Below, in pieces: positions 1 through 64,000 of a stretch of DNA of 64,000 nucleotides. Under the pieces are notes generated by a model, which was not told the DNA's origin, did no database searches, and saw only the letters and a program-made list of their open reading frames with translations. Within the stretch, counting starts at the first letter, position 1; every line of letters starts with the position of its first letter. The stretch comes from Hyaloperonospora brassicae (Eukaryota > Oomycota > Peronosporomycetes > Peronosporales > Peronosporaceae), in assembly GCA_947650285.1 (NCBI GenBank), contig CANTFL010001207.1:248001-312000 (forward strand), given 5' to 3'. The position numbers and the translations under genes were made by a program.

Positions 1-3000
1 TTATGTCATAGAATCACGATAACAACCATTCGGCTCTACGACGAAGCGAGCACAGCAAGCTCACACCACGCGACGCCGCGCTCGCTTACGACGAGCTCCC
101 GGCGCTCAAACCCTGCTGAACTTCGCCCTATGCCCTGGAAAGACGTTCTTTCGTACAGTGCTGGGGGAAAGCACTGGGACGTCTTGCGAATCAAGTCGCG
201 ATCGTCGCCATGGTCGGATGTTATTCGTCTTAACCGCAATGCTATGGGGAATTCTGGAGTCGCACAAGTCATCAGTCTCACCAGTGAGGCTCGTGACCAA
301 GACGAGGAAAGCGATCTTCGAAACGGAAGCCAAGAAGTAGCGTTGTGGAGCTGTTTCGGTAGCGGACGCTTTTCAGAGACGATTATAGCAACTGTAGTTC
401 CTCGTTACATCTTGATCAACAAGACGGAAGAAACGATTAAGTTTCGACAATGCGGGGTTCCCCAGACCATGCGATTGGCTACGAACGAGATCGTGCCATT
501 CCACTGGCCGAGCGCGCTAAAAGGGAAGTTATTGGAAGTGACCTTGCTGCACAAGTACAGCTGGAGCGGAAGTTTTCGAATCAATTCGCTCGGGATCACG
601 TATTTGAAGCTCCGCGACCGAGACGACGCCTCTCGCATCTACATTTTAGTATGTCAGATTGAGCTGGTTGGCGGATCAGTCGCGTTGATATTCCGGGGAG
701 AGTCAAAGCGCTTTCCACCTTACAGGATCGACAACATGACATCGTATAGGATACAGTACAAGCAGGCAAACTGGGGCGGGGACAAGGATTTTGACGAATT
801 GCCACCTCGATCTTCTTGCCCATACTCGTGGGATTCCTTGCACGGCACCGAGGGTAAGTCGTCGTCATCGTCGAACCAGGAGCACACTTTTCCCAGCAAC
901 TCGAACTCGTCATCTCGTTCACTTCGCGTGAGATTTATGCGGGTGACATCTTCGACTTCAAAGACTGGCGACATCTCGGACAAGGATGCTGTAGAGGTTC
1001 GCGAGTACAATCTGGATGAAATGGCCACTTACAAACGTATCCAGCTTCATCGGTCTTTGCCTTCCGAGATTTTCCTCGAACCGGAGCAACAGGGGTATTT
1101 GCTGAAGAAGGATAGCATGCTGAAGTGGAACCGAAAATACTTTCGGCTATATGAGCATATGTTGTACTATTTCGCTAATGAAACTGACCAAGAGTTGCTG
1201 GGGGTAGTGGACTTGCGGACAGGGTCAAACTTACCAGGCGTGGGCAGCGTCGCCATTTTTGAAAAGGCAGCAGAAGCTCCGTCGAAAACCGGGTTCGTTT
1301 CGCTCAACGGTCTGGTCTCGTCAATTACAGACAGTCTGTTTGGCAAAGACTCGAAGCAGCTCGGAAATGATGGCAATGACGACGACGACGACGATAACAG
1401 CGATGATCGGTTGAGAGAGCTGGTACACGTTGCAGTGTCGTTGACTACATCTAGCCTGCTATGTGAAGAGTCGGAGAAATTTGTGAACGTGATGACCGAA
1501 AACAGGACAGCTGTAGCATCGCGTAGTTTTTACGTCAACGGCCAAGATCTTGTGGATTTTTTGATGGCGGAACTGAATGCTCAGACAAAAGCACAGGTAT
1601 TTGCGATGGCACAAGAGATGATGGAGCTTGGCATGCTCAAGCCCGTGCGCACATCAAAAGACAGAGGTGCTCGGCGGCAGGCACCGATGAGAAGCTTCCA
1701 GTGCTCCAAAACGGTGTGGTACAGTGTTCATCCGATCAATCCATCAGACGACTCCGATGTGGCTTCCGGACATTGTCCGAGTACAACTACCCTGCGAGAT
1801 GGTGAGTCGCCTACAGTCTCGACCACTTCTTGTGCAAAACCAGCCCTGCTTGGATCGAACCAATTTTCGATCATCACGCCAACCAAGTGCTACGACTTGA
1901 AAGCTAAAACCCCTAAGATCGCTAAAATGTGGGTCAGGAGACTACGGCTTGCAACTCGGGGTGACCAACCTGAAGACGTTGAGGCATTTTCAGAGGATGC
2001 AGTGACGCCGCACACGATGCGTTCACATCGGGATCTTGTTCCACAGGTTCAAAATGCAAAAACGTATGTATTTGTTCGCATCCGTGCTGATGGTCCAACA
2101 AAGGTGCTCGAGTTATTCGAAGGTGGGGAGGAAGATTTTGATGAGAAAGAGACCAAGTACGAGCTATCAAGTACTACATCGGCGTCCTCTGATTCTCCTT
2201 CAGCTAGCGAGGCTTCCACTGGCACTTTTGGGTCACTGACGTCTGGTGTGGCACTTCGTCTGCGTGTGGACGGAATCGGTGTCTCATGTGTCAATGAATA
2301 TCCGATGGAGCTTGTATATATCTACTTGGGTGGTATCAGCCTTTACTATTCGCGCGTGAATTCGAATATGCGCATGAACGTCACGTTAGACGATCTGCAG
2401 ATCGATAACCAGAGTGAAGAAGCGACGTTCACAAAACTGCTTTGCCCCCGCTTGAGAAACAACGCCGCAGCCCCACCTACTCCAACTCAGCGAAGGTCAG
2501 TTGGTGATATTGGCGTAGATCTTGCGAAGATGGTTGATCGAGAGAGAGGAGAAAATGGCGGCAACGGAGACAATGCAGAACAGGAAAACACGGGCCTGAT
2601 TTTGAGTGAAAACATCTTCAGTTGCGCTGACTGCAAGTATCGCCAAACGAACGTTGCTGCAATGCACTTCTGCTGTACGTGGTCCAACGAGCAAGGCAAT
2701 ACGGATTATTTCAAGCATTGCTCGTTCTGGTTGTATCCAGTCATTGCTCAATTGGACGAAGAGCTTTTGGTGTCAGCCCGAGCGTTCATGGGGGCGGTAC
2801 GATGTATATCGCGGTACGATGTTGCTGGAATGTGCTAAATGCTGACATTGTTTTTGTACAACTTGCTTGGGTGTGCAGATGTCGCAGTCGTGGGGACAGA
2901 ACCGGTCACAAAACCGTGGGGGTGAGATTCGCGCAAAGACGATTCCCATTGAGATAATGCTTGAGTCTCTGACAGAGTACAGGGAAAACACGTGCAGTGA

Positions 3001-5545
3001 AGAGCTAGATCCGCTGAAAAGTCTGGAATCGTACACCACAATATCGTCCTCGGAGACGCGGAAAGTGTACTTTGCTCTCTTGCATTTACACCCGGTGGAT
3101 ATTGACATCACGTTTCGTAGCGACGTGTTCCAGGCAAGTGCGGCAACTAGCCTGCGTGAAAGGGCTGGTGCGAAGAGGTCTAAAATTGGGGGCAGCTATA
3201 TCGATGAACGGAAGCGCTCAAGTTCAGCATCGTCTGCATTTGGTGAAAGTAGCTGTGACGACTCGTCATCAATGACTTGGGCGATTCCTAGTCTCACGAT
3301 GCACGTGCCTGATCTCGATAACGCCCCTGTGCGCCTGAACGCATTGATGATTGAACATGCTTTTGGAACGAGTGGTGACCTTACTCGCCGAGTGTCAAAG
3401 TATTATACCCGCCAGTTGTGGAAGCAGCTGCACAAGATTTTGGGTTCATTCGACTTCTTGGGAAACCCTGTCGGATTTCTGGACCACATTGGTACAGGAG
3501 TGCGTGACTTTGTCTATGAGCCCCTGGAAGGACTGAAAATTGGCGGCAAGGGTTTTCGAAAAGGGTTGGCGAAAGGCACGGCTAGTCTGATGTCAAACAC
3601 GGTGGATGGTACGTTTGACGCAGCAAGCAAGATCTCGGGTACTTTTGGACAGGGGTTTGCAAACTTGAGCCTAGACGATCACTACCAACAGAATCGCGCC
3701 CGCGCTCGTCGCCACCACGTTCGTGGGTTACGCGAAGGGCTGGTGCAGGGCTCACGAGAACTCAGCCTTGGTGTGTACGAGGGCGTTGCTGGCCTCATGT
3801 TAAACCCTATGCGAGGTGCTCACGAGAGCGGCGCTGTAGGCTTCGTACGTGGCACAATTACTGGAATCATTGGTCTTCCCGTCAAACCTGTGGCAGGCAT
3901 CTTTGATTTTGCCTCGCGTGCGACTCAAGGCGTGCGTAACCGGTCGCTGCAGAACGGACAGAACATGGGACGAGTCCGACGGCCACGTGTATTCGGACGC
4001 TACAATGAGCTCAAATGCTACAAGGAAGCTGACACGATTGCCTACGAACTGCTCAAGAAGGTCGGCGGTGATCGGCTGTCTAGTGAGAAGATCGTATTTT
4101 ACAATGAAATCGTGCAGTCTGTGCGTGCTGCAGATCTCACGCGTGAAGCTCGAGATCGACGGCATAGTGGTAGAGCCGGAATCGGCAAGTCGATGAGCAA
4201 CACTGACTCAACCCGCGAGCGTACAAATTCACTACGGCGAAGCCTACAAGAGAGCGCTGAACGACGACGCGCTACTGGCGAGCTTCCGAATGCAAGCACA
4301 AGCGAGGCTGACGGCCGCAAACTTCGGTATGAGGTTGTGTTTTACCAGAAGAAGATGGGGATGGACCTCGAAACGGACTTCTACGGTGAGAATGTGACGA
4401 TCAAAGCGATGGATGAGACGGCTCGATCGAAAGTCAAGGTTTGTGGGCTAGTAGCCGCTCGACAAAAAGTGCTGCAGGAAGGAGACTGTCTCATTGGCGT
4501 TGGCGGCGTAGACGTACGTAGCATCGGCTTTCACGAGACGCTGGCCTTACTGCGTGGCACAGCTCGACCCATCGCCGTTCAATTCGAGAGTGCAGAGGAG
4601 CTGATGCAGGACACGCAGGACATCACCGCGTCTGGTCACTCGGATAGTGGAGGAGTTGAGTTTGGAGCAACAAGTAAGGCGCGATTGCGTCGACTGTCGT
4701 TAGCGGACTCGGGAGTAGAGAACGAAGCCGACGAGTCAATTCAGGAGATCAAGGTCCAGCTAACGCACTGGCTGATCGTGACGGAGCAACGCGTGCTCTA
4801 CATCAACGTGGGGTCGTACATGGATCCCGTGGTCGAATGGATGACGCCTTTGCGATACGTCTACCGTGTCGAACGGCAGAAAAGTGCAGCACGGATACTC
4901 CTTCATCTGAGCGTCGGCGTTGACAGTCTACCGATGGGTCCGCGTCTGCGGCCGTCGCTCAAAACAGTCGACGGTCACGCGCGAGACATGAACGTGTTTT
5001 TGGATGTCATGTGGCACAGCTTTGGTTCAGCGACCGCCGAAGAGCAGGAACTGTGGCCTTCTGACACAAGTCTCAATGGTTATTTGCTCAAGAAGGGCGG
5101 GTTCTCCACAGTGCGCCGCTGGTTCGTCCTGAGCCGCAATTGCCTCTACTACTTTTCCAATCGCAAGCAGCTGCGGGGTATCATTCCTCTTGGTCACGTG
5201 CGACTTGAGACGGACGCGGGTGACGCACGCTGTCTGCGCATCAAGAACGCCACTCGCTCGCAGCCGCTGATTACATTGCAGCTAGACAGTGGCCAAGTCG
5301 TGGAGCGCGTGCAGAGCGAAGTCGTGCTTGTAGCTGCGTCAACACAGGACCTCGAGATGTGGCAGTCGTCTCTTGCCCACGCAGCTGGCAAAGGCATGCG
5401 GCACTCGCGAGGGACGCGATTCTTTGTGCCAACTGCTGCCTCTCGACTCGAAGTTGGCACACGGGAAACGCCGGACTTTGTCGTCCAGCCGCTTGTCGAC
5501 GCCCTGACGAAGACGGTCGAGGTGTTTAACCCACAGTCGCGCTAG
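1..5545 (+). CDS. VPS13: VPS13-family lipid-transfer protein, C-terminal part (5' end outside window)
   Basis: The reading frame is open from base 1, so this is the 3' part of a larger gene. Exons are <1..2796 and 2879..5545; the 82-bp phase-0 intron joins FMGA to MSQSWG. About 1820 residues are visible. In order: a VPS13 adaptor-binding (SHR-BD/VAB) segment (nt 370-730, with VPRYILINKT and RIDNMTSYRIQY); the first half of a PH domain (from about nt 1087, GYLLKKDSMLKWNRKYF); a DEP-like segment (about 1470-1660); the last PH strand and helix (about 1870-1960); an acidic/Ser linker; the VPS13 C-terminal amphipathic region (about 3345-3960, with DFLGNPVGFLDHIGTGV); a PDZ-like domain (about 4325-4600); and a second PH domain (about 5065-5390). 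VPS13 proteins move bulk lipid between membranes at contact sites, and the C-terminal modules select membranes. The N-terminal chorein and channel part is not in the window. Confidence 0.93.
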
Positions 5546-5801
5546 TAGTCGCATGGCACGTCACGCTGACCACGCCAAGCAGAAGGGGCCCGTGTTGTTG
5601 ATTATTAATTTAGAAAGCGGGACAGTTTCGATCACGAAGGGTCGACGTCCTCGTCTCAGATCGTTGATGATCACTGTTTCGACGCCCGCCCGCCCGTCTG
5701 TCGGACTGCGTGTGTCTGTCTCACTTGTAATATACGAAGCCGAAGATACTTTCAGATACTGTTCAACAGACATATCTTACCCGGTTCGTCGTGCCCGCAA
5801 T

Positions 5802-8252
5802 ATGTGGGAAGAGCGCATGACGACGCGCGTCTTCTGGGCGGCCGTCGTGGCCTTTCGTCTATGGAACGCGCTGTTCGTGCGCACGTTCTTCAACCCGGAC
5901 GAGTACTGGCAGAGCACAGAGGTGGCGCATCGCCTGGTCTTTGGCTACGGACACCTGTGCGTATCGCTGGTATTTTACGGTCATATACGTCACATTCGTT
6001 TTTTTCGCTCTGGTCGTGATGGGCTGTTGTCTGTATTTCTTGTCGCTCTGTATGCCACTGTTGCGCAGTACTTGGGAGTGGAGCGACGATGCTCAGCTGC
6101 GTGGGTTTGCGCACCCGGGTATCTTCGCGGGCCTCTACAAGCTGCTGCAGCTTTTGGTGTGCTGCTGGAATAGCTTTCGCTGGCGAAATTTATTGTTACT
6201 TGCACTCATCACGTCTCGATCATGACGTATATGCTGCAGGATGTGGACTCGCGATGGGCAGTGGCGTACGGTCCGCGGCTGCTGCAGGTGAGTGTATCCT
6301 CTTCTGGCAAAAGTCGAGTGAACGAGCTTGTTGGCTCACTGTGTAGGTAAAACAAACCAGGGACTTTTGGCGGCTGCCAACGACTTTTTCCTGTACAAGC
6401 TGGCGTGGGCTTACGTTGGTGCAAAGGCGGCCAAGTGGGCGCTGTTTTGTCAGCTGTTTTCGTGGTTTACCTTCTACGTCATGGTGCGGCCATTCTCGAA
6501 TTGTGTCGAGACCGTGTGCACGACAGCTGCGCTGGCATTGTGGCCGTGGAAGTTTCTGGTACGTCAGCCAAGAAGTTGGTCCAAATTGCACAATCAGAAT
6601 GACTGACGCTTGGTGGTGGCAGGAAGATGGAGCCGCGTCGAAGAAATGCAGTGATGCAAACCCAGTGAAGCGCAGCCACCGCGCGCTATCCCTCATGCTC
6701 GCAGCGCTAGGTGTGCTGTTTCGTCCGACAAGTGTCGTCATCTGGCTGTATCCTGGAGTTATGCACTTGTTGCAGAGTCGCGATCGAGCGCATCTTGTGT
6801 TCGGCGTTGTGTTGCCGATTGCGATTGTCACTTTGTTGGCGATGTTGTGCATCGATCGTCTCGGATATGGCGAGTGGACGTTTGTGCCTTACAATTTCTT
6901 CAAGTTTAACGTCCTCGAGGTAAGTGTCGTCGTGGCATTTTGTTTGTTGCATCTTTTTTTGTCTAGGTGATTGTGACCTCATGCTTGTGAACTCTAGGGC
7001 AAGGATAAGCTTTATGGCGAGCACCCGTGGAGTTGGTATTTCTTGCAGGGTTATCCAGCCATTGTGGGCACGGCATTGCCTATTGCGCTTGTTGGATACC
7101 TCACGATCCCGGTAAGCACATCCGAGCTTTGATGCTCTCAGGATGTTGTCGTTCGCTTTTGCTAAGGCTGTTCTCTTGATGGCGCTACGTTAGTCCTCGA
7201 AGAAAGACCTCGGGCGCACGATCATGTCGGCTCTCTTCGTGTACAGTTATGCTTCCCACAAAGGTAAACCGCGCAATTCGTCGGTCTTCCATTCTCGACA
7301 CTGTGCTAACTCTCGTGTGTGTTGTTCGCAGAGTTCCGATTCGTTCTTCCGCTGCTTCCGCCTGCGTTCGTGTATGCTGGGTATTGCTTGCGCAACCTAG
7401 AGCGGAGACTCTATTTTCAGCTTCGTGAAAAAACGCAATGGAACCTTCTGCGACTTGCTGCTGTCGTGGTCATTGTGCCAAATCTTCTCACTGCCTGCTA
7501 TCTTTCTCGGAGCCACCAGGTGTGTGTGCTGCTGAGTTCGATGCAAGGATGCTGGTTTTGCCTAACTTTATTCGTGTAGCGTGCCCCAGAGGAAGTGATG
7601 GATTACCTCGCGGACCGCATTCAACGTAAGCGCTACCGCTTTGCCGCTACGACTGCATTACGCGTGTAGTCACCCGATCTGTGTCCGTATTTGCGTCTGT
7701 GTGTCTACGTGTCTATCACAGAGACCCCCGAAGCTACAGTCCACTTTTGGACTCCTTGCCATGCAACGCCTTACTACAGCTATCTGCATCAGAATGCTTC
7801 CATGTGGTTTCCGGACTGCTCACCAGCGTAAGAATGGTCTCATGTAACGTGGCCGTGGTAGAAAAACGCGCTCATGGATGTATTCTGGATGCAGCAATCG
7901 TGCGCGTACTGAGGGCAGTGAGTCGTCTCAGCTGGAACGCGACCCGAGGCGTTTCGTCACGAAACTTTACCATTTGTCGCCACCGGACAGTCGTGTCAGC
8001 GATTCTGCATTCCTGGAGCTTCCAACGTACGTCGTGACGTACTCTACGATTGCTGCCAAAACCGAATCGCTTCTAGCTCACATGCGCTTTGTCGAGGTGC
8101 GCTTGTCTTGTTGGTGTTACTGCACTGGCCCGAGTCTAACTCGATTCCTTTCTCATCTGTAGGCAGCCGCATTCCTCCACAGCGATGTGAGTGGCGACGC
8201 AGATTCCACCGAAGTCGTGTCGAGCATGCTGGTGTTCAAGCGGATGGCGTAA
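5802..8252 (+). CDS. PIGB: GPI mannosyltransferase 3 (PIG-B/Gpi10), GT22 family
   Basis: Twelve exons restore a 533-aa protein, close to the roughly 554 aa of human PIG-B: 5802..5956, 6069..6156, 6240..6287, 6361..6558, 6623..6919, 6998..7111, 7194..7263, 7332..7519, 7580..7625, 7722..7827, 7895..8096, 8163..8252. All phases agree. Diagnostic motifs are FNPDEYWQSTEVAH with the following GYGHLTWEW (split by intron 1), GLLAAANDFFLYK, EHPWSWYFLQGYPA, SHKEFRFVLPLLP and TPCHATPYYSY. It is a multipass ER membrane enzyme that adds the third mannose to the GPI-anchor precursor from dolichol-phosphate-mannose; the first-loop Asp-Glu is the conserved GT-C acid pair. The start at 5802 was chosen because the preceding in-frame 250 bases, right after the VPS13 stop, resemble no protein. 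A start at 5817 is possible. Two exons are tiny (48 and 46 nt). Confidence 0.93.
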
Positions 8253-8698
8253 GATTGAGTGAGCCAAAGTGTTGATGACCGGTCGGCCGGCTATCCGACC
8301 TTGCTTGCACCAAGCAGTTTGCATGGCTCGATGTCGGAGTATCTGGAGACGACGCAGCTGTATGAGCACCTGATAGATGAGGAAGTGGGCGGCTCGAAAA
8401 ACGATTCGCTGCTTGTCATGGAATCGGTTGTTGGCTTTTGTTGATCAGAGTGGGCGAAGCTGCTGCTGAAACTGGCTGACGTCTGCGGCTGTCGATGCGG
8501 TGGGTCCGATGGATAGGTGGACGAGCTCGAATTTATTTAGATCGGTTAAACACAAGCTGGGCGGCACGCAGGTGAAATGGACGACTGCCGTTGATGAAGC
8601 TTGAGGTCAAAGGATAGCCATCTCGTCTCCTGGTCCAATCCACAGCACCTGGAGCACAACGCAACGCGCCTGTTGACAAACAATGAGGCACGCTCAGC
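8253..8698. other. Convergent intergenic spacer
   Basis: This 446-bp spacer lies between the stops of PIG-B (+) and the Tra2-like gene (-) and should hold both 3' UTRs. A short open frame (first ATG at 8331, ending 8444) resembles nothing I know, and I do not call it. Confidence 0.5.
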
Positions 8699-9860
8699 CT
8701 ACCGGCGTCGTCGATCATCGCCCGTGTCACGGTTGTAGCCCCCTCGGTTGCGATCGCGGTCATCGTAGCGACCACGCCCTCGGTCGTCGCCACGGCCACG
8801 GTCATCGCTGCGTCCGCGGTCCCTATCGTCATTGCGACGCGAGAATCCGCCACGGTCTCGGCTACGACTCCGCCGTCCTCGGTCTCGACTGCGGTCCCCG
8901 CTATAGCGATCGCGTCCACCGTACTTTGCGCTCGCAAGTCGCGGTCCAAGGTCTACAGCCACGCAGCAGCAGCAGCACGAAAACAACTCAGCATTTGGCC
9001 ACCCCTTTTACCAGCTCATCCCGTGCATCCTGCGTCCAACGCTTCGTTACGCACACTGTCCTGGAGTCTTTTCGTGGCCACGCTTCCGCTTTGCGTGCTC
9101 GACTCGCACCTTGCGGCCCTGTACCTCTTGGCTATTGTTGTTGCCCAACGAAAACAAACAAACAAACAAACAAACAAACAAACAAACGTTCACACACGAA
9201 TACACACAGACGCCACGTTAGCCCCTGCAGTCCAACTCAAGCTGCCACTCGTTTCCAACGCACTTGTTCAGCTCCTTCACAGCGTCCTCTGCATCCCGCA
9301 CGTCGTCAAACGTGACAAATCCAAACCCCCTGTACAACAACACAACATCAACACCACCACCACCCCCAACGTCATCAGTACACACGACACTTGTCGCAAG
9401 CCAGTCCGGCACACATGCAGCCATCATCCATCCATCTGCCAGCTCTGTCTGCACAAACACCCGTCCACCCATCGCCCGCACGCCCGTACCTCGACTCGCG
9501 CGTCACGGGGTCCACAATCACTTCGCACTTGCTCACGCGTCCGTACTTCTCAAACAGCTCCTGCAGCTCGGGCTGCCCCACGCGCGTCGCCAAGTTGGCC
9601 ACGTACAGATTGTTGCCCGGATTCTCCACCGTCTTGTCGTCCCGGTCCGACGTCGCCGCCGCCGCCGCTACACCCGTCTCTAAAGTCGCCGCCGCCGCCG
9701 CTGCGTCCGGCGACCGACTGCGACGCGGCGTCTCGCGGTCCTCAACCGGCCGCGGCTCGACGTCGTCTCGAGGCGGACTCGCCATGTCCGCATCAGACCC
9801 TTTCGCTAGCGACGCCGAGCGACTGCTTCGCGCGGGGGACGGCGACTTGTGGGCCGACAT
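8699..9860 (-). CDS. TRA2: Transformer-2-like SR splicing factor (RRM plus RS/RD tail)
   Basis: Four exons on the minus strand, 9860..9490, 9329..9264, 9131..9055 and 8952..8699, give 255 aa; all phases agree. An Arg/Ser-rich N-terminus with polyalanine precedes one RRM with RNP2 (LYVANL) and RNP1 (RGFGFVTF, split by intron 1). Exon 3 carries NQEVQGRKVRVEHAKRKRG and then TPGQYLG, which matches the Tra2-specific linker (TPTPGIYMG in animals); the Tyr of that motif is made across intron 3. The C-terminal tail is rich in Arg, Asp and Gly rather than pure RS. Tra2 proteins bind purine-rich exonic enhancers and guide alternative splicing in the nucleus. Intron 2 contains an (AAAC)n microsatellite. 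The ATG at 9860 begins the Ser/Arg-rich domain; an in-frame extension upstream is not Tra2-like. Confidence 0.88.
9152..9187. repeat. (AAAC)n microsatellite inside intron 2 of the Tra2-like gene
   Basis: About nine tandem AAAC units lie between the exon 2 donor (9263) and the exon 3 acceptor (9132). Confidence 0.9.
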
Positions 9861-10437
9861 GAGCACTTGCGACCGGTGGGCGTCGGCCGCGCGGAATCTT
9901 TCGGTGTGCGTGGCCCGCGACGGAACAAACACACAAATGAACAAACAAATACTTACACAGAGGCGGCGGCGGCGGTCGTGGGGACGCGAGTGAATGTGGC
10001 GGACGGGTGGCAGCGCTCGCGTGGATGGCAGCGGCTTACAAACATCAGGTGAGGGCTCGCGCGGGGCGACGTGACCCCCCGTCCCGCCGCCACTTCTGGA
10101 CTACCCGCTCTGACTCGCAGCCGGTCGCCCCGTTTCTGTCGCTGTCGACGCACTGAGCAGCGCAAGTGCGTGCGTGGTGTACACAGTGTGTGGTGCGCTC
10201 CATATGCCCACCACACACCATATGCCCACCGCACACCATCCGCCCACCACACACCACCTGCACACCACACACCACACGTACACCACACACCACCTGCACA
10301 CCACCCACACACCACCTGCACACCACACACCATCTGCACACCACATATTCATTATACGTGACCGGCACTTGCTTGGAGCGACTCGTCGGCACTGGTGGCG
10401 AGCGACACGAGTGCGTTGAGAGCCGACGAGGAACAGT
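9861..10437. promoter_or_regulatory. Divergent intergenic region, likely shared promoter
   Basis: This 577-bp region separates the head-to-head starts of the Tra2-like gene (-) and the Trf4-like gene (+). It must hold both promoters. About 150 bp of it is a CA-rich minisatellite. No core promoter motif was identified with confidence. Confidence 0.5.
10196..10345. repeat. CA-rich degenerate minisatellite
   Basis: Imperfect tandem units of the type CACACCACCTG or CACACCATATG (about 10-20 bp) run for about 150 bp and end roughly 90 bp before the Trf4-like start. On the complementary strand it is a GT/GGT-rich tract that keeps frames open, and it explains Cys/Trp/Val-rich spurious ORFs there. 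Confidence 0.85.
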
Positions 10438-12009
10438 ATGGCGAGGACCAAAGCGGGTCGGAAGGCCAAAGGCGGCGTGCGGCACGACGACTTCAACGCC
10501 GAAGCCGCGAAGGTCGGGGCCGAGACGAAGAAGCGCGCGAAGAACCAGCTGAAGGTCAAGGGGAAGGCCAAGTACGCGGCCAAAGTCGCAGCTCAGCACG
10601 AGAAGAAGCAGAAACAGCAGCAGTTGCAGCTGCAGTTGCAGGAGAAGCGACTGGACGAGAGCGAGCGCTCCAGTAGCGGCAGCAACGACCGACAGCCGAG
10701 CGGCGCCGACGACGGGTTCATCCAGTTTGGAGCTGCGAAGGACGAGATTCGCAGTGCCGGCGGCGGCGGCGCGACTGGGAACGCTACTGCCCGCGACACG
10801 CCGCAAGAGGATACGCACACTGCGTTGACACTGGAAACGCGGCCGTGGATACAAGAGAACAAGCGCTACACGAACAGCAACGTCTACGCGCGGCTGCACG
10901 AGGAGATCATGGACTTTGTGCGGTTCGTGAGTCCCACGGAGGAGGAACTGAGCAGTCGCATTGAGCTCATTGAGGAGATGCGGGAGATTGTCCAGACGCT
11001 GTGGCCTGGAGCCACTGTCGAGACCTTTGGCTCACACTATACGCAGATGTTTTTGCCGCAGAGTGACATTGACATGGTGCTCTTTGGCGTGCCCGAGGGA
11101 ACGCAGCCGCTGTTTAAGCTCGCACAGTGTCTAGAGGAAAAAGACTTGGTGAGCTACCTCGAGGTGATTGACAAGGCCCGGATTCCGATCGTCAAGATGG
11201 TGCATAAAGCGAGTGACATCCACGTCGACGTGTCGTTCAATGTCGCGGGTGGCTTGGCCACGGGGGATCTCGTGCGACACTTTATGCGCGTGCACCCGTC
11301 GTTTCGTCCACTGACGCTCGTGCTGAAGTACTTTATGGCCCAGCGGGGACTGAACGAGACGTACTCAGGCGGCGTGGGGTCTTTCTTGCTGCAGCTGATG
11401 GTAGTCAGCTTCTTACAGCACACTGGGCGCGCATTGGGTGCAAAGCACGACGATCCCAGGTTCAACAATTTGGGGCAACTGTTGGTGGGATTCTTCACGT
11501 TGTACGGAAGGGACTTCAACTACACTGATCTTGGCATCTCGGTGCGAAACGGCGGCTCATACTTTTACAAAGAAGACCGCTACTGGTGTGATGCCGGCAG
11601 ACCTTTTCTGATCGCCATGGAAAATCCGAATGAACCGAGCCTGGATGTTGGCAAGAATTCGTACGAAATACGCACCGTTCAGCGTTCTTTCGACTATGCC
11701 CGTCAGGTACTACAGAACGAAATCGGCCGTCATGGTCGGTTCAAGTCTCTTTCTGGTAGCATTCTGGGCACGATTATTCAGGCAGACAGTAACTTGATGA
11801 AGAGAGAGCCGCCAAGTAGTTTTGGTTTCGATGTTTTGCACCACGATCCCGAAAAGACGGCCGAGATTCGCAAGCAGTACGAGATGCGGCGTGACGAAGA
11901 AATGAACAAGAAGCGCGCAGCAGAGTCGGCGACCCAGAGTCGACGGAAGGGCGGCGCGAACGAGCCGCCGTATAAACGTTGGAGAGAACGCTCTAGTCGG
12001 GCATACTAG
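10438..12009 (+). CDS. Non-canonical poly(A) polymerase, Trf4/5 (PAPD5/7) type
   Basis: Single-exon gene, 523 aa, starting at an ATG. A basic, Gln-rich N-terminal 130 residues precedes the nucleotidyltransferase core: FGS at residues 197-199, followed by SDIDMV with metal-binding Asp 210 and Asp 212, and HVDVSFN with the third Asp 264. The PAP-associated domain follows (NNLGQLLVGFFTLYGRDFNY, about residues 342-361). The C-terminus ends in a basic KRWRERSSR patch, as in Trf4/PAPD5. The family adds short oligo(A) tails to aberrant nuclear RNAs (TRAMP complex), marking them for exosome decay or trimming. Uridylyl activity (Cid1-like) cannot be excluded from sequence alone, but the basic tail and PAP-associated sequence favour Trf4/5. 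Confidence 0.9.
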   Translation: MARTKAGRKAKGGVRHDDFNAEAAKVGAETKKRAKNQLKVKGKAKYAAKVAAQHEKKQKQQQLQLQLQEKRLDESERSSSGSNDRQPSGADDGFIQFGAAKDEIRSAGGGGATGNATARDTPQEDTHTALTLETRPWIQENKRYTNSNVYARLHEEIMDFVRFVSPTEEELSSRIELIEEMREIVQTLWPGATVETFGSHYTQMFLPQSDIDMVLFGVPEGTQPLFKLAQCLEEKDLVSYLEVIDKARIPIVKMVHKASDIHVDVSFNVAGGLATGDLVRHFMRVHPSFRPLTLVLKYFMAQRGLNETYSGGVGSFLLQLMVVSFLQHTGRALGAKHDDPRFNNLGQLLVGFFTLYGRDFNYTDLGISVRNGGSYFYKEDRYWCDAGRPFLIAMENPNEPSLDVGKNSYEIRTVQRSFDYARQVLQNEIGRHGRFKSLSGSILGTIIQADSNLMKREPPSSFGFDVLHHDPEKTAEIRKQYEMRRDEEMNKKRAAESATQSRRKGGANEPPYKRWRERSSRAY

Positions 12010-12206
12010 CGCGAATGCATTCGATGTTGGGTATTCATTGAGCAGAGCTTCATCGAAAACTCCTGAATGCTTGTTGTGTAGTGCCTCGACAAATGTACCT
12101 CTACCAAGATGGTCCAACGCGCAGTCTGGAAGGGAACTCGGGCACGGCGTTTGCGCCCCTGACGCCCGTGCTGATTGCATGCTCGAACCAGTCGATCGCT
12201 CGGCTT

Positions 12207-13553
12207 TTATGCGTTGACCAGCAACTCACGGGAAGCTGGTCTGAATCGAATAAACTTCACCGAGTTTGGGTTCTTCGGCTTCCACTTCAAGGCGTTCGCC
12301 TTCCTGTACTTGCGTTGCTCGTCCGGAGTCATCGCCATCATCTTGACAGCTTCTCGCCTGCACGCCTCACTGCATGCCTTCGACATGCTTCTAGCGCACG
12401 TCGGGCACTGCAAAATCAGGCCATGACACATCGTATTGCTGCAGTTCGTGTGACGATTGCACGGCTCGCCACACTGAAAGCACCGACCCAACACGTCGTC
12501 CGTCACCTGTTCTGACGCGCTCGAGTCACTCACACACCGCTGGTCGAACACAAAGTTCTTGCCCTTGAACAACGACACTTCCTCCTCCATGCGGCCATCG
12601 TCGCTCGTTGAGCCTCTGTTGTCGGCCGTGGACCGGGATCGCATGTGCTGACGCTGCTCTGTCACAAAGCGCATGTAGTTCACGATCCCGCCACGCAGCT
12701 TTTGCACGTTTGATATGCCCTTGTACTGCGTCAAGTACGCAGCGACCTTTTCGCATCGAATGCCCCCAGTGCAGTACGCCATGACCTCTGTAGGTTTCTG
12801 TCCATCATGCTTCCGTTCATGATCCTCGAGAATCTCATCCAGCGCGTCAAACGTATCTCGGAACGTGTCGACCATGACCCGCGTCGCTCCGTCAAAGCGC
12901 CCGATCTCGTGCTCGTAGAAATTGCGCACATCGAGCACCAGCACTTGCGAGTCTCGCTCGTTGTTTCTCGTTTGAAGCTTGCGATGCCACTGTTCAGGCG
13001 ACAACTCGTGCCCTGCGTCTTGCAGATGCAGAGCTCCACGCTCAAAGCCGTCGTGCAGAATCTGATCCCGCACACGGACGTCGAGCTTCTTGAACGGCTC
13101 AGCAGACTTTGCTCGGCACAGAGTCGCATCGCTGCTGCGCTCGTGTTGGTCAAACAAGTGGCCGTGAAAGAGCTTCGCGTGGCGTAGCAAGCGCGGAAAC
13201 GACTGCTCGAAAGCGCTTACCACTGCTTCCGGCACGACCAGCTGACCGTTGACACCTTCTTCGGCAATGTACACGCGTCCAAGTGCTCCCAGTGCGCCCC
13301 AGTGACTCATCAGTTCTTGACGGAGCTGAGGCAGCTCGTCCTTGTGCAGAGGGGTGTAGTTGTACAGACTAATGTATTGGCGACGAGAAGCCGGTTGAGA
13401 TATCCCAGTGACTTTGTCCGTGCTCCAGGGACGACGCTGAGGAGCTACACAGTGCTGCAGCAGTGTACGTTGAAGACGATGCCGCGGCAAGTGAAGCAGC
13501 GCCGGCACTGTGAGACGCGGCACGAGTCGCATCGATCCACGGACGCCAGGCAT
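12207..13553 (-). CDS. Rhodanese-domain tRNA uridine hydroxylase (TrhO/TSTD2-like)
   Basis: 448 aa, uninterrupted. An Arg/Leu-rich, acid-poor N-terminus of about 45 residues looks like an organelle-targeting presequence. Then come the TrhO N-terminal domain (YISLYNYTPL, IAEEGVNGQLV), a rhodanese domain with LDVRNFYEHEIGRF and the active-site loop YCTGGIRCEK, and a Cys-rich tail (CFQCGEPC, CSNTMCH, CPTCARSMSKAC). This is the order in bacterial TrhO (YceA) and vertebrate TSTD2. Bacterial TrhO makes 5-hydroxyuridine at the tRNA wobble position; that the oomycete protein does so, possibly in mitochondria, is inference. An internal Met a few residues in is an alternative start. It is divergent from the methyltransferase gene, sharing about 210 bp of upstream DNA. 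Confidence 0.88.
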   Translation of the reverse strand: MPGVRGSMRLVPRLTVPALLHLPRHRLQRTLLQHCVAPQRRPWSTDKVTGISQPASRRQYISLYNYTPLHKDELPQLRQELMSHWGALGALGRVYIAEEGVNGQLVVPEAVVSAFEQSFPRLLRHAKLFHGHLFDQHERSSDATLCRAKSAEPFKKLDVRVRDQILHDGFERGALHLQDAGHELSPEQWHRKLQTRNNERDSQVLVLDVRNFYEHEIGRFDGATRVMVDTFRDTFDALDEILEDHERKHDGQKPTEVMAYCTGGIRCEKVAAYLTQYKGISNVQKLRGGIVNYMRFVTEQRQHMRSRSTADNRGSTSDDGRMEEEVSLFKGKNFVFDQRCVSDSSASEQVTDDVLGRCFQCGEPCNRHTNCSNTMCHGLILQCPTCARSMSKACSEACRREAVKMMAMTPDEQRKYRKANALKWKPKNPNSVKFIRFRPASRELLVNA

Positions 13554-13764
13554 CCGTCCGAGTCTGCTTCGCGTACAACTGCCTCGGCGAGGAATATTTG
13601 CTTTTTTCTATCGCCTTAGAAACAAGCGGAAGCGATGTCTGGCGTCGTTTGAGAGCACACGCTTGCGAAAAGAGCCCACTACTTCTTTGTCAGTCCTACT
13701 GTGATTTTTACGCAGGGCGTGCACTCGACCGATGACAGAAAAAGATTAAAACCACTCGTTCGAC

Positions 13765-14841
13765 ATGCGGCGTTTTGAACATGTGCGGTTGACATGGAAT
13801 GGTCCGCTTGCAAGACGGACGTCAAGTCGACGATTTGCCTTCTCACAGACCACACCATACATAGGTCTGCATGACGACATAACGACGGAACAAGTGGACC
13901 TGCACCGCCATCGATCAGGTGACTACGAGGCTCATAGTGCACGTAATAGGGTCCTGACGTTCACTACTCCGTCTATGCAGCAACGAACGCAGTATTGGCA
14001 GCCGCGAGCGAGTGAATGGACGATGGCTACAAGACGTGCGACACCCACGTACGTCAGTAAGCGATTGCACACGAGTTCACTCGCAAGGGAATTGTCCACG
14101 CGCTGTTTCTCGACTTCACGAGCTGTCCGCAAGCACATCGACGCGTCTGAGCTCCAGCAGACTTACGCCTACGATCAAAGCAGTGGTCTCAATGACGACG
14201 CGTTGCTCAGCGATCTGCGAGCAGAGACGATGCGCGATCGGCCCAAAGCGGAGCAGCTGATCGACGAGATGCAGGGAAAGTTCCTCTCGTTCCTCGTGCA
14301 GACCACAAAGGCTCAACGTGTACTGGAGATCGGCTGCTTTACAGGATACTCTGCACTGTGCCTCGCCAGTGGATTGGCTGCAGACGGAGTGCTCACAACG
14401 TGCGACGTGGACGCCGCCTGCATGCAGTTTGCACAGCGCTTCTTCAACAAGAGCCCACGTGCAGCACAGATCACCGCCGTCCATCAAGATGGACTCGAGT
14501 TCTTGCACTCGATTACTCGTTCTGCCTGCGCAGACCAGCAGCCGTTTGACGTGATTTTTGTCGACGCCAACAAGCGCAAGTACCGAGCGTACTACGACTT
14601 TATCCTCGAGCACCACCTGCTGCATGCCTCAGGCTTGTTGGTCTTTGATAACACGCTGTTTCGCGGTCGCGTGGCTGTGTGCGCGAGTGGAGAAGAGGGA
14701 CGGAAGGAGCGCATTGCTCGAAGTCTGGCCGACTTCAATAGCCACGTGCTCCGGGATCCACGAACGGCACAGGTCGTTTTGCCGCTATGGGACGGACTTA
14801 CGTTGATCCGCCTGAGCGGGAAAGGAATGGCAGCAGAATAA
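13765..14841 (+). CDS. Class I SAM-dependent O-methyltransferase (CCoAOMT/COMT family), probably mitochondrial
   Basis: The open frame codes 358 aa from its first ATG. The catalytic part covers about the last 230 residues: motif I VLEIGCFTGYSALCLA, the acidic CDVD at the end of strand 2, DVIFVDANKRKY with the metal-binding Asp, and LLVFDNTLFRGRV with the DN pair. This is the CCoAOMT/O-methyltransferase_3 signature, and these enzymes methylate a small catechol-like or acyl-CoA substrate using a divalent metal. The real start may be the ATG at 14023, which opens a typical Arg/Ser/Thr-rich mitochondrial presequence (SKRLHTSSLARELSTRC); 13975 is a third choice. The substrate cannot be read from sequence. 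Confidence 0.85.
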   Translation: MRRFEHVRLTWNGPLARRTSSRRFAFSQTTPYIGLHDDITTEQVDLHRHRSGDYEAHSARNRVLTFTTPSMQQRTQYWQPRASEWTMATRRATPTYVSKRLHTSSLARELSTRCFSTSRAVRKHIDASELQQTYAYDQSSGLNDDALLSDLRAETMRDRPKAEQLIDEMQGKFLSFLVQTTKAQRVLEIGCFTGYSALCLASGLAADGVLTTCDVDAACMQFAQRFFNKSPRAAQITAVHQDGLEFLHSITRSACADQQPFDVIFVDANKRKYRAYYDFILEHHLLHASGLLVFDNTLFRGRVAVCASGEEGRKERIARSLADFNSHVLRDPRTAQVVLPLWDGLTLIRLSGKGMAAE

Positions 14842-15794
14842 CAGACGGCAGAGCAGTCGAGTCGTACTCGTGATGGAGCCTGGACATCGAGAGAGACCGA
14901 CGCGAGGCGTTGCACGCGCGAGGCAGTTCAGTTGCAATGGTCTATCTGGTCAACTCAGCTCGACGCAAGGAGCTACGTTCGTGTGAGTATGGTGGACTCG
15001 TGACTCATACAAAGCAAGTGCATGACGAGCTCCAGCACCGGTTTCGTTCGTGGCGACGAGTTTGGCTGGAGAAGTGGCGGCAATGGAGTGTACGACGACG
15101 ACGACGACGACGACGACAGAGAGGCAGCTGCAGAACCTCATAGTTGTGAGCTGACAACTGTTCTTGCACGGCTGATTCGAGACCGGGCTGTGCTAGTGAC
15201 AGTGATGCTGTCGATGTGATGTCAACAAGTGAGCGAGAATGGGTGGACGCTAACGTTTGCGTGGAACTTGACCTGCACTCGCTGGTGTTCATATTGTTGT
15301 TCCTAAACAGTCGTGCGACGAGAAGCTCAGTTACGTGTTGGCAGTCGTTTATATGGAAAGACATATGGCGCGGGCCACAAATCGTTCGGCAGCTCGGGCG
15401 TTGGTTGTAAGTTGTTGTTTTTCCATAGGATCGGCACGTGGTGGTCGTCGCTCTTGAGGGCGCATACTGACGGTATGACGGTCATAAGAAGGCAACAGGA
15501 TCATAAAGAAGGAGGTGTGACGGCAGCGAGCTAGATTGTGATTGGCGATTTATCTGTCACAAAATAAAAAACAAACAAGTGTGCTTTGTTCTGCAGCGCG
15601 CGGGAAAAAAAGGGCGATCGCTCCAATGTGGTTAAGTTATCTACTGCGTCGAGCCCTGATACTGAATAAAACAAAATGCCCGAATCCGTCCACTCGTTTC
15701 TTTGACGACCCCCGATGTTTTCCATACAACAGCCCATATACTCGGGCCGTTTCTTTCCCGCCCCGCGCGCGATTAAAACACACGCGTGGGAGCC
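14842..15794. other. Intergenic spacer, no recognised gene; (GAC)n microsatellite
   Basis: 953 bp. A (GAC)n run at about 15092-15118 creates short poly-Asp or poly-Arg frames. An ATG at 14937 opens a short frame with a good GTGAGT donor after 15 codons, but no convincing second exon follows. I see no gene. Confidence 0.5.
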
Positions 15795-17698
15795 ATGCCT
15801 CGCCCGGCAAGTGCCGTATGGGTTCACTTCAGCAAGGAACTGCCGACCAAGCGCGCCACCTGCAACTACTGCGGCCGCAACATGTGCGGCCTCGTCCTCC
15901 GCATGCGCACGCACTTGGCGCGCAAGTGCCCGAGCTGTCCCGAGCCCATACAAACGGCCATGCGGGTCGACAGCCGTCGCTTGTCATGTTCGTTTTAGCT
16001 GCAGTTCACGATGTCGGCACAGAGTGATGGTCACTAAGTTGCCTTTTTTCCCCAATAGCTCCGTCCGCACCCGTCGCCAAGAGACCACGCGCCTCCAGCG
16101 ACCATCACTCCCCTATACAGTCACCAAGATACGCCCCAGGTCCAAATCCAGCAGCAGCAGCACCAGCGACGGCAAAGGCCGTGCTCGACGACGCCACGGA
16201 CCTGGACGGCTGCGTCGCCCGAGCGCTCTTTGAAGCGGGAGCGCCCGTGACGACAGTCGAGCACGCGAGCTTTGTCCAGCTGTGCAAGCGCCTCAAGCCG
16301 ACGTACACTGTGCCCAGCGCGCTGACCCTCTCGACAGCAGTGCTCGATCGCGAGTACGCACTTGTGCAGGCGCACGTACGCGCGCACGTCGCAGACGCAG
16401 TGGCACTTGGACTCGAGTCGTCGTGGCCGGCGGCGCCCACGCACTTGTTCGTGAGCTGCTGGAAACTCGGGACGCCAACTGCAGTGGACGTCCGTGGCGT
16501 AGCAAAGGAGAGCAGCACGGGGACACAGCACGGAGCGCTGACGTGCAACGGGCGCGTGGACGTGATGGAGAGCCTCTTGACGCACGCAACGACGACGCGG
16601 CTGTCCGTTGTTGTCACGGATACGACCGACAGCATGCTCCAGGCGGCACGGGATCTACAGCAGAAGCATCCGGCCGTCACGTTCTTGCCGAGCTGCTCAT
16701 ACACTATGGCTGCCATGATGACGGAGATCGTGGCGCTACCTGCTGTGGCCAGCACGCTTGCCACGTGCAACGACCTCGCGCGCTTCTTTGCACAGGACAG
16801 CCTCGCACGCCATGCGATTGCGCGTGTGTTGGCGTCGAACCAGACCCGCGGCATGACTGCACCATGGGGTGACGATCCATCTGACGCAAGCCCGAGTGCA
16901 CAACTTGAGTGCCTGTTTGCCACTGAACGCAATCGCTATGCAATGGACATTTTAGTCGCCGATGCAAAGGACCCGCTGTGTAACATGCATGCGCCGGTCA
17001 AGGAGCGCGTCACGAGCCTCGGTTTCTGGAAACAAGTGTCGACGCTTACTGGTCTCTTTGAGCCCTTTCTCGACATCTTGAAAACGTTCGAGTCGACTCC
17101 TCCACTCCTGTCGACATTCTACCACGAATTTACGCAGCTGTGGACACACGTACTTGTCGATCAGTATGGAAGTCTCGCGACAAAGGTTCGGCGACTGATG
17201 TCCGAGTACTGGCAAAAACTGCAGCACCCCGCGATGTATACAGCTTACCTTCTCGATCCGCGGTACCCGCCATCCAGTCTTTCAGGAGAAGCCACGAGTG
17301 AGGCGCTTGCATACATCAAGCGAGCAGCCAAAGCGGAGGTCTACAAAACAATCGTGGACGAGTTGACTCGCTTTACAGCGCGGATTGGCCTGTTTGCCGA
17401 TGATGCTATCTGGGAATCCGCCCAGCAATGCAGTCCACTGCACTGGTGGAAAGGCTTCATCGGGGGATCCTGTCCGAATCTGCAATCGGTAGCGCTGCGC
17501 ACACTGGGCTATCCTACAACGTCTGGTCTTTTCGGTGCAAAGCGCAGGACGTTTGAGCAGATCCTGACCATGAACGCGAAGCACATGGACGAGGGGCAGG
17601 CAATCAAGACAGCAGTCATGCACGCGAACTCGAATCTAGTGTCGCAAGCCGAAGACGGCACACCCGACGCGACTCGCAAAGACAAAAAGGTGCCCTAG
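15795..17698 (+). CDS. BED zinc-finger, hAT-transposase-derived protein
   Basis: Two exons. Exon 1 (15795..about 15987) carries a BED finger (CNYCGRNMCGL, then RTHLARKC: Cys2, His, Cys). Exon 2 begins at 16059 after TTTTTTCCCCAATAG and runs to 17698; the total is about 610 aa. The donor is uncertain: GT at 15988 (GTTCGT) or 15976 (GTCGCT) both fit phase 1. The middle matches the hAT/DUF659 RNase-H-like fold (LFVSCWKLGTPTAVDVRG, VVVTDTTDSMLQAA). The end matches the hAT dimerisation domain (HWWKGFIGG, LGYPTTSGLFGAKRR). The frame is intact over 1.6 kb. No TIRs or 8-bp target duplications were seen, so it could be a domesticated hAT protein acting as a DNA-binding regulator, or a still mobile copy whose ends I missed. 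Confidence 0.75.
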
Positions 17699-18355
17699 AG
17701 TTCCTGGCTACCCCATCGTATCGAAACTCAACACAAGGCAATCGTTCGTCGCTAGGTCCTCGTACCATGTCTATTATGTTATTGCTGTCGCAGTGACAGC
17801 ATCCAGTAAAACGCTCGTATCACGCCCTGCCAAATAAAATCACTCGGGGCCCACACAGTCGCGCCGCAGCGTCAGTGTCCCCTCGCTCAGCTCCTGTAGC
17901 CCCAAACTTCGCCCGCAGCCTCACGTGCTGGTGGCTTGAAGTATGCTGCAAACCCACGTCAAGCTCTCTGCTCGAGGAACACGCATGTCACGACCCCACA
18001 CTGCACGCCCTCGTCTTGGGCATCCAGCAAATCCATGTTTCATAAAGAGAATATCCAAAAATGCAGAGAACATAACGACCGCCGAGCACCCTCGCGCCTT
18101 TGCCACCCTCGAAGCTTGAGTCCCATTATGGTCCGGCCCGTCAACGACTCATCTCAATCATCTCGTTCAAGCTCATGCCAGCAATCCACCGGCACACATC
18201 AGACACGGCAGTAGCTGTAGATACGCAAGAACTTGCCGCACTAACCACCTCTACAGCAACGCGAGCGACGCCATGCGATTGCACATGGTCTGACGCGTAC
18301 TTCGTGCAGAGCCAGCCACACAGCACCATCATCCCCCGCAACCTCAACATTGCGT
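17699..18355. other. Convergent intergenic spacer, no gene seen
   Basis: 657 bp between the stops of the BED/hAT gene (+) and the LARP gene (-). Only short unrelated frames are present. Confidence 0.5.
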
Positions 18356-20287
18356 CTACTTGCTCTCATCAGTGCTCGCAGAATCAGCCAAAGTCGCCTT
18401 CTCTGATGCAGCAGGCGGGTCGGCCTTCACGACATCCAGAAAGTTACGCCCTCCCCATGCACCAGCTTTCGGCAAAGACTCGTCCACCACCGGGGCAGCG
18501 GCAGCTTTCGGCGCAGTATCACCAGTCTTGGCTGCATCTTTGGTGGACTTCGCCGCTTCCTTACCAGCGGTTTTCGAGTTGGACTTCGACACGGGCTGCT
18601 TTTTCTTCGAGTCCACGGCCGGGGTAGGCGCTGGGGTGCCATGGATGACAGCTGCAGCGTAGCCAACGATCTTTGCAGGCACTACCGTCGCTTTTGCCGA
18701 TGCGGGTCCAGCAGAAGTGGGCTTCGGGGAAAGAACAGCGTCCGTCGATGCAGGCGCGCTTTCCACTTTTTGCTTGCGTTGCTCGCGGGCATCCTTGGTG
18801 TAATCTTCACCGTACATCATGCTCTCGTAATCGATAGATCCAACGGAGTCACTACGGATCGGCCGTCCTTGACGCATGGCGTCACGAGCCTGCTCAATAC
18901 TGTACGTACGCTGGTTACGCAGCAGATCAGGATGTGCTTCGGCGGTCAAAGCAGCTGGGTGTGCGGTATAATCCATCTCGCCTTCTGGCAGCATACAATC
19001 CTTCTCATCCATGTTCTTCACGATTTCCATGATATCCTCGTGAACATACTTGTGCGTGATCACTTTTGACGCTTCATCCTTTTCCACAGCCGTGGGCAGC
19101 GGAGGAAAGTTCGCCGCGTTCATAATGGGTTGGCGCTCGGACGCCGCAGCAGGCGCGGTCTTCTTCTCGTCACTACTATCATTCGCTTGCTGAGGGACCG
19201 CCGCCTTCGGACGACTATCCTTGTTCTTTCGAGGACCTCCAGCTCTCCGCTGCTCAAAGCTACCGCTCTTCGCGCGGCCCTCTTTCTGGTGATACGTACC
19301 AGGCCCATTAGACCGGCTCTGTCGGCCAAACCCACGACCACCGCCAGCGCCACCGCGCTGAAAGTTGCCAGCATATCGTTCCTTCTCAACAACATTGTTG
19401 CTATAGTTCTGACCCGCACGCGGATCTACTGCATTGTACGGGACGCCGTAATTGTCGTAGAAGCCCATGTTCGGCGACGCATAGTAGCCACGGCCACCAT
19501 ACGGCGCACTCATGCCAGGCGCAATCACGTTTTCCGCAGGCTGCGTGGGGTAAAACGACTTGAGCATGTTCTCTGATTTCAGACGAGCCTTTAGTGCGGC
19601 GCCTTTGAACGTCTTACTGCGTAAAGCAAGCAGCGTGCTCACTGCTTCTGCTTCCGTATTCATCGTAACGAACCACGTGTCGCCAACGTCGCTTCGCACA
19701 TTAGCAACCTTACCACACCCGTGGAAAATCGCTTCCACTTCTTCCGGCTTCGTAGACGACGGAATCTCGCGCAAAATAATGGTCGTGCGCTCCGACTTGA
19801 TGTTCGGTCGGATGGCGTCCTTCGACGAGTTCAGTGAGCAGACGGTCGAGTCCTCGACAGCTTCCACCAGCAGCGCCGTGTCGCTCGTAAGCTGCTTGAT
19901 CTTGGAGAAGCTAATGATAATATCCACTGGCACGTACCTACACAATCCAACACACCAGCAGCTCCACATTAGTACCCCTCTCCTGCGCATCACACACACG
20001 TGCCATACACAGCGCAATACAATCACGCACGTTTGCGAGTTCATGTGGGAGACGAGGTACGCATCGTTGGCCAAATTGGCCCGAGAAAAGTAGAATTCCA
20101 CCTGGCGCTTGATAGCTTCTTTCAGCTCTGCCCCTTCTGCAGCGAGCAGAAGCACACAACACGTCATTCTCAGGTCAGTCCAGTTCCAGCAATCCACTCA
20201 GCACAAGCGCGTCCAGCTTCAAAGAGGGTGACGTCAGATGCAGCAACAGCACGCACCAAGAGCCTGTGTCTGCGGTGCAGCGCTCAT
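18356..20287 (-). CDS. La-related RNA-binding protein, LARP4-like
   Basis: Three exons, 20287..20257 (only 31 nt, MSAAPQTQAL), 20136..20031 and 19937..18356, give 572 aa. A La motif (IKRQVEFYFSRANLANDAYL, then VSHMNSQTYVPVDIIISF across intron 2) is followed by an RRM-like domain (TTIILREIPSSTKPEEVEAI). This tandem is the La module of the LARP4 class. The C-terminal two thirds is low complexity: Gly/Arg/Asn-rich (GGAGGGRGFGR), then Ala/Lys/Pro-rich, ending ADSASTDESK. LARP4 proteins bind poly(A) and PABP and stabilise mRNAs in the cytoplasm; a PAM2 motif was not identified with certainty. The tiny first exon rests on frame, GTGCGT donor and acceptor fit. Confidence 0.85.
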
Positions 20288-20605
20288 TTGCCCGTCTGTC
20301 TGATACTGCACGGCGCTGTGCTGTGCTTCGCCCACGTCCGTGAGGTCTATGCAACGCTGCACTCGAGTCGTGATGGTGTCGCTTGCAACGGTGTGGCCGC
20401 TGGGTAGAGCAGTGACAGCAGCAGCAGCAGCACCAGCAGCCGCAGGTCAGAGTCAGAATGCGGAATGGATGGCGACCACGGGTTGACGGGTAATGTACGT
20501 AGCGCACACGAAATACGCGATTTCAGAGGGCGCGTGCCGCAGCGACCGCTTGTTCCAGATTATTCAGGTAGGTTGACAGCTAGGTATACGTGTATATCAT
20601 TCCGC
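20288..20605. promoter_or_regulatory. Intergenic region upstream of the LARP4-like gene
   Basis: 318 bp between the start of the LARP gene and the stop of the pyroglutamyl-peptidase gene, both on the minus strand. A (CAG)n-like run lies near 20417-20440. No promoter motif is claimed. Confidence 0.45.
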
Positions 20606-21571
20606 TTATCCCGCGTGCGCTACAAAGTCCACGATCGTCGAAGCGAGTGCGAGCTGATCGTCGAGGCATACGCGCTGGAGCGCTGGCACGTGCACGAATA
20701 GAACGAGGGGCTGCACATCACCCCACGCACAACAGCCACAACGTTAAGGACCTGTCCTGGCACACACACACACACACACGTAGATACAGCACTACGCACA
20801 GACATAGGTACAACGGACTTCGCTGCAGGTATACATACTCACGTTCGCGTGGTTCTTGCTCGCCTGGCGGTTGGCCCACACGAGCGACCGGTAGTAGACG
20901 TAGTTGCAGACGTAGCGCCCCGGGTCCGTGGAAAGAGCGACCCGCGGGTCCACGTTCTGCAGCACCGCCAACAGCTCGTCAAGACGCACGGTGGTCGTCA
21001 GGTCAGCTGCCTCGCCCTCGTGGATCACTTCGTTCGTGGCGACGTGGCCCCGCTCGTCAGGGATGCGGAAGTCCGCCACGTTGTAGCCCACTTGCTCCAG
21101 CAAGAGAGTGCGTGCCGCGGCGCTTACGCCAAAGTGCAGGAAGACAGAGGGGCGGCCACGCTCCTGCCATAGCGACCATCACCATCATAGGAGCAACAGG
21201 CAAATGCGTGAGACTCGCCGACCTCGCAGCAGCTTAGGAGTCGGTAGATGCCGCCGTAGCTTTGCTCTGTCAGTGTACCTCTGCTCTGGCGTAAATGTCG
21301 GCCAGCGTCTCGTTGCAGCCTGTCACACACGACACAACAAAATGAGGAGCTGTCGCACTGCACGATCGTATCCTCAGACCCGAGTGGTGGCCATACCGGC
21401 GCAAGAGACTTCGAGGACGTGCGTCTCAGTCACGCGCGGGTGCTCGCCGAGCCTTTTCGCCAATGCCGTCGTCGGGTTCTCCAGAATGTCGCCAAACTTG
21501 CCGAAGCCAGTGACGTATACGTCTCTCGGTCTCGACGACGGCGCTGCCATTGGGGCGGCCGAACTGTCCAT
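20606..21571 (-). CDS. PGPEP1: Pyroglutamyl-peptidase I (C15 cysteine peptidase)
   Basis: Four exons, 21571..21397, 21319..21279, 21163..20843 and 20710..20606, give 213 aa, the usual size. It cleaves N-terminal pyroglutamate from peptides in the cytosol. Family marks are VYVTGFGKFGDILENPT at the N-terminus, the Glu in LLLEQVGYNVADFRIPD, the catalytic Cys in GRYVCNYVYYRSL, and the catalytic His in LFVHVPA, which sits at the start of the last exon. All three catalytic residues are present. The third intron contains a (CA)n microsatellite at 20761-20779. The start at 21571 is the first ATG in frame; a Met seven residues later is an alternative. Confidence 0.9.
20761..20779. repeat. (CA)n microsatellite in intron 3 of the pyroglutamyl-peptidase gene
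   Basis: Nine and a half CA units; on the coding strand it is a GT run close to the 3' splice region of that intron. Confidence 0.9.
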
Positions 21572-22482
21572 AGCGTCGTCCCGAAAATAGGAGAATGCCA
21601 ATGGACGCGTGGCACTGATTACTCAAGTGAGCAGGACGGACGACAAACGGAGTACTAGTGCTATTGGGTTCCAACGCGACACTGCTTCAAGTGGACTTTG
21701 GATCGCATCAGCACCTTCACCAGCTGATCGTCACTTCGACTGCGTGTTGTTTCTTCCAACAGGTGAAGGTGACCGCCTTTGTGTGCACCGGTCACTAACT
21801 CGCGTAATGGTCGCCATGCGAGTGCACAAATGTGCAGCATGCGGTGTAGCTGAGTGATGAAGCGTCAACAGGAGGGGCTCGACGACCAAGTGAGCGCTCC
21901 TTCTGTCTAAAAATGACCAAGACCAAGAAAAAGGTCGCGGCTTGATCAAACGAGCTTCACTGCAAGTGTTGTCAAAGCATAGGCGCTGTCTCTTGCATCA
22001 GCAAGGCAAACGGAACAGGCTTTCTTCTCCGTGCCACAACTAGTTCGTAGGGAGAGTATAACGCGAGTGCAGCAACCTGAACCAATAGCGGTTTCAATGA
22101 CTTTGTGGTGTCGCGTGGGCTAAAGCCCCAGGGCGAAGACGCATGAGACTTGCCATCAATGAGTCGCAACATCATGACCATGTCGTTACCCGTACGTGCT
22201 GTTCAAATCCCCCATTTGTCATGCGCATCCAAAGCTCGATCTTCTTTGCCATGAACCTCGTGCCGTTGCGTTCGCCTACTCAAACACATGCTCGAAAGCG
22301 CTTTGTACAAGCGCAGCTGCTCCTGACAGTGTAACACCGGTCATGTTGAGACTTACAAGGTGCAACAGTGGCTGCCAACGCGACGCTGTCCCCACTGCAG
22401 ACGAGAGCTCCAGTCAGTTGCTCAGCTACCAGCGATTGTTGCATTCCTCCAGCAGCGTCGAGCACCTTCAATCGTCGGCTCG
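21572..22482. other. Intergenic region, no gene seen
   Basis: 911 bp between the FAM210-like stop and the pyroglutamyl-peptidase start, both on the minus strand. It should contain the latter's promoter. Only short unrelated frames are present. Confidence 0.5.
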
Positions 22483-23337
22483 TCATGGCGTAATCGTCTT
22501 GCGCAACTTGGCAACCACTGGCGCAATGTAGCCCGAGGCACCCAGCGTCACGGGGTACAGTGCCGAGCTCAGCACGACCGCAGCCGCATACCCGCCAAGC
22601 GTCGAGCCCACTTCTTGCACGCCAAGGGAGGCGAGAATCGGCATCAGATCCACTCCCTGCTTGATCAGCGTGTAGAAGGCGCAGACGACGCCCACGCCAG
22701 CGAGACGCGAGCCCATCATGTACGCCGCGCCGTAGTTGTCAATCACGTCCTTTGCCGTTGCCATCGCTTTGGCCATGATGCCAGAGTCGGAGAAAGCTGA
22801 CGACGCCGAGGCATTGGCTCGCCTGCAGCAAGACGTTACCGACACGTGGACAGACACAGTGCACACACGGTCAGCTATTGTCCATCGCACTGATCCCTCT
22901 GCTCGACAAACAAACGACAACTTGACACAAGTCCTACTGCTACTCACGCTGGGAGAGCTCCTGCGAGGTCCGAGAGCCGCACGCGCGAAAGAGCGGGACA
23001 GATCTTGGCAACGCCCGTGGCGACGACCAGGTCCAGCGGCAACCGGAAGCGGCGGAACGGGCGACTGGCGGCGAACGCCAGTGCGAACTCGGGGGAAAAG
23101 TCGATGCCCACGACAGAGATCACGCCGTACATGGCGCCAATGCTGCAAATGTCGGACGCAAAGAGCACGGCAATGGTCTCGCCCGGGTACGTCTGGATCG
23201 AGGCATTGAGTTTGGCCACCACACGGTCCACGATCGCGACCGTGGGCTGCTCGGGCGGTGTTGGCTTGTAAGGGCGATCCTCTGATCCAGAGCTGCCGAC
23301 ACCAGAACGGACAGCGCCAACGGTGTTGCGGCTACTA

Positions 23338-23370
<33 letters not shown>

Positions 23371-23495
23371 TTGCTGCTACTTCTACTCCCGATCGCACGG
23401 AAGACGGTGCGCTGTACTCGTCTGGTGCGACTTGAAGACACACAGCTGTGGACGCCGCAGCGCACGCGCAGCGCCAGCAGAGAAGTCGCGGCCAT
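22483..23495 (-). CDS. FAM210/DUF1279-like membrane protein, probably mitochondrial
   Basis: Two exons, 23495..22948 and 22822..22483, give 295 aa. The N-terminus is Arg/Ser-rich without acids (MAATSLLALRVRCGVHSC), like a mitochondrial presequence, and is followed by a poly-Ser tract encoded by a CTA/CTG-type microsatellite. The mature part has two similar blocks, each a charged amphipathic helix plus hydrophobic segments: ETIAVLFASDICSIGAMYGV in the first, and VIDNYGAAYMMGSRLAGVGV with FYTLIKQGVDL in the second. The second block resembles DUF1279. FAM210 proteins are inner-membrane or matrix-side proteins linked to mitochondrial translation and cell survival in animals; a role here is inference. 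It is head-to-head with the RME-8 gene. Confidence 0.65.
23331..23391. repeat. Coding trinucleotide repeat (poly-Ser in the FAM210-like protein)
   Basis: A run of CTA then CTG units on the plus strand is read on the minus strand as AGC/AGT serine codons. Confidence 0.85.
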
Positions 23496-23580
23496 GGCAC
23501 GAAACGCACGATGGGGTTTTGTGGTACACTGTACCACGTCAGACTGCCGCACCGCTTCGTTGCGCACGCAGTCCGAGTGC
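23496..23580. promoter_or_regulatory. Compact bidirectional promoter region
   Basis: Only 85 bp separate the FAM210-like ATG (minus strand, 23495) from the preferred RME-8 ATG (plus strand, 23581). The palindrome CCATGG at 23492-23497 gives an ATG on both strands, and the plus-strand one (23494) is in frame with RME-8. Both mRNAs must therefore start inside or opposite each other's 5' coding DNA, or have overlapping 5' ends. Confidence 0.5.
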
Positions 23581-26500
23581 ATGTCGGACGACCGCAGCGC
23601 GCGCGCCGTCCTAGCGACGAGGAGCAACGGCAGCAGAGGTGCGCCCACTGTGTCCCTCGCGGACGCCGAGTCGCGCCGCGAGCTGCTGCCTTCCGGCGGT
23701 CGCAGTTGCCTGCCACGAAGCCATACGACTCCAGAGAGCAGCCGCGCGCATCACGTCGCAAGCACCGCATCGCTGCTCAGCGACGTGGTGGCCCAGTACC
23801 AGGTGACGAAAGTGTCGTGGCGGGGCAAGTACGAGCGCATCTTGGCGATCGCGCCCACGTGTTTGTTCACGATCGACCCGAAGGATTGCGAAGTGACCAA
23901 CACGTGGCCGCTCACGGCGCTGCTGAACGTCCGTCTCGACGCTTCGGACGCTCAGAGCTTTGCGCTGGTCCTGCGAGGGACGAAGAAAGACGAGCAACTG
24001 AAGCTGCGCTCTCGCTTTCGATCGAAGCTGCTGTCGGACCTCTACCAAGTCAAGGGACAGTACCAGCCGCTCAATGTGCGGCCTGACGCGGGCTTTGAGT
24101 GCACCAAGTGGTTGAGGTATGGCGACACGCTGAGCTGCGTGCTGAATGTGGAAGCGAGTGGCGTCACTGTCTTGCAGGCCGACGTCGTGCGCTCGAAGTA
24201 CTTGTACACGGAGATGGAGCACTTGACACTGTTGACAGACCCGCAAGACGGGCTTGCTATTGGGTACACGGGACGTAGTAGGTTGTTTTTTAGCTCACAG
24301 AGACGACAGTTGTGTCATTGCATCCAGACGGCAGCGCAGGCGATCGGCTGTGAACTCCAGACGAAAGCGGATACGACAGCAGAGCAGATCCAGGAAGAAC
24401 GAGCGAACTATGGTTTGAATCACGGTCGACCGTTTGTGCAGTATCCTGTGCAAAAACGAACACCAAAGTACAGCAATTTGCGTGACCGCATTCTGTCGCT
24501 GCACGAGAAGGTGCTTCTCGAGCTGGATCAGGACGGACAGGTTATTGCATGCTACAACTACTCGGACATGTACGTTCTCGTGCGAGACGCAACGAGTGCA
24601 GAGCAATTTGAGATCCACTTTTGCAACGACGAGGTGCGGGTTTACGTGGCAAAAGACCGTGATGACGTCTTGAGTGCGTTCTACGATATATGTGTGAGTT
24701 GCGAGGAAAGCCCCGAGTTGGTCATTACTAGCATGGGAAACCAGCGTGGGCTGCGTCTTTTGCCCGCTTCTGCCGTAGAAGACACAACCGAGACGTTGTC
24801 ATTTCTCAATGACTCTTCGATTGGAAGCTGGTATCTTCAACGCTTTGGGTCAGTGAAGAAGCTCGGCAATTCGCTGAAAGTTGGCGATAGGGGGTACGTG
24901 TCTCCTAGTTGCGTCATTTTTCTGGCTTGTATCGTTTAATGGTTTGTTGATGTGCAGTTTTGTTGACATTGTAGCTGAGTTCAATGCAAACGTTGCACCA
25001 AGCGGTATTCCGTACAACACAAAGAACACGGTCATCAGTGATGCTTTGCGGCCAATGTGTGCTCAACTCTACAGCGTCGCGAAGACGAAGCCCGTTCCGG
25101 AACGCCCTGCTATAGTCCTACTACAGGCATTGTTCCGCATCGCGTCGTCTTTCTGTGGCTTTCGTGAAGTTGGACGAGCTGACCGGATGTCGGAGACGAT
25201 CACGAATTTGTTGAGCAGTGGCGAAGAGTTCGTTGTATTTTGGACAACGCTTCTGTTGAGACGAATGATGGTACACGATGTTCCGACGTCGACTAGTGAG
25301 TTATCCCGAGCTATTGTTTCGTCGGGCTAGTTTACTGAACGGGTGTTTCGTTTATTTGTCTTCAGACCTAGATCCGACCTCGCTGAGAGAGTGCGAGGAG
25401 ATTGAAGCGCATAACAGGAAGGTGTTTCTCGCGAACTCGTACCTGACGCAGTCCCTCATCGCACGTCTAGAGTATATCAACAGGGATTCGAGCGGCGAGA
25501 GCACAGTCCTCTGGTCGAAACCTGGCCCTCTTGCAATGATGGGGTTGCTGCAGACTCTTGAGGCCTGTCTTTGCTCACGAGCTGGTACAACTGGCTCAGT
25601 CGAGTTCACCACGTTGGTGGAGGGAGTAGCAAAATGTTACAACACGCTGTTGAAGGAGCTTCGTCAGTCTCGCTATGGAACCATTATCGAGGCGTGTACG
25701 TACCTGCTGACGTTTTTGATAGCACTTGCGCGTTCTCGACTCATGGTACGCAACATTTCTGTTTTTTTGTTGTTATTGATTCTAGGTACTCTGTTGCTGA
25801 AGACAACGCTCGAAGAATGTGGCCCTGACGTCTCTTCGAGCATTCGAAACACAGCGCTGACAGAGGGCCTCGTGCTGGAGCATTTTTACCAGGGGCTGTT
25901 CGACCAGTCGTTTGACCAGAGGTGTGTGAGTCGTCATATGGTTTCTTTGTTAATGAGCCATCACGATGCATCGAAGCAACTCTTGTCGCGGATGATCCCT
26001 TCGGGTCTTTTCCGGTTGTTAAAGGAAGCTCCTGATACACTGGTTTATTCAGAAGACCACGATCGACTCGAATGCGAAGTCATGGAAGCAGAACGGCAGG
26101 AACATGTACTGGCGTACAATCCTGATGGCCGCGTGTCTCCTACGGGCAGACCAACGTCTCAGATCGAACCGATGGATAGGCTCTATGTTGGTACAGCGAG
26201 CAGTTGTGCAGAATCAGACGCCCAGCGAGAGGAGATTTCGCAAACAAGCTCGTCCGTTGAAGATGTGGACAATGAATGTCAAGATGTCCGTTGTTCACCC
26301 GCGTCAAATCTACCAGTACCGGGGGTCCGATCATCGCCACCGGTGAAGCAACCAGTACCGGCAGAGACTGGTGTTAGCGAACCAAACTTTTACGAAAGGC
26401 CGATGGATTCTGGGCTGTCGAAGGCTCGGACGTTGCGCAGACTGAAAACTTCGGTGGATAACACAAGCTCGCGATCTGTGATGAATACAAGGGACGAGTC

Positions 26501-29500
26501 CACATCACGTAGCTCCGGTTTTCACGACTCCGCACTTCGGTCGCGAAAGAGAGATGTCGCATTGAGCTTTCTGGACGCTTTGAGTGGCAAACGAGTGCCG
26601 TCTTTCGATGGGCACAAACCTGTAAAGGAGAAGCATAGCGCCGTGTCGCGCTCTGCTCCTATTCTGGACAATTTTCGTCTCCTTTTCCACATGATGAGCC
26701 TCAATCACGAGACCGTTGATATGATCTGGAATCAGAAAACTCGAGAAGAGCTTCGGGGAGCTCTTTACACTGCAATCCAAAGCTTTTCTAAATTCCGGCG
26801 CACTGACGAGGGCGTAACGGCTCGATGGAATTACGAAGATTTCAGCGTGTCGTACCCAAGCTTAGCTCGTGAAGTTGAGGTTGCTGGATGCTACGTCAGA
26901 ATCTTGGCGCACCTGAATAAAAACATGTCGCTTCATGAGGCAGCCACGGAGGAAGACAAGTTTATCGCGTTGACTCCAGAACAGGTCTCTGTAAAGGAAC
27001 CGCCGGTAGTCTTGGTTGCGCTTTATGTGCGTATGCTACGAGAAAGAATTCTTGCTGAGTACCGGGGCGATTTGGATACGTCAATACTTTGCATTAAGAG
27101 TATGGGAGTCGTGGCTGCTGCTTATGCTGAGGATGCGAATGCCATGGACTTTGAGGAAGTTGAGCATTTGTGGACGTTGATGAGTGAGACTGTACATGCT
27201 TCGGTGCTGGAGAACACCCTCCACACGATGCGAGCATTGTGCCAGCATCCTGGCAACGCGCGACGGGTGTTACGAAACGATCGCAACTTAGAGATGACGT
27301 TTCAGCTTCTCCACTTAGTACACGCAACCGGTCGTGGTATCGGCGACATCACCGAGCCCAGGAGACTTTGGACACTCGAAACGGATGAAGGTGAAGTGCT
27401 CGGACCTTATAGTGTGAACGAGCTCAAGCAGAAACTAGACGGAGGTCACGATCTGAATTCATTTTGGGTGAAACGTCGAGACGAACCGTCTTGCGAATCA
27501 ATGACCACCAGGGCAAGAGTTATGGATATTGCTCAGTTGCGCTGGGAGGTGGGGATCTCCGGGGAACTACATCCGTTGCAGATGGCACACGATGCGATCA
27601 GCATCTTACTTTCCGTAGCGCGCTGTAACTCATTGCTTGGCGACGACAGTCCTCACTGCAGTGACTCAACGTCGCCTCTTTTTCCTCGGCCTCTGGGGCA
27701 GACGATGCTGTGGAAGTTCATCAGGAAACTCGTCCCTGTTTTTATTCGCAGCAATCACCCAAAACTTTGGGAGAAAGCGGCTACACTTCTCGAGTTGTTA
27801 TATTCGAATCGCCGATTGATTGTTGAGGCCGAAGAAGGCGCTACAAATCAAGGATCGTTATTTTCATGGGGTTTGTTCTATTTGGCATTCACGGTGGAGG
27901 CGTCTGATTTTGGCGCAATGGCTGGCCTGTTGAAAGCTTCTCATCGCCGTCAGAGTGGGTTTGATGGAACCAGTGCATTGAACGGCATCTTACCTCAGGG
28001 CATGATCAGTTTGCTAGAAAATTCTACCTCGTCTGAGTTTACGAAAGTGTTTTATGCGGGAGAACAATCTCCTCACGTCATTTGGACTGTTGCTATGCGA
28101 AAGCACTTGCGAACAGTTTGTCGAACTCACTTGCAAGACTATGCCGATATTTTGGAAGAAGACGCGTCCCGAGAGTGGCGCTTTTGCGCCATGGCACCGG
28201 TTGTGTATCAGGAGCTCTCCAACGAATTGCTGTGCGGTGGGCTGTACTTGGGTCAATTTTGTGAGATGGAGACGTATGCTGTGTCAGACCCTATGGATTT
28301 TACTGAAAAGCTGATGACGGAGTGGAGAGCCGAAGCAAGTAGAAGAGAAGTTTCCGTTGCTTGTGCTCACGCAAAGCAAACTCTGGGTATTGCAGACGTC
28401 AAATATTGTGACGCCACTCTTCGTGCCGGCTATAAAAAGAAGGCTAGAGCCTTGAAAGAGTCGGATGGTGATTATGCCGAGAGGTACATACGAGAAGTGC
28501 TTAAGCTGTTGTATTGAGTCACGGGCTAACAGTTGTGTTCATGATAGGCTTGATCAGCTCCGGATTGCGTACCGAGTGCTTACATGTCCACGGCCGACGT
28601 TACTGTCTGCTGGACACGATCCTGAAAATCTACAGCTGCTGCTGCATTCGTTAGTCATTATGTGCAAGCGCTATCCAGAGTGTCTTGTCGACTACGAGTT
28701 CGACGCGTACGACCTCTTGCTTCCTCTCCTGGCTTCTCATTGTTCTGCAGATGAAGTCCCCCTAGTCGGCACAACTGAGAGTCAGAGGCTGAAGATCTCA
28801 GTATGTGCAGCGGAGCTTGTCTACAGCACATGCGCAATATCAGCTACGAACTGGGAGTTGCTCTTAGAGCACCCAGAATTGAGCACTCTAGAGAGAGTGG
28901 TGAATTTCTGCGTTGATTCAATTGTTGATTGCGAAACTGCGATGAACCCTGAGTTGTTGATGGTATGTCTGCTTGTACACCAAACTATAACTGGTCTATT
29001 GGCCTTTCCTCGGGGTCGAGGCTGGATCGCGGAGTCGTCAACATTGCTGGTGGATATGGTCCGCGTGCTTTGGCTATGGAATCATACCGGGCAGACATCA
29101 TTTTTGCTAGCGAAGCTCACACAGCAGATCCTCGAAGGTATGAGATGGTTACACGTTACGATTGTGCTGCATGCCATTTGTAGTCAGGGGCAATAACGTT
29201 ATATAATGTTTTGATATGTAGGCGTTTCAAGAATGACGGAATTGGCGAAAAATCAGACACGTCTGGTTCAATATGGGATACTGTGGCAACTCTTCAAGCT
29301 TTTTTCGACGTATGATGGGGAGCTCGGTGATGCAAGTGTCCATGCTCGACCGCAGACAAGCTTTGATTGCGAGGAAGAAGGGATTGCGACCGAGGCGTCA
29401 CAAAATCAGAATGTGCTAGCCGTCATGTCAGTTCGCGCTCTGTGCAGACTTGGGGGTCTGTTTGCCGAGGACAAGGGGCTTCAAACGCCGTTCAACCCTC

Positions 29501-31973
29501 TTGTCAAGCACACTGCAGACGCGCTACTGACTCCAAATTTGTCGCAGCTATTGCTACTTAGCAGCCACCACGAGTTCTTGAAGATCTACCACGGAGAATG
29601 TGAGTCTTACACGCTGTTTTGGAATCGTGACATGCGTCAAGAACAAATGAACTTCATATCGCCAAGGGCCAGTCTCGAGCCGCATGTTCGTACAAACGAA
29701 AGTTGCATCGAGGCCATTCGTTTCCGATTTATGTATTTGGCGGACTTACTGTATGTCGGTGGCCTGTACGTGAAAATTCTCATTGGAAGTTTGCAAGTCA
29801 TTGAGAAAAGTTCGGTGCCAGTGCTGCTAGATGATTTGGGACTTACGGCGACATTTTTCGAAGAATTGTTTGCTTTTATTGGTACTGGAGAGCTCACCTA
29901 CCCGCAACTTGTAAATGAGGAAGGGATCGTACAAAACCTTGCGCCGTATGCTGGTTGGAGTATCGATAAAGAGCAGCGAAGGACAGCGGATCGTGTCACC
30001 GCTCTGAACTGTTTGTCAGTCACAGCTTCCGTGGCCCCGAGGCTAGTGGAGAAAAGTTTGATGGCGAACAACACTGCAATGAAGATGATGATGCGCCTAC
30101 TATTTCCACCAGACAGTGAAGTCCACCGAAGCGAAGACGCTTCGAGAGGTCTCGTACCGACCCCGCTGCTGTATGTCCCATGTCGGCTGCACTGTATTGC
30201 GACATTACAGATGTTATCGATCCTGCCAGATTTTGGAACGGTCTCTGTAGAATCTGGCATATGTCACATTCTCATCGAATTGGTGCATACTTGTCACGAC
30301 GTCGGGCCAGAGGCACTCACGATCATCCGCAATCTCTGCGCCAATGGGGCAGGAGCGAAGTGTGCGAGAGACATCCTGCAATCGGGCATTTATTTGGAGT
30401 TCATTGGCTGGCTGTTGGCCGTGAGGGAAACCATCATCGATGAAGACTTTGATGCTGCGGAGCGATTGCGCATCCCGTCAGCATTGATTTTGTCAGAAAT
30501 GGTCAAGGATGGAGCGCCACTGAACATTGAATCGAGACGCACACTCTGCCGCTTCTTTCCTCCTGCACTCGTTCGAGTGATAGCTTCAAACCCGGAGATG
30601 ATCGTAGAATATATTCTGGTACGTGGTCTCAAGCTGACGCGGTTGTGTGCTTCGTGTGCTCAACTCCGTTTGTGCTTTTGTCATGGTGCAGGCTGACCAT
30701 AGGACACCAGAGCTTGTTTGGAACGTTGATTTCCGCAACCACCAAAGGAACAGTGTGGCTGGGTTCCTTGATATCTACTTCTCATCAATTTCTACCACCC
30801 AAACGAGGGACGATCAGTTCGTGTCAGTGGTCGACTCGTTTGAGATCGATTATAGCTCTGTTTACCCGGCTCTTATTGCTGGCAACGTGTATCTCAAGTT
30901 GTTCATGGAAGACCCAACATTCAGCTTGCACGATCCTCTGTACGTGCTCAACGCTTACTGTAATCGCGATGTGAGGTTGTTGAGATGACGCTGACACTGT
31001 TCTACGATACCTAGGTACTTCATGACGTGCTTGTGGTCCGAATTTGAGGCTCTGTTTCGACAACTTGCCCATGTGACACCCGCCCTACGCGCGACGATGA
31101 CGCGCGCGGATGACGGGATGGTACAGCGCGATATAGACGCAATCGATCTAGTCGGGTCGTCTCTAGTTTGTCTACTCCAGGTAGTGTATAGTCGCAGCGT
31201 TGACGATTGTGTACAGAAGTCGAGGTACTCACCCTACTGTGTGCTACATAGGCTGACACGTCGATGCTGGAAAATGTGGTGGAGCTACAAGTTTTTGCGA
31301 AGTGCTGCAACTATCTGAACGACGCAGTCCGTTCTCAAGCTTGTGAGCCATGCGTTGTGAACGTTGTGCGTATCATACGAGTTTGTAGTATGTCTCGCGC
31401 TTGCGTTGCGTCGGCACAACCAACGTGCTCCACAGCGTTGTCGTGTCTGATGGCCATCGCTAATCCCGCTCGAGGAGGTCCACTGCACTATGAGAGTGCT
31501 TTCGTCCTCGAGATTATGCGACAGATAATTATGAATTACCCGGAGCACGGTAACCGAGATGCGGATACAAGTATCGTGCATCTCGCGAGTCGGCTGGACT
31601 TGTTTGAGTTTCTGTGCAATATTCTGGACAGCCCTGGTGGAATTGGCAAAGTTAAGGAGCCGCGCATCGTGCGCGCTGAAGCAATTGAGATACTGAATAT
31701 GCTAGAAAAGGTGTGGGCTAGCGTAGCAGGCCACGACTGAAACGACATGTGGCTAAATCTCTACTGTGCTTGCTTTTTTGTCAGGACCGTGTCCAAGGGA
31801 GCACCGCTCACCAAATACTGAAAAAGCACAAGAAGTGGCAGAAAAGTTACCGACACGAAGCTACCGACGTGGTAATGTCCATGTCCACCGAAGACCCGTT
31901 CCTGAAATCCTTGTACCCCGAGGCAGACCGCATGATGCGCGAGTTTGCGCGCATGCACCCACGGCAAAGGTAA
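23581..31973 (+). CDS. DNAJC13: RME-8/DNAJC13 endosomal DnaJ co-chaperone
   Basis: Nine exons restore about 2605 aa (animals about 2240, plant GRV2 about 2550): 23581..24893, 24958..25295, 25366..28483, 28548..29137, 29222..30618, 30692..30939, 31015..31180, 31252..31710, 31785..31973. All phases agree. The N-terminal PH-like region shows VSWRGKYERILAIAPTCLFT and EVTNTWPLTAL. Four IWN-type repeats lie near 26716 (MIWNQKTREEL), 28078 (VIWTVAMRKHL), 29613 (LFWNRDMRQEQ) and 30707 (LVWNVDFRNHQ). A GYF_2-like segment (LWTLETDEGEVLGPYS) is near 27367. The J-like segment spans intron 4 (about 28360-28590) and lacks HPD. RME-8 acts with Hsc70 and retromer on endosomes. The start could also be 23494. 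A 57-bp in-frame stretch at 25746-25802 could be an optional intron. Confidence 0.9.
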
Positions 31974-33738
31974 TGTGCATCGAAGGATTGCAATTGACTC
32001 GGGACGTGAAGCCTTACATTTTGCCATGATGTGCTTGTATCATCGTTCGTGTCCTTGGGCAGTCCGAATGTGGAAGATTCTTGATCAAGACGGACATACA
32101 AAGTCGCGGCGTCTACACGCTTCGCTGACCACTTCTAGGTTTATCGCGTTCGTGCGATTGAGGCGGCGGCAATGAGCAGATATCAGCAGTGACCATGTAG
32201 CGCAAGCGTCGCTAGTCGGTTCATGTGCTGCAAAGGAAAGGGTGGTTGTGTATGCATCGATCCTAGCGACGGGGCGGCTACTGGTTGTCATTGCGGGTCT
32301 TGCAACTGGACCAACCGAGCCGTCGGTTGTTGCCTGGTTGGCGACAATATGCGGTGTGCATATCCATCCGTTCGAAGCAATCGGTCAGTGCGTGTACACG
32401 GGTTGCACAATGTCTGCTGTCATTGTGTCTTATAGGACCATGTCCGTAGCATAAAGTTGCAAGCCTAGTTGCTAGCCTTGCAACTTCCGTGCATATGTCG
32501 ACGACCGTAAGCTGGTTGTCAATACGGTTCATGTTTTACCGAGACCGTCATGGACTACATACAATATAGCCACGCCACGCACGCGGACGGCAAGGAACTT
32601 TGCTTCGGCGGATTGTGCTTGCTTATGGATCCGAGTCATTGTTGCTATCCTAGACAAATCGTCTCTGATGTTCCAGATACTCTTGTGAGCTGAGTATGAT
32701 CGCAAGCAATTGGTGCACAGATTGAGTAGTAAACTAGGAAGATAGTTGCTAGGTGCCGTGCGATTACGTACTTGTCGAATCGCGAAACTTGTTGCCGCGA
32801 CTACTTCGTCGTCTTTCCTGATGGAAAACAAACGTCGTAATCATCTCTGAGACTGCACTCCAGAAGGGCACATTCTCTGTATTTCCAGCGGCAAACCCAA
32901 ACGACTCTGACGTCATCCCGGACACCCTGTGCTCCAGAATCAGATCATCATCATTTTCGCTCGTAGGGGTATCCAAGAAAGTCTGGATCGGCGTCGTCAA
33001 GCTTGTCGTCGCATTTAGCAAACGATACGAAAGCGAAGTGCGATCTCAATCAGGTTGCGCGTGCCCATATTCCCGTAGGGAGCGAGGTAAAAAAGTAAAG
33101 AGAAAAAGTACCGGGTGCATACGAAGAGAATTTGGCGTAACGCAACGTCGCTTTGTCAGACAAGTGCACAGACTGAGCATCTCATGTGCGGATATCGTCG
33201 CAATGGCTATAACAAGGGATCTAAGGCACCCTAAAGTAGTCGAAGGCCGGGAGCAACCTCTGTTTCGATGTAAAGTAGACGTTGGCAGTTGAACATTGTC
33301 GATACGTACTGACCTTTTTGCGTCACAAAGGGCACGGGAAGCTGTAAGTATGGCCGGCCTTATTTATAAACAGCCGCCGCCTGATTACTACTCGAAGAGT
33401 CACTACTTGACGAGCCAATACTTCCGTGTCAATAATTGAAGAGTGTAAACTCCCGAGTTTAAGCTCAAAAAGTCAAGACTCGACTAGTATTGAAAATGCG
33501 CTGTCCATTTTTATTAACATATGCATATGAAAAGTGGGAAGAGGACGGAGAGCCGAACAATGGCCTCCAGAACAAGAATGAGATACCAATCGTCTACTTG
33601 AGTGCAAAAAGTGCATACAGGTACACTGTACGGTTTTTAGAGCTTTCAACTAACGCACAACGGTCCAGTCAACGCGTCTGATATCGATTTGCATTACTTC
33701 TAGCCCTCAAGACATCTGAACACTAAATAAAGATCCAT
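31974..33738. other. Gene-poor spacer before the gypsy element
   Basis: 1765 bp between the RME-8 stop and the left LTR. Composition drifts toward AT to the right. One possible exon on the minus strand is listed separately; the other short frames (for example a hydrophobic 70-residue one at 32242-32454) match nothing I recognise. Confidence 0.5.
32772..33021 (-). pseudogene. Possible exon or gene remnant, unassigned
   Basis: A frame of about 83 codons (contains EHRVSGMTSESFGF and PFWSAVSEMITTFVF, ends NKFRDST) has host-like composition and stops exactly at a GTACGT donor (32771). No ATG-led upstream exon or matching downstream exon was found. It may be the remains of a gene displaced by the nearby transposon block. 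Function unknown. Confidence 0.25.
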
Positions 33739-34129
33739 TGTAACGGGGCACACCCTTGCGTAACTTAACGCAAGGGTTTTGAGTGCCCCGACAGACGTAC
33801 ACGTGGCAAGCGAGGAAGCGTAGGTAGGGTAAAAGTAGAACTGTTACATTAATAAATTAAGTCTTTAAACTACTGTCTCTTCGTTTGACTTAATTCAATT
33901 ATACTAATATAACTGCATGTATGGTGACGTCTCGTCACCACTCATTGCGCGCGTCTTGCGGCGATTGGTGGGTTGATATCATCACGATATCAACCAATGA
34001 ACAGACCCTTTGGTCGACCCTTCAATATCACCACTTTGGTGATATTGTTTTAAAGAATATCCATCTTTATATTCTTTATTGTCACTTTCCTTAAAGTGAC
34101 AATTTCATGTAACGGGCTGCCCCGTTACA
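33739..34129 (-). repeat. 3' LTR of the gypsy element (left copy)
   Basis: 391 bp, TG...CA, preceded by TCCAT. It differs from the right copy only at 33847 (C; T at 41439). It holds nested hairpins, including arms 33752-33761/33768-33777, 34023-34032/34038-34047, 34081-34088/34093-34100 and 34109-34116/34121-34128. Being next to the antisense ORF, it is positioned to promote that ORF. Confidence 0.97.
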
Positions 34130-34140
34130 TCACCCCCCTT
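34130..34140 (-). other. Polypurine tract of the gypsy element
   Basis: On the minus strand AAGGGGGGTGA directly abuts the 3' LTR, as expected for the plus-strand DNA primer. Confidence 0.8.
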
Positions 34141-34259
34141 AACTGATAGTCACCGTGTGACTATCGAAAACATGGAGGCCACCCGTTGGCCACCATTGGG
34201 ACTGGGAGCACTTGTTGGGTCCGTTCCATTCACTTTCCGCTTGACCTCGCATAGTTAAC

Positions 34260-35867
34260 ATGTCTGTGCGAGGTGACTCAAGACCCACACAGCCTGGTGC
34301 TGTGCAAGCCTCTGCGGCAGACGCTTCGTCGTCTGCCGCCCCTTCTTCGCCTGCAGCAACAGGTGCTGCAGGTGCACGCGGTATCACACCGCGTGCGCAC
34401 GATGACCCTGATGTAGAGGTCATCTACTCTGGCGAGTCAGACGTGTCTGACTCGGGCAATGCTCCAGAGGCGTCTCGCTCACCGGCGACGCCTCAGTATT
34501 CGCCAAGACCACTGCCGAACGAACGGACTCGTGATTTGCATCACAGTCTGTTTGGCAGTGATGATGATGATGATCAGGGTGGTGAGTTTTATTCTTCACC
34601 ACCGCCGGCTCGTGCGTCTTCGCACGAGCGTGATGACGATGGCGCGAGCCGTCGTAAATTTGGGAGCCGTGGTACCGACAAGGGTACCACTGTGAAGCGT
34701 GATGAGTTGAAGCCGTGGCGTTTGCCCGAACGACTCATCAATAGCCTGTCTCACGAGACAAGCCAACACCATCGAATACCCTTATTCGATGCAACTGAGC
34801 TTCACGGCTTGAGTTCCAGCGCGAAGGACTTTCGCGCTGAGGAAGACTTTTATCTCAATGTTTTTCTTAGACATCGATGGTCGAACAGCAACCAAAAGCG
34901 TGACAAAACATCGCTTTTGGCTGCGTGGAACGCGTTCGTCCAAAACGTAAAGAATTTTGGACGAGAAGGGTGGCTCAAGAAACTTGAGGCAACACGCCTC
35001 AGGTTCGAACGGCGAACGCCAACCGGTGCTAGGTACCGGTTGCATTGTTTATCGAGTGAGGCAGGCATTCCTTGCCTCACATGGGGAGACCCTTGTGCGA
35101 GTTGTGTTGACAACTCGCAGCGTGCACATAGGGATGTGTACTCCCTAAATTCGCCCTGGGGAAGGGCACATCTCTCGGAGGAGATGCGTGACGCGATTGC
35201 AAACTTGCAATCCGTCTACAAGCGCCTAGGGCGCGTGTTTACCGATGGGCCACAGGACTCATCGGATGGGTCTCGTCATACTGGCGGACGAGACCTTCAA
35301 CATCCATCAACAGCTGAGAGCGGGGCTCCCAGCTGTTCCAAGAGGGTGGATACCCCCGCCACTGGACGAGGTAGCTCGTCCTTGATCCTGAATCGTCACG
35401 GTGATTCAAGATACGCTCCACTAGAAAGCGTTGTTCACCGTGAGCATCCACCAAAGGATGTGGTGGAGGAGGAAAGACCTCCTCCAGATGATTCGGCTCA
35501 CCATCTCGACCCTTACGAAATGGATCGCGCAATCGATGAATTGCGCGATGACTTGAAGCACGAGCGCGATCGGCGCTACGCTTTGACCAATACCGTGCGG
35601 AAGAACCGCAAGGGTCACGAGGCTGATCGGGCGAGGGATCGCGCCGATTATGCCACGGCGCAGCTTCAGGTCGAGCGGGATGTCCGCTCCCTATTCGGCG
35701 AGCTGGCGACAGCTCGCGGGGAGATATCTCGGTTGAATACCGAGGTATCATATCTGCGCGACCAGACGGATCGTCTGGAGCGCGAACGCAAGAACTTGAT
35801 GGATGTTCTTGAACGTGGGGGCTATCTTTATCGGAAGAAGAAGGCTCGTACTGACAGTACGACCTGA
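34260..35867 (+). CDS. Antisense accessory ORF of the gypsy element, unknown function
   Basis: 535 aa from an ATG 131 bp past the left LTR, on the strand opposite gag-pol. About 150 N-terminal residues are disordered: Ala/Ser/Pro-rich, then acidic ([24 protein letters not shown]). A folded-looking middle follows ([30 protein letters not shown]), with Cys residues in [11 protein letters not shown]. The last 110 residues form a charged heptad-rich coiled coil ([40 protein letters not shown]) and end in a basic patch (YRKKKAR). I recognise no family. It overlaps the chromodomain end of pol antisense over 35239-35867. Its length, regular domain pattern and intact frame favour a real protein, possibly Gag-like or regulatory. 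Confidence 0.65.
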
Positions 35868-38800
35868 GCCTCCCCACGTAAAACGTAGGATGCGTGCGCA
35901 TCCTACGTGGCAATTCGAGTGTGTATGCATTGCCCTTGCGATGCAACACTCGAAATGGCCCAATGTATTTCGGCAGTAGTTTGCTACTGCCGACACTAGT
36001 GACTGCATGTCCAGGTAGGTTTACCGTTGACAGTAGTACTAGGTCGTTAACCTTAAATGAAAGAACATTTGCTCTTCCATTCTTGTCTGCGTTCCGTTTC
36101 TGACGGTCCACCGCATTTGCGATGGAGTCCTGAACGAAACGGACTACCGCTTCTCGAGTCAGCAGGAAGTTCTCTGCTGACTCTTTGTTTTGTCTGGCAG
36201 TGTGTTTCGTGCGCACTGCTAAGAGATTGCTCTCTTCTTCAGCGAGGTTGTCTTCTTCCTCGCTGACATAATCGTTGGCGATGCTGAATATACCAGCATC
36301 GTCATCATCATCCGAATCAATAATAGCGTCTTCGCTATTATTGAGATGATCTTCTTCATCGATGTCGGCTTGATCGACATCGGCATCATACGTGACGACG
36401 TTTGCGTCGACACGTGATGAGCAAGAGCCAAAACGGTTTTTGCTCGAGCGAGTCCCTCCCCCTTATCCAAGAGTTACACTCTATAAGGGTGGGCACTCGT
36501 GGATGGCGTAGGCCATTCACGTAAAACGGTGTGTGCTGTGTTGAAGCATGCACCGAATTATTGATGGCGAATTCCACCATGGGTAGGAATTCGCTCCAAC
36601 TCGGAAACGAGTGGACATATCCTCGAAGTATCTCTTCGAGGACACGGTTCGCACGTTCCGTCTGACCATCTGTTTCTGGATGGTTAGAAGTGGACATCTT
36701 CAATCGTGTTCCGAGAGTATGGAACACGGTTTGCCAAAATTCCGCCGTGAACCGAGGGTCACGGTCGGATACGAGTTCACGGGGTAACCCGTGGAGTCTA
36801 AAGACCGTGTCTAGAAAGACACGAGCACAACCTTGAGCCTTGATTGACTCAGGGACAGCAGCAAGATGGACCATCTTGCTGAATCGGTCTACAAACACAA
36901 GAATACCATTATTCTTGTGAGCGTCTTCGGGAAACCCGAAGACGAAGTCCATTGAAACGGACTGCCAGCACTCTGTCGGAACAGGCAGAGGCTGCAATGG
37001 CGCACGGGATGAAGGACTAGGCTTCACCCGTTAACAAACTTCGCAAGCACGTATATACTTGCGAACAAACTGATACTGGTGGGGCCAGTAAAAGTCACGA
37101 CTTACCGTGAGGTAAGTCTTTTCCCTTCCACGATGGCCGCTTGTTGGGGCATCGTGACACTCGTACATGATGCGCAACCGCAAATCATGATGAGCGGGTA
37201 CGACGACACGAGGCGTGTCGTCGGCAACAGCTGTATAGTACAGCAATCCGTTGCGTGTACTATACCGATCCGATGAGGATCGGTACAAAGCCGGTAAATC
37301 CCTCATGGATTTACTGGATGGATTCACCAGATGATCCATCAATCGCAGAAGATCCTCATCTTCCGCGTATGCCTTTCGTACGTCGTCAAGTAAACTTGAC
37401 GACGGGACACTGACTGACAGTGTCGCAACAGTGGGCTTATCCTCAATGTTGGATTGTGCGTCCGGCTCGAAATTGGGCCGGCGCGAAAGAGCATCCGCGA
37501 CGACATTGAGTCGTCCCGGTTTATACTCCACGGAGAAGTTATACTCCGCGAAGAAAGACAGCCACCTCGCCATTCTTTGCGAGAGGTGTGGGCTGTTTAC
37601 GGCCGTGCGTAATGACGCATGGTCCGTGTAGACAACAAACGGTCTATCTCCCAAGAGATAGACGCGAAACTTAGCCAGTGCATATTTCATGGCAAGGAGT
37701 TCCTTGTCATGCACTGGGTAATTACGCTCAGCTGCTTGCAGCTGACGCGACTGATAACAGATGACGCGCTCCGCGCCATCTGCATCGAACTGCATTAACG
37801 CACAGCCGATTGCGAAATCGCTGGCGTCACAGACCACATGAAATGGTCTGTCCTGATCTGCAATCGCCAAGATCGGCGATTGCATCAAGCTCCGCTTGAT
37901 ACCTTCAAAGGAACGCTGGCACTCAGCGTTCCATGACCACTTGACATTTTTCTTGAGCAAGCAAGAAAGATGAACAGTCATCTCGGCGTAGTTGCGCGAG
38001 TACTTGTGCAAGTACGCCGCAAGACCAAGGAACTTCCTTAGTCCCTTGACATCGACTGGCACTGGCCAGTCGGTGATCGCCTTGATCTTTTCGGGATCAG
38101 GGCGTACGCCGTGTTTACCCACGATGCACCCAAGAAGTGGTATTTCGCTAGCCGCGAATATACACTTCTTGAGGTTGGCGTACAACTTATGCTTGCGCAT
38201 AAGTTGAAGAACCTGACGAACGTGAGTTCTGTGAACTTCAACGTCCGTCTCTCCGTCCATAGCCCGGCTATGGACGAACACATCGTCGAAGTAACTCGGT
38301 GCGAAGTCTCGCACCGGTCTCAACAGATTTGTTACACATCTGTTGAATGTTGCAGGGGCATTACTCAGCCCCTGTGGCATCACTAGCCACTCCCACAGCA
38401 TCCCGCTGGGGGTACTCACTGCCGTGAACGGGACGTCCCGTTCACGCATCAGGATCTGATAGAATCCATCCATCAGATCCATGGACGAAAAGATGGTACT
38501 CTTGACATACCATCTATGATTACGTCCTTCCTCGGTATCGGCGTCTGAGCCGGTACCGTTGCAGCATTCAACTTGTTGAATGCGTGCACTATCCGCCACC
38601 CTCCTGTGGCCTTTCGCACACAGAAGGTCGGAGAGCTGTGAGGGGATGTTGATTCCCTCACATGGCCCGCTGCTAAGCGATCGGCAAAGAACTTGTCGAT
38701 CGCTAGTCACTTGTTCACGAGGCAGTGGCCACTGCTTCATGACACAGTATTTCGAGCCCGGTTTGAGCTCGATCTCGTGTCGAGTGCCTTTGTCCTTAGG

Positions 38801-40153
38801 CAACTCGCAAGGTACGGATTCAGGGAACACATCCCTGAATTCGATCAAATCCTTATACAAAGGATTTGCCTGAAGTGACTCCCAGGATTGGGACGCGTAT
38901 CGCTCAATCCGAGTCTTCTCATCGAGGACACTTTCGTTCATCGATGAGCTGCTGAGAACCCGTTCGTTCTCAGCAAATACTGTTGCCGACCGAATGTCGG
39001 TCACATACTCGTCCTCTGTGACGAGTATGCAGATCTGCTTGACTTTGCCACTACGCAGATCACGCAAGAACCGTTTCGGTTCTAGCGTTGGCAACTGAGT
39101 TATCTCCGAAGTCAACTTCGGAGGCACAATCAGATCAAGCGTATAAGCGCCTACGCTTGATCCATCATTAACCAAGACGTTCAACGTCTCGGTTACTTCC
39201 TGGGAACTTGCTTCCACAGGTTGCTGAGGGCCTAATCCCTCAGCAAGCGACTCTTGAGGAATTCCTTCCTCAAGTACGTGGGGGCTTATTCCCTCGACGT
39301 CTTCCGACTGAGGCTGTGCAACCACAGTCAGGAACCGATTCTCTACGGTCGACTCTCCAGTCGACCTAGGATTTTCATGTTGCCCCTTGGGGGCAACAGA
39401 CTTCTTTCTTCTATCATGCTGCCCGCTAGGCATGCATCCATGTCCCGGTCCACTCGACTTATTCGAGTGGTGGACCTTCGGCGCAGCCTGTACTTCTGTA
39501 CAGCCGCCGGGAGCTTGCTCCACAGTGTAGTGATCAACTACACTGTGATCTTGTGCAGTCGTGCTAACGACCGTACCGCAAGTGAGGCCATCGCACTCAC
39601 TCGCAGAACATCCACACGCTTGTGGACGCTCCAAGATGTTCATCAGATGGCCATCTGATGAACAAGCAGCAGGCATCTTCACGGATCGATGCTGCCAGCT
39701 CACTCTTGGCTCGTACTTTCTGAGCCAAGGTAATCCCAGGATGACATCAAATTTGTCATCCAGATCTAGTACGATGAAGTCATCATCGTACTGTTCGCCC
39801 TCTAACGTGTAGTGGATTCCTACTACACGTTTCTTAGCGGTAATCGATGCGCCTGTTGCAAGGCGCACCGTCATCCTCGTGAGGGGAATGTCGCGCTCAG
39901 CGAACTTGAGCCTACGACCCTCTAGTAACTGGCGACGAACAAAGTTGTTCGACGCCCCACAGTCTACTAGGGCACGAAGTGACGAATCATTTGTCGCTTC
40001 AAACTTCAAGGTGATGAGCGAAACGCCATCACCAGGTGCAGAGACACACAATGATTGTGTATCTGGAGCAACTTTCGTCAAGAGATTTGCAAATTCTCTT
40101 GAGGTTGCTGGATCAGTAGGGCGCTCCGCCCCTACTGACCCCGACCATTTTTT
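35239..40153 (-). pseudogene. pol: gypsy pol (protease, RT, RNase H, integrase, chromodomain), broken in four places
   Basis: Reading on the minus strand, pol is entered by a -1 shift at about 40147. Protease: LRALVDCGASNNFV and VILGLPWLRKY. RT: SSMDLMDGFYQILM and YFDDVFVHS (YFDD codons at 38282-38293). RNase H: VVCDASDFAIGCAL and TDHASL. Integrase: the HHCC finger ends near 37034; the core has MDFVFGFP, SDRDPRF and TERANRVLEE. Chromodomain at the end: [17 protein letters not shown]. Lesions: a frame change near 38705 and its reversal near 38503 (about 66 codons out of frame inside RT), a TAA at 37033-37031 in the integrase finger, and another frame change near 36455-36463. An acidic spacer precedes the final part (36216-35239). 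Catalytic residues are otherwise intact, so decay is recent. Confidence 0.9.
40110..40153 (-). promoter_or_regulatory. Predicted -1 ribosomal frameshift signal at the gag-pol junction
   Basis: On the minus strand the heptamer A AAA AAT (40153-40147) lies in the gag frame, followed by a 6-nt spacer and an 11-bp stem (40140-40130 with 40121-40111, one G.U pair) with an 8-nt loop. The gag stop TAG (40134-40132) is inside the stem. Pol is open in exactly the -1 frame from this point. Confidence 0.75.
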
Positions 40154-41286
40154 GATGGTCCGTCTCGCTGTTGCGGCTTCGCAACAGCGCTGGACCCACG
40201 CCCATTGCCCTTTCTGGCAAAAGGTCGTCCATTTCGCTCAATACTGTTTGGTACTGGGCGTGGAGCACTACACTCGTATGCGTAGTGCCCTAACTTCTGA
40301 CAGCGATTGCACCTCTGCAATCGCTTGTTGTTTGTAGAGCGAGGTCTCTCGCTCTCAACATAGCAGAGGTCCATTGGTTCTGGACCTCCGATCTCTTGTC
40401 GTCTCGGTGGACGGTAAGAGTTTGAGCTAGCATGAGCCTGTCTCATGCTTAAGTCTTCCTGTTTCGCGGCTGATATCGCATCTTCCAGAGTATTCAGCTC
40501 AAGGCGGAACAGGTGGCTCCTGACGGGCCCTTCTGCGAGCCCTTGCATGAACACCGTAATCAACGTGTGTTCATGTACTGGGTGGGAAGTTATACTACTC
40601 GCAAGGAGTCGTATATGTTGAGCGTAAGCGTGCACATCACGCTTACCCTGCTTGAGTTTCAGGAGCTCTGAGCGAGCCCTGAACTCAGCACGTGGCGGCT
40701 CAAACGTTTGTCTGAGCCGGGACTTGAAGTCATCTAGCGACCTAAACACATTTGGGTCGCTACTCTCGAGTCCCAGGGACCAAGTTTTGGCACGCCCTGC
40801 CAAGTGGGTCTGAGCAAATGTGAGTTTCATTTGCTCATCTTCGACGCGACGAGCCCTTAGGGCTCTGTCGAGTTCGACAAACCATAGTAACAGGGAGTCC
40901 TCCGGGACTCCACTGTACTTGGAGATGTCGACTTTCATGACTTCGGGACGACGCACATGCGCCGTCCCGCCCACAGCAGCATGGAATTGCTGCTGTCTCA
41001 ACAGCTCCGTCTGTTGAGCACCGAGTTCTCTCAACTGCTCGGCCTGTTGAGAGCCTTGCTGGTGAAGCAAGGCTACTTTCTCCCTCTCGATAGCAAGTTC
41101 ATTCTGAATGAACTTGGCGATAGCGGCATGTTGTTGGTCTCTGTCTAGAGACTCCAACATGGTGCTGACGACGAGTTCGCCTACGGTAAAACTCATTCGT
41201 TCTACCGCACCCCATTCGATGTCACTCAAATGGGTAAACCCTTCACGCGTGGCGTGAAAGGTGTCTTCTTCATCCAACATGTTCAT
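40132..41286 (-). CDS. gag: gypsy Gag polyprotein
   Basis: 384 aa, intact from ATG (41286) to TAG. The middle matches the retrotransposon gag capsid domain (LLWFVELDRALRARRV, FKSRLRQTFEPP, VHAYAQHIRLLASSI, VFMQGLAEGPVRSHLF). A CCHC zinc knuckle follows (CNRCQKLGHYAYEC), then a basic tail. Gag assembles the virus-like particle and packages element RNA. It ends inside the frameshift stem described above and lies 45 bp after the 5' LTR. Unlike pol it carries no lesion. Confidence 0.92.
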   Translation of the reverse strand: MNMLDEEDTFHATREGFTHLSDIEWGAVERMSFTVGELVVSTMLESLDRDQQHAAIAKFIQNELAIEREKVALLHQQGSQQAEQLRELGAQQTELLRQQQFHAAVGGTAHVRRPEVMKVDISKYSGVPEDSLLLWFVELDRALRARRVEDEQMKLTFAQTHLAGRAKTWSLGLESSDPNVFRSLDDFKSRLRQTFEPPRAEFRARSELLKLKQGKRDVHAYAQHIRLLASSITSHPVHEHTLITVFMQGLAEGPVRSHLFRLELNTLEDAISAAKQEDLSMRQAHASSNSYRPPRRQEIGGPEPMDLCYVESERPRSTNNKRLQRCNRCQKLGHYAYECSAPRPVPNSIERNGRPFARKGNGRGSSAVAKPQQRDGPSKNGRGQ

Positions 41287-41310
41287 GTTGGATGATGTGG
41301 TCCTTGGAAG

Positions 41311-41328
41311 GACTACAAAGTGCTACCA
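41311..41328 (-). other. Primer-binding site of the gypsy element
   Basis: Two bases after the 5' LTR the minus strand reads TGGTAGCACTTTG. The first eight bases would pair with a tRNA ending UGCUACCA, as eukaryotic initiator tRNA-Met does; pairing beyond that is weaker. Confidence 0.6.
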
Positions 41329-41330
41329 GG

Positions 41331-41721
41331 TGTAACGGGGCACACCCTTGCGTAACTTAACGCAAGGGTTTTGAGTGCCCCGACAGACGTACACGTGGCA
41401 AGCGAGGAAGCGTAGGTAGGGTAAAAGTAGAACTGTTATATTAATAAATTAAGTCTTTAAACTACTGTCTCTTCGTTTGACTTAATTCAATTATACTAAT
41501 ATAACTGCATGTATGGTGACGTCTCGTCACCACTCATTGCGCGCGTCTTGCGGCGATTGGTGGGTTGATATCATCACGATATCAACCAATGAACAGACCC
41601 TTTGGTCGACCCTTCAATATCACCACTTTGGTGATATTGTTTTAAAGAATATCCATCTTTATATTCTTTATTGTCACTTTCCTTAAAGTGACAATTTCAT
41701 GTAACGGGCTGCCCCGTTACA
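41331..41721 (-). repeat. 5' LTR of the gypsy element (right copy)
   Basis: 391 bp, followed by the second TCCAT. Identical to the left copy except T at 41439. Confidence 0.97.
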
Positions 41722-44700
41722 TCCATGATCTCAGTTGGCGCTGTAAGTAAAAAATTCTTTGCTCTGCTGGCGTAGCAACCTTCCAAATTATAAATTACAT
41801 CACTTTTTTGTGGTCCATTATTTATAGTTTCGAGGTACATACTGTAGGTGCATTACTTATTGTTAGAAAGTATTTGCTACAGTTTGTAACATCTCCTGCA
41901 TGGACCATGTTCATAAAATGCAATAGGATCAGCTTTAAGAGGCATGGAAGTCGTCGCCTTTCGTGCAAAACGCTAGGACAAACAGCGACCACATCTAGGT
42001 ACACGTACAACCACTTTTATGACCTGGGGGATAGAGATGGTGAGAGGAAGCCATTTACAAAGGAGGATATGGCGAAGCCACATGTAGTAGAGAAGCGGCG
42101 TATGGTATATCTGAGCCATATTTTACATCATAATCGGGAGCGCTTCCTCAGCAGTCCTAAATACTAGTGTGACATCAGTCTCGTCCCATTTTGTAGAAAG
42201 TAGCCTGGCTATTGAAGTTAATTATAAGAAAGTTTGATTCACTACCAGAACACCTCTACCCCTATTTCCTTCGCTGGGGCATTCTTGAATTAAACTATTC
42301 ATGACTGGACCAATTTATAGATCCAAAAGTCTCATTCATTTGAAAGTACATTGCAGAAAAGTCAAGACCCATGACCAACATGCTTTCGAAGCTACAAAAA
42401 TACTTTTCATAACAGAACACAACGGCTACTCGCCCATATTTTACGAATAGTCAAGAGCAGATGAATATTTAGCCTTTATGATTTGATCTGATTACGCCTT
42501 ACTAGATGCCGGACGAACTACTCAGGAAGGAATGGGATGAGTCTAGGTAGAAACACCTACACAGTTCATTTCGGCACTGCTACGATAACACGACAGGATC
42601 TAGCCATGCCTCTGCGTATCTTATGGCATATGTGACAATAGAAAGCATAGGCAATATCCGATTTTGCGATCAAGATGAGACGCAAGACATGCGGAACCAT
42701 TCTCGTATTGCTAAGTTACGAGAGACAATGAATCCGTTTCAAAAAAGTGAATGGAAATCAAGGTGACACAAGTAGTCTAAAAGACGTATTAATGAGATTA
42801 GGTAACGCGTTGGGTTAACTATCGGTAGCAACAAAAGTGGAGTATTGGTGAGCTTAGGTAACGCGTTGGGCTAACTACCGGTAACAACAAAAGTGGCATT
42901 TTCACGCCGGCACAATAAGCAAAAAATATAACGTTGTGCACTCTCTATGGCTTAAATCAAATTGATAAATTTCGTCGGGATTCCAACGACTCACGGTTAT
43001 GTATATCGGGAGGGGGATTACTGAAGATGCTGACAAATTGTAAACAAGGCTTAATCGACGGTGGGTCCGAACATTTTGTAGAGATACCCATTATATGGCT
43101 GCTCTGTTGCGTAACGCAGCATTGACGTATTAAAGGTGTAAAATACGGATTCAGTGGACCAGATATGACTCAAATTTCGCCCATATATTTAAGAGAGACA
43201 CAAAACTTGTTTAGGTAGTTGTATGCTACAGAGCATCGATTTAGCATGCATGAGGGAAAAATTACAAACAACAAGGTCGATATAGGTTGTGCGATATGCA
43301 GTGATTTTTACGACCTTAAACTAAACTAAACTTAGTCATTCGTCATTTTTAAACAAAGAGCCGTCTTCATAGCCTTAGTCGACGCAAAAAACAATCGTAT
43401 CTCACCAGGCAGATCTACCGCAGATTACGGCGATCGCCGATATTGGTGCGAGACACCATTGCTGCATTGGTAAACAAAGTTATTTATTGATAGCTTTACT
43501 TTGAATACCTTATCTCGATAAGAAGTCATCGATCAAACAGCAGCAAGTTGTAGGCAGCTATAATGTATGTATATTCTACCCCATCCATATAATCACTGAT
43601 AAATGTAGAGGAGACAAATAATCGGGGCTGTATTCCGATAATATTGAAATGGAGGAAGCTGTGGTACAAATGATCCATGATACAGATACAACAAAGGAGG
43701 AATAAACAAATAATACACTGTCCACTAATACCTCAACGGTATAATGAGTCGCATTGATCATATCCATGTAGGTGTGTTTGACAAGAAATAAATCAAAACG
43801 GTCGGCGATGGCTGAAACGCTGTTCTTTCTGGATAAAATTTTGAGTAGCACGCTATCGTAACAGCAAAACTTGATTCTCCATTCATCCTTTATATCGATC
43901 ATATATTTGATTTTTCCAGATGTCTGCTTACATCCCTCGAGTGGTAAGTACTAGATCACTAGTCCAAACTCTGTCACATAGAGTATTCTATAATAAAGCT
44001 AGAACTATTTTTATATAAGGTGTAATTATAATGATATTAAAATGGATGGGCCAATAAAATTTCGATATAAGGCTAGGGGCCTCCTTGTATCGCTTACCTC
44101 CAATTGTTTACAGCGCAAAATATGGAGGAGATTCTCTAAGAGAAAAGTGCGGTAAACGGCTTTTTTAAACGCAACGATACAAAACAATCTTTAGCCACAT
44201 ATGTCTAATACGTTCCGTTTTTTGACCGTGCATTCGACCGCATATTGCTGCCATGTAGGATGGCCATTGTGAGCCTTTTAAGTTCCAAAACACCCGACTG
44301 ACCCTAGTAGCCATGAAACCATAATACGAAATTCTTTGATTTTTGGTAGACTTAAATATATTTATTTCATGTAAAATAGAAGCTCTTCCCTCGTTGAGTT
44401 TTTCAGTTGGACGGTATATGGCAAACCACTACAACGACCAGCTGACACGTTATTTCGGTACCGCGAGCTAGGCAAGATAACTACACAAAGGCTACGTTGT
44501 TCAGTACATGTACACTGCTATCAGACTGGGTGTGTAGCATGGCTAATAAATCATATCGTCTCCGTCAGTATACAATTATCACCTGTGCCACAAATCATAT
44601 GAATCGAGTAAAGGGCACAATCCACTTATACGTCGTGTTTCTGTCATTTCTGGAATGACATAGGCCATAAAGAAGCTAAATAGCAGATGTTATCGTCAAC

Positions 44701-46669
44701 GACTTTAATCATCTAGCGAAGCGATTAAGAGAAGGAAGCATATCGTCACATATGCGGGATATGATTGCGATACCTACCACAAATTAATTCATTTTGATAC
44801 GCGTTGAATCTCAGAGATATAAGGAGCATAAATTTAGCTGGTGTTAAAGTCAACTCTGCTAGCGACATGAAGTATAGACCAATAATACTACTTGTATCTT
44901 ATCAAGATAATTCGCGGAATGCGTGTGATCTCCAATGATGTATAAAGGAGAGCATTTAGGTCGTCGTATCACGCTATAAATGTCTAGTAACATCTTCGTA
45001 TTAGTTATACATCTACCCGCACGAAAATTCCAACATTATATCATACATGCTATAAGCGGTCGGGAAGTGATGATAGCCAATTCCTTCAAACGTTTATAAA
45101 CTGTTTTGACCGATAAATTGTTATAGCGTGCCTACACGAACAAAGTGAGCGTGAATGATAAATATACTATTTTACGAGCGAAAGAGGCAACAACTTAGCC
45201 GTATGACAAGATGTTGCTATCAGAAAATTGCGATTATAAGTTCTTTCGAATAATCACCGTACTACTCATGTAATGTATATTTATAAGTGAAGTAACTTCT
45301 CATACGAGCACGACGATGACCACGGGAATTGTCGTACAAAACGAAGAATTCGAACCATTTTTAGATGCATGCTGACATTCTGATTTACTAACGAACGTAT
45401 GTTCCTATATGTATAGACTATCACTCAATCAAACTGATTTGTTGCATGTATTATCGTGGAGGCAACAGCGTCCTAATGACGCGCCACCGAAATTCATCGA
45501 AGCAGCTGTAGCGAATATCCAAACGGTGACCATAAATTTTCATGTAACCATATCATCACCAATGATCTGATTGAGACAAGTTGACATAGTGGAGCGTAGA
45601 TCGGAGAACCTGACTCGTCTCATGTATCACTACAAGCGACTAGCGCATGTTTAAATAAATGTTATGTGAATGTAAAATCGAAACTGAAAAATCAAGCAAA
45701 AAGTACAACGTTCGGATAGTACGACACATCCAGTCCAAGAGATATAAATACCGATACATGCGGAGCAGGAAGGTCAAAATTATCATCTCAGCGCATGTTG
45801 TTGAGATTTGAAGACATAACCGACCAACCGTTATGCGACTGCTTTATTATGATCGAGGCAAGCGGTCGCTATCAATATTTGACATCCGTTGCGTCTTTTG
45901 GCATACATAATTTCGACATGGGTCTATGGCGAAATCATTTCTACAGGCTCAATCGCTTATACTGAACTTGAAGGGTACAAAACATGGGTACAGATGTGAT
46001 CTAGACAATATTCGAAATTGTATTAAATGCATAATGATAATAAACGTGACAGTTTTGTTGGTACATGACATATTTGAAATTACTCTGTTCTGCATACATG
46101 CGTGACCACCTCAGTCGGTCCAGATACATCTAACCTTCTGATGTCGTAAGGGTCACCAAGGAGAATAATGCCAAGAAGACATCGAAACTTACTATGTTTT
46201 ACCAGATGAGCACAAAATCATAGGGAGATACTCGCATTGATGTGTACGCTACAAATAACGAAAACCTTAACAAAGCACAATTGTGGGACGCTTCTATTGA
46301 TCAGAATACTGTTCAGATTGTTTGTATAATAGACTAAACGGTATCAAACATCTACGAGATAGATTAAGTGATTATTGGGCAGACCGATGTCACCAATTTA
46401 TCCCCCAGTAATAGGATATATGTGTATCAAGCAGTAAGCAGACGGTCGTGCAAAGAAGATTCTGCGCCGGCCCGATCATGATTTCAAGCACAATCGAGAT
46501 AAGTTTCTCTCAAGTCTATCGCGAATATATGAAATCAGTCCGGTCCGATGATATACAAGGTGCGCACAAAATATATGCTGACAGCACAGACTGGAGTGTT
46601 CTCTACAAAGGTGTCAAGTGAGGTCAATACAAAGTTCGTATATCGCATCATAATTCTTGCAACAGCTGC
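41722..46669. other. AT-rich, gene-free DNA
   Basis: About 5 kb with markedly lower GC than the host genes and dense stop codons in all frames. Frames up to about 120 codons (for example 41808-42167) resemble nothing I know. The sharp change of composition at the right LTR shows the gypsy element was inserted at or near the edge of this block. Confidence 0.6.
42787..42898. repeat. Two-copy tandem duplication, 56-bp unit
   Basis: 42787-42842 and 42843-42898 are about 89% identical; both contain GGTAACGCGTTGGG and end in ACAAAAGTGG plus two bases. Confidence 0.85.
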
Positions 46670-46705
46670 TAAACAGATAAGCTTGACGTATAGACGGTCT
46701 TATGC

Positions 46706-46905
46706 CCGCCGGAAGTTTCTAAAGGTAAAAGAGGAAGTTTAATAGAGAAAGGTTTAATGAGACCACCAATATTTCTCACCTAATTACTGGCATGATCATG
46801 CTCCTCAATAGGTAGAAAATACTACTTGCGTCACTCTGACGATAAAAATCTCCGCTAGACTCCACATACGAAACTCCAACGGCAGCCAATTTTCAACAAC
46901 CCTCC
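46706..46905 (-). repeat. Left degenerate direct repeat, probable copia 3' LTR remnant
   Basis: Similar over about 195 bp to 51469-51665, starting at CCGCC and including AATAGGTAGAAAATAC. It may extend some 30 bp further left. Substitutions and small indels throughout show great age. Confidence 0.7.
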
Positions 46906-47723
46906 ATCGTGCGTGTTTCGGTTTTCAAGCACACGTCCCACGTGACCATCCATACTTATTATGGTGCAGACTGATACAAGTCTGTGACTCTTTCAACCTC
47001 AGTGAATGAAGTGCTTCTAACATCATGTAAGCTGTCATGCGAGAGCCTTCACCATACGTAGTATTGAGAGCTCCATAATTGGAATACGAGACTACAAATT
47101 TGATCCTCACAACATGTGTTTTGCTTTTCCGATGATTTAGCCAGAAAGTTGTTTGATAGCTGCTTGGTTATCAAACTTTTGTGACATCGACATCACACAC
47201 TGGATACCCACCTCTCCGAGAAATTATTTATCGCCGATCGGCATCTGCAATTACGACCAAAGCTTCAGTGATTTTGCTCTCATGGAAGAGATATAAATTT
47301 GACCTTGTTTTCGGCTCAAATATACAACTGAAACGCCCGCCATCTCAGCATATCACCCAGTAACATATTTCGGGCGTTCTTATCTACAGCAAATTCTGCA
47401 TCACGAAATCCCTCCAAGTGGAGTGGTACTTATAAGGGCATTATGTCTGTTCATTCGCAGAGGAAATCCTTTCGACCATGATTAGTATCTGGCTATTATT
47501 TTGGCATGTTTCCAATCACCTTTAGTCGGGCATGCGTGCATCTGGTCGCACGATAAAACGCGAACGAGATATCGGGACGAGTGCATCGAGATAGTCATAG
47601 CAGACTGCCCGCCAGTGATTGAAATATTCGCTTGGAAAAATCATCCGGTGTAACATAGACAGTGAGCACGACATCATTTTCGACAACGTCCTTGGTGGTA
47701 ATTATTAATAAAATTTCTCGTTC

Positions 47724-47782
47724 CATGAGCATTTTCCAGGTTCGGGTGCATGAGCATTTTCCAGGTTCGGGTGCATGAGCAT
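47724..47782. repeat. Perfect 25-bp tandem repeat, 2.3 copies
   Basis: 47724-47748 and 47749-47773 are identical (unit begins CATGAGCATTTTCCAGG); a third partial copy follows. Its perfection inside decayed copia DNA points to a recent slippage or duplication. Confidence 0.9.
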
Positions 47783-50700
47783 GACCACAATTATCACTTC
47801 TTAGACAATATCGTAACTATTTCCATCATCGTAAGTAACTCGTATTACTACTGATCATGTTCATTATCGAAGTTTTCACGAACCATTTTTCAAAATACGC
47901 AAAAAACGTGTCGAATGGCGATGACTTAGTGGCCATTACGAAAATGCATCTATTTAAACTCTCACAACAATAAGCCGTGTATCATCTCATCTTTAGTATG
48001 CACACATGTACGTAAGACACTGTGTGAACCTTCGCGACATTAATTCCTTATGTGGCAATTTAGATCGAAGTTTTTTATGATCCACATAGCGCTTTGTTTA
48101 ACTCAAGTAACACTCATCCTTCTTGTCAACCTAAAACGACTGTAGCATGGCGTGACCACATTCATTACTTCCTCATTTGTAATATAATGTCGATCTTCGG
48201 TTCCTTGACGGCTTTGAAACATGCGTTGGTACTTCGCCGTGATGTGAAGTGAACATCCATATTCTCACCAAAGCCCCAACTAATTTTACTTTCGACATCG
48301 CCATCACATCTGCAAAAGCGACGTTGTAGTTGCGACCATTAAACTTATTCCTTAACACACGAGTTCAAGCGTGTTTTTGTCGCTCCGAACTGCCATTTGC
48401 GTCGCGATTTTGTTTATACACCCACTTTTATGTAGACAATTTGCATTTGATAGTGTCAACACCCTGTCCCACAAGTGGTTGTTCTTAAAATCTTAAATTT
48501 ATTTTTTCATCGCCGCTTCCCAATCTGGCTTGTTAACGCTCTTAATTGCCTCGTGGCGATGTGATGGATGCGTTATCACTACTGTGTTCACCAATATATG
48601 ATAAGCATCATCCGCCTTACACACTAATTAATTCTCAGCTGACGCAGCATGCGTAATCTTGTCACTGGACGCTCCCTAGACCAAATGAGTTTATGAGCAT
48701 CGGCGAGTATTTGATGAGCTTTCATTTACCTCGTACCACGCAATACATTTCGCATCTATAATACGAGCGAGTGTGACGCTATAGTGATTCATTATACTCG
48801 TTATCGAGCGCCTCATTGTCATATGTTGCGTTGCAATTACGATGCGATACTTGTGTAAAAACACTGGATTGATTTAGTGTCGTCACCAATCCCAACAATA
48901 AGGTAACGTTTTGTACGCTTCTCATGATTGTTCTTCTTTAGGACTCTATACACCGAGCATGGAAAACAAAACAATAATCGCGATTACGGTTGGAGGATCC
49001 TTTTTATTTGTAAGTTATTCGATCCAATATACATAACCAGTATTAGCAGTTTTCGGCGGCATAATAAACACAAATGCAAGGTGTGGAACTGCATCCCCCC
49101 AAAATCAAAGATTAAAACCGCTGGTAAAAGTTTGCACCGTGTCATATTCATATTGGTACGGTGCATGCGCTTTAACTACCCATCGATATCTTTAGTTTTT
49201 GCCCCACTGATGAAAGCAGCCACGCCAGACTTATGAAAACAAAGCGACATTAGCGTATTATCCATTTGAGTTGGTGTGGAAAACGTGAATCCAAAAAATA
49301 AAACGCTTCTTGAAGCACACCGAAAAATTCTCGAATAGTTTAGACGCTCAATCTGTAGTGTGGGAGAGAACCAGTTTCACGCAGCTATTTTGTAATCCAC
49401 AGAGTTGATTATTTAGCGGTTCACGACATTGTCTCTTGGAGTCACGTAACCTTTTTAGATCAGAGCAAGTCACCCCACCAATTTGGTAGGTAGGAGAGTT
49501 TGAAGCAGTATCTTGAGTAGGCTGTTGGTTTCTGCTCTGTTTGACTTGTGTACATGTCAAACAATTGAAATTGTGCAAACGATAACAATATACAACGGCG
49601 TCGAATCAGGAGCCAGTCTATTAAAGGCACCATAATGAAGATGACCAAAGCGTCGATGGTAAGTCGAGAATGTCAGCACTTGACTTGGATTTATCAAATT
49701 ATATACGAGGTTGCTGCCATACTTAAATTGCGTGGCCCTTGAAAATAAGCGGAATTTGCGATAACACCACATTCAACGTCACACATATTCCATCACGCAT
49801 GTTGAGTACGTGCTGTGCACCACAAAGACCAAAATAATACTTTTAAGCATCTATATTTCCATATGATTATTAATTTTGAGCAAGTCCGACCGCGAAACAG
49901 GATTCGGTAAGCTTGGAAGTGTGCATATTGCCACACGCAGAGGGTTGCAGTGTCATATTTTCCATTTCGCTGATCATCAGCTTTTCGCCGCTAGACTGAA
50001 TGCACACAACTTAGGAGTCTTCAAAATCGTCCAAGCACGACTCATCGCTACAAAAAAGATGGCTCAAAACACTATCTAATATCCAGAAGTAGTTAGGAGT
50101 AACCCTTTGGGTTATGTCGACAGCGTAAAGTTTATGTCACCTTTTAAACTTCACTGCTGCGATTGTGACACATCATTTTTACATGCCCACCCTCGCCACA
50201 TTCATGAAACCATATAGTATTAAGAAATCGTGGGCTCTCGGGCGACGTTAGCAACACTTTTCGATAATTTTTCTTGGTTACGTGTTCCCAAGATTGGGCT
50301 TGATGGACCAGATCTTCAGCTTGTTTCAAATAATCCGTCATGCGATTATGTACCTTTTCCATCAGTTCTACTCTCATGTCTTCTTACGCGTCTTGCACTA
50401 TGTTGTTAGGGACCAGGTATTATAAATGGACAACGACACTTTTGCCGCAGTCACTAGATATAGAAAATGTTCAGGTCATGTTTTATTGAGGCCATTTGGC
50501 TTTGTAGAAGTTCAGTTGATATTCCGATATTGATATGTGCTAAAAAGTCTTTCGCTTTTTTTTAGCATTGCTTACTAAACGGTATTCACCTTTGATTTCA
50601 CCACGTTTTTAGTTGTTCGTAATAATAACGCTCGGCCTTACCTAGATTATAGTGTCCAAGAAGATTTACTGATTATCTTTTGGCCATTAAATATCACACG

Positions 50701-51468
50701 CTGATTGAGCCAGCTTCATTTGCCTTTCGAAACGACGCCTCAGTCCGAAAAGTTAGAACCAAGTCCTTATTTAAATCCGCTCCATTAAACACGAATTGTA
50801 AGCTTTTCCTGCCTTGCGTCAGATTACCTCACAACTTGCTCAATAAAAGGCGCTGATTGTTTTAGCATTATTCATGTATTGATGATAATCTTAATGATGT
50901 AGCTTGGTGGTCGTCATCAGCGGCGGCGTAAAGTCTTTGCAATTGCGACCGTGGTGATTCATGAACAGGTTGCCAGTGCCCAATAAATCCTGGGGACTCC
51001 GCCGGCCGGTCCGACTTTTCAATTTGAGGTAGTCCAATCAGCGCATCTATATGAATTAGTGGCTCACGTTCCATTTCCGATGCACATTAATCATCTCCTG
51101 GTGACATTTACACATCTTCCGCTTCTTTGAGCTATCTTGACCCTCCAAAAATCTGTTCTTAAAACGTTATCTGTGATTCTTCCGAGCGATACTATCGTCA
51201 TAATATGCAAAACATGAGTTACAACATCGCGCTGTCTTCTTTTCGTCTCTCCTTGACTCGTACACCCATCGAATATAGCCATCTCCGTTGCCTACAGAGA
51301 CGTACGCTATCTTTTCTTCGAATTGGTCTACCTTAACAATTAACCCGCGCCTCGCCGTAGCACTTTATGATGAAGCTATACCTCGAACGTCGGTGTCACC
51401 ATCGTTCAAGCCTGTTGGAGATCGTAATTCGTAAAATGTATAAGATCGACGCAGATACGGCCCTCGGA

Positions 51469-51665
51469 CCGCCGATAGTTTTTAAAAGTAAAAGAGGAAG
51501 TGTGATATAGAAAGGTATAATGAGTCCAACAATCGTTCTCATGTAAGTACTGGCATGATCATGCTCCTCAATAGGTAGAAAATACGATTTGCGTCACACT
51601 AACAATGAAAGTGTCCGCTAGACTCCAAATACACAAACTTCAACGTCAGTTAATCTTTGACAACA
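51469..51665 (-). repeat. Right degenerate direct repeat, probable copia 5' LTR remnant
   Basis: Partner of 46706-46905; see that entry. Confidence 0.7.
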
Positions 51666-54515
51666 GCGAAGTGACCAAATTGATGAAGTTATTTACTTCA
51701 ATTACGGGTCAACGTCCATGCTACTTCTTGTCAGACGTTCGATCATTTTTCATCGGTGGAACCCTGAGCGCGGTTGACCACACGCGTAAAAAGTAGGAAC
51801 AACTAGTTTATGACAGAAATGAAATTTTTTTATATCACTTGTATGCATGAGACTTAGATTGCTTTCACTTTAAATTGTAGATGTCCGTGGAACCTATTCT
51901 TCTGCGTTCCTGTCGTATATTTGGATGAATACAAGTCGTGTTGATTTTATTTCGACTCGTGCTTAATTTCTCCTGATTCGCCACGTAGACCAAATAATTA
52001 AGCGTACCCAGTTCCTGCTGGAACTGTAGAAATTGACAAGAATGTCGCAAGACCGTAAGAAGCACATGTATCGGTGTTTGCTCACCACAGGGATAAAAAG
52101 TGCCAAAAAACATGACATCGTCTGTGCTAAGCATAAGCGCGTGAAAAAAACTTGCCCAACTTGGATTATAAATATCTCAGCTCAAGATGTGATTTTTCCA
52201 CGCAAATTTTAAGACGCTCAGCAGTTCCACGCCTTGCGAATATCATGATACCTAAACGTACTTTTTAAGCACGTTCGCATAAGTTGTGCCCGGCAATTTC
52301 ACCTTACCGTATTGTCGTCAGGATACAAGCCTATATGGCGTCTTCGATCTTTGAAAAACCTTTTCGACATAAAATATCCTCGGCCGTCGTTGGTATGGCG
52401 ATAATAGTCGCTTTGCATTAAGTTGAAGCGTATGCGTAGGCCCGTAAATAGCAGCAACGGCAGAATAATCCTATTACATTCGTACTGATGCATACAGTCG
52501 TGAATGCTTTTTTGGAACATCTCTGACTGTTGATTATCTTGCGTAAAAAGATACGATAATCGTCTTATCAGCCGCAGTAACTTCATGCTGCCTAAATTTG
52601 CCGATAACGATGTGTTGCTTATCCTCCTCTACGTGAACAACATGGCTCTGACGGCCGAAAGGCTGACGGTCAAACTCCAATGTTTTGATTCTATTCATCC
52701 GATATCGCTAAAATTGAACAATAACTCACGCGTGCGTAGAAGCCTCTTCCTTGACTCCCATGTTGAATGAGTAGTGATCGCTCAATGAATTACAAACTAA
52801 TATTAGCTTAAAAGGAGCCCACTACTATTTTACAACAATATAGTCTACATAGAAAAAATTACAGGAAGGTGCTTGAAAACGCACGACGCAAAGTGCAGGT
52901 GACGATAGACAACTAACGAACAAAGACAATATTGAAAAATTGTTGTATTAGATATAGTAGATTTTTGTTGACAATACATGCTCAGAGCTCAATGGGCGTT
53001 GAGTAACTAGCCCATTGCGCACTAGGCCTTCATCAAACGTTTTTCTGGCTGACGTAAAAGCCTGTATTAACTCAATCGCATAATGACCGAATATCGCGCC
53101 CTCAAGCATTATTCGACTATGGTATCTGCTAAACTTATATTCATATAAGCAAATGTCAATGGCGTGCGAAGGGCTCATTCGCTTGCAAGTTCTGTTTATT
53201 CTTGTTAAGTCTTAGTGTATTTCTCTATCGATATTTATCATACCGATATTATACAATCAATGCGTACGCAAATTCTAATTATAACTTGCTGCGCGCGTCT
53301 AACCTGACAGCATATGAATAACTTGTATAAGCCAACGACCTATGTCTTGTCACCGAATATTAGCCATGTATCAGAATTGTCTCAATACCAGCGTCAACGA
53401 TAACATTCTTACAATAATTCCCACTTGAGGTGATAGTATATTCACCCGCAAAAAAAGATATTATTCACGTTGATATTCACATATGGTGTCAATATCGTCT
53501 GAAGGGACCACCCATTTCAAAGTGGCTACACGCTAGTGCACTCCGTAGCGAAACAGACTGTAGCCAGCAATACTGTGACTCGATGCCACGAGCTGGAGCA
53601 TTGGGATCAATTGAATCGCCGATCGGAAGCTGCAATGATTCAGGCTAAAAAAACTGGCATTCGTTCTTAGGGATAGCTAGGCATGACACTTTCTACCATT
53701 CATCGAGCGCTGCATTGGACAAGTTGTATAGCACACGTCGTCTACGACAGACCTGTGCTAAAAGGAGCGAACCTTCCAATAGTAGCGTCTGCTACACCTC
53801 GCGTGGTCACTTTCCGCCACTATCTGCCTTAAACGAGGTTGGTGCATGCCTGACCGGACGTTTGCGGACCATACTGTCGTAAACGAAACCGATACGACAT
53901 TAGGCTGTTTTGCTGTGAAAGCACCGAAACAGTTACTCCACAGTCGGATTGATCGATGATCATGTGCTGTTCAGGATGTGTAGTCGACAAAAGTGGGGAT
54001 GAAGGCCGTTATGGGATCAGTCGTTGGTATATCCTTCAGTCTGAGTGGGTTTTAGCTTTCATACTGATTGTGTTTTAGGAGCGATGTACTCGAGTGCGGT
54101 GCGTGGGATACACCGCGCTCGAGTAGCTGGACGGTAGACAGACGCCAACTTAAATGAAACTGCTTTACAAAATTGCACCTCCTTTGGTACTTACTTAGTA
54201 CAAGATAACTGTACTAGCAAAAAGTAAGCAGATGCCTCGCAACCTCACGCACACTGTGCGTGCAGATAAGTCTTTTCTTATTATATAAATAACTGCATCG
54301 ATAAGAAGGAAAAGCCAGACATGTATTTAAAAGTAAAATTTCTAATGAGACTCTTTTCATCTTACAACAGCTACAGTCATATCTCAAATCACTCATAGGC
54401 TTCGTGGAGACAACTGCTGTGAGATAGCCGATTTATAAGTTACGTAAATTTCTATTTTTTATATATGAAAAATATATTGAATTAGCGGTATTCTTCTATT
54501 ATATCACATTGAGAT
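51666..54515. other. AT-rich DNA with scattered transposon scraps
   Basis: No gene. A plus-strand piece at 52585-52770 reads LLILLYVNNMALTAERL, like the copia RT YVDDM region with both Asp changed to Asn. A minus-strand piece near 51990-52030 (LGTLNYLVYVANQ) is copia-like at best. At 54087-54260 two GC-rich hairpins stand out against the AT-rich background. Confidence 0.45.
54087..54125. repeat. GC-rich inverted repeat, 15-bp arms
   Basis: Arms 54087-54101 and 54111-54125 pair at 14 of 15 positions around a 9-nt loop; both arms contain CTCGAG. A second perfect hairpin (CACGCACA/TGTGCGTG, 1-nt loop) lies near 54248-54264. Confidence 0.8.
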
Positions 54516-56475
54516 ATGTCCCAAGAGCGCCTTACCACTGCACAAAGGCTCGAATTCTGCTATCACAAGGTCAATAATCCGAAAATGAGCCAGAGTGTCC
54601 TATCAAATTGCGCTTTCATCAAGTTTGGTGCTCACCTAGTCTGCAATCTCTCGTATACTCAAGAAGCGCACATATCTAAAATAAATGACAGATGCCGAAC
54701 TTTCCTCCAAACGCCCTCGCGTTGCTTAGAATGTGAAGGTGGAGGAAGCTTAGTCAACATGGGTCGTTCAATGCCAGACAAGGAATATGCCCTAACTAGA
54801 GAAGTCATTAAGGTCAAAATTTAGTGTTTTTTTTAACGACTTAGCTTACCATTTAACCATCAAGTTTCCAGTGGATAGATGCAACGCTTCTAGAAGTGAA
54901 ACAAGCTCCGCAAAATCCCGGTTCACAAAGAGATTGGTCCAGCAATTAAGGAAGCCATGGATGCATCATTGCCTGGACTTCGGGCTGAAATTGCTCGCTA
55001 CGAGCCCCGAAATAATTTCAGCATGGACGAAACTGGCATGTCTAGATTTGAGAAATCTTAATTTTAATCTAATGTTGAACATCAATGTTGTTAATTCAGG
55101 CCTATTCTACAACATGGTTACGAAGAAGACAGTTGCGCAGCACATAACTGAGGTTATCAAGAAAAAGAAGGTCGACCATGATTCGATTCCTATAAAAGGC
55201 TTAAGGCTTGGAATTTTTAGTCAATAACAGCTTTTACTTTTTATTCAGGCACGGATCTCGATTGCCTATACGGCCAATGCGGATGGTACAGAAAAAATCA
55301 AGCCTTTTTATCAAGAGAGCATTAAAACCTCGCTGGTTTCGCGCAAGTCTGGAGAGCAGCTCGTATTCTACTACGGGAACAACAAAAAGGCCTAGATGAC
55401 TGATGCTCTGTTTCAGGAGTGCTTGAAGAAATTCGACACCGAAATGAAGGAAAGCAATCTATGTTTTTTCGTTGGAATTTATCATGCCACTTTATACGCT
55501 TTTAACATACCAGTATCATTCCCAGGTCCGCAAGAGAAAGGCCTTGCTTTTGCTGGATAACTAATCATCTGACACTACCAATGATCTGGACCTGACTAAT
55601 CTTCACGTAGAGTTCATGCCTCCCAACTGTACCGCAAAAATCTAGCCCATGGATGCCGGAATCATCGCTGCTTTTAAGCGCCACTACAGGCGCCTCCATC
55701 TGCAAAATGCTGTGGACCGCGACGAACGCGGAGATGTTAACATTTAAATGGTCGACCAGTTGACCGCTCTTGAATGGAGTGCGCAGCGTAGGATGAGATG
55801 TCAGCTGCAAATGTGGAAAAGTATGTTAGCCACAATGGACGATTTGTATTCTTGTCTTTTCCTTCTGCGGCTGATCAGGAGGAGCATATGATTAAGCGCG
55901 AGTTGCAGGTTGCCATAAATATTCTTTTTCTCAGGAGCGTCATGACCATTTCCGATCTGATAAATTCAGTGGAGGAGGATGAAGCAGCACACTTGCAGTT
56001 AAATGACAGTGATTCTACCAGATGGTACATGAGGCTGAAGGGGAGGAGGAACAGGAGGAGGAGCAATTCGAATTGGTGGAGACAAGCAAAGAAGAATACC
56101 TCAAGTCTCTACCTTTTACTGCTTCCATCCTTGAATTGTCGATCCCGGTTGATACGGTTTTTCATAGGCGTATTCGTGAGCTTCAGATGTCCATCTGTAT
56201 CGATGCCACCACTCAGAGCACCCTCGACTCTTGGCTTCACTAGATAAGTTTACTCACACGTCTTCTCCAAATGCGTATATTTCATACATAAATATGGTTT
56301 TGCTTGCTCAAGAGTATTCTTGCATGATTTTGTGTCCCTGTAAAACTCATCAAAGCCTTTAGTTATGAGTTTCGAGTTATGAGTTAGCGACCATAGAACG
56401 AGCAAAAGGAGCCTTATTTTGTATGAGTTATATGAGTAACGAGTTATAGGATATGGGTTATCCGAGGAATGACTG
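54516..56475 (+). pseudogene. pogo/Tigger-type (DDE_1) transposase pseudogene with its 3' terminal repeat
   Basis: On the plus strand, frame-shifted and stopped pieces follow the order of a Tigger transposase: N-terminal helix-turn-helix (RLTTAQRLEFCYHKVNNPKM, from about 54519); a piece with NNFSMDETGMSRFEK holding the first catalytic Asp (near 55010-55055); ANADGTEKIKPFL (near 55270); LLLDN at 55545-55560 where the second Asp (DN) is kept; then EFMPPNCTAKI and, after a TAG, PMDAGIIAAFKRHYRRL. The C-terminal frame ends at 56243. The 3' end has a Tigger-like terminal repeat (complement strand starts CAGTCATTCCTCGGATAACC) ending at 56475, followed by TA. No 5' partner was found, so that end is lost or very diverged. 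Confidence 0.75.
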
Positions 56476-56506
56476 TATGTAGAGCTAAGTTTCAAATGTA
56501 GCTACT

Positions 56507-56730
56507 ACGCTCAACACCATTGCGCGTCTAGCAACTTTTGGTGGTTTAGTTGGGTGATAGAATGGCCTACGTCATTTATAAGAAAAGCGTTGCCGACTGT
56601 TACCTTCGAAGGGAATATTCCTTCAATATTTACTTTGCAAGGTAAACCGAGATAAATATTATTCGTTAAGGGAATGTTTCCGGTGACCTAATATCGTGTC
56701 AATGACATGTAATGGGCTCACCCCGTTACA
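56507..56730 (-). repeat. Truncated LTR of a gypsy element related to 33739-41721
   Basis: The segment is homologous to the right two thirds of the gypsy LTR: CATTGCGCG-TCT followed by TTGGTGG and TTGGGTGATA; the end CATGTAATGGGCTCACCCCGTTACA-like matches CATGTAACGGGCTGCCCCGTTACA. It keeps the LTR end hairpin with one change. The other end is missing. Orientation is the same as the intact element. Confidence 0.75.
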
Positions 56731-57728
56731 GAGACGCTTTCACGTCAGAACAAATGTACGTCTTCACGGCCCATAGTAACGGCAAAACGTTTGCGCCAGT
56801 GTGCGCTCCACAACGCGTGCGAATCGATCTCGCACGACTGAACATTCGCATTGCCGCACGTATTGCAAGACGTTAAAGATGCCGGTACCTGGAAGCTCAA
56901 TGGGATCGCCACTTGGTGTATGCATAGGCAAAGCGTTGTACAATCACAGCCGCTGGTGGAACACGCCCCACACGCACAACACGTTTCAAAGCAAAGGATA
57001 CGTGTTCGATGTTCGGTGCGGGCCACCGTTCAATTGCTAAGCTGAAGGTGTGTGGGTTGTGCTACGATAGCAACGCCAAGGCCTGACAAGCACCGCATCG
57101 CTCGCCTCATGCCGCTCTTCAAGTGGCACGGACCAGCAAAGGTGGTACGCGGAGGCCCGCATCACTCTTTGGCGATCTCGGCGCTGTCGAGCAAGAAAGA
57201 GGCAGCGGAGAAAACCGACTTGACCTTGCTTGGCCTACATCATTTGCCGTCAATGTCTCAGCTCTGGTCTCACTCGAGTGAGCGTGAGTGATGTGATGCG
57301 GTTCAGACGCGCCTGAAGGCAGAGACCGACCAGAGTTAGGAGAATAGCTGTTGGGGGGCGGGGCCCCCCGCCCCCCACCGATCGCGAGCTTTCACTTCGG
57401 CTGACTTCGAGTCAGCGAAATCGGTTGCGAGGACCCATTTCCGTGTGACAGATACGCTGAGAAGCTCTTGCTACGAGACGCAATATGTGCACGTCCGCTC
57501 TCTAGTCCCCACCTCGAGCCCTCTTTTCTCTAGACTATGCCGTGTGCGCACGTAGGACACGTGCGTCCAGTGACAGCTGAATCGCCCGTCCCATGACAGA
57601 GCCTATTGTATCCTCGGTGCAAAGAAGCGGAAGCAAACCGTCACGTGCTCGAGAGCCCACTCACTGCCTTACTCCTCAAATTGACCTCAAGCAGCAGCAG
57701 CAGCAGCAGCAGTTGCCTCCTGACGACA
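56731..57728. other. Transition to host-like DNA, no gene recognised
   Basis: About 1 kb. GC content rises abruptly right after the LTR relic. A plus-strand frame from 56733 to about 56877 (contains MYVFTAHSNGKTFAPVCAP) is open to its left edge at the LTR, as if an older coding sequence had been cut by the insertion. I cannot name it. A perfect GC palindrome lies at 57353-57376 and a (CAG)n run at about 57689-57713. Confidence 0.45.
57353..57376. repeat. Perfect G/C-only palindrome
   Basis: Arms GGGGGGCGGGG (57353-57363) and CCCCGCCCCCC (57366-57376) flank a CC loop. It can form a very stable hairpin about 350 bp upstream of the first histidine-phosphatase gene. Confidence 0.9.
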
Positions 57729-58553
57729 ATGCCGGCACGTCCAGTGTCCGCCCATTTGCGCTGTGTCTCGGGCTTCTTCCACATGGACCTGTCGAACGAA
57801 GCCGTGGACGAGCTGGGGGACCCGCCTTTACGCATGGGGCTCATGGCGGACAAATCCTGGTCGGACGTCTACGCCTATATGGACAAGTTCGCGCTCCGGA
57901 ACCCGCGTCGACGGATCAAGTTGGTCATCTTGCTCCGACATGGAGAAGCGACCCACAATGCCACGAAGGCCCGAGTGGGTGCGAAGCTATGGGAGGAACA
58001 GTACGAGCGGCTGCTCGAGTTCATTGACGCCCCCTTGACGGCGCACGGCCAGGGCCAGGCCGACGCAGCGGCTTTGATGCTCGAGGAGCAGATGGAAAAC
58101 TGCGACCTGCGCGTCCAGCGCGTGTTTGTGTCTCCGTTGGACCGCACGTTGCAGACGTACGACCGCGTGTGCCACCACCGGCGGGACATTCCCGTGTCGG
58201 TGATGGAGCTCGCAAGAGAGACGTTAGGAGTCGTCAACTGCGATCGCCGCAAGCGCGTAACGTTGAAGCGAGAGGCGTATCCGCAGTTGGACTTTGTCCA
58301 CGTGGCTAGCGACGACGACACGTGGTGGCAACCCGACCACCGCGAGACGAGCAGTGAGATCGCGGCCAGAGCGGCCACGTTCCTCGACAAAGTGCTCTAC
58401 AAAAGTCCCGAGCGCTGCGTGCTCGTGGTCTCGCACAGCGGCTTTTGTCGCGGCTGCTTTGCTGCAGTGGGGCATCGGTACTATCGACCTCGGAATGCCG
58501 AGTTCATCCCGTTGCTGATCACGGACGCGACCGAAGACGAGCTGCTGCAGTAA
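57729..58553 (+). CDS. Histidine phosphatase (phosphoglycerate-mutase superfamily, PMU1-like), no signal peptide
   Basis: 274 aa in one exon from the first in-frame ATG, just after a (CAG)n run. The catalytic phospho-His is in LLRHGEATHN (about residue 70); the second His is in VVSHSGF near the C-terminus; Arg of VSPLDRTLQTY belongs to the pocket. The WWQPDHRET block and DAPLTAHGQGQA are shared with the next gene. PMU1-type proteins hydrolyse phosphate esters; true mutase activity is unlikely without the family's dPGM loop. No leader, so cytosolic by default. A tandem paralogue follows 348 bp downstream. Confidence 0.88.
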   Translation: MPARPVSAHLRCVSGFFHMDLSNEAVDELGDPPLRMGLMADKSWSDVYAYMDKFALRNPRRRIKLVILLRHGEATHNATKARVGAKLWEEQYERLLEFIDAPLTAHGQGQADAAALMLEEQMENCDLRVQRVFVSPLDRTLQTYDRVCHHRRDIPVSVMELARETLGVVNCDRRKRVTLKREAYPQLDFVHVASDDDTWWQPDHRETSSEIAARAATFLDKVLYKSPERCVLVVSHSGFCRGCFAAVGHRYYRPRNAEFIPLLITDATEDELLQ

Positions 58554-58901
58554 AAGACCCCGACCTCCACCATGGCGTAGGCTACTACTGGTCAGGGGTA
58601 GCACAGCTTACCGAACAGCTCTCGTCGTGCGTCTCCCAGTCTCCGGAACAACCCGTGTACGTAGAAAAAGGAGGGTGACCTGATCCGCGTTGATGTTTCG
58701 GACGCGGTCGTCTGACGGGCGCTGTCCGGACCAGCCATCTCAATGAATGGTGGCGTCCCATCGTCTCTCTCTCTCTTCCCCCTCAGTGCTACACGCGTCC
58801 AATCGCTCCTCCTCCTTCGTCGTCTTCACTCACTGTCTGCAGTCGTCACTTTGGCTTTTCGCAGCTTCGCACCAGTCCGTCCGTCCTCGCAACTCGACCA
58901 G
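58554..58901. promoter_or_regulatory. Spacer between the tandem phosphatase genes
   Basis: 348 bp holding the 3' end of the first gene and the promoter of the second. Pyrimidine-rich stretches (CTCTCTCTCTCTTCCCCCTC near 58765-58785) precede the start, as is common near oomycete transcription starts. No precise core element is claimed. Confidence 0.4.
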
Positions 58902-59741
58902 ATGCTGCACCTGATCGTCTCGGCACTGCTCCTCGCAGCCGCTCCCGTTCGCAGTGAGCAAGCGGCGGCCACCGGTTTCAGCTATCTCTCGGGCTTTTTC
59001 GTCCAGGGAAGTGCGGGGCCAGCACTGCCAGCGACGAACCTGCCTCGCTTAGGTCTCGTGGAAGGCAAGACGTGGGAGGACGTGCAGGCGGCGATTGACG
59101 CCAAAGAACAGGCAGGAAGCCACGTGAAGCTCATTGTCTTCTTACGTCATGGAGAGGGCATCCACAACGTCGCAAGTGCAAAGTACGGCGCCGAGTGGGA
59201 CGTCTACGGCAGACTGCCCGAGTACACGGACGCACCGCTGACAGCGCTGGGCAGGCAGCAAGCGCAAGCAGCTTCTGAAGCGCTCAACACAGAGGTCGCG
59301 AACGGCCTTCGCCTCGAGCACGTGGTCATTTCGCCGCTCGAGCGCACGCTCCGCACGTACTCGATCGCGTACCAGAACCAGACGGCGATCAGCCGAGCGC
59401 CGATGGAGCTGCCGCGCGAGATTCTGGGCGTGTTCACGTGCGACCACCGCCGTCGGATCACAGAGAAGCGCGTGGAGTACCCTGAGTTGGACTTCAGCGG
59501 CATTGAGGCGGACGAAGACCCGTGGTGGACGCCCGACCACCGCGAGACGGACGCCGAGATTGAGCTCCGCGCGACAAAGTTCCTCGAGGTCCTCTTCGAC
59601 ACTTCTGATGCCCACAACGTCGGGGTCGTCTCGCACAGTGTCTTTGGGGCTGCGCTGCTGCGCGTGATCGGCCACCGCAACTTTGACCTCGGGACAGCCA
59701 CGTTCCTGCCACTTCTCATTGAACGGACTGCCAGTAACTAA
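58902..59741 (+). CDS. Secreted histidine phosphatase, tandem paralogue (PMU1-like)
   Basis: 279 aa from the ATG at 58902, chosen because it opens a clear signal peptide (MLHLIVSALLLAAAPVRSEQ); an in-frame ATG at 58743 would bury it under a 53-residue leader. Catalytic motifs are FLRHGEGIHN, ISPLERTLRTY and VVSHSVF. Shared blocks with the neighbour (DAPLTALGRQQA, DPWWTPDHRET, FLPLLI) show a local duplication followed by gain or loss of the export signal. Likely an extracellular or vacuolar acid phosphatase. NQT and similar sites could be glycosylated. Confidence 0.88.
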   Translation: MLHLIVSALLLAAAPVRSEQAAATGFSYLSGFFVQGSAGPALPATNLPRLGLVEGKTWEDVQAAIDAKEQAGSHVKLIVFLRHGEGIHNVASAKYGAEWDVYGRLPEYTDAPLTALGRQQAQAASEALNTEVANGLRLEHVVISPLERTLRTYSIAYQNQTAISRAPMELPREILGVFTCDHRRRITEKRVEYPELDFSGIEADEDPWWTPDHRETDAEIELRATKFLEVLFDTSDAHNVGVVSHSVFGAALLRVIGHRNFDLGTATFLPLLIERTASN

Positions 59742-60470
59742 CGCGTGGGCGAAGACTCGAGGGCGCTGTGGCCGTGTGAACCCATGTGTCTGGTGGGTGC
59801 ACTGAGGGGGCGTGAATTGTACCGTTGCTGTCGCTTTGCACGCGTTGGGGCAGTGGCCACACCCGTCGTCGCTACTTGTACTGCTCACCTCTCCAGTGTC
59901 TACTTGATCGTTGACTAATGAAATACATTCGAGTGCGTAGATGGGCGTACGCTGCAACTACAGTTCGTGTCGAGTGTCGCGGCTATTCATTCGGTCGTGT
60001 CTTGACGGGCGGAGCGAGTTATTGACGACAGCCAGTTGTGGTTTGTTTCGGACGTGCTCTGTCAATGGCAGCAGCCACTGTCGACTGAAGAGGTCACGCA
60101 CAGCTTTGCACGTGCGTGTAAGCCGACGTGTCGCAAAGCGGTCAAAGCTGCTCGGCACTGGAGTACGGTACACCCGACGACTGCGGCACATGTAAGTGCC
60201 GAGATAAACTGTTGTGCGTGTAGTTTTGCCATAAACGTCGCGACGCGATCGTCATGTCGCTTTCAGGCAACTCGCTGCTGCGTATCGGCTTTTTGCTCGA
60301 CAACGCGTCAGAGACTTTGGAGCTCTGCTAGTACCTTTTCACGACGCTACTTTCGTGCACCACAACGACAACAATGGGGTCAAGTTGACTATATTTTGAT
60401 CTACGAGGGATCAAAGATGCTAGCGGGTACCGAAAGCGTGCAGCAACAACAGGCAGCAGTGTCACTGGAC
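59742..60470. other. Convergent intergenic spacer, no gene seen
   Basis: 729 bp between the stops of the secreted histidine phosphatase (+) and alkaline phosphatase (-). Only short unrelated frames. Confidence 0.5.
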
Positions 60471-62012
60471 TCACGGCATGAACGCGGTTGGCGTCTCCAG
60501 TACCGTGATGTTGCGGTGCTTCATCGTCTCGAGCTCTTGGTGGTGCTCCAATCCCAAAAACATCGTCATCACTCGGTTCAGGTACGTGTTCTGGTGAACG
60601 CCCTTGCACATGCGCTCAAAGACCTGCGGGCCCTTGCAGTACAAATTCACGTCCGTGCCCACGTGGCCAGTCGTCGTCCAGTCAACGGCTGCGCGCAGGC
60701 TGATCACGTGGCCCAGCGCAACTGCGACAGGTTCCAAGTCACGCGTTGTGTCAACAGCCGTCGCAATCTCCGCCACCAGCTCGACCACGTCTGCGTCGAC
60801 AACCGATGTCACGTTCGTAAAGCCAAAGAGGAGCGACTTGGACGAGGTGAGCAGAGCCGCTTTGCACGTATCGTTGGCTCCTGCAACACAGTCGCCCCCT
60901 TCGAGAACACCTTCCAGCTGTTCTTGCATGGCTTCTGCCGACATCATCTGCAGCTGCAGCTCAGTCGGGTACCATGCGTACGGGACAGCAGGGCCACGTC
61001 CCAGGGTGAGACCACCGGTACCGTGGTCAGAAGCAGATAGCATAGCCGTGTTCGGACTCTGCTCCAAGTGTTCCAGCACCACAGCCACAGACTCGTCAAA
61101 GGCGATTGCATCCTTTGCCATTGTGCCCGGGTCGTGCAAGTGACCAGCGTGGTCCACGCGCGAGCCTTCGATCATCACGAAGTAGCCATGCTTCTTCGCC
61201 TGCTCGTTGTTGCGCAAAAGACTCAGGATGATCTCCGTCATCTCTGGAAGACTCGGTTCCCGAGCAGTCGTCTCGTTCGTGGCCTTCGTCCGCAGCCGGT
61301 CAACCTCGAACGACATGTGGTCGTCTTTGAAGAGACCAAACAACCGAAGAGCACCTGTGTCGGCATGTGCAGCCTGGTAGTCGACCAAATCCTGGTAGTT
61401 GCTGGCCACCGTGTAGCCATTTGACGTGAGGTCGGCCAGCATCGACTCGTTGAAATGCTTCCTGCCACCGCCCAACAAGAAGTCGAGGTTCTTGTTCGCA
61501 ACGTACTGTGCAGCAATGTCGTCCTCCCAGTCTCGCTCCACGACGTGGGAAGCAAAAGATGCGGGCGTCGCGTGAGTGACGCGACACGTCACGATCATGC
61601 CGGTCACCATACCACGAGCTTTGGCGGCCTCGAGCACCGTCCCAAGTGGCTGTCGATGTGGGTCCACCGCAATCGCGGCATCGTACGTCTTGTAACCCGT
61701 CGCATAAGCAGTTGCAGCCGCGGCCGAGTCGGTGATGTAGCTCGTGGTCGAGTGCGTCTGGACCGTTCCCATGAGGTGCGGGTCGAGGTGAAGACGGGTC
61801 TTGAGCGTCGGGTCGAGCACAGTCCGTGCAAGAGTGAAGACGTTCGGCCCCGTGCCGTCCGGGATCATCATGATGACACTGCGTGGCATGTCTTCGTTCT
61901 CGTCCATCCCATAGTCCACGTCGACGGTCTTGTACTCGTACGGACCCGCAGCATTGGCAAACGAAGCGGCGGCAGCAGCACTTAAGAGCACGGCACGCAA
62001 CACTTTGACCAT
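60471..62012 (-). CDS. Secreted alkaline phosphatase
   Basis: 513 aa, uninterrupted, starting at ATG 62012, which opens a signal peptide (MVKVLRAVLLSAAAAASFAN). Family marks: metal-binding Asp52 in MIPDGTGPN, the nucleophile Ser96 in YITDSAAAATAYATG, the metal cluster MIEGSRVDHAGHLHDP, and SASDHGTGGL, where most relatives have DHETGG. It removes phosphate from a wide range of esters at the cell surface or outside, using Zn and Mg. Several NxT/S sites fit a secreted glycoprotein. No C-terminal GPI-type hydrophobic tail is present, so a soluble enzyme is more likely. Upstream in-frame codons lack an ATG and were not used. Confidence 0.93.
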   Translation of the reverse strand: MVKVLRAVLLSAAAAASFANAAGPYEYKTVDVDYGMDENEDMPRSVIMMIPDGTGPNVFTLARTVLDPTLKTRLHLDPHLMGTVQTHSTTSYITDSAAAATAYATGYKTYDAAIAVDPHRQPLGTVLEAAKARGMVTGMIVTCRVTHATPASFASHVVERDWEDDIAAQYVANKNLDFLLGGGRKHFNESMLADLTSNGYTVASNYQDLVDYQAAHADTGALRLFGLFKDDHMSFEVDRLRTKATNETTAREPSLPEMTEIILSLLRNNEQAKKHGYFVMIEGSRVDHAGHLHDPGTMAKDAIAFDESVAVVLEHLEQSPNTAMLSASDHGTGGLTLGRGPAVPYAWYPTELQLQMMSAEAMQEQLEGVLEGGDCVAGANDTCKAALLTSSKSLLFGFTNVTSVVDADVVELVAEIATAVDTTRDLEPVAVALGHVISLRAAVDWTTTGHVGTDVNLYCKGPQVFERMCKGVHQNTYLNRVMTMFLGLEHHQELETMKHRNITVLETPTAFMP

Positions 62013-63297
62013 TGTGTGGTAAGGGATACTCCAGTACTCGCGACTGCTACGGGGGTATGGACTGCAGCGGGAAAAAAGCGGAATGACCACTTGATCCGAT
62101 ACGCTGCAGGCGAACCGGTGAGGTGAGCTGAACAGTTGTATCTTTTCTGATCCACATGTCGCGACGTGGTGCGGCGTTGCGTCCGTCTGTCAGCCGCTCC
62201 GCTACGCTGCAGTGCTCCCTCTGATCAGTTATGAGTACAGCGCATGCAGACTTCATCGATTGCGCGGAGGTTAGAGCTTATCGGATGATTGCGCGATAGA
62301 CAGACGCGAAAAGCCATCCACTTGATCGAAGTGGTCCATACTCAGACAGCAAAATGCAACAAGGAACGACCGTAGTCCAACAAGCCAAAACGCGCTCTGA
62401 ACGAGACAAGACGCCAACAACCTCAAGGCTTCTGATGTTCAGACCGCGGACAAGGCATTTTGCATGCAGGTGTCTGAATAGGTTCGGCTCGTGTCCAGGA
62501 TATGATGCACGTCCTCTACTATTTTCGAAGTAACAAGGACGTTTGTAGGAGCTGTAGGTATGCAGCGACTTGACAGGATCTTGTTTGGAATACAAGGCTT
62601 CGTGGCATACCACGAACGACAGGAAGCTTGCCATGGCTAAGGCCTTTACCAAAAAGATGATCACGATCTTGCTGATGGATGACGGTATCACCTCGACCTT
62701 CAAGCGGTGCTACCGCCGTCTGCAGAATGCGATCGTCTACGACAAACGTGGAGAGGTCGGCAACATCGACAACGGCGATCAACATACTGGCATGCCATGC
62801 GCTAGTCAGTATCTACCTGGGCCGTGCTCTTATTCACCACTGTTGAGTCTATTGCTCCAACCACAGGAGGCTATTTGCTGATGCACGTGTCTCGCTAATT
62901 GCTTTGTAGATAGAAACAAAGATAACTCGAAGGAAATGAGGCGGCGGAGGTTGAGCTGGAGCAGGAGCTAAGCTTGAACAGTGGGTGTCCAGAACCCCAT
63001 GCCCATTCTGAAGCTGCACAATCACGTTGACGAGAATACACGAGCATCAGCTGGAGCCGATCAAAGATGAGATGCTGCAACAAGGTCAATCGATAGGTGA
63101 GAACGAGAAAAGCAGTGGACCAATGGGAAATATAGCCCTCGTCGCAAAACCGTTCACCAGGACCGAAACGACGAACGTCCAGCGTGATGTCTGCTTGCTG
63201 ATCGATCATGCATCTCTGCAAAGTCACCGGGATGCTTAAGTATAAATGCGCGGCGTTCAACTAGATATGCGCAACACACAGCACCTGGAACCCACCC
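62013..63297. other. Upstream region of alkaline phosphatase and gene-poor spacer
   Basis: 1285 bp. The first part should be the alkaline phosphatase promoter. An ATG-led plus-strand frame at 62634-62881 (MAKAFTKKMITILLMDDGI...) is of unknown nature and I do not call it. Confidence 0.45.
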
Positions 63298-63522
63298 ATG
63301 ACTTGCGTGCTAAGCAGATTTCTTTTCGGTGAAGCTGATCGTAATAACGATAGCGCTTGGTATCGCATCTTGCTTTGCAAAACAATGAGCAAAGTTTTGG
63401 GAAGATTGATTGACATCGTCGTATTGCCCATTGTGGCTGTAACTGATGCCTTGTTGCTTAGCGGCCATCGAACGAGGTCGGTGGACGTGCTATTCGAAAA
63501 CTTGCCAGAGATCAACACTTAG
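63298..63522 (+). CDS. Small hypothetical ORF
   Basis: 74 aa from an ATG. A hydrophobic stretch (LIDIVVLPIVAVTDALLL) sits in the C-terminal half; an internal Met (63388) would make a 44-residue protein starting just before it. No homologue recognised. It ends 75 bp before the next small ORF on the same strand, and the two could be exons of one gene, though no clear splice pair was found. Confidence 0.3.
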   Translation: MTCVLSRFLFGEADRNNDSAWYRILLCKTMSKVLGRLIDIVVLPIVAVTDALLLSGHRTRSVDVLFENLPEINT

Positions 63523-63597
63523 TGGAGGACAATATATCGGAGGGAGCACTGCATTGAGACATTACAGGAAGGGCGCTACGTCGTGCGCCCCATCGTG

Positions 63598-63924
63598 ATG
63601 TTTACGGCCGTGTTCTTCTTCTACTGCCGAGCATCACCCTTTACTGAACGACGCGACGCGCTGACGCAATTCGGCACTGACTTTATGCTAGCATGTGGTG
63701 CTCGCGAAGAATGCTGTCGGGTTCTTGGCGACTTTGTCGCGAAAGCTGGTGGGACACTCGAGTGCGCGGCGATCACCTCAGGATGCAAGCTGAATCTGCG
63801 AGTCTGGTGGGAACGCCAACACTACAACAGTACAATACGACTCGTGGCCTTTACGCAACCTAGTGTGGAAATTGTTTTCGAAAGCGGGCACAATCGTGAC
63901 GGGCTGACGGATACGTCGACGTGA
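63598..63924 (+). CDS. Small putative secreted protein, unknown
   Basis: 108 aa from the ATG at 63598. A short hydrophobic N-terminus (MFTAVFFFYCRASP) could be a weak signal peptide. The body has six Cys (CGAREECC, LECA, SGCK), some close together, which would suit a small disulfide-bonded secreted protein. No RxLR-dEER or LxLFLAK motif is visible. Function unknown, and the reality of the gene is uncertain. Confidence 0.35.
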   Translation: MFTAVFFFYCRASPFTERRDALTQFGTDFMLACGAREECCRVLGDFVAKAGGTLECAAITSGCKLNLRVWWERQHYNSTIRLVAFTQPSVEIVFESGHNRDGLTDTST

Positions 63925-64000
63925 TGGGGCTGCAAATCGATCAAGCGTTTGCCGATGGTGGGATGTCGTGCTCTTCTAGATGTAGGTAATGTGGTCTACT

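What the first reader, a model, noticed from the sequence alone, without database searches (positions are those of the whole stretch)
33739..41721. A whole retrotransposon saturated with perfect short inverted repeats
Almost every 45 bp holds a perfect hairpin: in LTRs, leader, gag, pol and the antisense ORF alike. Examples (arms): 33752-33761/33768-33777; 34145-34153/34157-34165; 34434-34442/34445-34453; 35524-35533/35540-35549; 35971-35979/35984-35992; 36859-36869/36871-36881; 36923-36932/36936-36945; 37642-37650/37655-37663; 38254-38262/38268-38276; 40302-40310/40317-40325; 40546-40554/40567-40575; 40812-40820/40828-40836; 41094-41104/41106-41116. In 34130-36000 I count at least 21 with arms of 8 nt or more and loops of 12 or less; chance (about 12 x 4^-8 per site) gives about 0.35. 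Proteins remain normal, so synonymous and non-coding positions carry the pattern. It stops at the LTR ends and is absent from neighbouring host genes. I know of no description of such an element. Possible causes: a reverse transcriptase that repeatedly corrects quasi-palindromes by template switching, or selection for RNA structure (packaging, small-RNA escape, translation control).
Basis: partly seen in the sequence, partly recalled or inferred. Interest (0 to 1): 0.93.

Follow-up and report, generated by a model that had tools for sequence, protein, structure and literature searches.

The report
Retrotransposon written in conserved perfect hairpins
A common jumping gene in this genome carries over a hundred tiny perfect hairpins along its whole length, through its protein genes and its ends, and its lineages keep many of them by paired mutations, so an extra layer of information on both strands seems to be under selection.

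Summary
It is no assembly artefact: all family copies fetched elsewhere have it; the fetched sister Gypsy and other integrase-bearing elements do not.

Two subfamilies (pol 84-88% alike, gag about 72%) share most hairpins. Of 39 stem pairs changed on both sides, 28 stay Watson-Crick. Stems change less than loops between subfamilies, while private mutations of single copies ignore stems. G-U is tolerated no better than A-C (61:60; private 135:132), so what is kept is strand-symmetric. Pairs that would leave a loop under 3 nt are kept far less, so folded single strands matter.

Template-switch copying is disfavoured, not excluded; selection for folding of both strands fits best. Folding excess (43-48% over codon shuffles) exceeds the highest whole-genome value (23.4%) given for vertebrate RNA viruses in one paper (passages read). 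The function, escape from silencing or sense-antisense pairing, is inference.

The parts
33739..34129 (-). 3' LTR in the element's sense (-) direction, 391 bp, itself full of hairpins
   Evidence: differs from the other LTR at 1 of 391 positions
41331..41721 (-). 5' LTR in the sense direction, 391 bp
33734..33738 (.). target-site duplication TCCAT, left copy
41722..41726 (.). target-site duplication TCCAT, right copy
40132..41286 (-). gag ORF, 384 aa (Retrotrans_gag, Ty3_capsid, zinc knuckle below its cut-off); 14 hairpins arms>=8
37031..40081 (-). protease-RT-RNaseH-H2C2 part of pol (RVP_2, RVT_1, RT_RNaseH, Integrase_H2C2); 38 hairpins; frame interrupted in this copy, longer uninterrupted frames exist in other copies
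36386..37027 (-). integrase core (rve) part of pol; 6 hairpins
35239..36216 (-). integrase C-terminal part with SH3_Tf2-1 and chromodomain; 8 hairpins
34260..35867 (+). antisense ORF, 535 aa, no Pfam match, overlapping the chromodomain ORF; 21 hairpins; 65 of 81 scored matches in the genome (the window's own included) have no internal stop
41313..41328 (-). probable tRNA primer-binding site (TGGTAGCAC...), in a hairpin-free spot
   Evidence: sequence, hairpin list; the role is inference
34133..34140 (-). probable polypurine tract (AAGGGGGG) next to the 3' LTR, hairpin-free, close to the hairpin 34145-34165
   Evidence: the role is inference
33739..41721 (.). hairpin array: 118 non-overlapping perfect hairpins (arms 7-14, mostly 7-10; loops 0-12, mode 4-5), counted over one LTR plus the interior
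40336..40355 (.). example of a covarying hairpin: AGAGCGAG/CTCGCTCT here, AGGGCGAG/CTCGCCCT in subfamily B
40811..40837 (.). example of a covarying hairpin: TGAGCAAATG/CATTTGCTCA here, TGAGCGAATG/CATTCGCTCA in subfamily B
36317..36344 (.). hairpin with four compensated base pairs between subfamilies (and two broken ones in B)
37228..37265 (.). hairpin turnover: in B the segment pairs leftwards (CTGCTGTA tag TACAGCAG, 5 B copies), in A rightwards (GTATAGTACA/TGTACTATAC)

Best explanation
The element is a young insertion of a multi-copy Ty3/Gypsy LTR retrotransposon with a chromodomain and a long antisense ORF. Its whole sequence is overlaid with about 118 local hairpins (stems mostly 7-10 bp, loops mostly 3-12 nt). 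SHOWN: the pattern is in every family copy fetched and predates the split of two subfamilies; between these subfamilies stems change less than loops and many changed pairs are compensated, while private mutations of single copies ignore stems. What is kept is Watson-Crick pairing in a strand that can fold with a loop of at least 3 nt, equally for both strands. INFERRED: selection acts, while the element multiplies, on folding of both polarities of its nucleic acid (sense genomic RNA together with antisense RNA, small RNAs or first-strand cDNA). The most likely benefit is shielding from complementary nucleic acids: with both strands folded on themselves, sense-antisense duplexes and guide-target pairing form poorly, so the element escapes RNA silencing although it may be expressed from both strands.
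For: Density against controls. Fetched family copies have it; fetched sister Gypsy and other elements do not. Compensation between subfamilies: 21 of 30 double changes in 38634-41721 stay Watson-Crick, against 22 of 108 when partners are slid by 1-3 columns; 28 of 39 over the three regions compared. 23 of 29 hairpin sites of B share their pairing with a hairpin of the window copy. Stems change less than loops: pol third codon positions 13/142 stem, 15/40 loop, 61/275 spacer; antisense-ORF region 8/220 stem, 8/62 loop, 32/218 adjacent bases; LTR 13/116 stem, 21/46 loop. Private mutations do not avoid stems. Pairs leaving a loop <3 nt are broken in 60/264 cells against 472/7542 mid-stem. GU:AC is 61:60 among persisting single changes and 135:132 among private ones. 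Folding excess over codon shuffles is 43-48% sense and 43-55% antisense. Codon-phase class 3-3 is depleted in gag and pol (14 of 74), as expected if stems were built through synonymous sites.
Against: The function is not tested; no expression or small-RNA data were available. Constraint is moderate: 97 fixed single changes break a pair between subfamilies, B's majority lacks many A hairpins, and one gap of 217 nt has no hairpin. In the LTR, stems and spacers diverge alike (13/116 and 15/135); only loops differ. The deficit of shared stem variants is clear only when pooled (p 0.002; A alone p 0.10). Strand symmetry could also mean a DNA-level cause. The sharp fall after 10 bp and the shorter arms with longer loops are not explained by a simple stability threshold. 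The antisense ORF shows no clear purifying selection between subfamilies (43 synonymous, 46 non-synonymous changed codons of 309). The state of a group at each site was the majority of a few, partly decayed copies, and hairpins were defined from the window copy.
Confidence: 0.54

Rival explanations
1. Copying mechanism: the element's reverse transcriptase folds the nascent strand back at imperfect palindromes and copies one arm into the other, which creates and then maintains perfect stems without selection for structure.
For: Perfect Watson-Crick only, no wobble preference; stems need a physical loop; among the fetched elements only this family shows it; one site where four changes lie on one arm (37233-37265). 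Template switching is known to create and maintain hairpins in DNA replication (PMC8794818, abstract and part of the introduction read).
Against: Inverted-copy matches among 192 private pol clusters are fewer than at random places: 20, 1, 0 at padding 1, 2, 3 against about 33, 9, 3. Fixed single changes outnumber compensated ones 97:28, whereas fast homogenisation predicts the reverse. 24 of 28 compensated pairs are transitions; stem variants are 51% (private), 62% (fixed) and 69% (shared) transitions, giving two-sided p of 0.0002, 0.01 and 0.065, so this test is moderate. LTR stems slower than loops. No arm polarity (64 vs 58 changes against the sister family, whose third positions are near saturation). 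Stem counts drop beyond 10 bp.
Confidence: 0.17
2. Selection on the sense genomic RNA alone (packaging signals, compaction, translation control or genome-scale ordered RNA structure of the ordinary kind).
For: Extreme sense-strand folding (43-48% excess); a sister Gypsy family has a virus-like excess of 13-14% without perfect hairpins; probable primer site and polypurine tract lie in hairpin-free spots; outside the stems G-U exceeds A-C at one of eight flanking positions (15 vs 4).
Against: G-U is not tolerated better than A-C inside stems (61:60; in interior mismatches of A copies A-C even exceeds G-U, 61 to 30, copies not independent); antisense folding is as strong; no loop motif was obvious in the loop list (by eye only).
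Confidence: 0.12
3. DNA-level selection: hairpins of single-stranded cDNA or cruciforms in the integrated or extrachromosomal element protect or position the DNA, or are bound by a structure-specific protein.
For: Strand symmetry; DNA folding z of -17.9 on a 900-nt piece.
Against: I know of no reason for some 118 cruciforms; private mutations of resident copies ignore stems, so selection must act during the transposition cycle.
Confidence: 0.13
4. Assembly, sequencing or chance artefact.
For: None found.
Against: Present in copies on many contigs, absent from other fetched repeats of the same assembly, with subfamily-specific compensated pairs, and far above codon shuffles.
Confidence: 0.01

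Closest known systems
Ty3/Gypsy LTR retrotransposons with chromodomain (chromovirus type, Metaviridae; labels recalled)
   Same: LTRs, 5-bp target duplication, gag, PR-RT-RH-IN order, chromodomain
   Different: whole-length perfect hairpins and a long antisense ORF; the sister Gypsy family in the same genome (55% aa identity over 1016 aligned residues of pol) has no perfect-hairpin excess
Genome-scale ordered RNA structure (GORS) of positive-strand RNA viruses
   Same: many local stem-loops through coding regions, folding excess over shuffles, paired sites constrained (PMC7642675 and PMC3950689, passages read)
   Different: 43-48% excess here against 23.4%, the highest genome value given in PMC7642675 (single regions there reach over 50%); stems perfect and wobble-free; pairing conserved with compensation, whereas that paper reports positions and pairings poorly conserved among sarbecoviruses; strand-symmetric; a retrotransposon, not an RNA virus
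Template-switch (quasi-palindrome) mutagenesis
   Same: would give perfect, wobble-free stems (PMC8794818, abstract and part of the introduction read)
   Different: its expected footprints (inverted-copy clusters, mostly double changes, copied transversions) were not seen beyond one candidate site

Membership tests
Ty3/Gypsy LTR retrotransposon | two LTRs and a short target duplication | tested here: met
   391-bp LTRs differing at 1 position, TCCAT duplication
Ty3/Gypsy LTR retrotransposon | gag, then PR-RT-RNaseH-integrase in Gypsy order, chromodomain | tested here: met
   Pfam matches
Ty3/Gypsy LTR retrotransposon | tRNA primer-binding site | tested here: inconclusive
   TGGTAGCAC at the expected place; no tRNA was matched to it
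Genome-scale ordered RNA structure | folding energy well below that of composition- or codon-matched shuffles across coding regions | tested here: met
   43-48% over codon or mononucleotide shuffles; z -16.2 over 20 dinucleotide shuffles of a 900-nt piece
Genome-scale ordered RNA structure | structure of the genomic (sense) RNA, wobble pairs allowed | tested here: not met
   GU equals AC in stems; antisense strand as structured
Genome-scale ordered RNA structure | pairings poorly conserved between relatives (as reported for coronaviruses; not strictly defining) | tested here: not met
   23 of 29 B sites share their pairing with the window copy
Template-switch mutagenesis | mutation clusters that are inverted copies of nearby sequence | tested here: not met
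   20, 1, 0 of 192 private pol clusters at padding 1, 2, 3; random places about 33, 9, 3
Template-switch mutagenesis | both arms changed with the spectrum of a single mutation | tested here: inconclusive
   24 of 28 transitions; p 0.0002 to 0.065 depending on which single-change spectrum is taken
RNA-silencing escape | antisense transcripts or small RNAs of both strands, and poorer silencing than of unstructured versions | not testable with these tools
   no expression data

The most novel reading that the evidence does not exclude
A retrotransposon expressed from both strands has written its entire genome, LTRs and protein genes included, as a strand-symmetric code of perfect hairpins, so that sense RNA, antisense RNA and the small RNAs cut from either fold on themselves instead of pairing with each other: a structural counter-defence to RNA silencing carried by the sequence itself rather than by a suppressor protein.
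Probability: 0.26. Interest if true: 0.93.

Novelty: new variant of a known kind. Interest (0 to 1): 0.82.

Why it matters
Pervasive RNA structure is known from some RNA viruses, where the pairings drift and the cause is argued over. Here the signal is far stronger, discrete, and present in a hundred or so copies of different ages in one genome, with a sister family lacking the hairpins as a control. Post-insertion (neutral) and between-transposition (selected) changes can be separated, so the question of what selects genome-wide structure becomes directly testable. If the silencing-escape reading holds, it is a protein-free way to evade RNA interference. If the copying reading holds after all, it is a reverse transcriptase that rewrites its own genome.

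Tried and rejected
Assembly artefact: rejected. Chance or codon usage: rejected. Sense-only RNA structure: looked for wobble enrichment in interior mismatches, fixed differences and persisting versus private changes; none. Template switching: cluster scan, arm polarity against the sister family, one-arm multi-base differences, transition share; disfavoured, not excluded at a low rate. Loop motifs: by eye only, none obvious. Intermediate families between 65% and 84% identity: not seen among the loci fetched with RNaseH and integrase searches; the sister-RT search listed only matches at 86-100% to its query; all score only the best candidates. Relatives in public collections: none confirmed in viral contigs or genome contigs. 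Whether the sister family has the antisense ORF: undecided (one search scored 81 of 3725 candidates, all window-like). Host identity: probably an oomycete, recalled resemblance only; a text search for an assembly with 898 contigs gave nothing useful. Rows left out: L001 is the window itself; L039 holds the same copy as L034 and was not used in the group counts; L034 was in B but not in the fixed-difference counts; L013 was in neither group; L082 and L084, fetched at places whose pol is B-like, are A-like in gag and were counted with A and left out; gap cells were dropped (67).


Full report
OBSERVATION. Perfect inverted repeats with arms of 8 or more and loops of 12 or less number 103 inside 33739-41721 and 9 in the other 56 kb (12.9 against 0.16 per kb). 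Codon-preserving shuffles of each of five ORFs give means of 0.2-1.2 against 6-38 observed. Maximal stems of 8, 9 and 10 bp number 32, 28 and 24 where block shuffles give 0.95, 0.30 and 0.05; at 11, 12, 13 and 14 bp the counts are 8, 4, 0 and 1. Loops peak at 4-5 nt. 'Every 45 bp' is a little generous: median centre spacing is 52.

THE ELEMENT. It is a Ty3/Gypsy element on the minus strand: gag 41286-40132, PR-RT-RH-H2C2 40081-37031, integrase core 37027-36386 and SH3/chromodomain 36216-35239, with a 535-aa antisense ORF at 34260-35867 that has no Pfam match. LTRs of 391 bp differ at one position and lie between TCCAT duplications, so this insertion is young. Its pol frame is interrupted; longer uninterrupted frames exist elsewhere. 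The genome (100.6 Mb, 898 contigs, unnamed; I think an oomycete, from memory only) holds at least 107 gag matches at 96% identity or more (107 of 4864 candidates were scored). The antisense ORF has 81 scored matches at 94% or more (of 3725 candidates), 65 of them without internal stops; between subfamilies its codon changes in the part read are 43 synonymous and 46 non-synonymous of 309 codons, so its protein constraint is not shown.

NOT AN ARTEFACT, AND SPECIFIC. In the seven other gag loci (L002-L008) hairpins are as dense. Of 30 loci fetched with the RNaseH family, 24 belong to this family (86-98% nt identity) with 6.4-13.9 hairpins/kb, and six are a sister Gypsy family (about 65% over the roughly 1.1 kb that aligns) with 0.3-0.6. 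The 30 loci fetched of 150 integrase-core matches, none with a blastn match to the element, have 0-0.6. The ten loci fetched with a pol piece of L034 (84-88%) have 4.8-7.9, and the seven gag/LTR stretches hold 15-34 each in 3.1 kb.

TWO SUBFAMILIES AND COVARIATION. Call A the window-like copies and B the L034/L040-L048 group. B is 84-88% identical to the window in pol, but five B copies are only 72-73% identical over most of gag and 78-81% in the LTR. Of 29 hairpin sites seen in at least two of five B copies (38634-41721), 23 share their pairing with a hairpin of the window copy, three overlap one in another register, and three have none there; one of these three is intact in the majority of A copies. 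In the same stretch 30 stem pairs differ on both sides; 21 are again Watson-Crick, against 22 of 108 when partners are slid by 1-3 columns. Adding pol and the antisense-ORF region it is 28 of 39; in the antisense-ORF region itself 129 of 138 pairs are unchanged and none is compensated. An independent count on one 782-column alignment gives 92.7% paired cells against 30-47% for slid partners, and five pairs with both-sided changes against 2.0 in shuffles (5 of 500 reach it); the number of further pair types there was not unusual (192 of 500).

STEMS ARE CONSTRAINED, LOOPS ARE FREE. A-B divergence is 56/898 in stems, 179/1771 in spacers and 50/326 in loops of pol; 90/538, 288/1062 and 48/194 in 39511-41343, and with B-defined hairpins 48/374, 348/1318 and 30/102; 8/220 in stems, 32/218 in the ten bases on either side and 8/62 in loops of the antisense-ORF region. 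At pol third codon positions (37031-38400) it is 13/142, 61/275 and 15/40. In the LTR it is 13/116 stems, 15/135 spacers, 21/46 loops: loops are free, but spacers there are as conserved as stems. Private mutations, which should be mostly post-insertion and neutral, fall evenly (A: 0.67% stems, 0.64% loops, 0.76% spacers; B: 3.2, 3.5, 2.9%). Variants shared by several copies are relatively fewer in stems than in spacers (pooled odds ratio 0.69, p 0.002; A alone p 0.10, B alone p 0.02; copies are not independent). I infer that the filter acts while the element multiplies, not on resident DNA.

WHAT IS SEEN BY THE FILTER. First, a folded strand: stem pairs that would leave a loop shorter than 3 nt are broken in 60 of 264 cells, mid-stem pairs in 472 of 7542. 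Second, Watson-Crick pairing of both strands: stems of 4+4 pairs around one interior position hold a Watson-Crick pair there 109 times, G-U 4, A-C 5 and other mismatches 9 times; single changes that persisted (fixed or shared) are 61 G-U, 60 A-C and 77 other against 135, 132 and 253 private ones. A purely sense-strand RNA constraint should prefer G-U. Third, within coding limits: the pairing class that joins third positions to third positions holds 14 of 74 gag and pol hairpins (p 0.009), though not fewer than a third in the small chromodomain ORF (5 of 12).

HOW STEMS ARE KEPT. Fast copying of one arm into the other predicts mostly double changes, the mutation spectrum of single events, non-coding stems evolving as fast as loops, and inverted-copy clusters. 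Seen instead: 97 fixed single against 28 compensated changes. Of the 28, 24 are transitions, where stem variants are 51% (private), 62% (fixed) and 69% (shared) transitions, p 0.0002, 0.01 and 0.065; two independent mutations would give 68-91%, so this test is moderate. LTR stems are slower than loops. Of 192 private pol clusters, 20, 1 and 0 match an inverted copy at padding 1, 2 and 3, where random places give about 33, 9 and 3. One site (37228-37265) does show four changes on one arm, together with loss of an alternative hairpin, and could be a template switch.

FOLDING. Over codon shuffles the folding excess is 46.6% (gag), 47.7% (L012 pol) and 43.4% (L013 pol) in sense, and 43.4, 54.5 and 50.2% in antisense; two sister-family pol stretches have 13.8 and 12.6% sense and 14.9 and 12.8% antisense; two host genes have 0.7 and -1.7% and one other-element stretch, Copia-like by eye, 1.9%. 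A 900-nt piece has z = -16.2 against 20 dinucleotide shuffles; a sister piece -3.7. PMC7642675 (passages read) gives 7.5-10.7% for hepatitis C virus, about 15% for SARS-CoV-2 and 23.4% as the highest recorded vertebrate RNA virus genome, with single regions above 50%; its shuffling method and fragment size differ from mine, so the comparison is approximate.

INTERPRETATION. Selection for self-folding of both polarities is best supported. Which molecules are meant is inference. Sense RNA is needed by any such element; the antisense ORF suggests antisense RNA. For Phytophthora, small RNAs of 25/26 nt come mainly from transposable elements (PMC3804510, passages read), and the commonest hairpin sizes here are 23, 24 and 26 nt, but I could not test the host or any small RNA. 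Shielding from sense-antisense and guide-target pairing would explain strand symmetry, whole-length coverage and indifference to sequence. A DNA-level cause remains open.

NOVELTY. Nine literature searches (a tenth was for the host) listed no description of a hairpin-saturated retrotransposon; I saw listings only, apart from the four papers named (PMC8794818, PMC3804510, PMC7642675, PMC3950689). The library holds open-access papers only. I file it as a new variant of pervasive genome structure: it meets the folding-excess criterion but not sense-strand wobble tolerance.

Noticed in passing
L030, L017 (sister Gypsy family, pol): A sister Gypsy family without perfect hairpins still folds 13-14% better than codon shuffles, like structured RNA viruses; possibly an earlier stage of the same trait.
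   Followed up: partly
window 34260-35867 (+): Long antisense ORF found in many copies (65 of 81 scored matches without internal stop), coiled-coil-like C-terminal end by eye, no Pfam match; A-B codon differences 43 synonymous and 46 non-synonymous of 309, so purifying selection is not clear.
   Followed up: partly
L079-L081, L083, L085 against window 39221-39510: Five subfamily B copies join a gag/LTR module only 72-81% identical to A with a pol 84-88% identical, and lack about 290 bp there; two other places with B-like pol (L082, L084) have A-like gag: modular recombination between lineages.
   Followed up: partly
window 42000-56000: A block of about 40% GC between stretches of roughly 50-60% GC, without ORFs of 330 aa or more; nature not examined.
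   Followed up: no
window 25278-31740: The ORF 25278-28517 matches RME-8_N; following ORFs up to 31740 may belong to the same host gene, ending about 2 kb left of the insertion; not tested.
   Followed up: no
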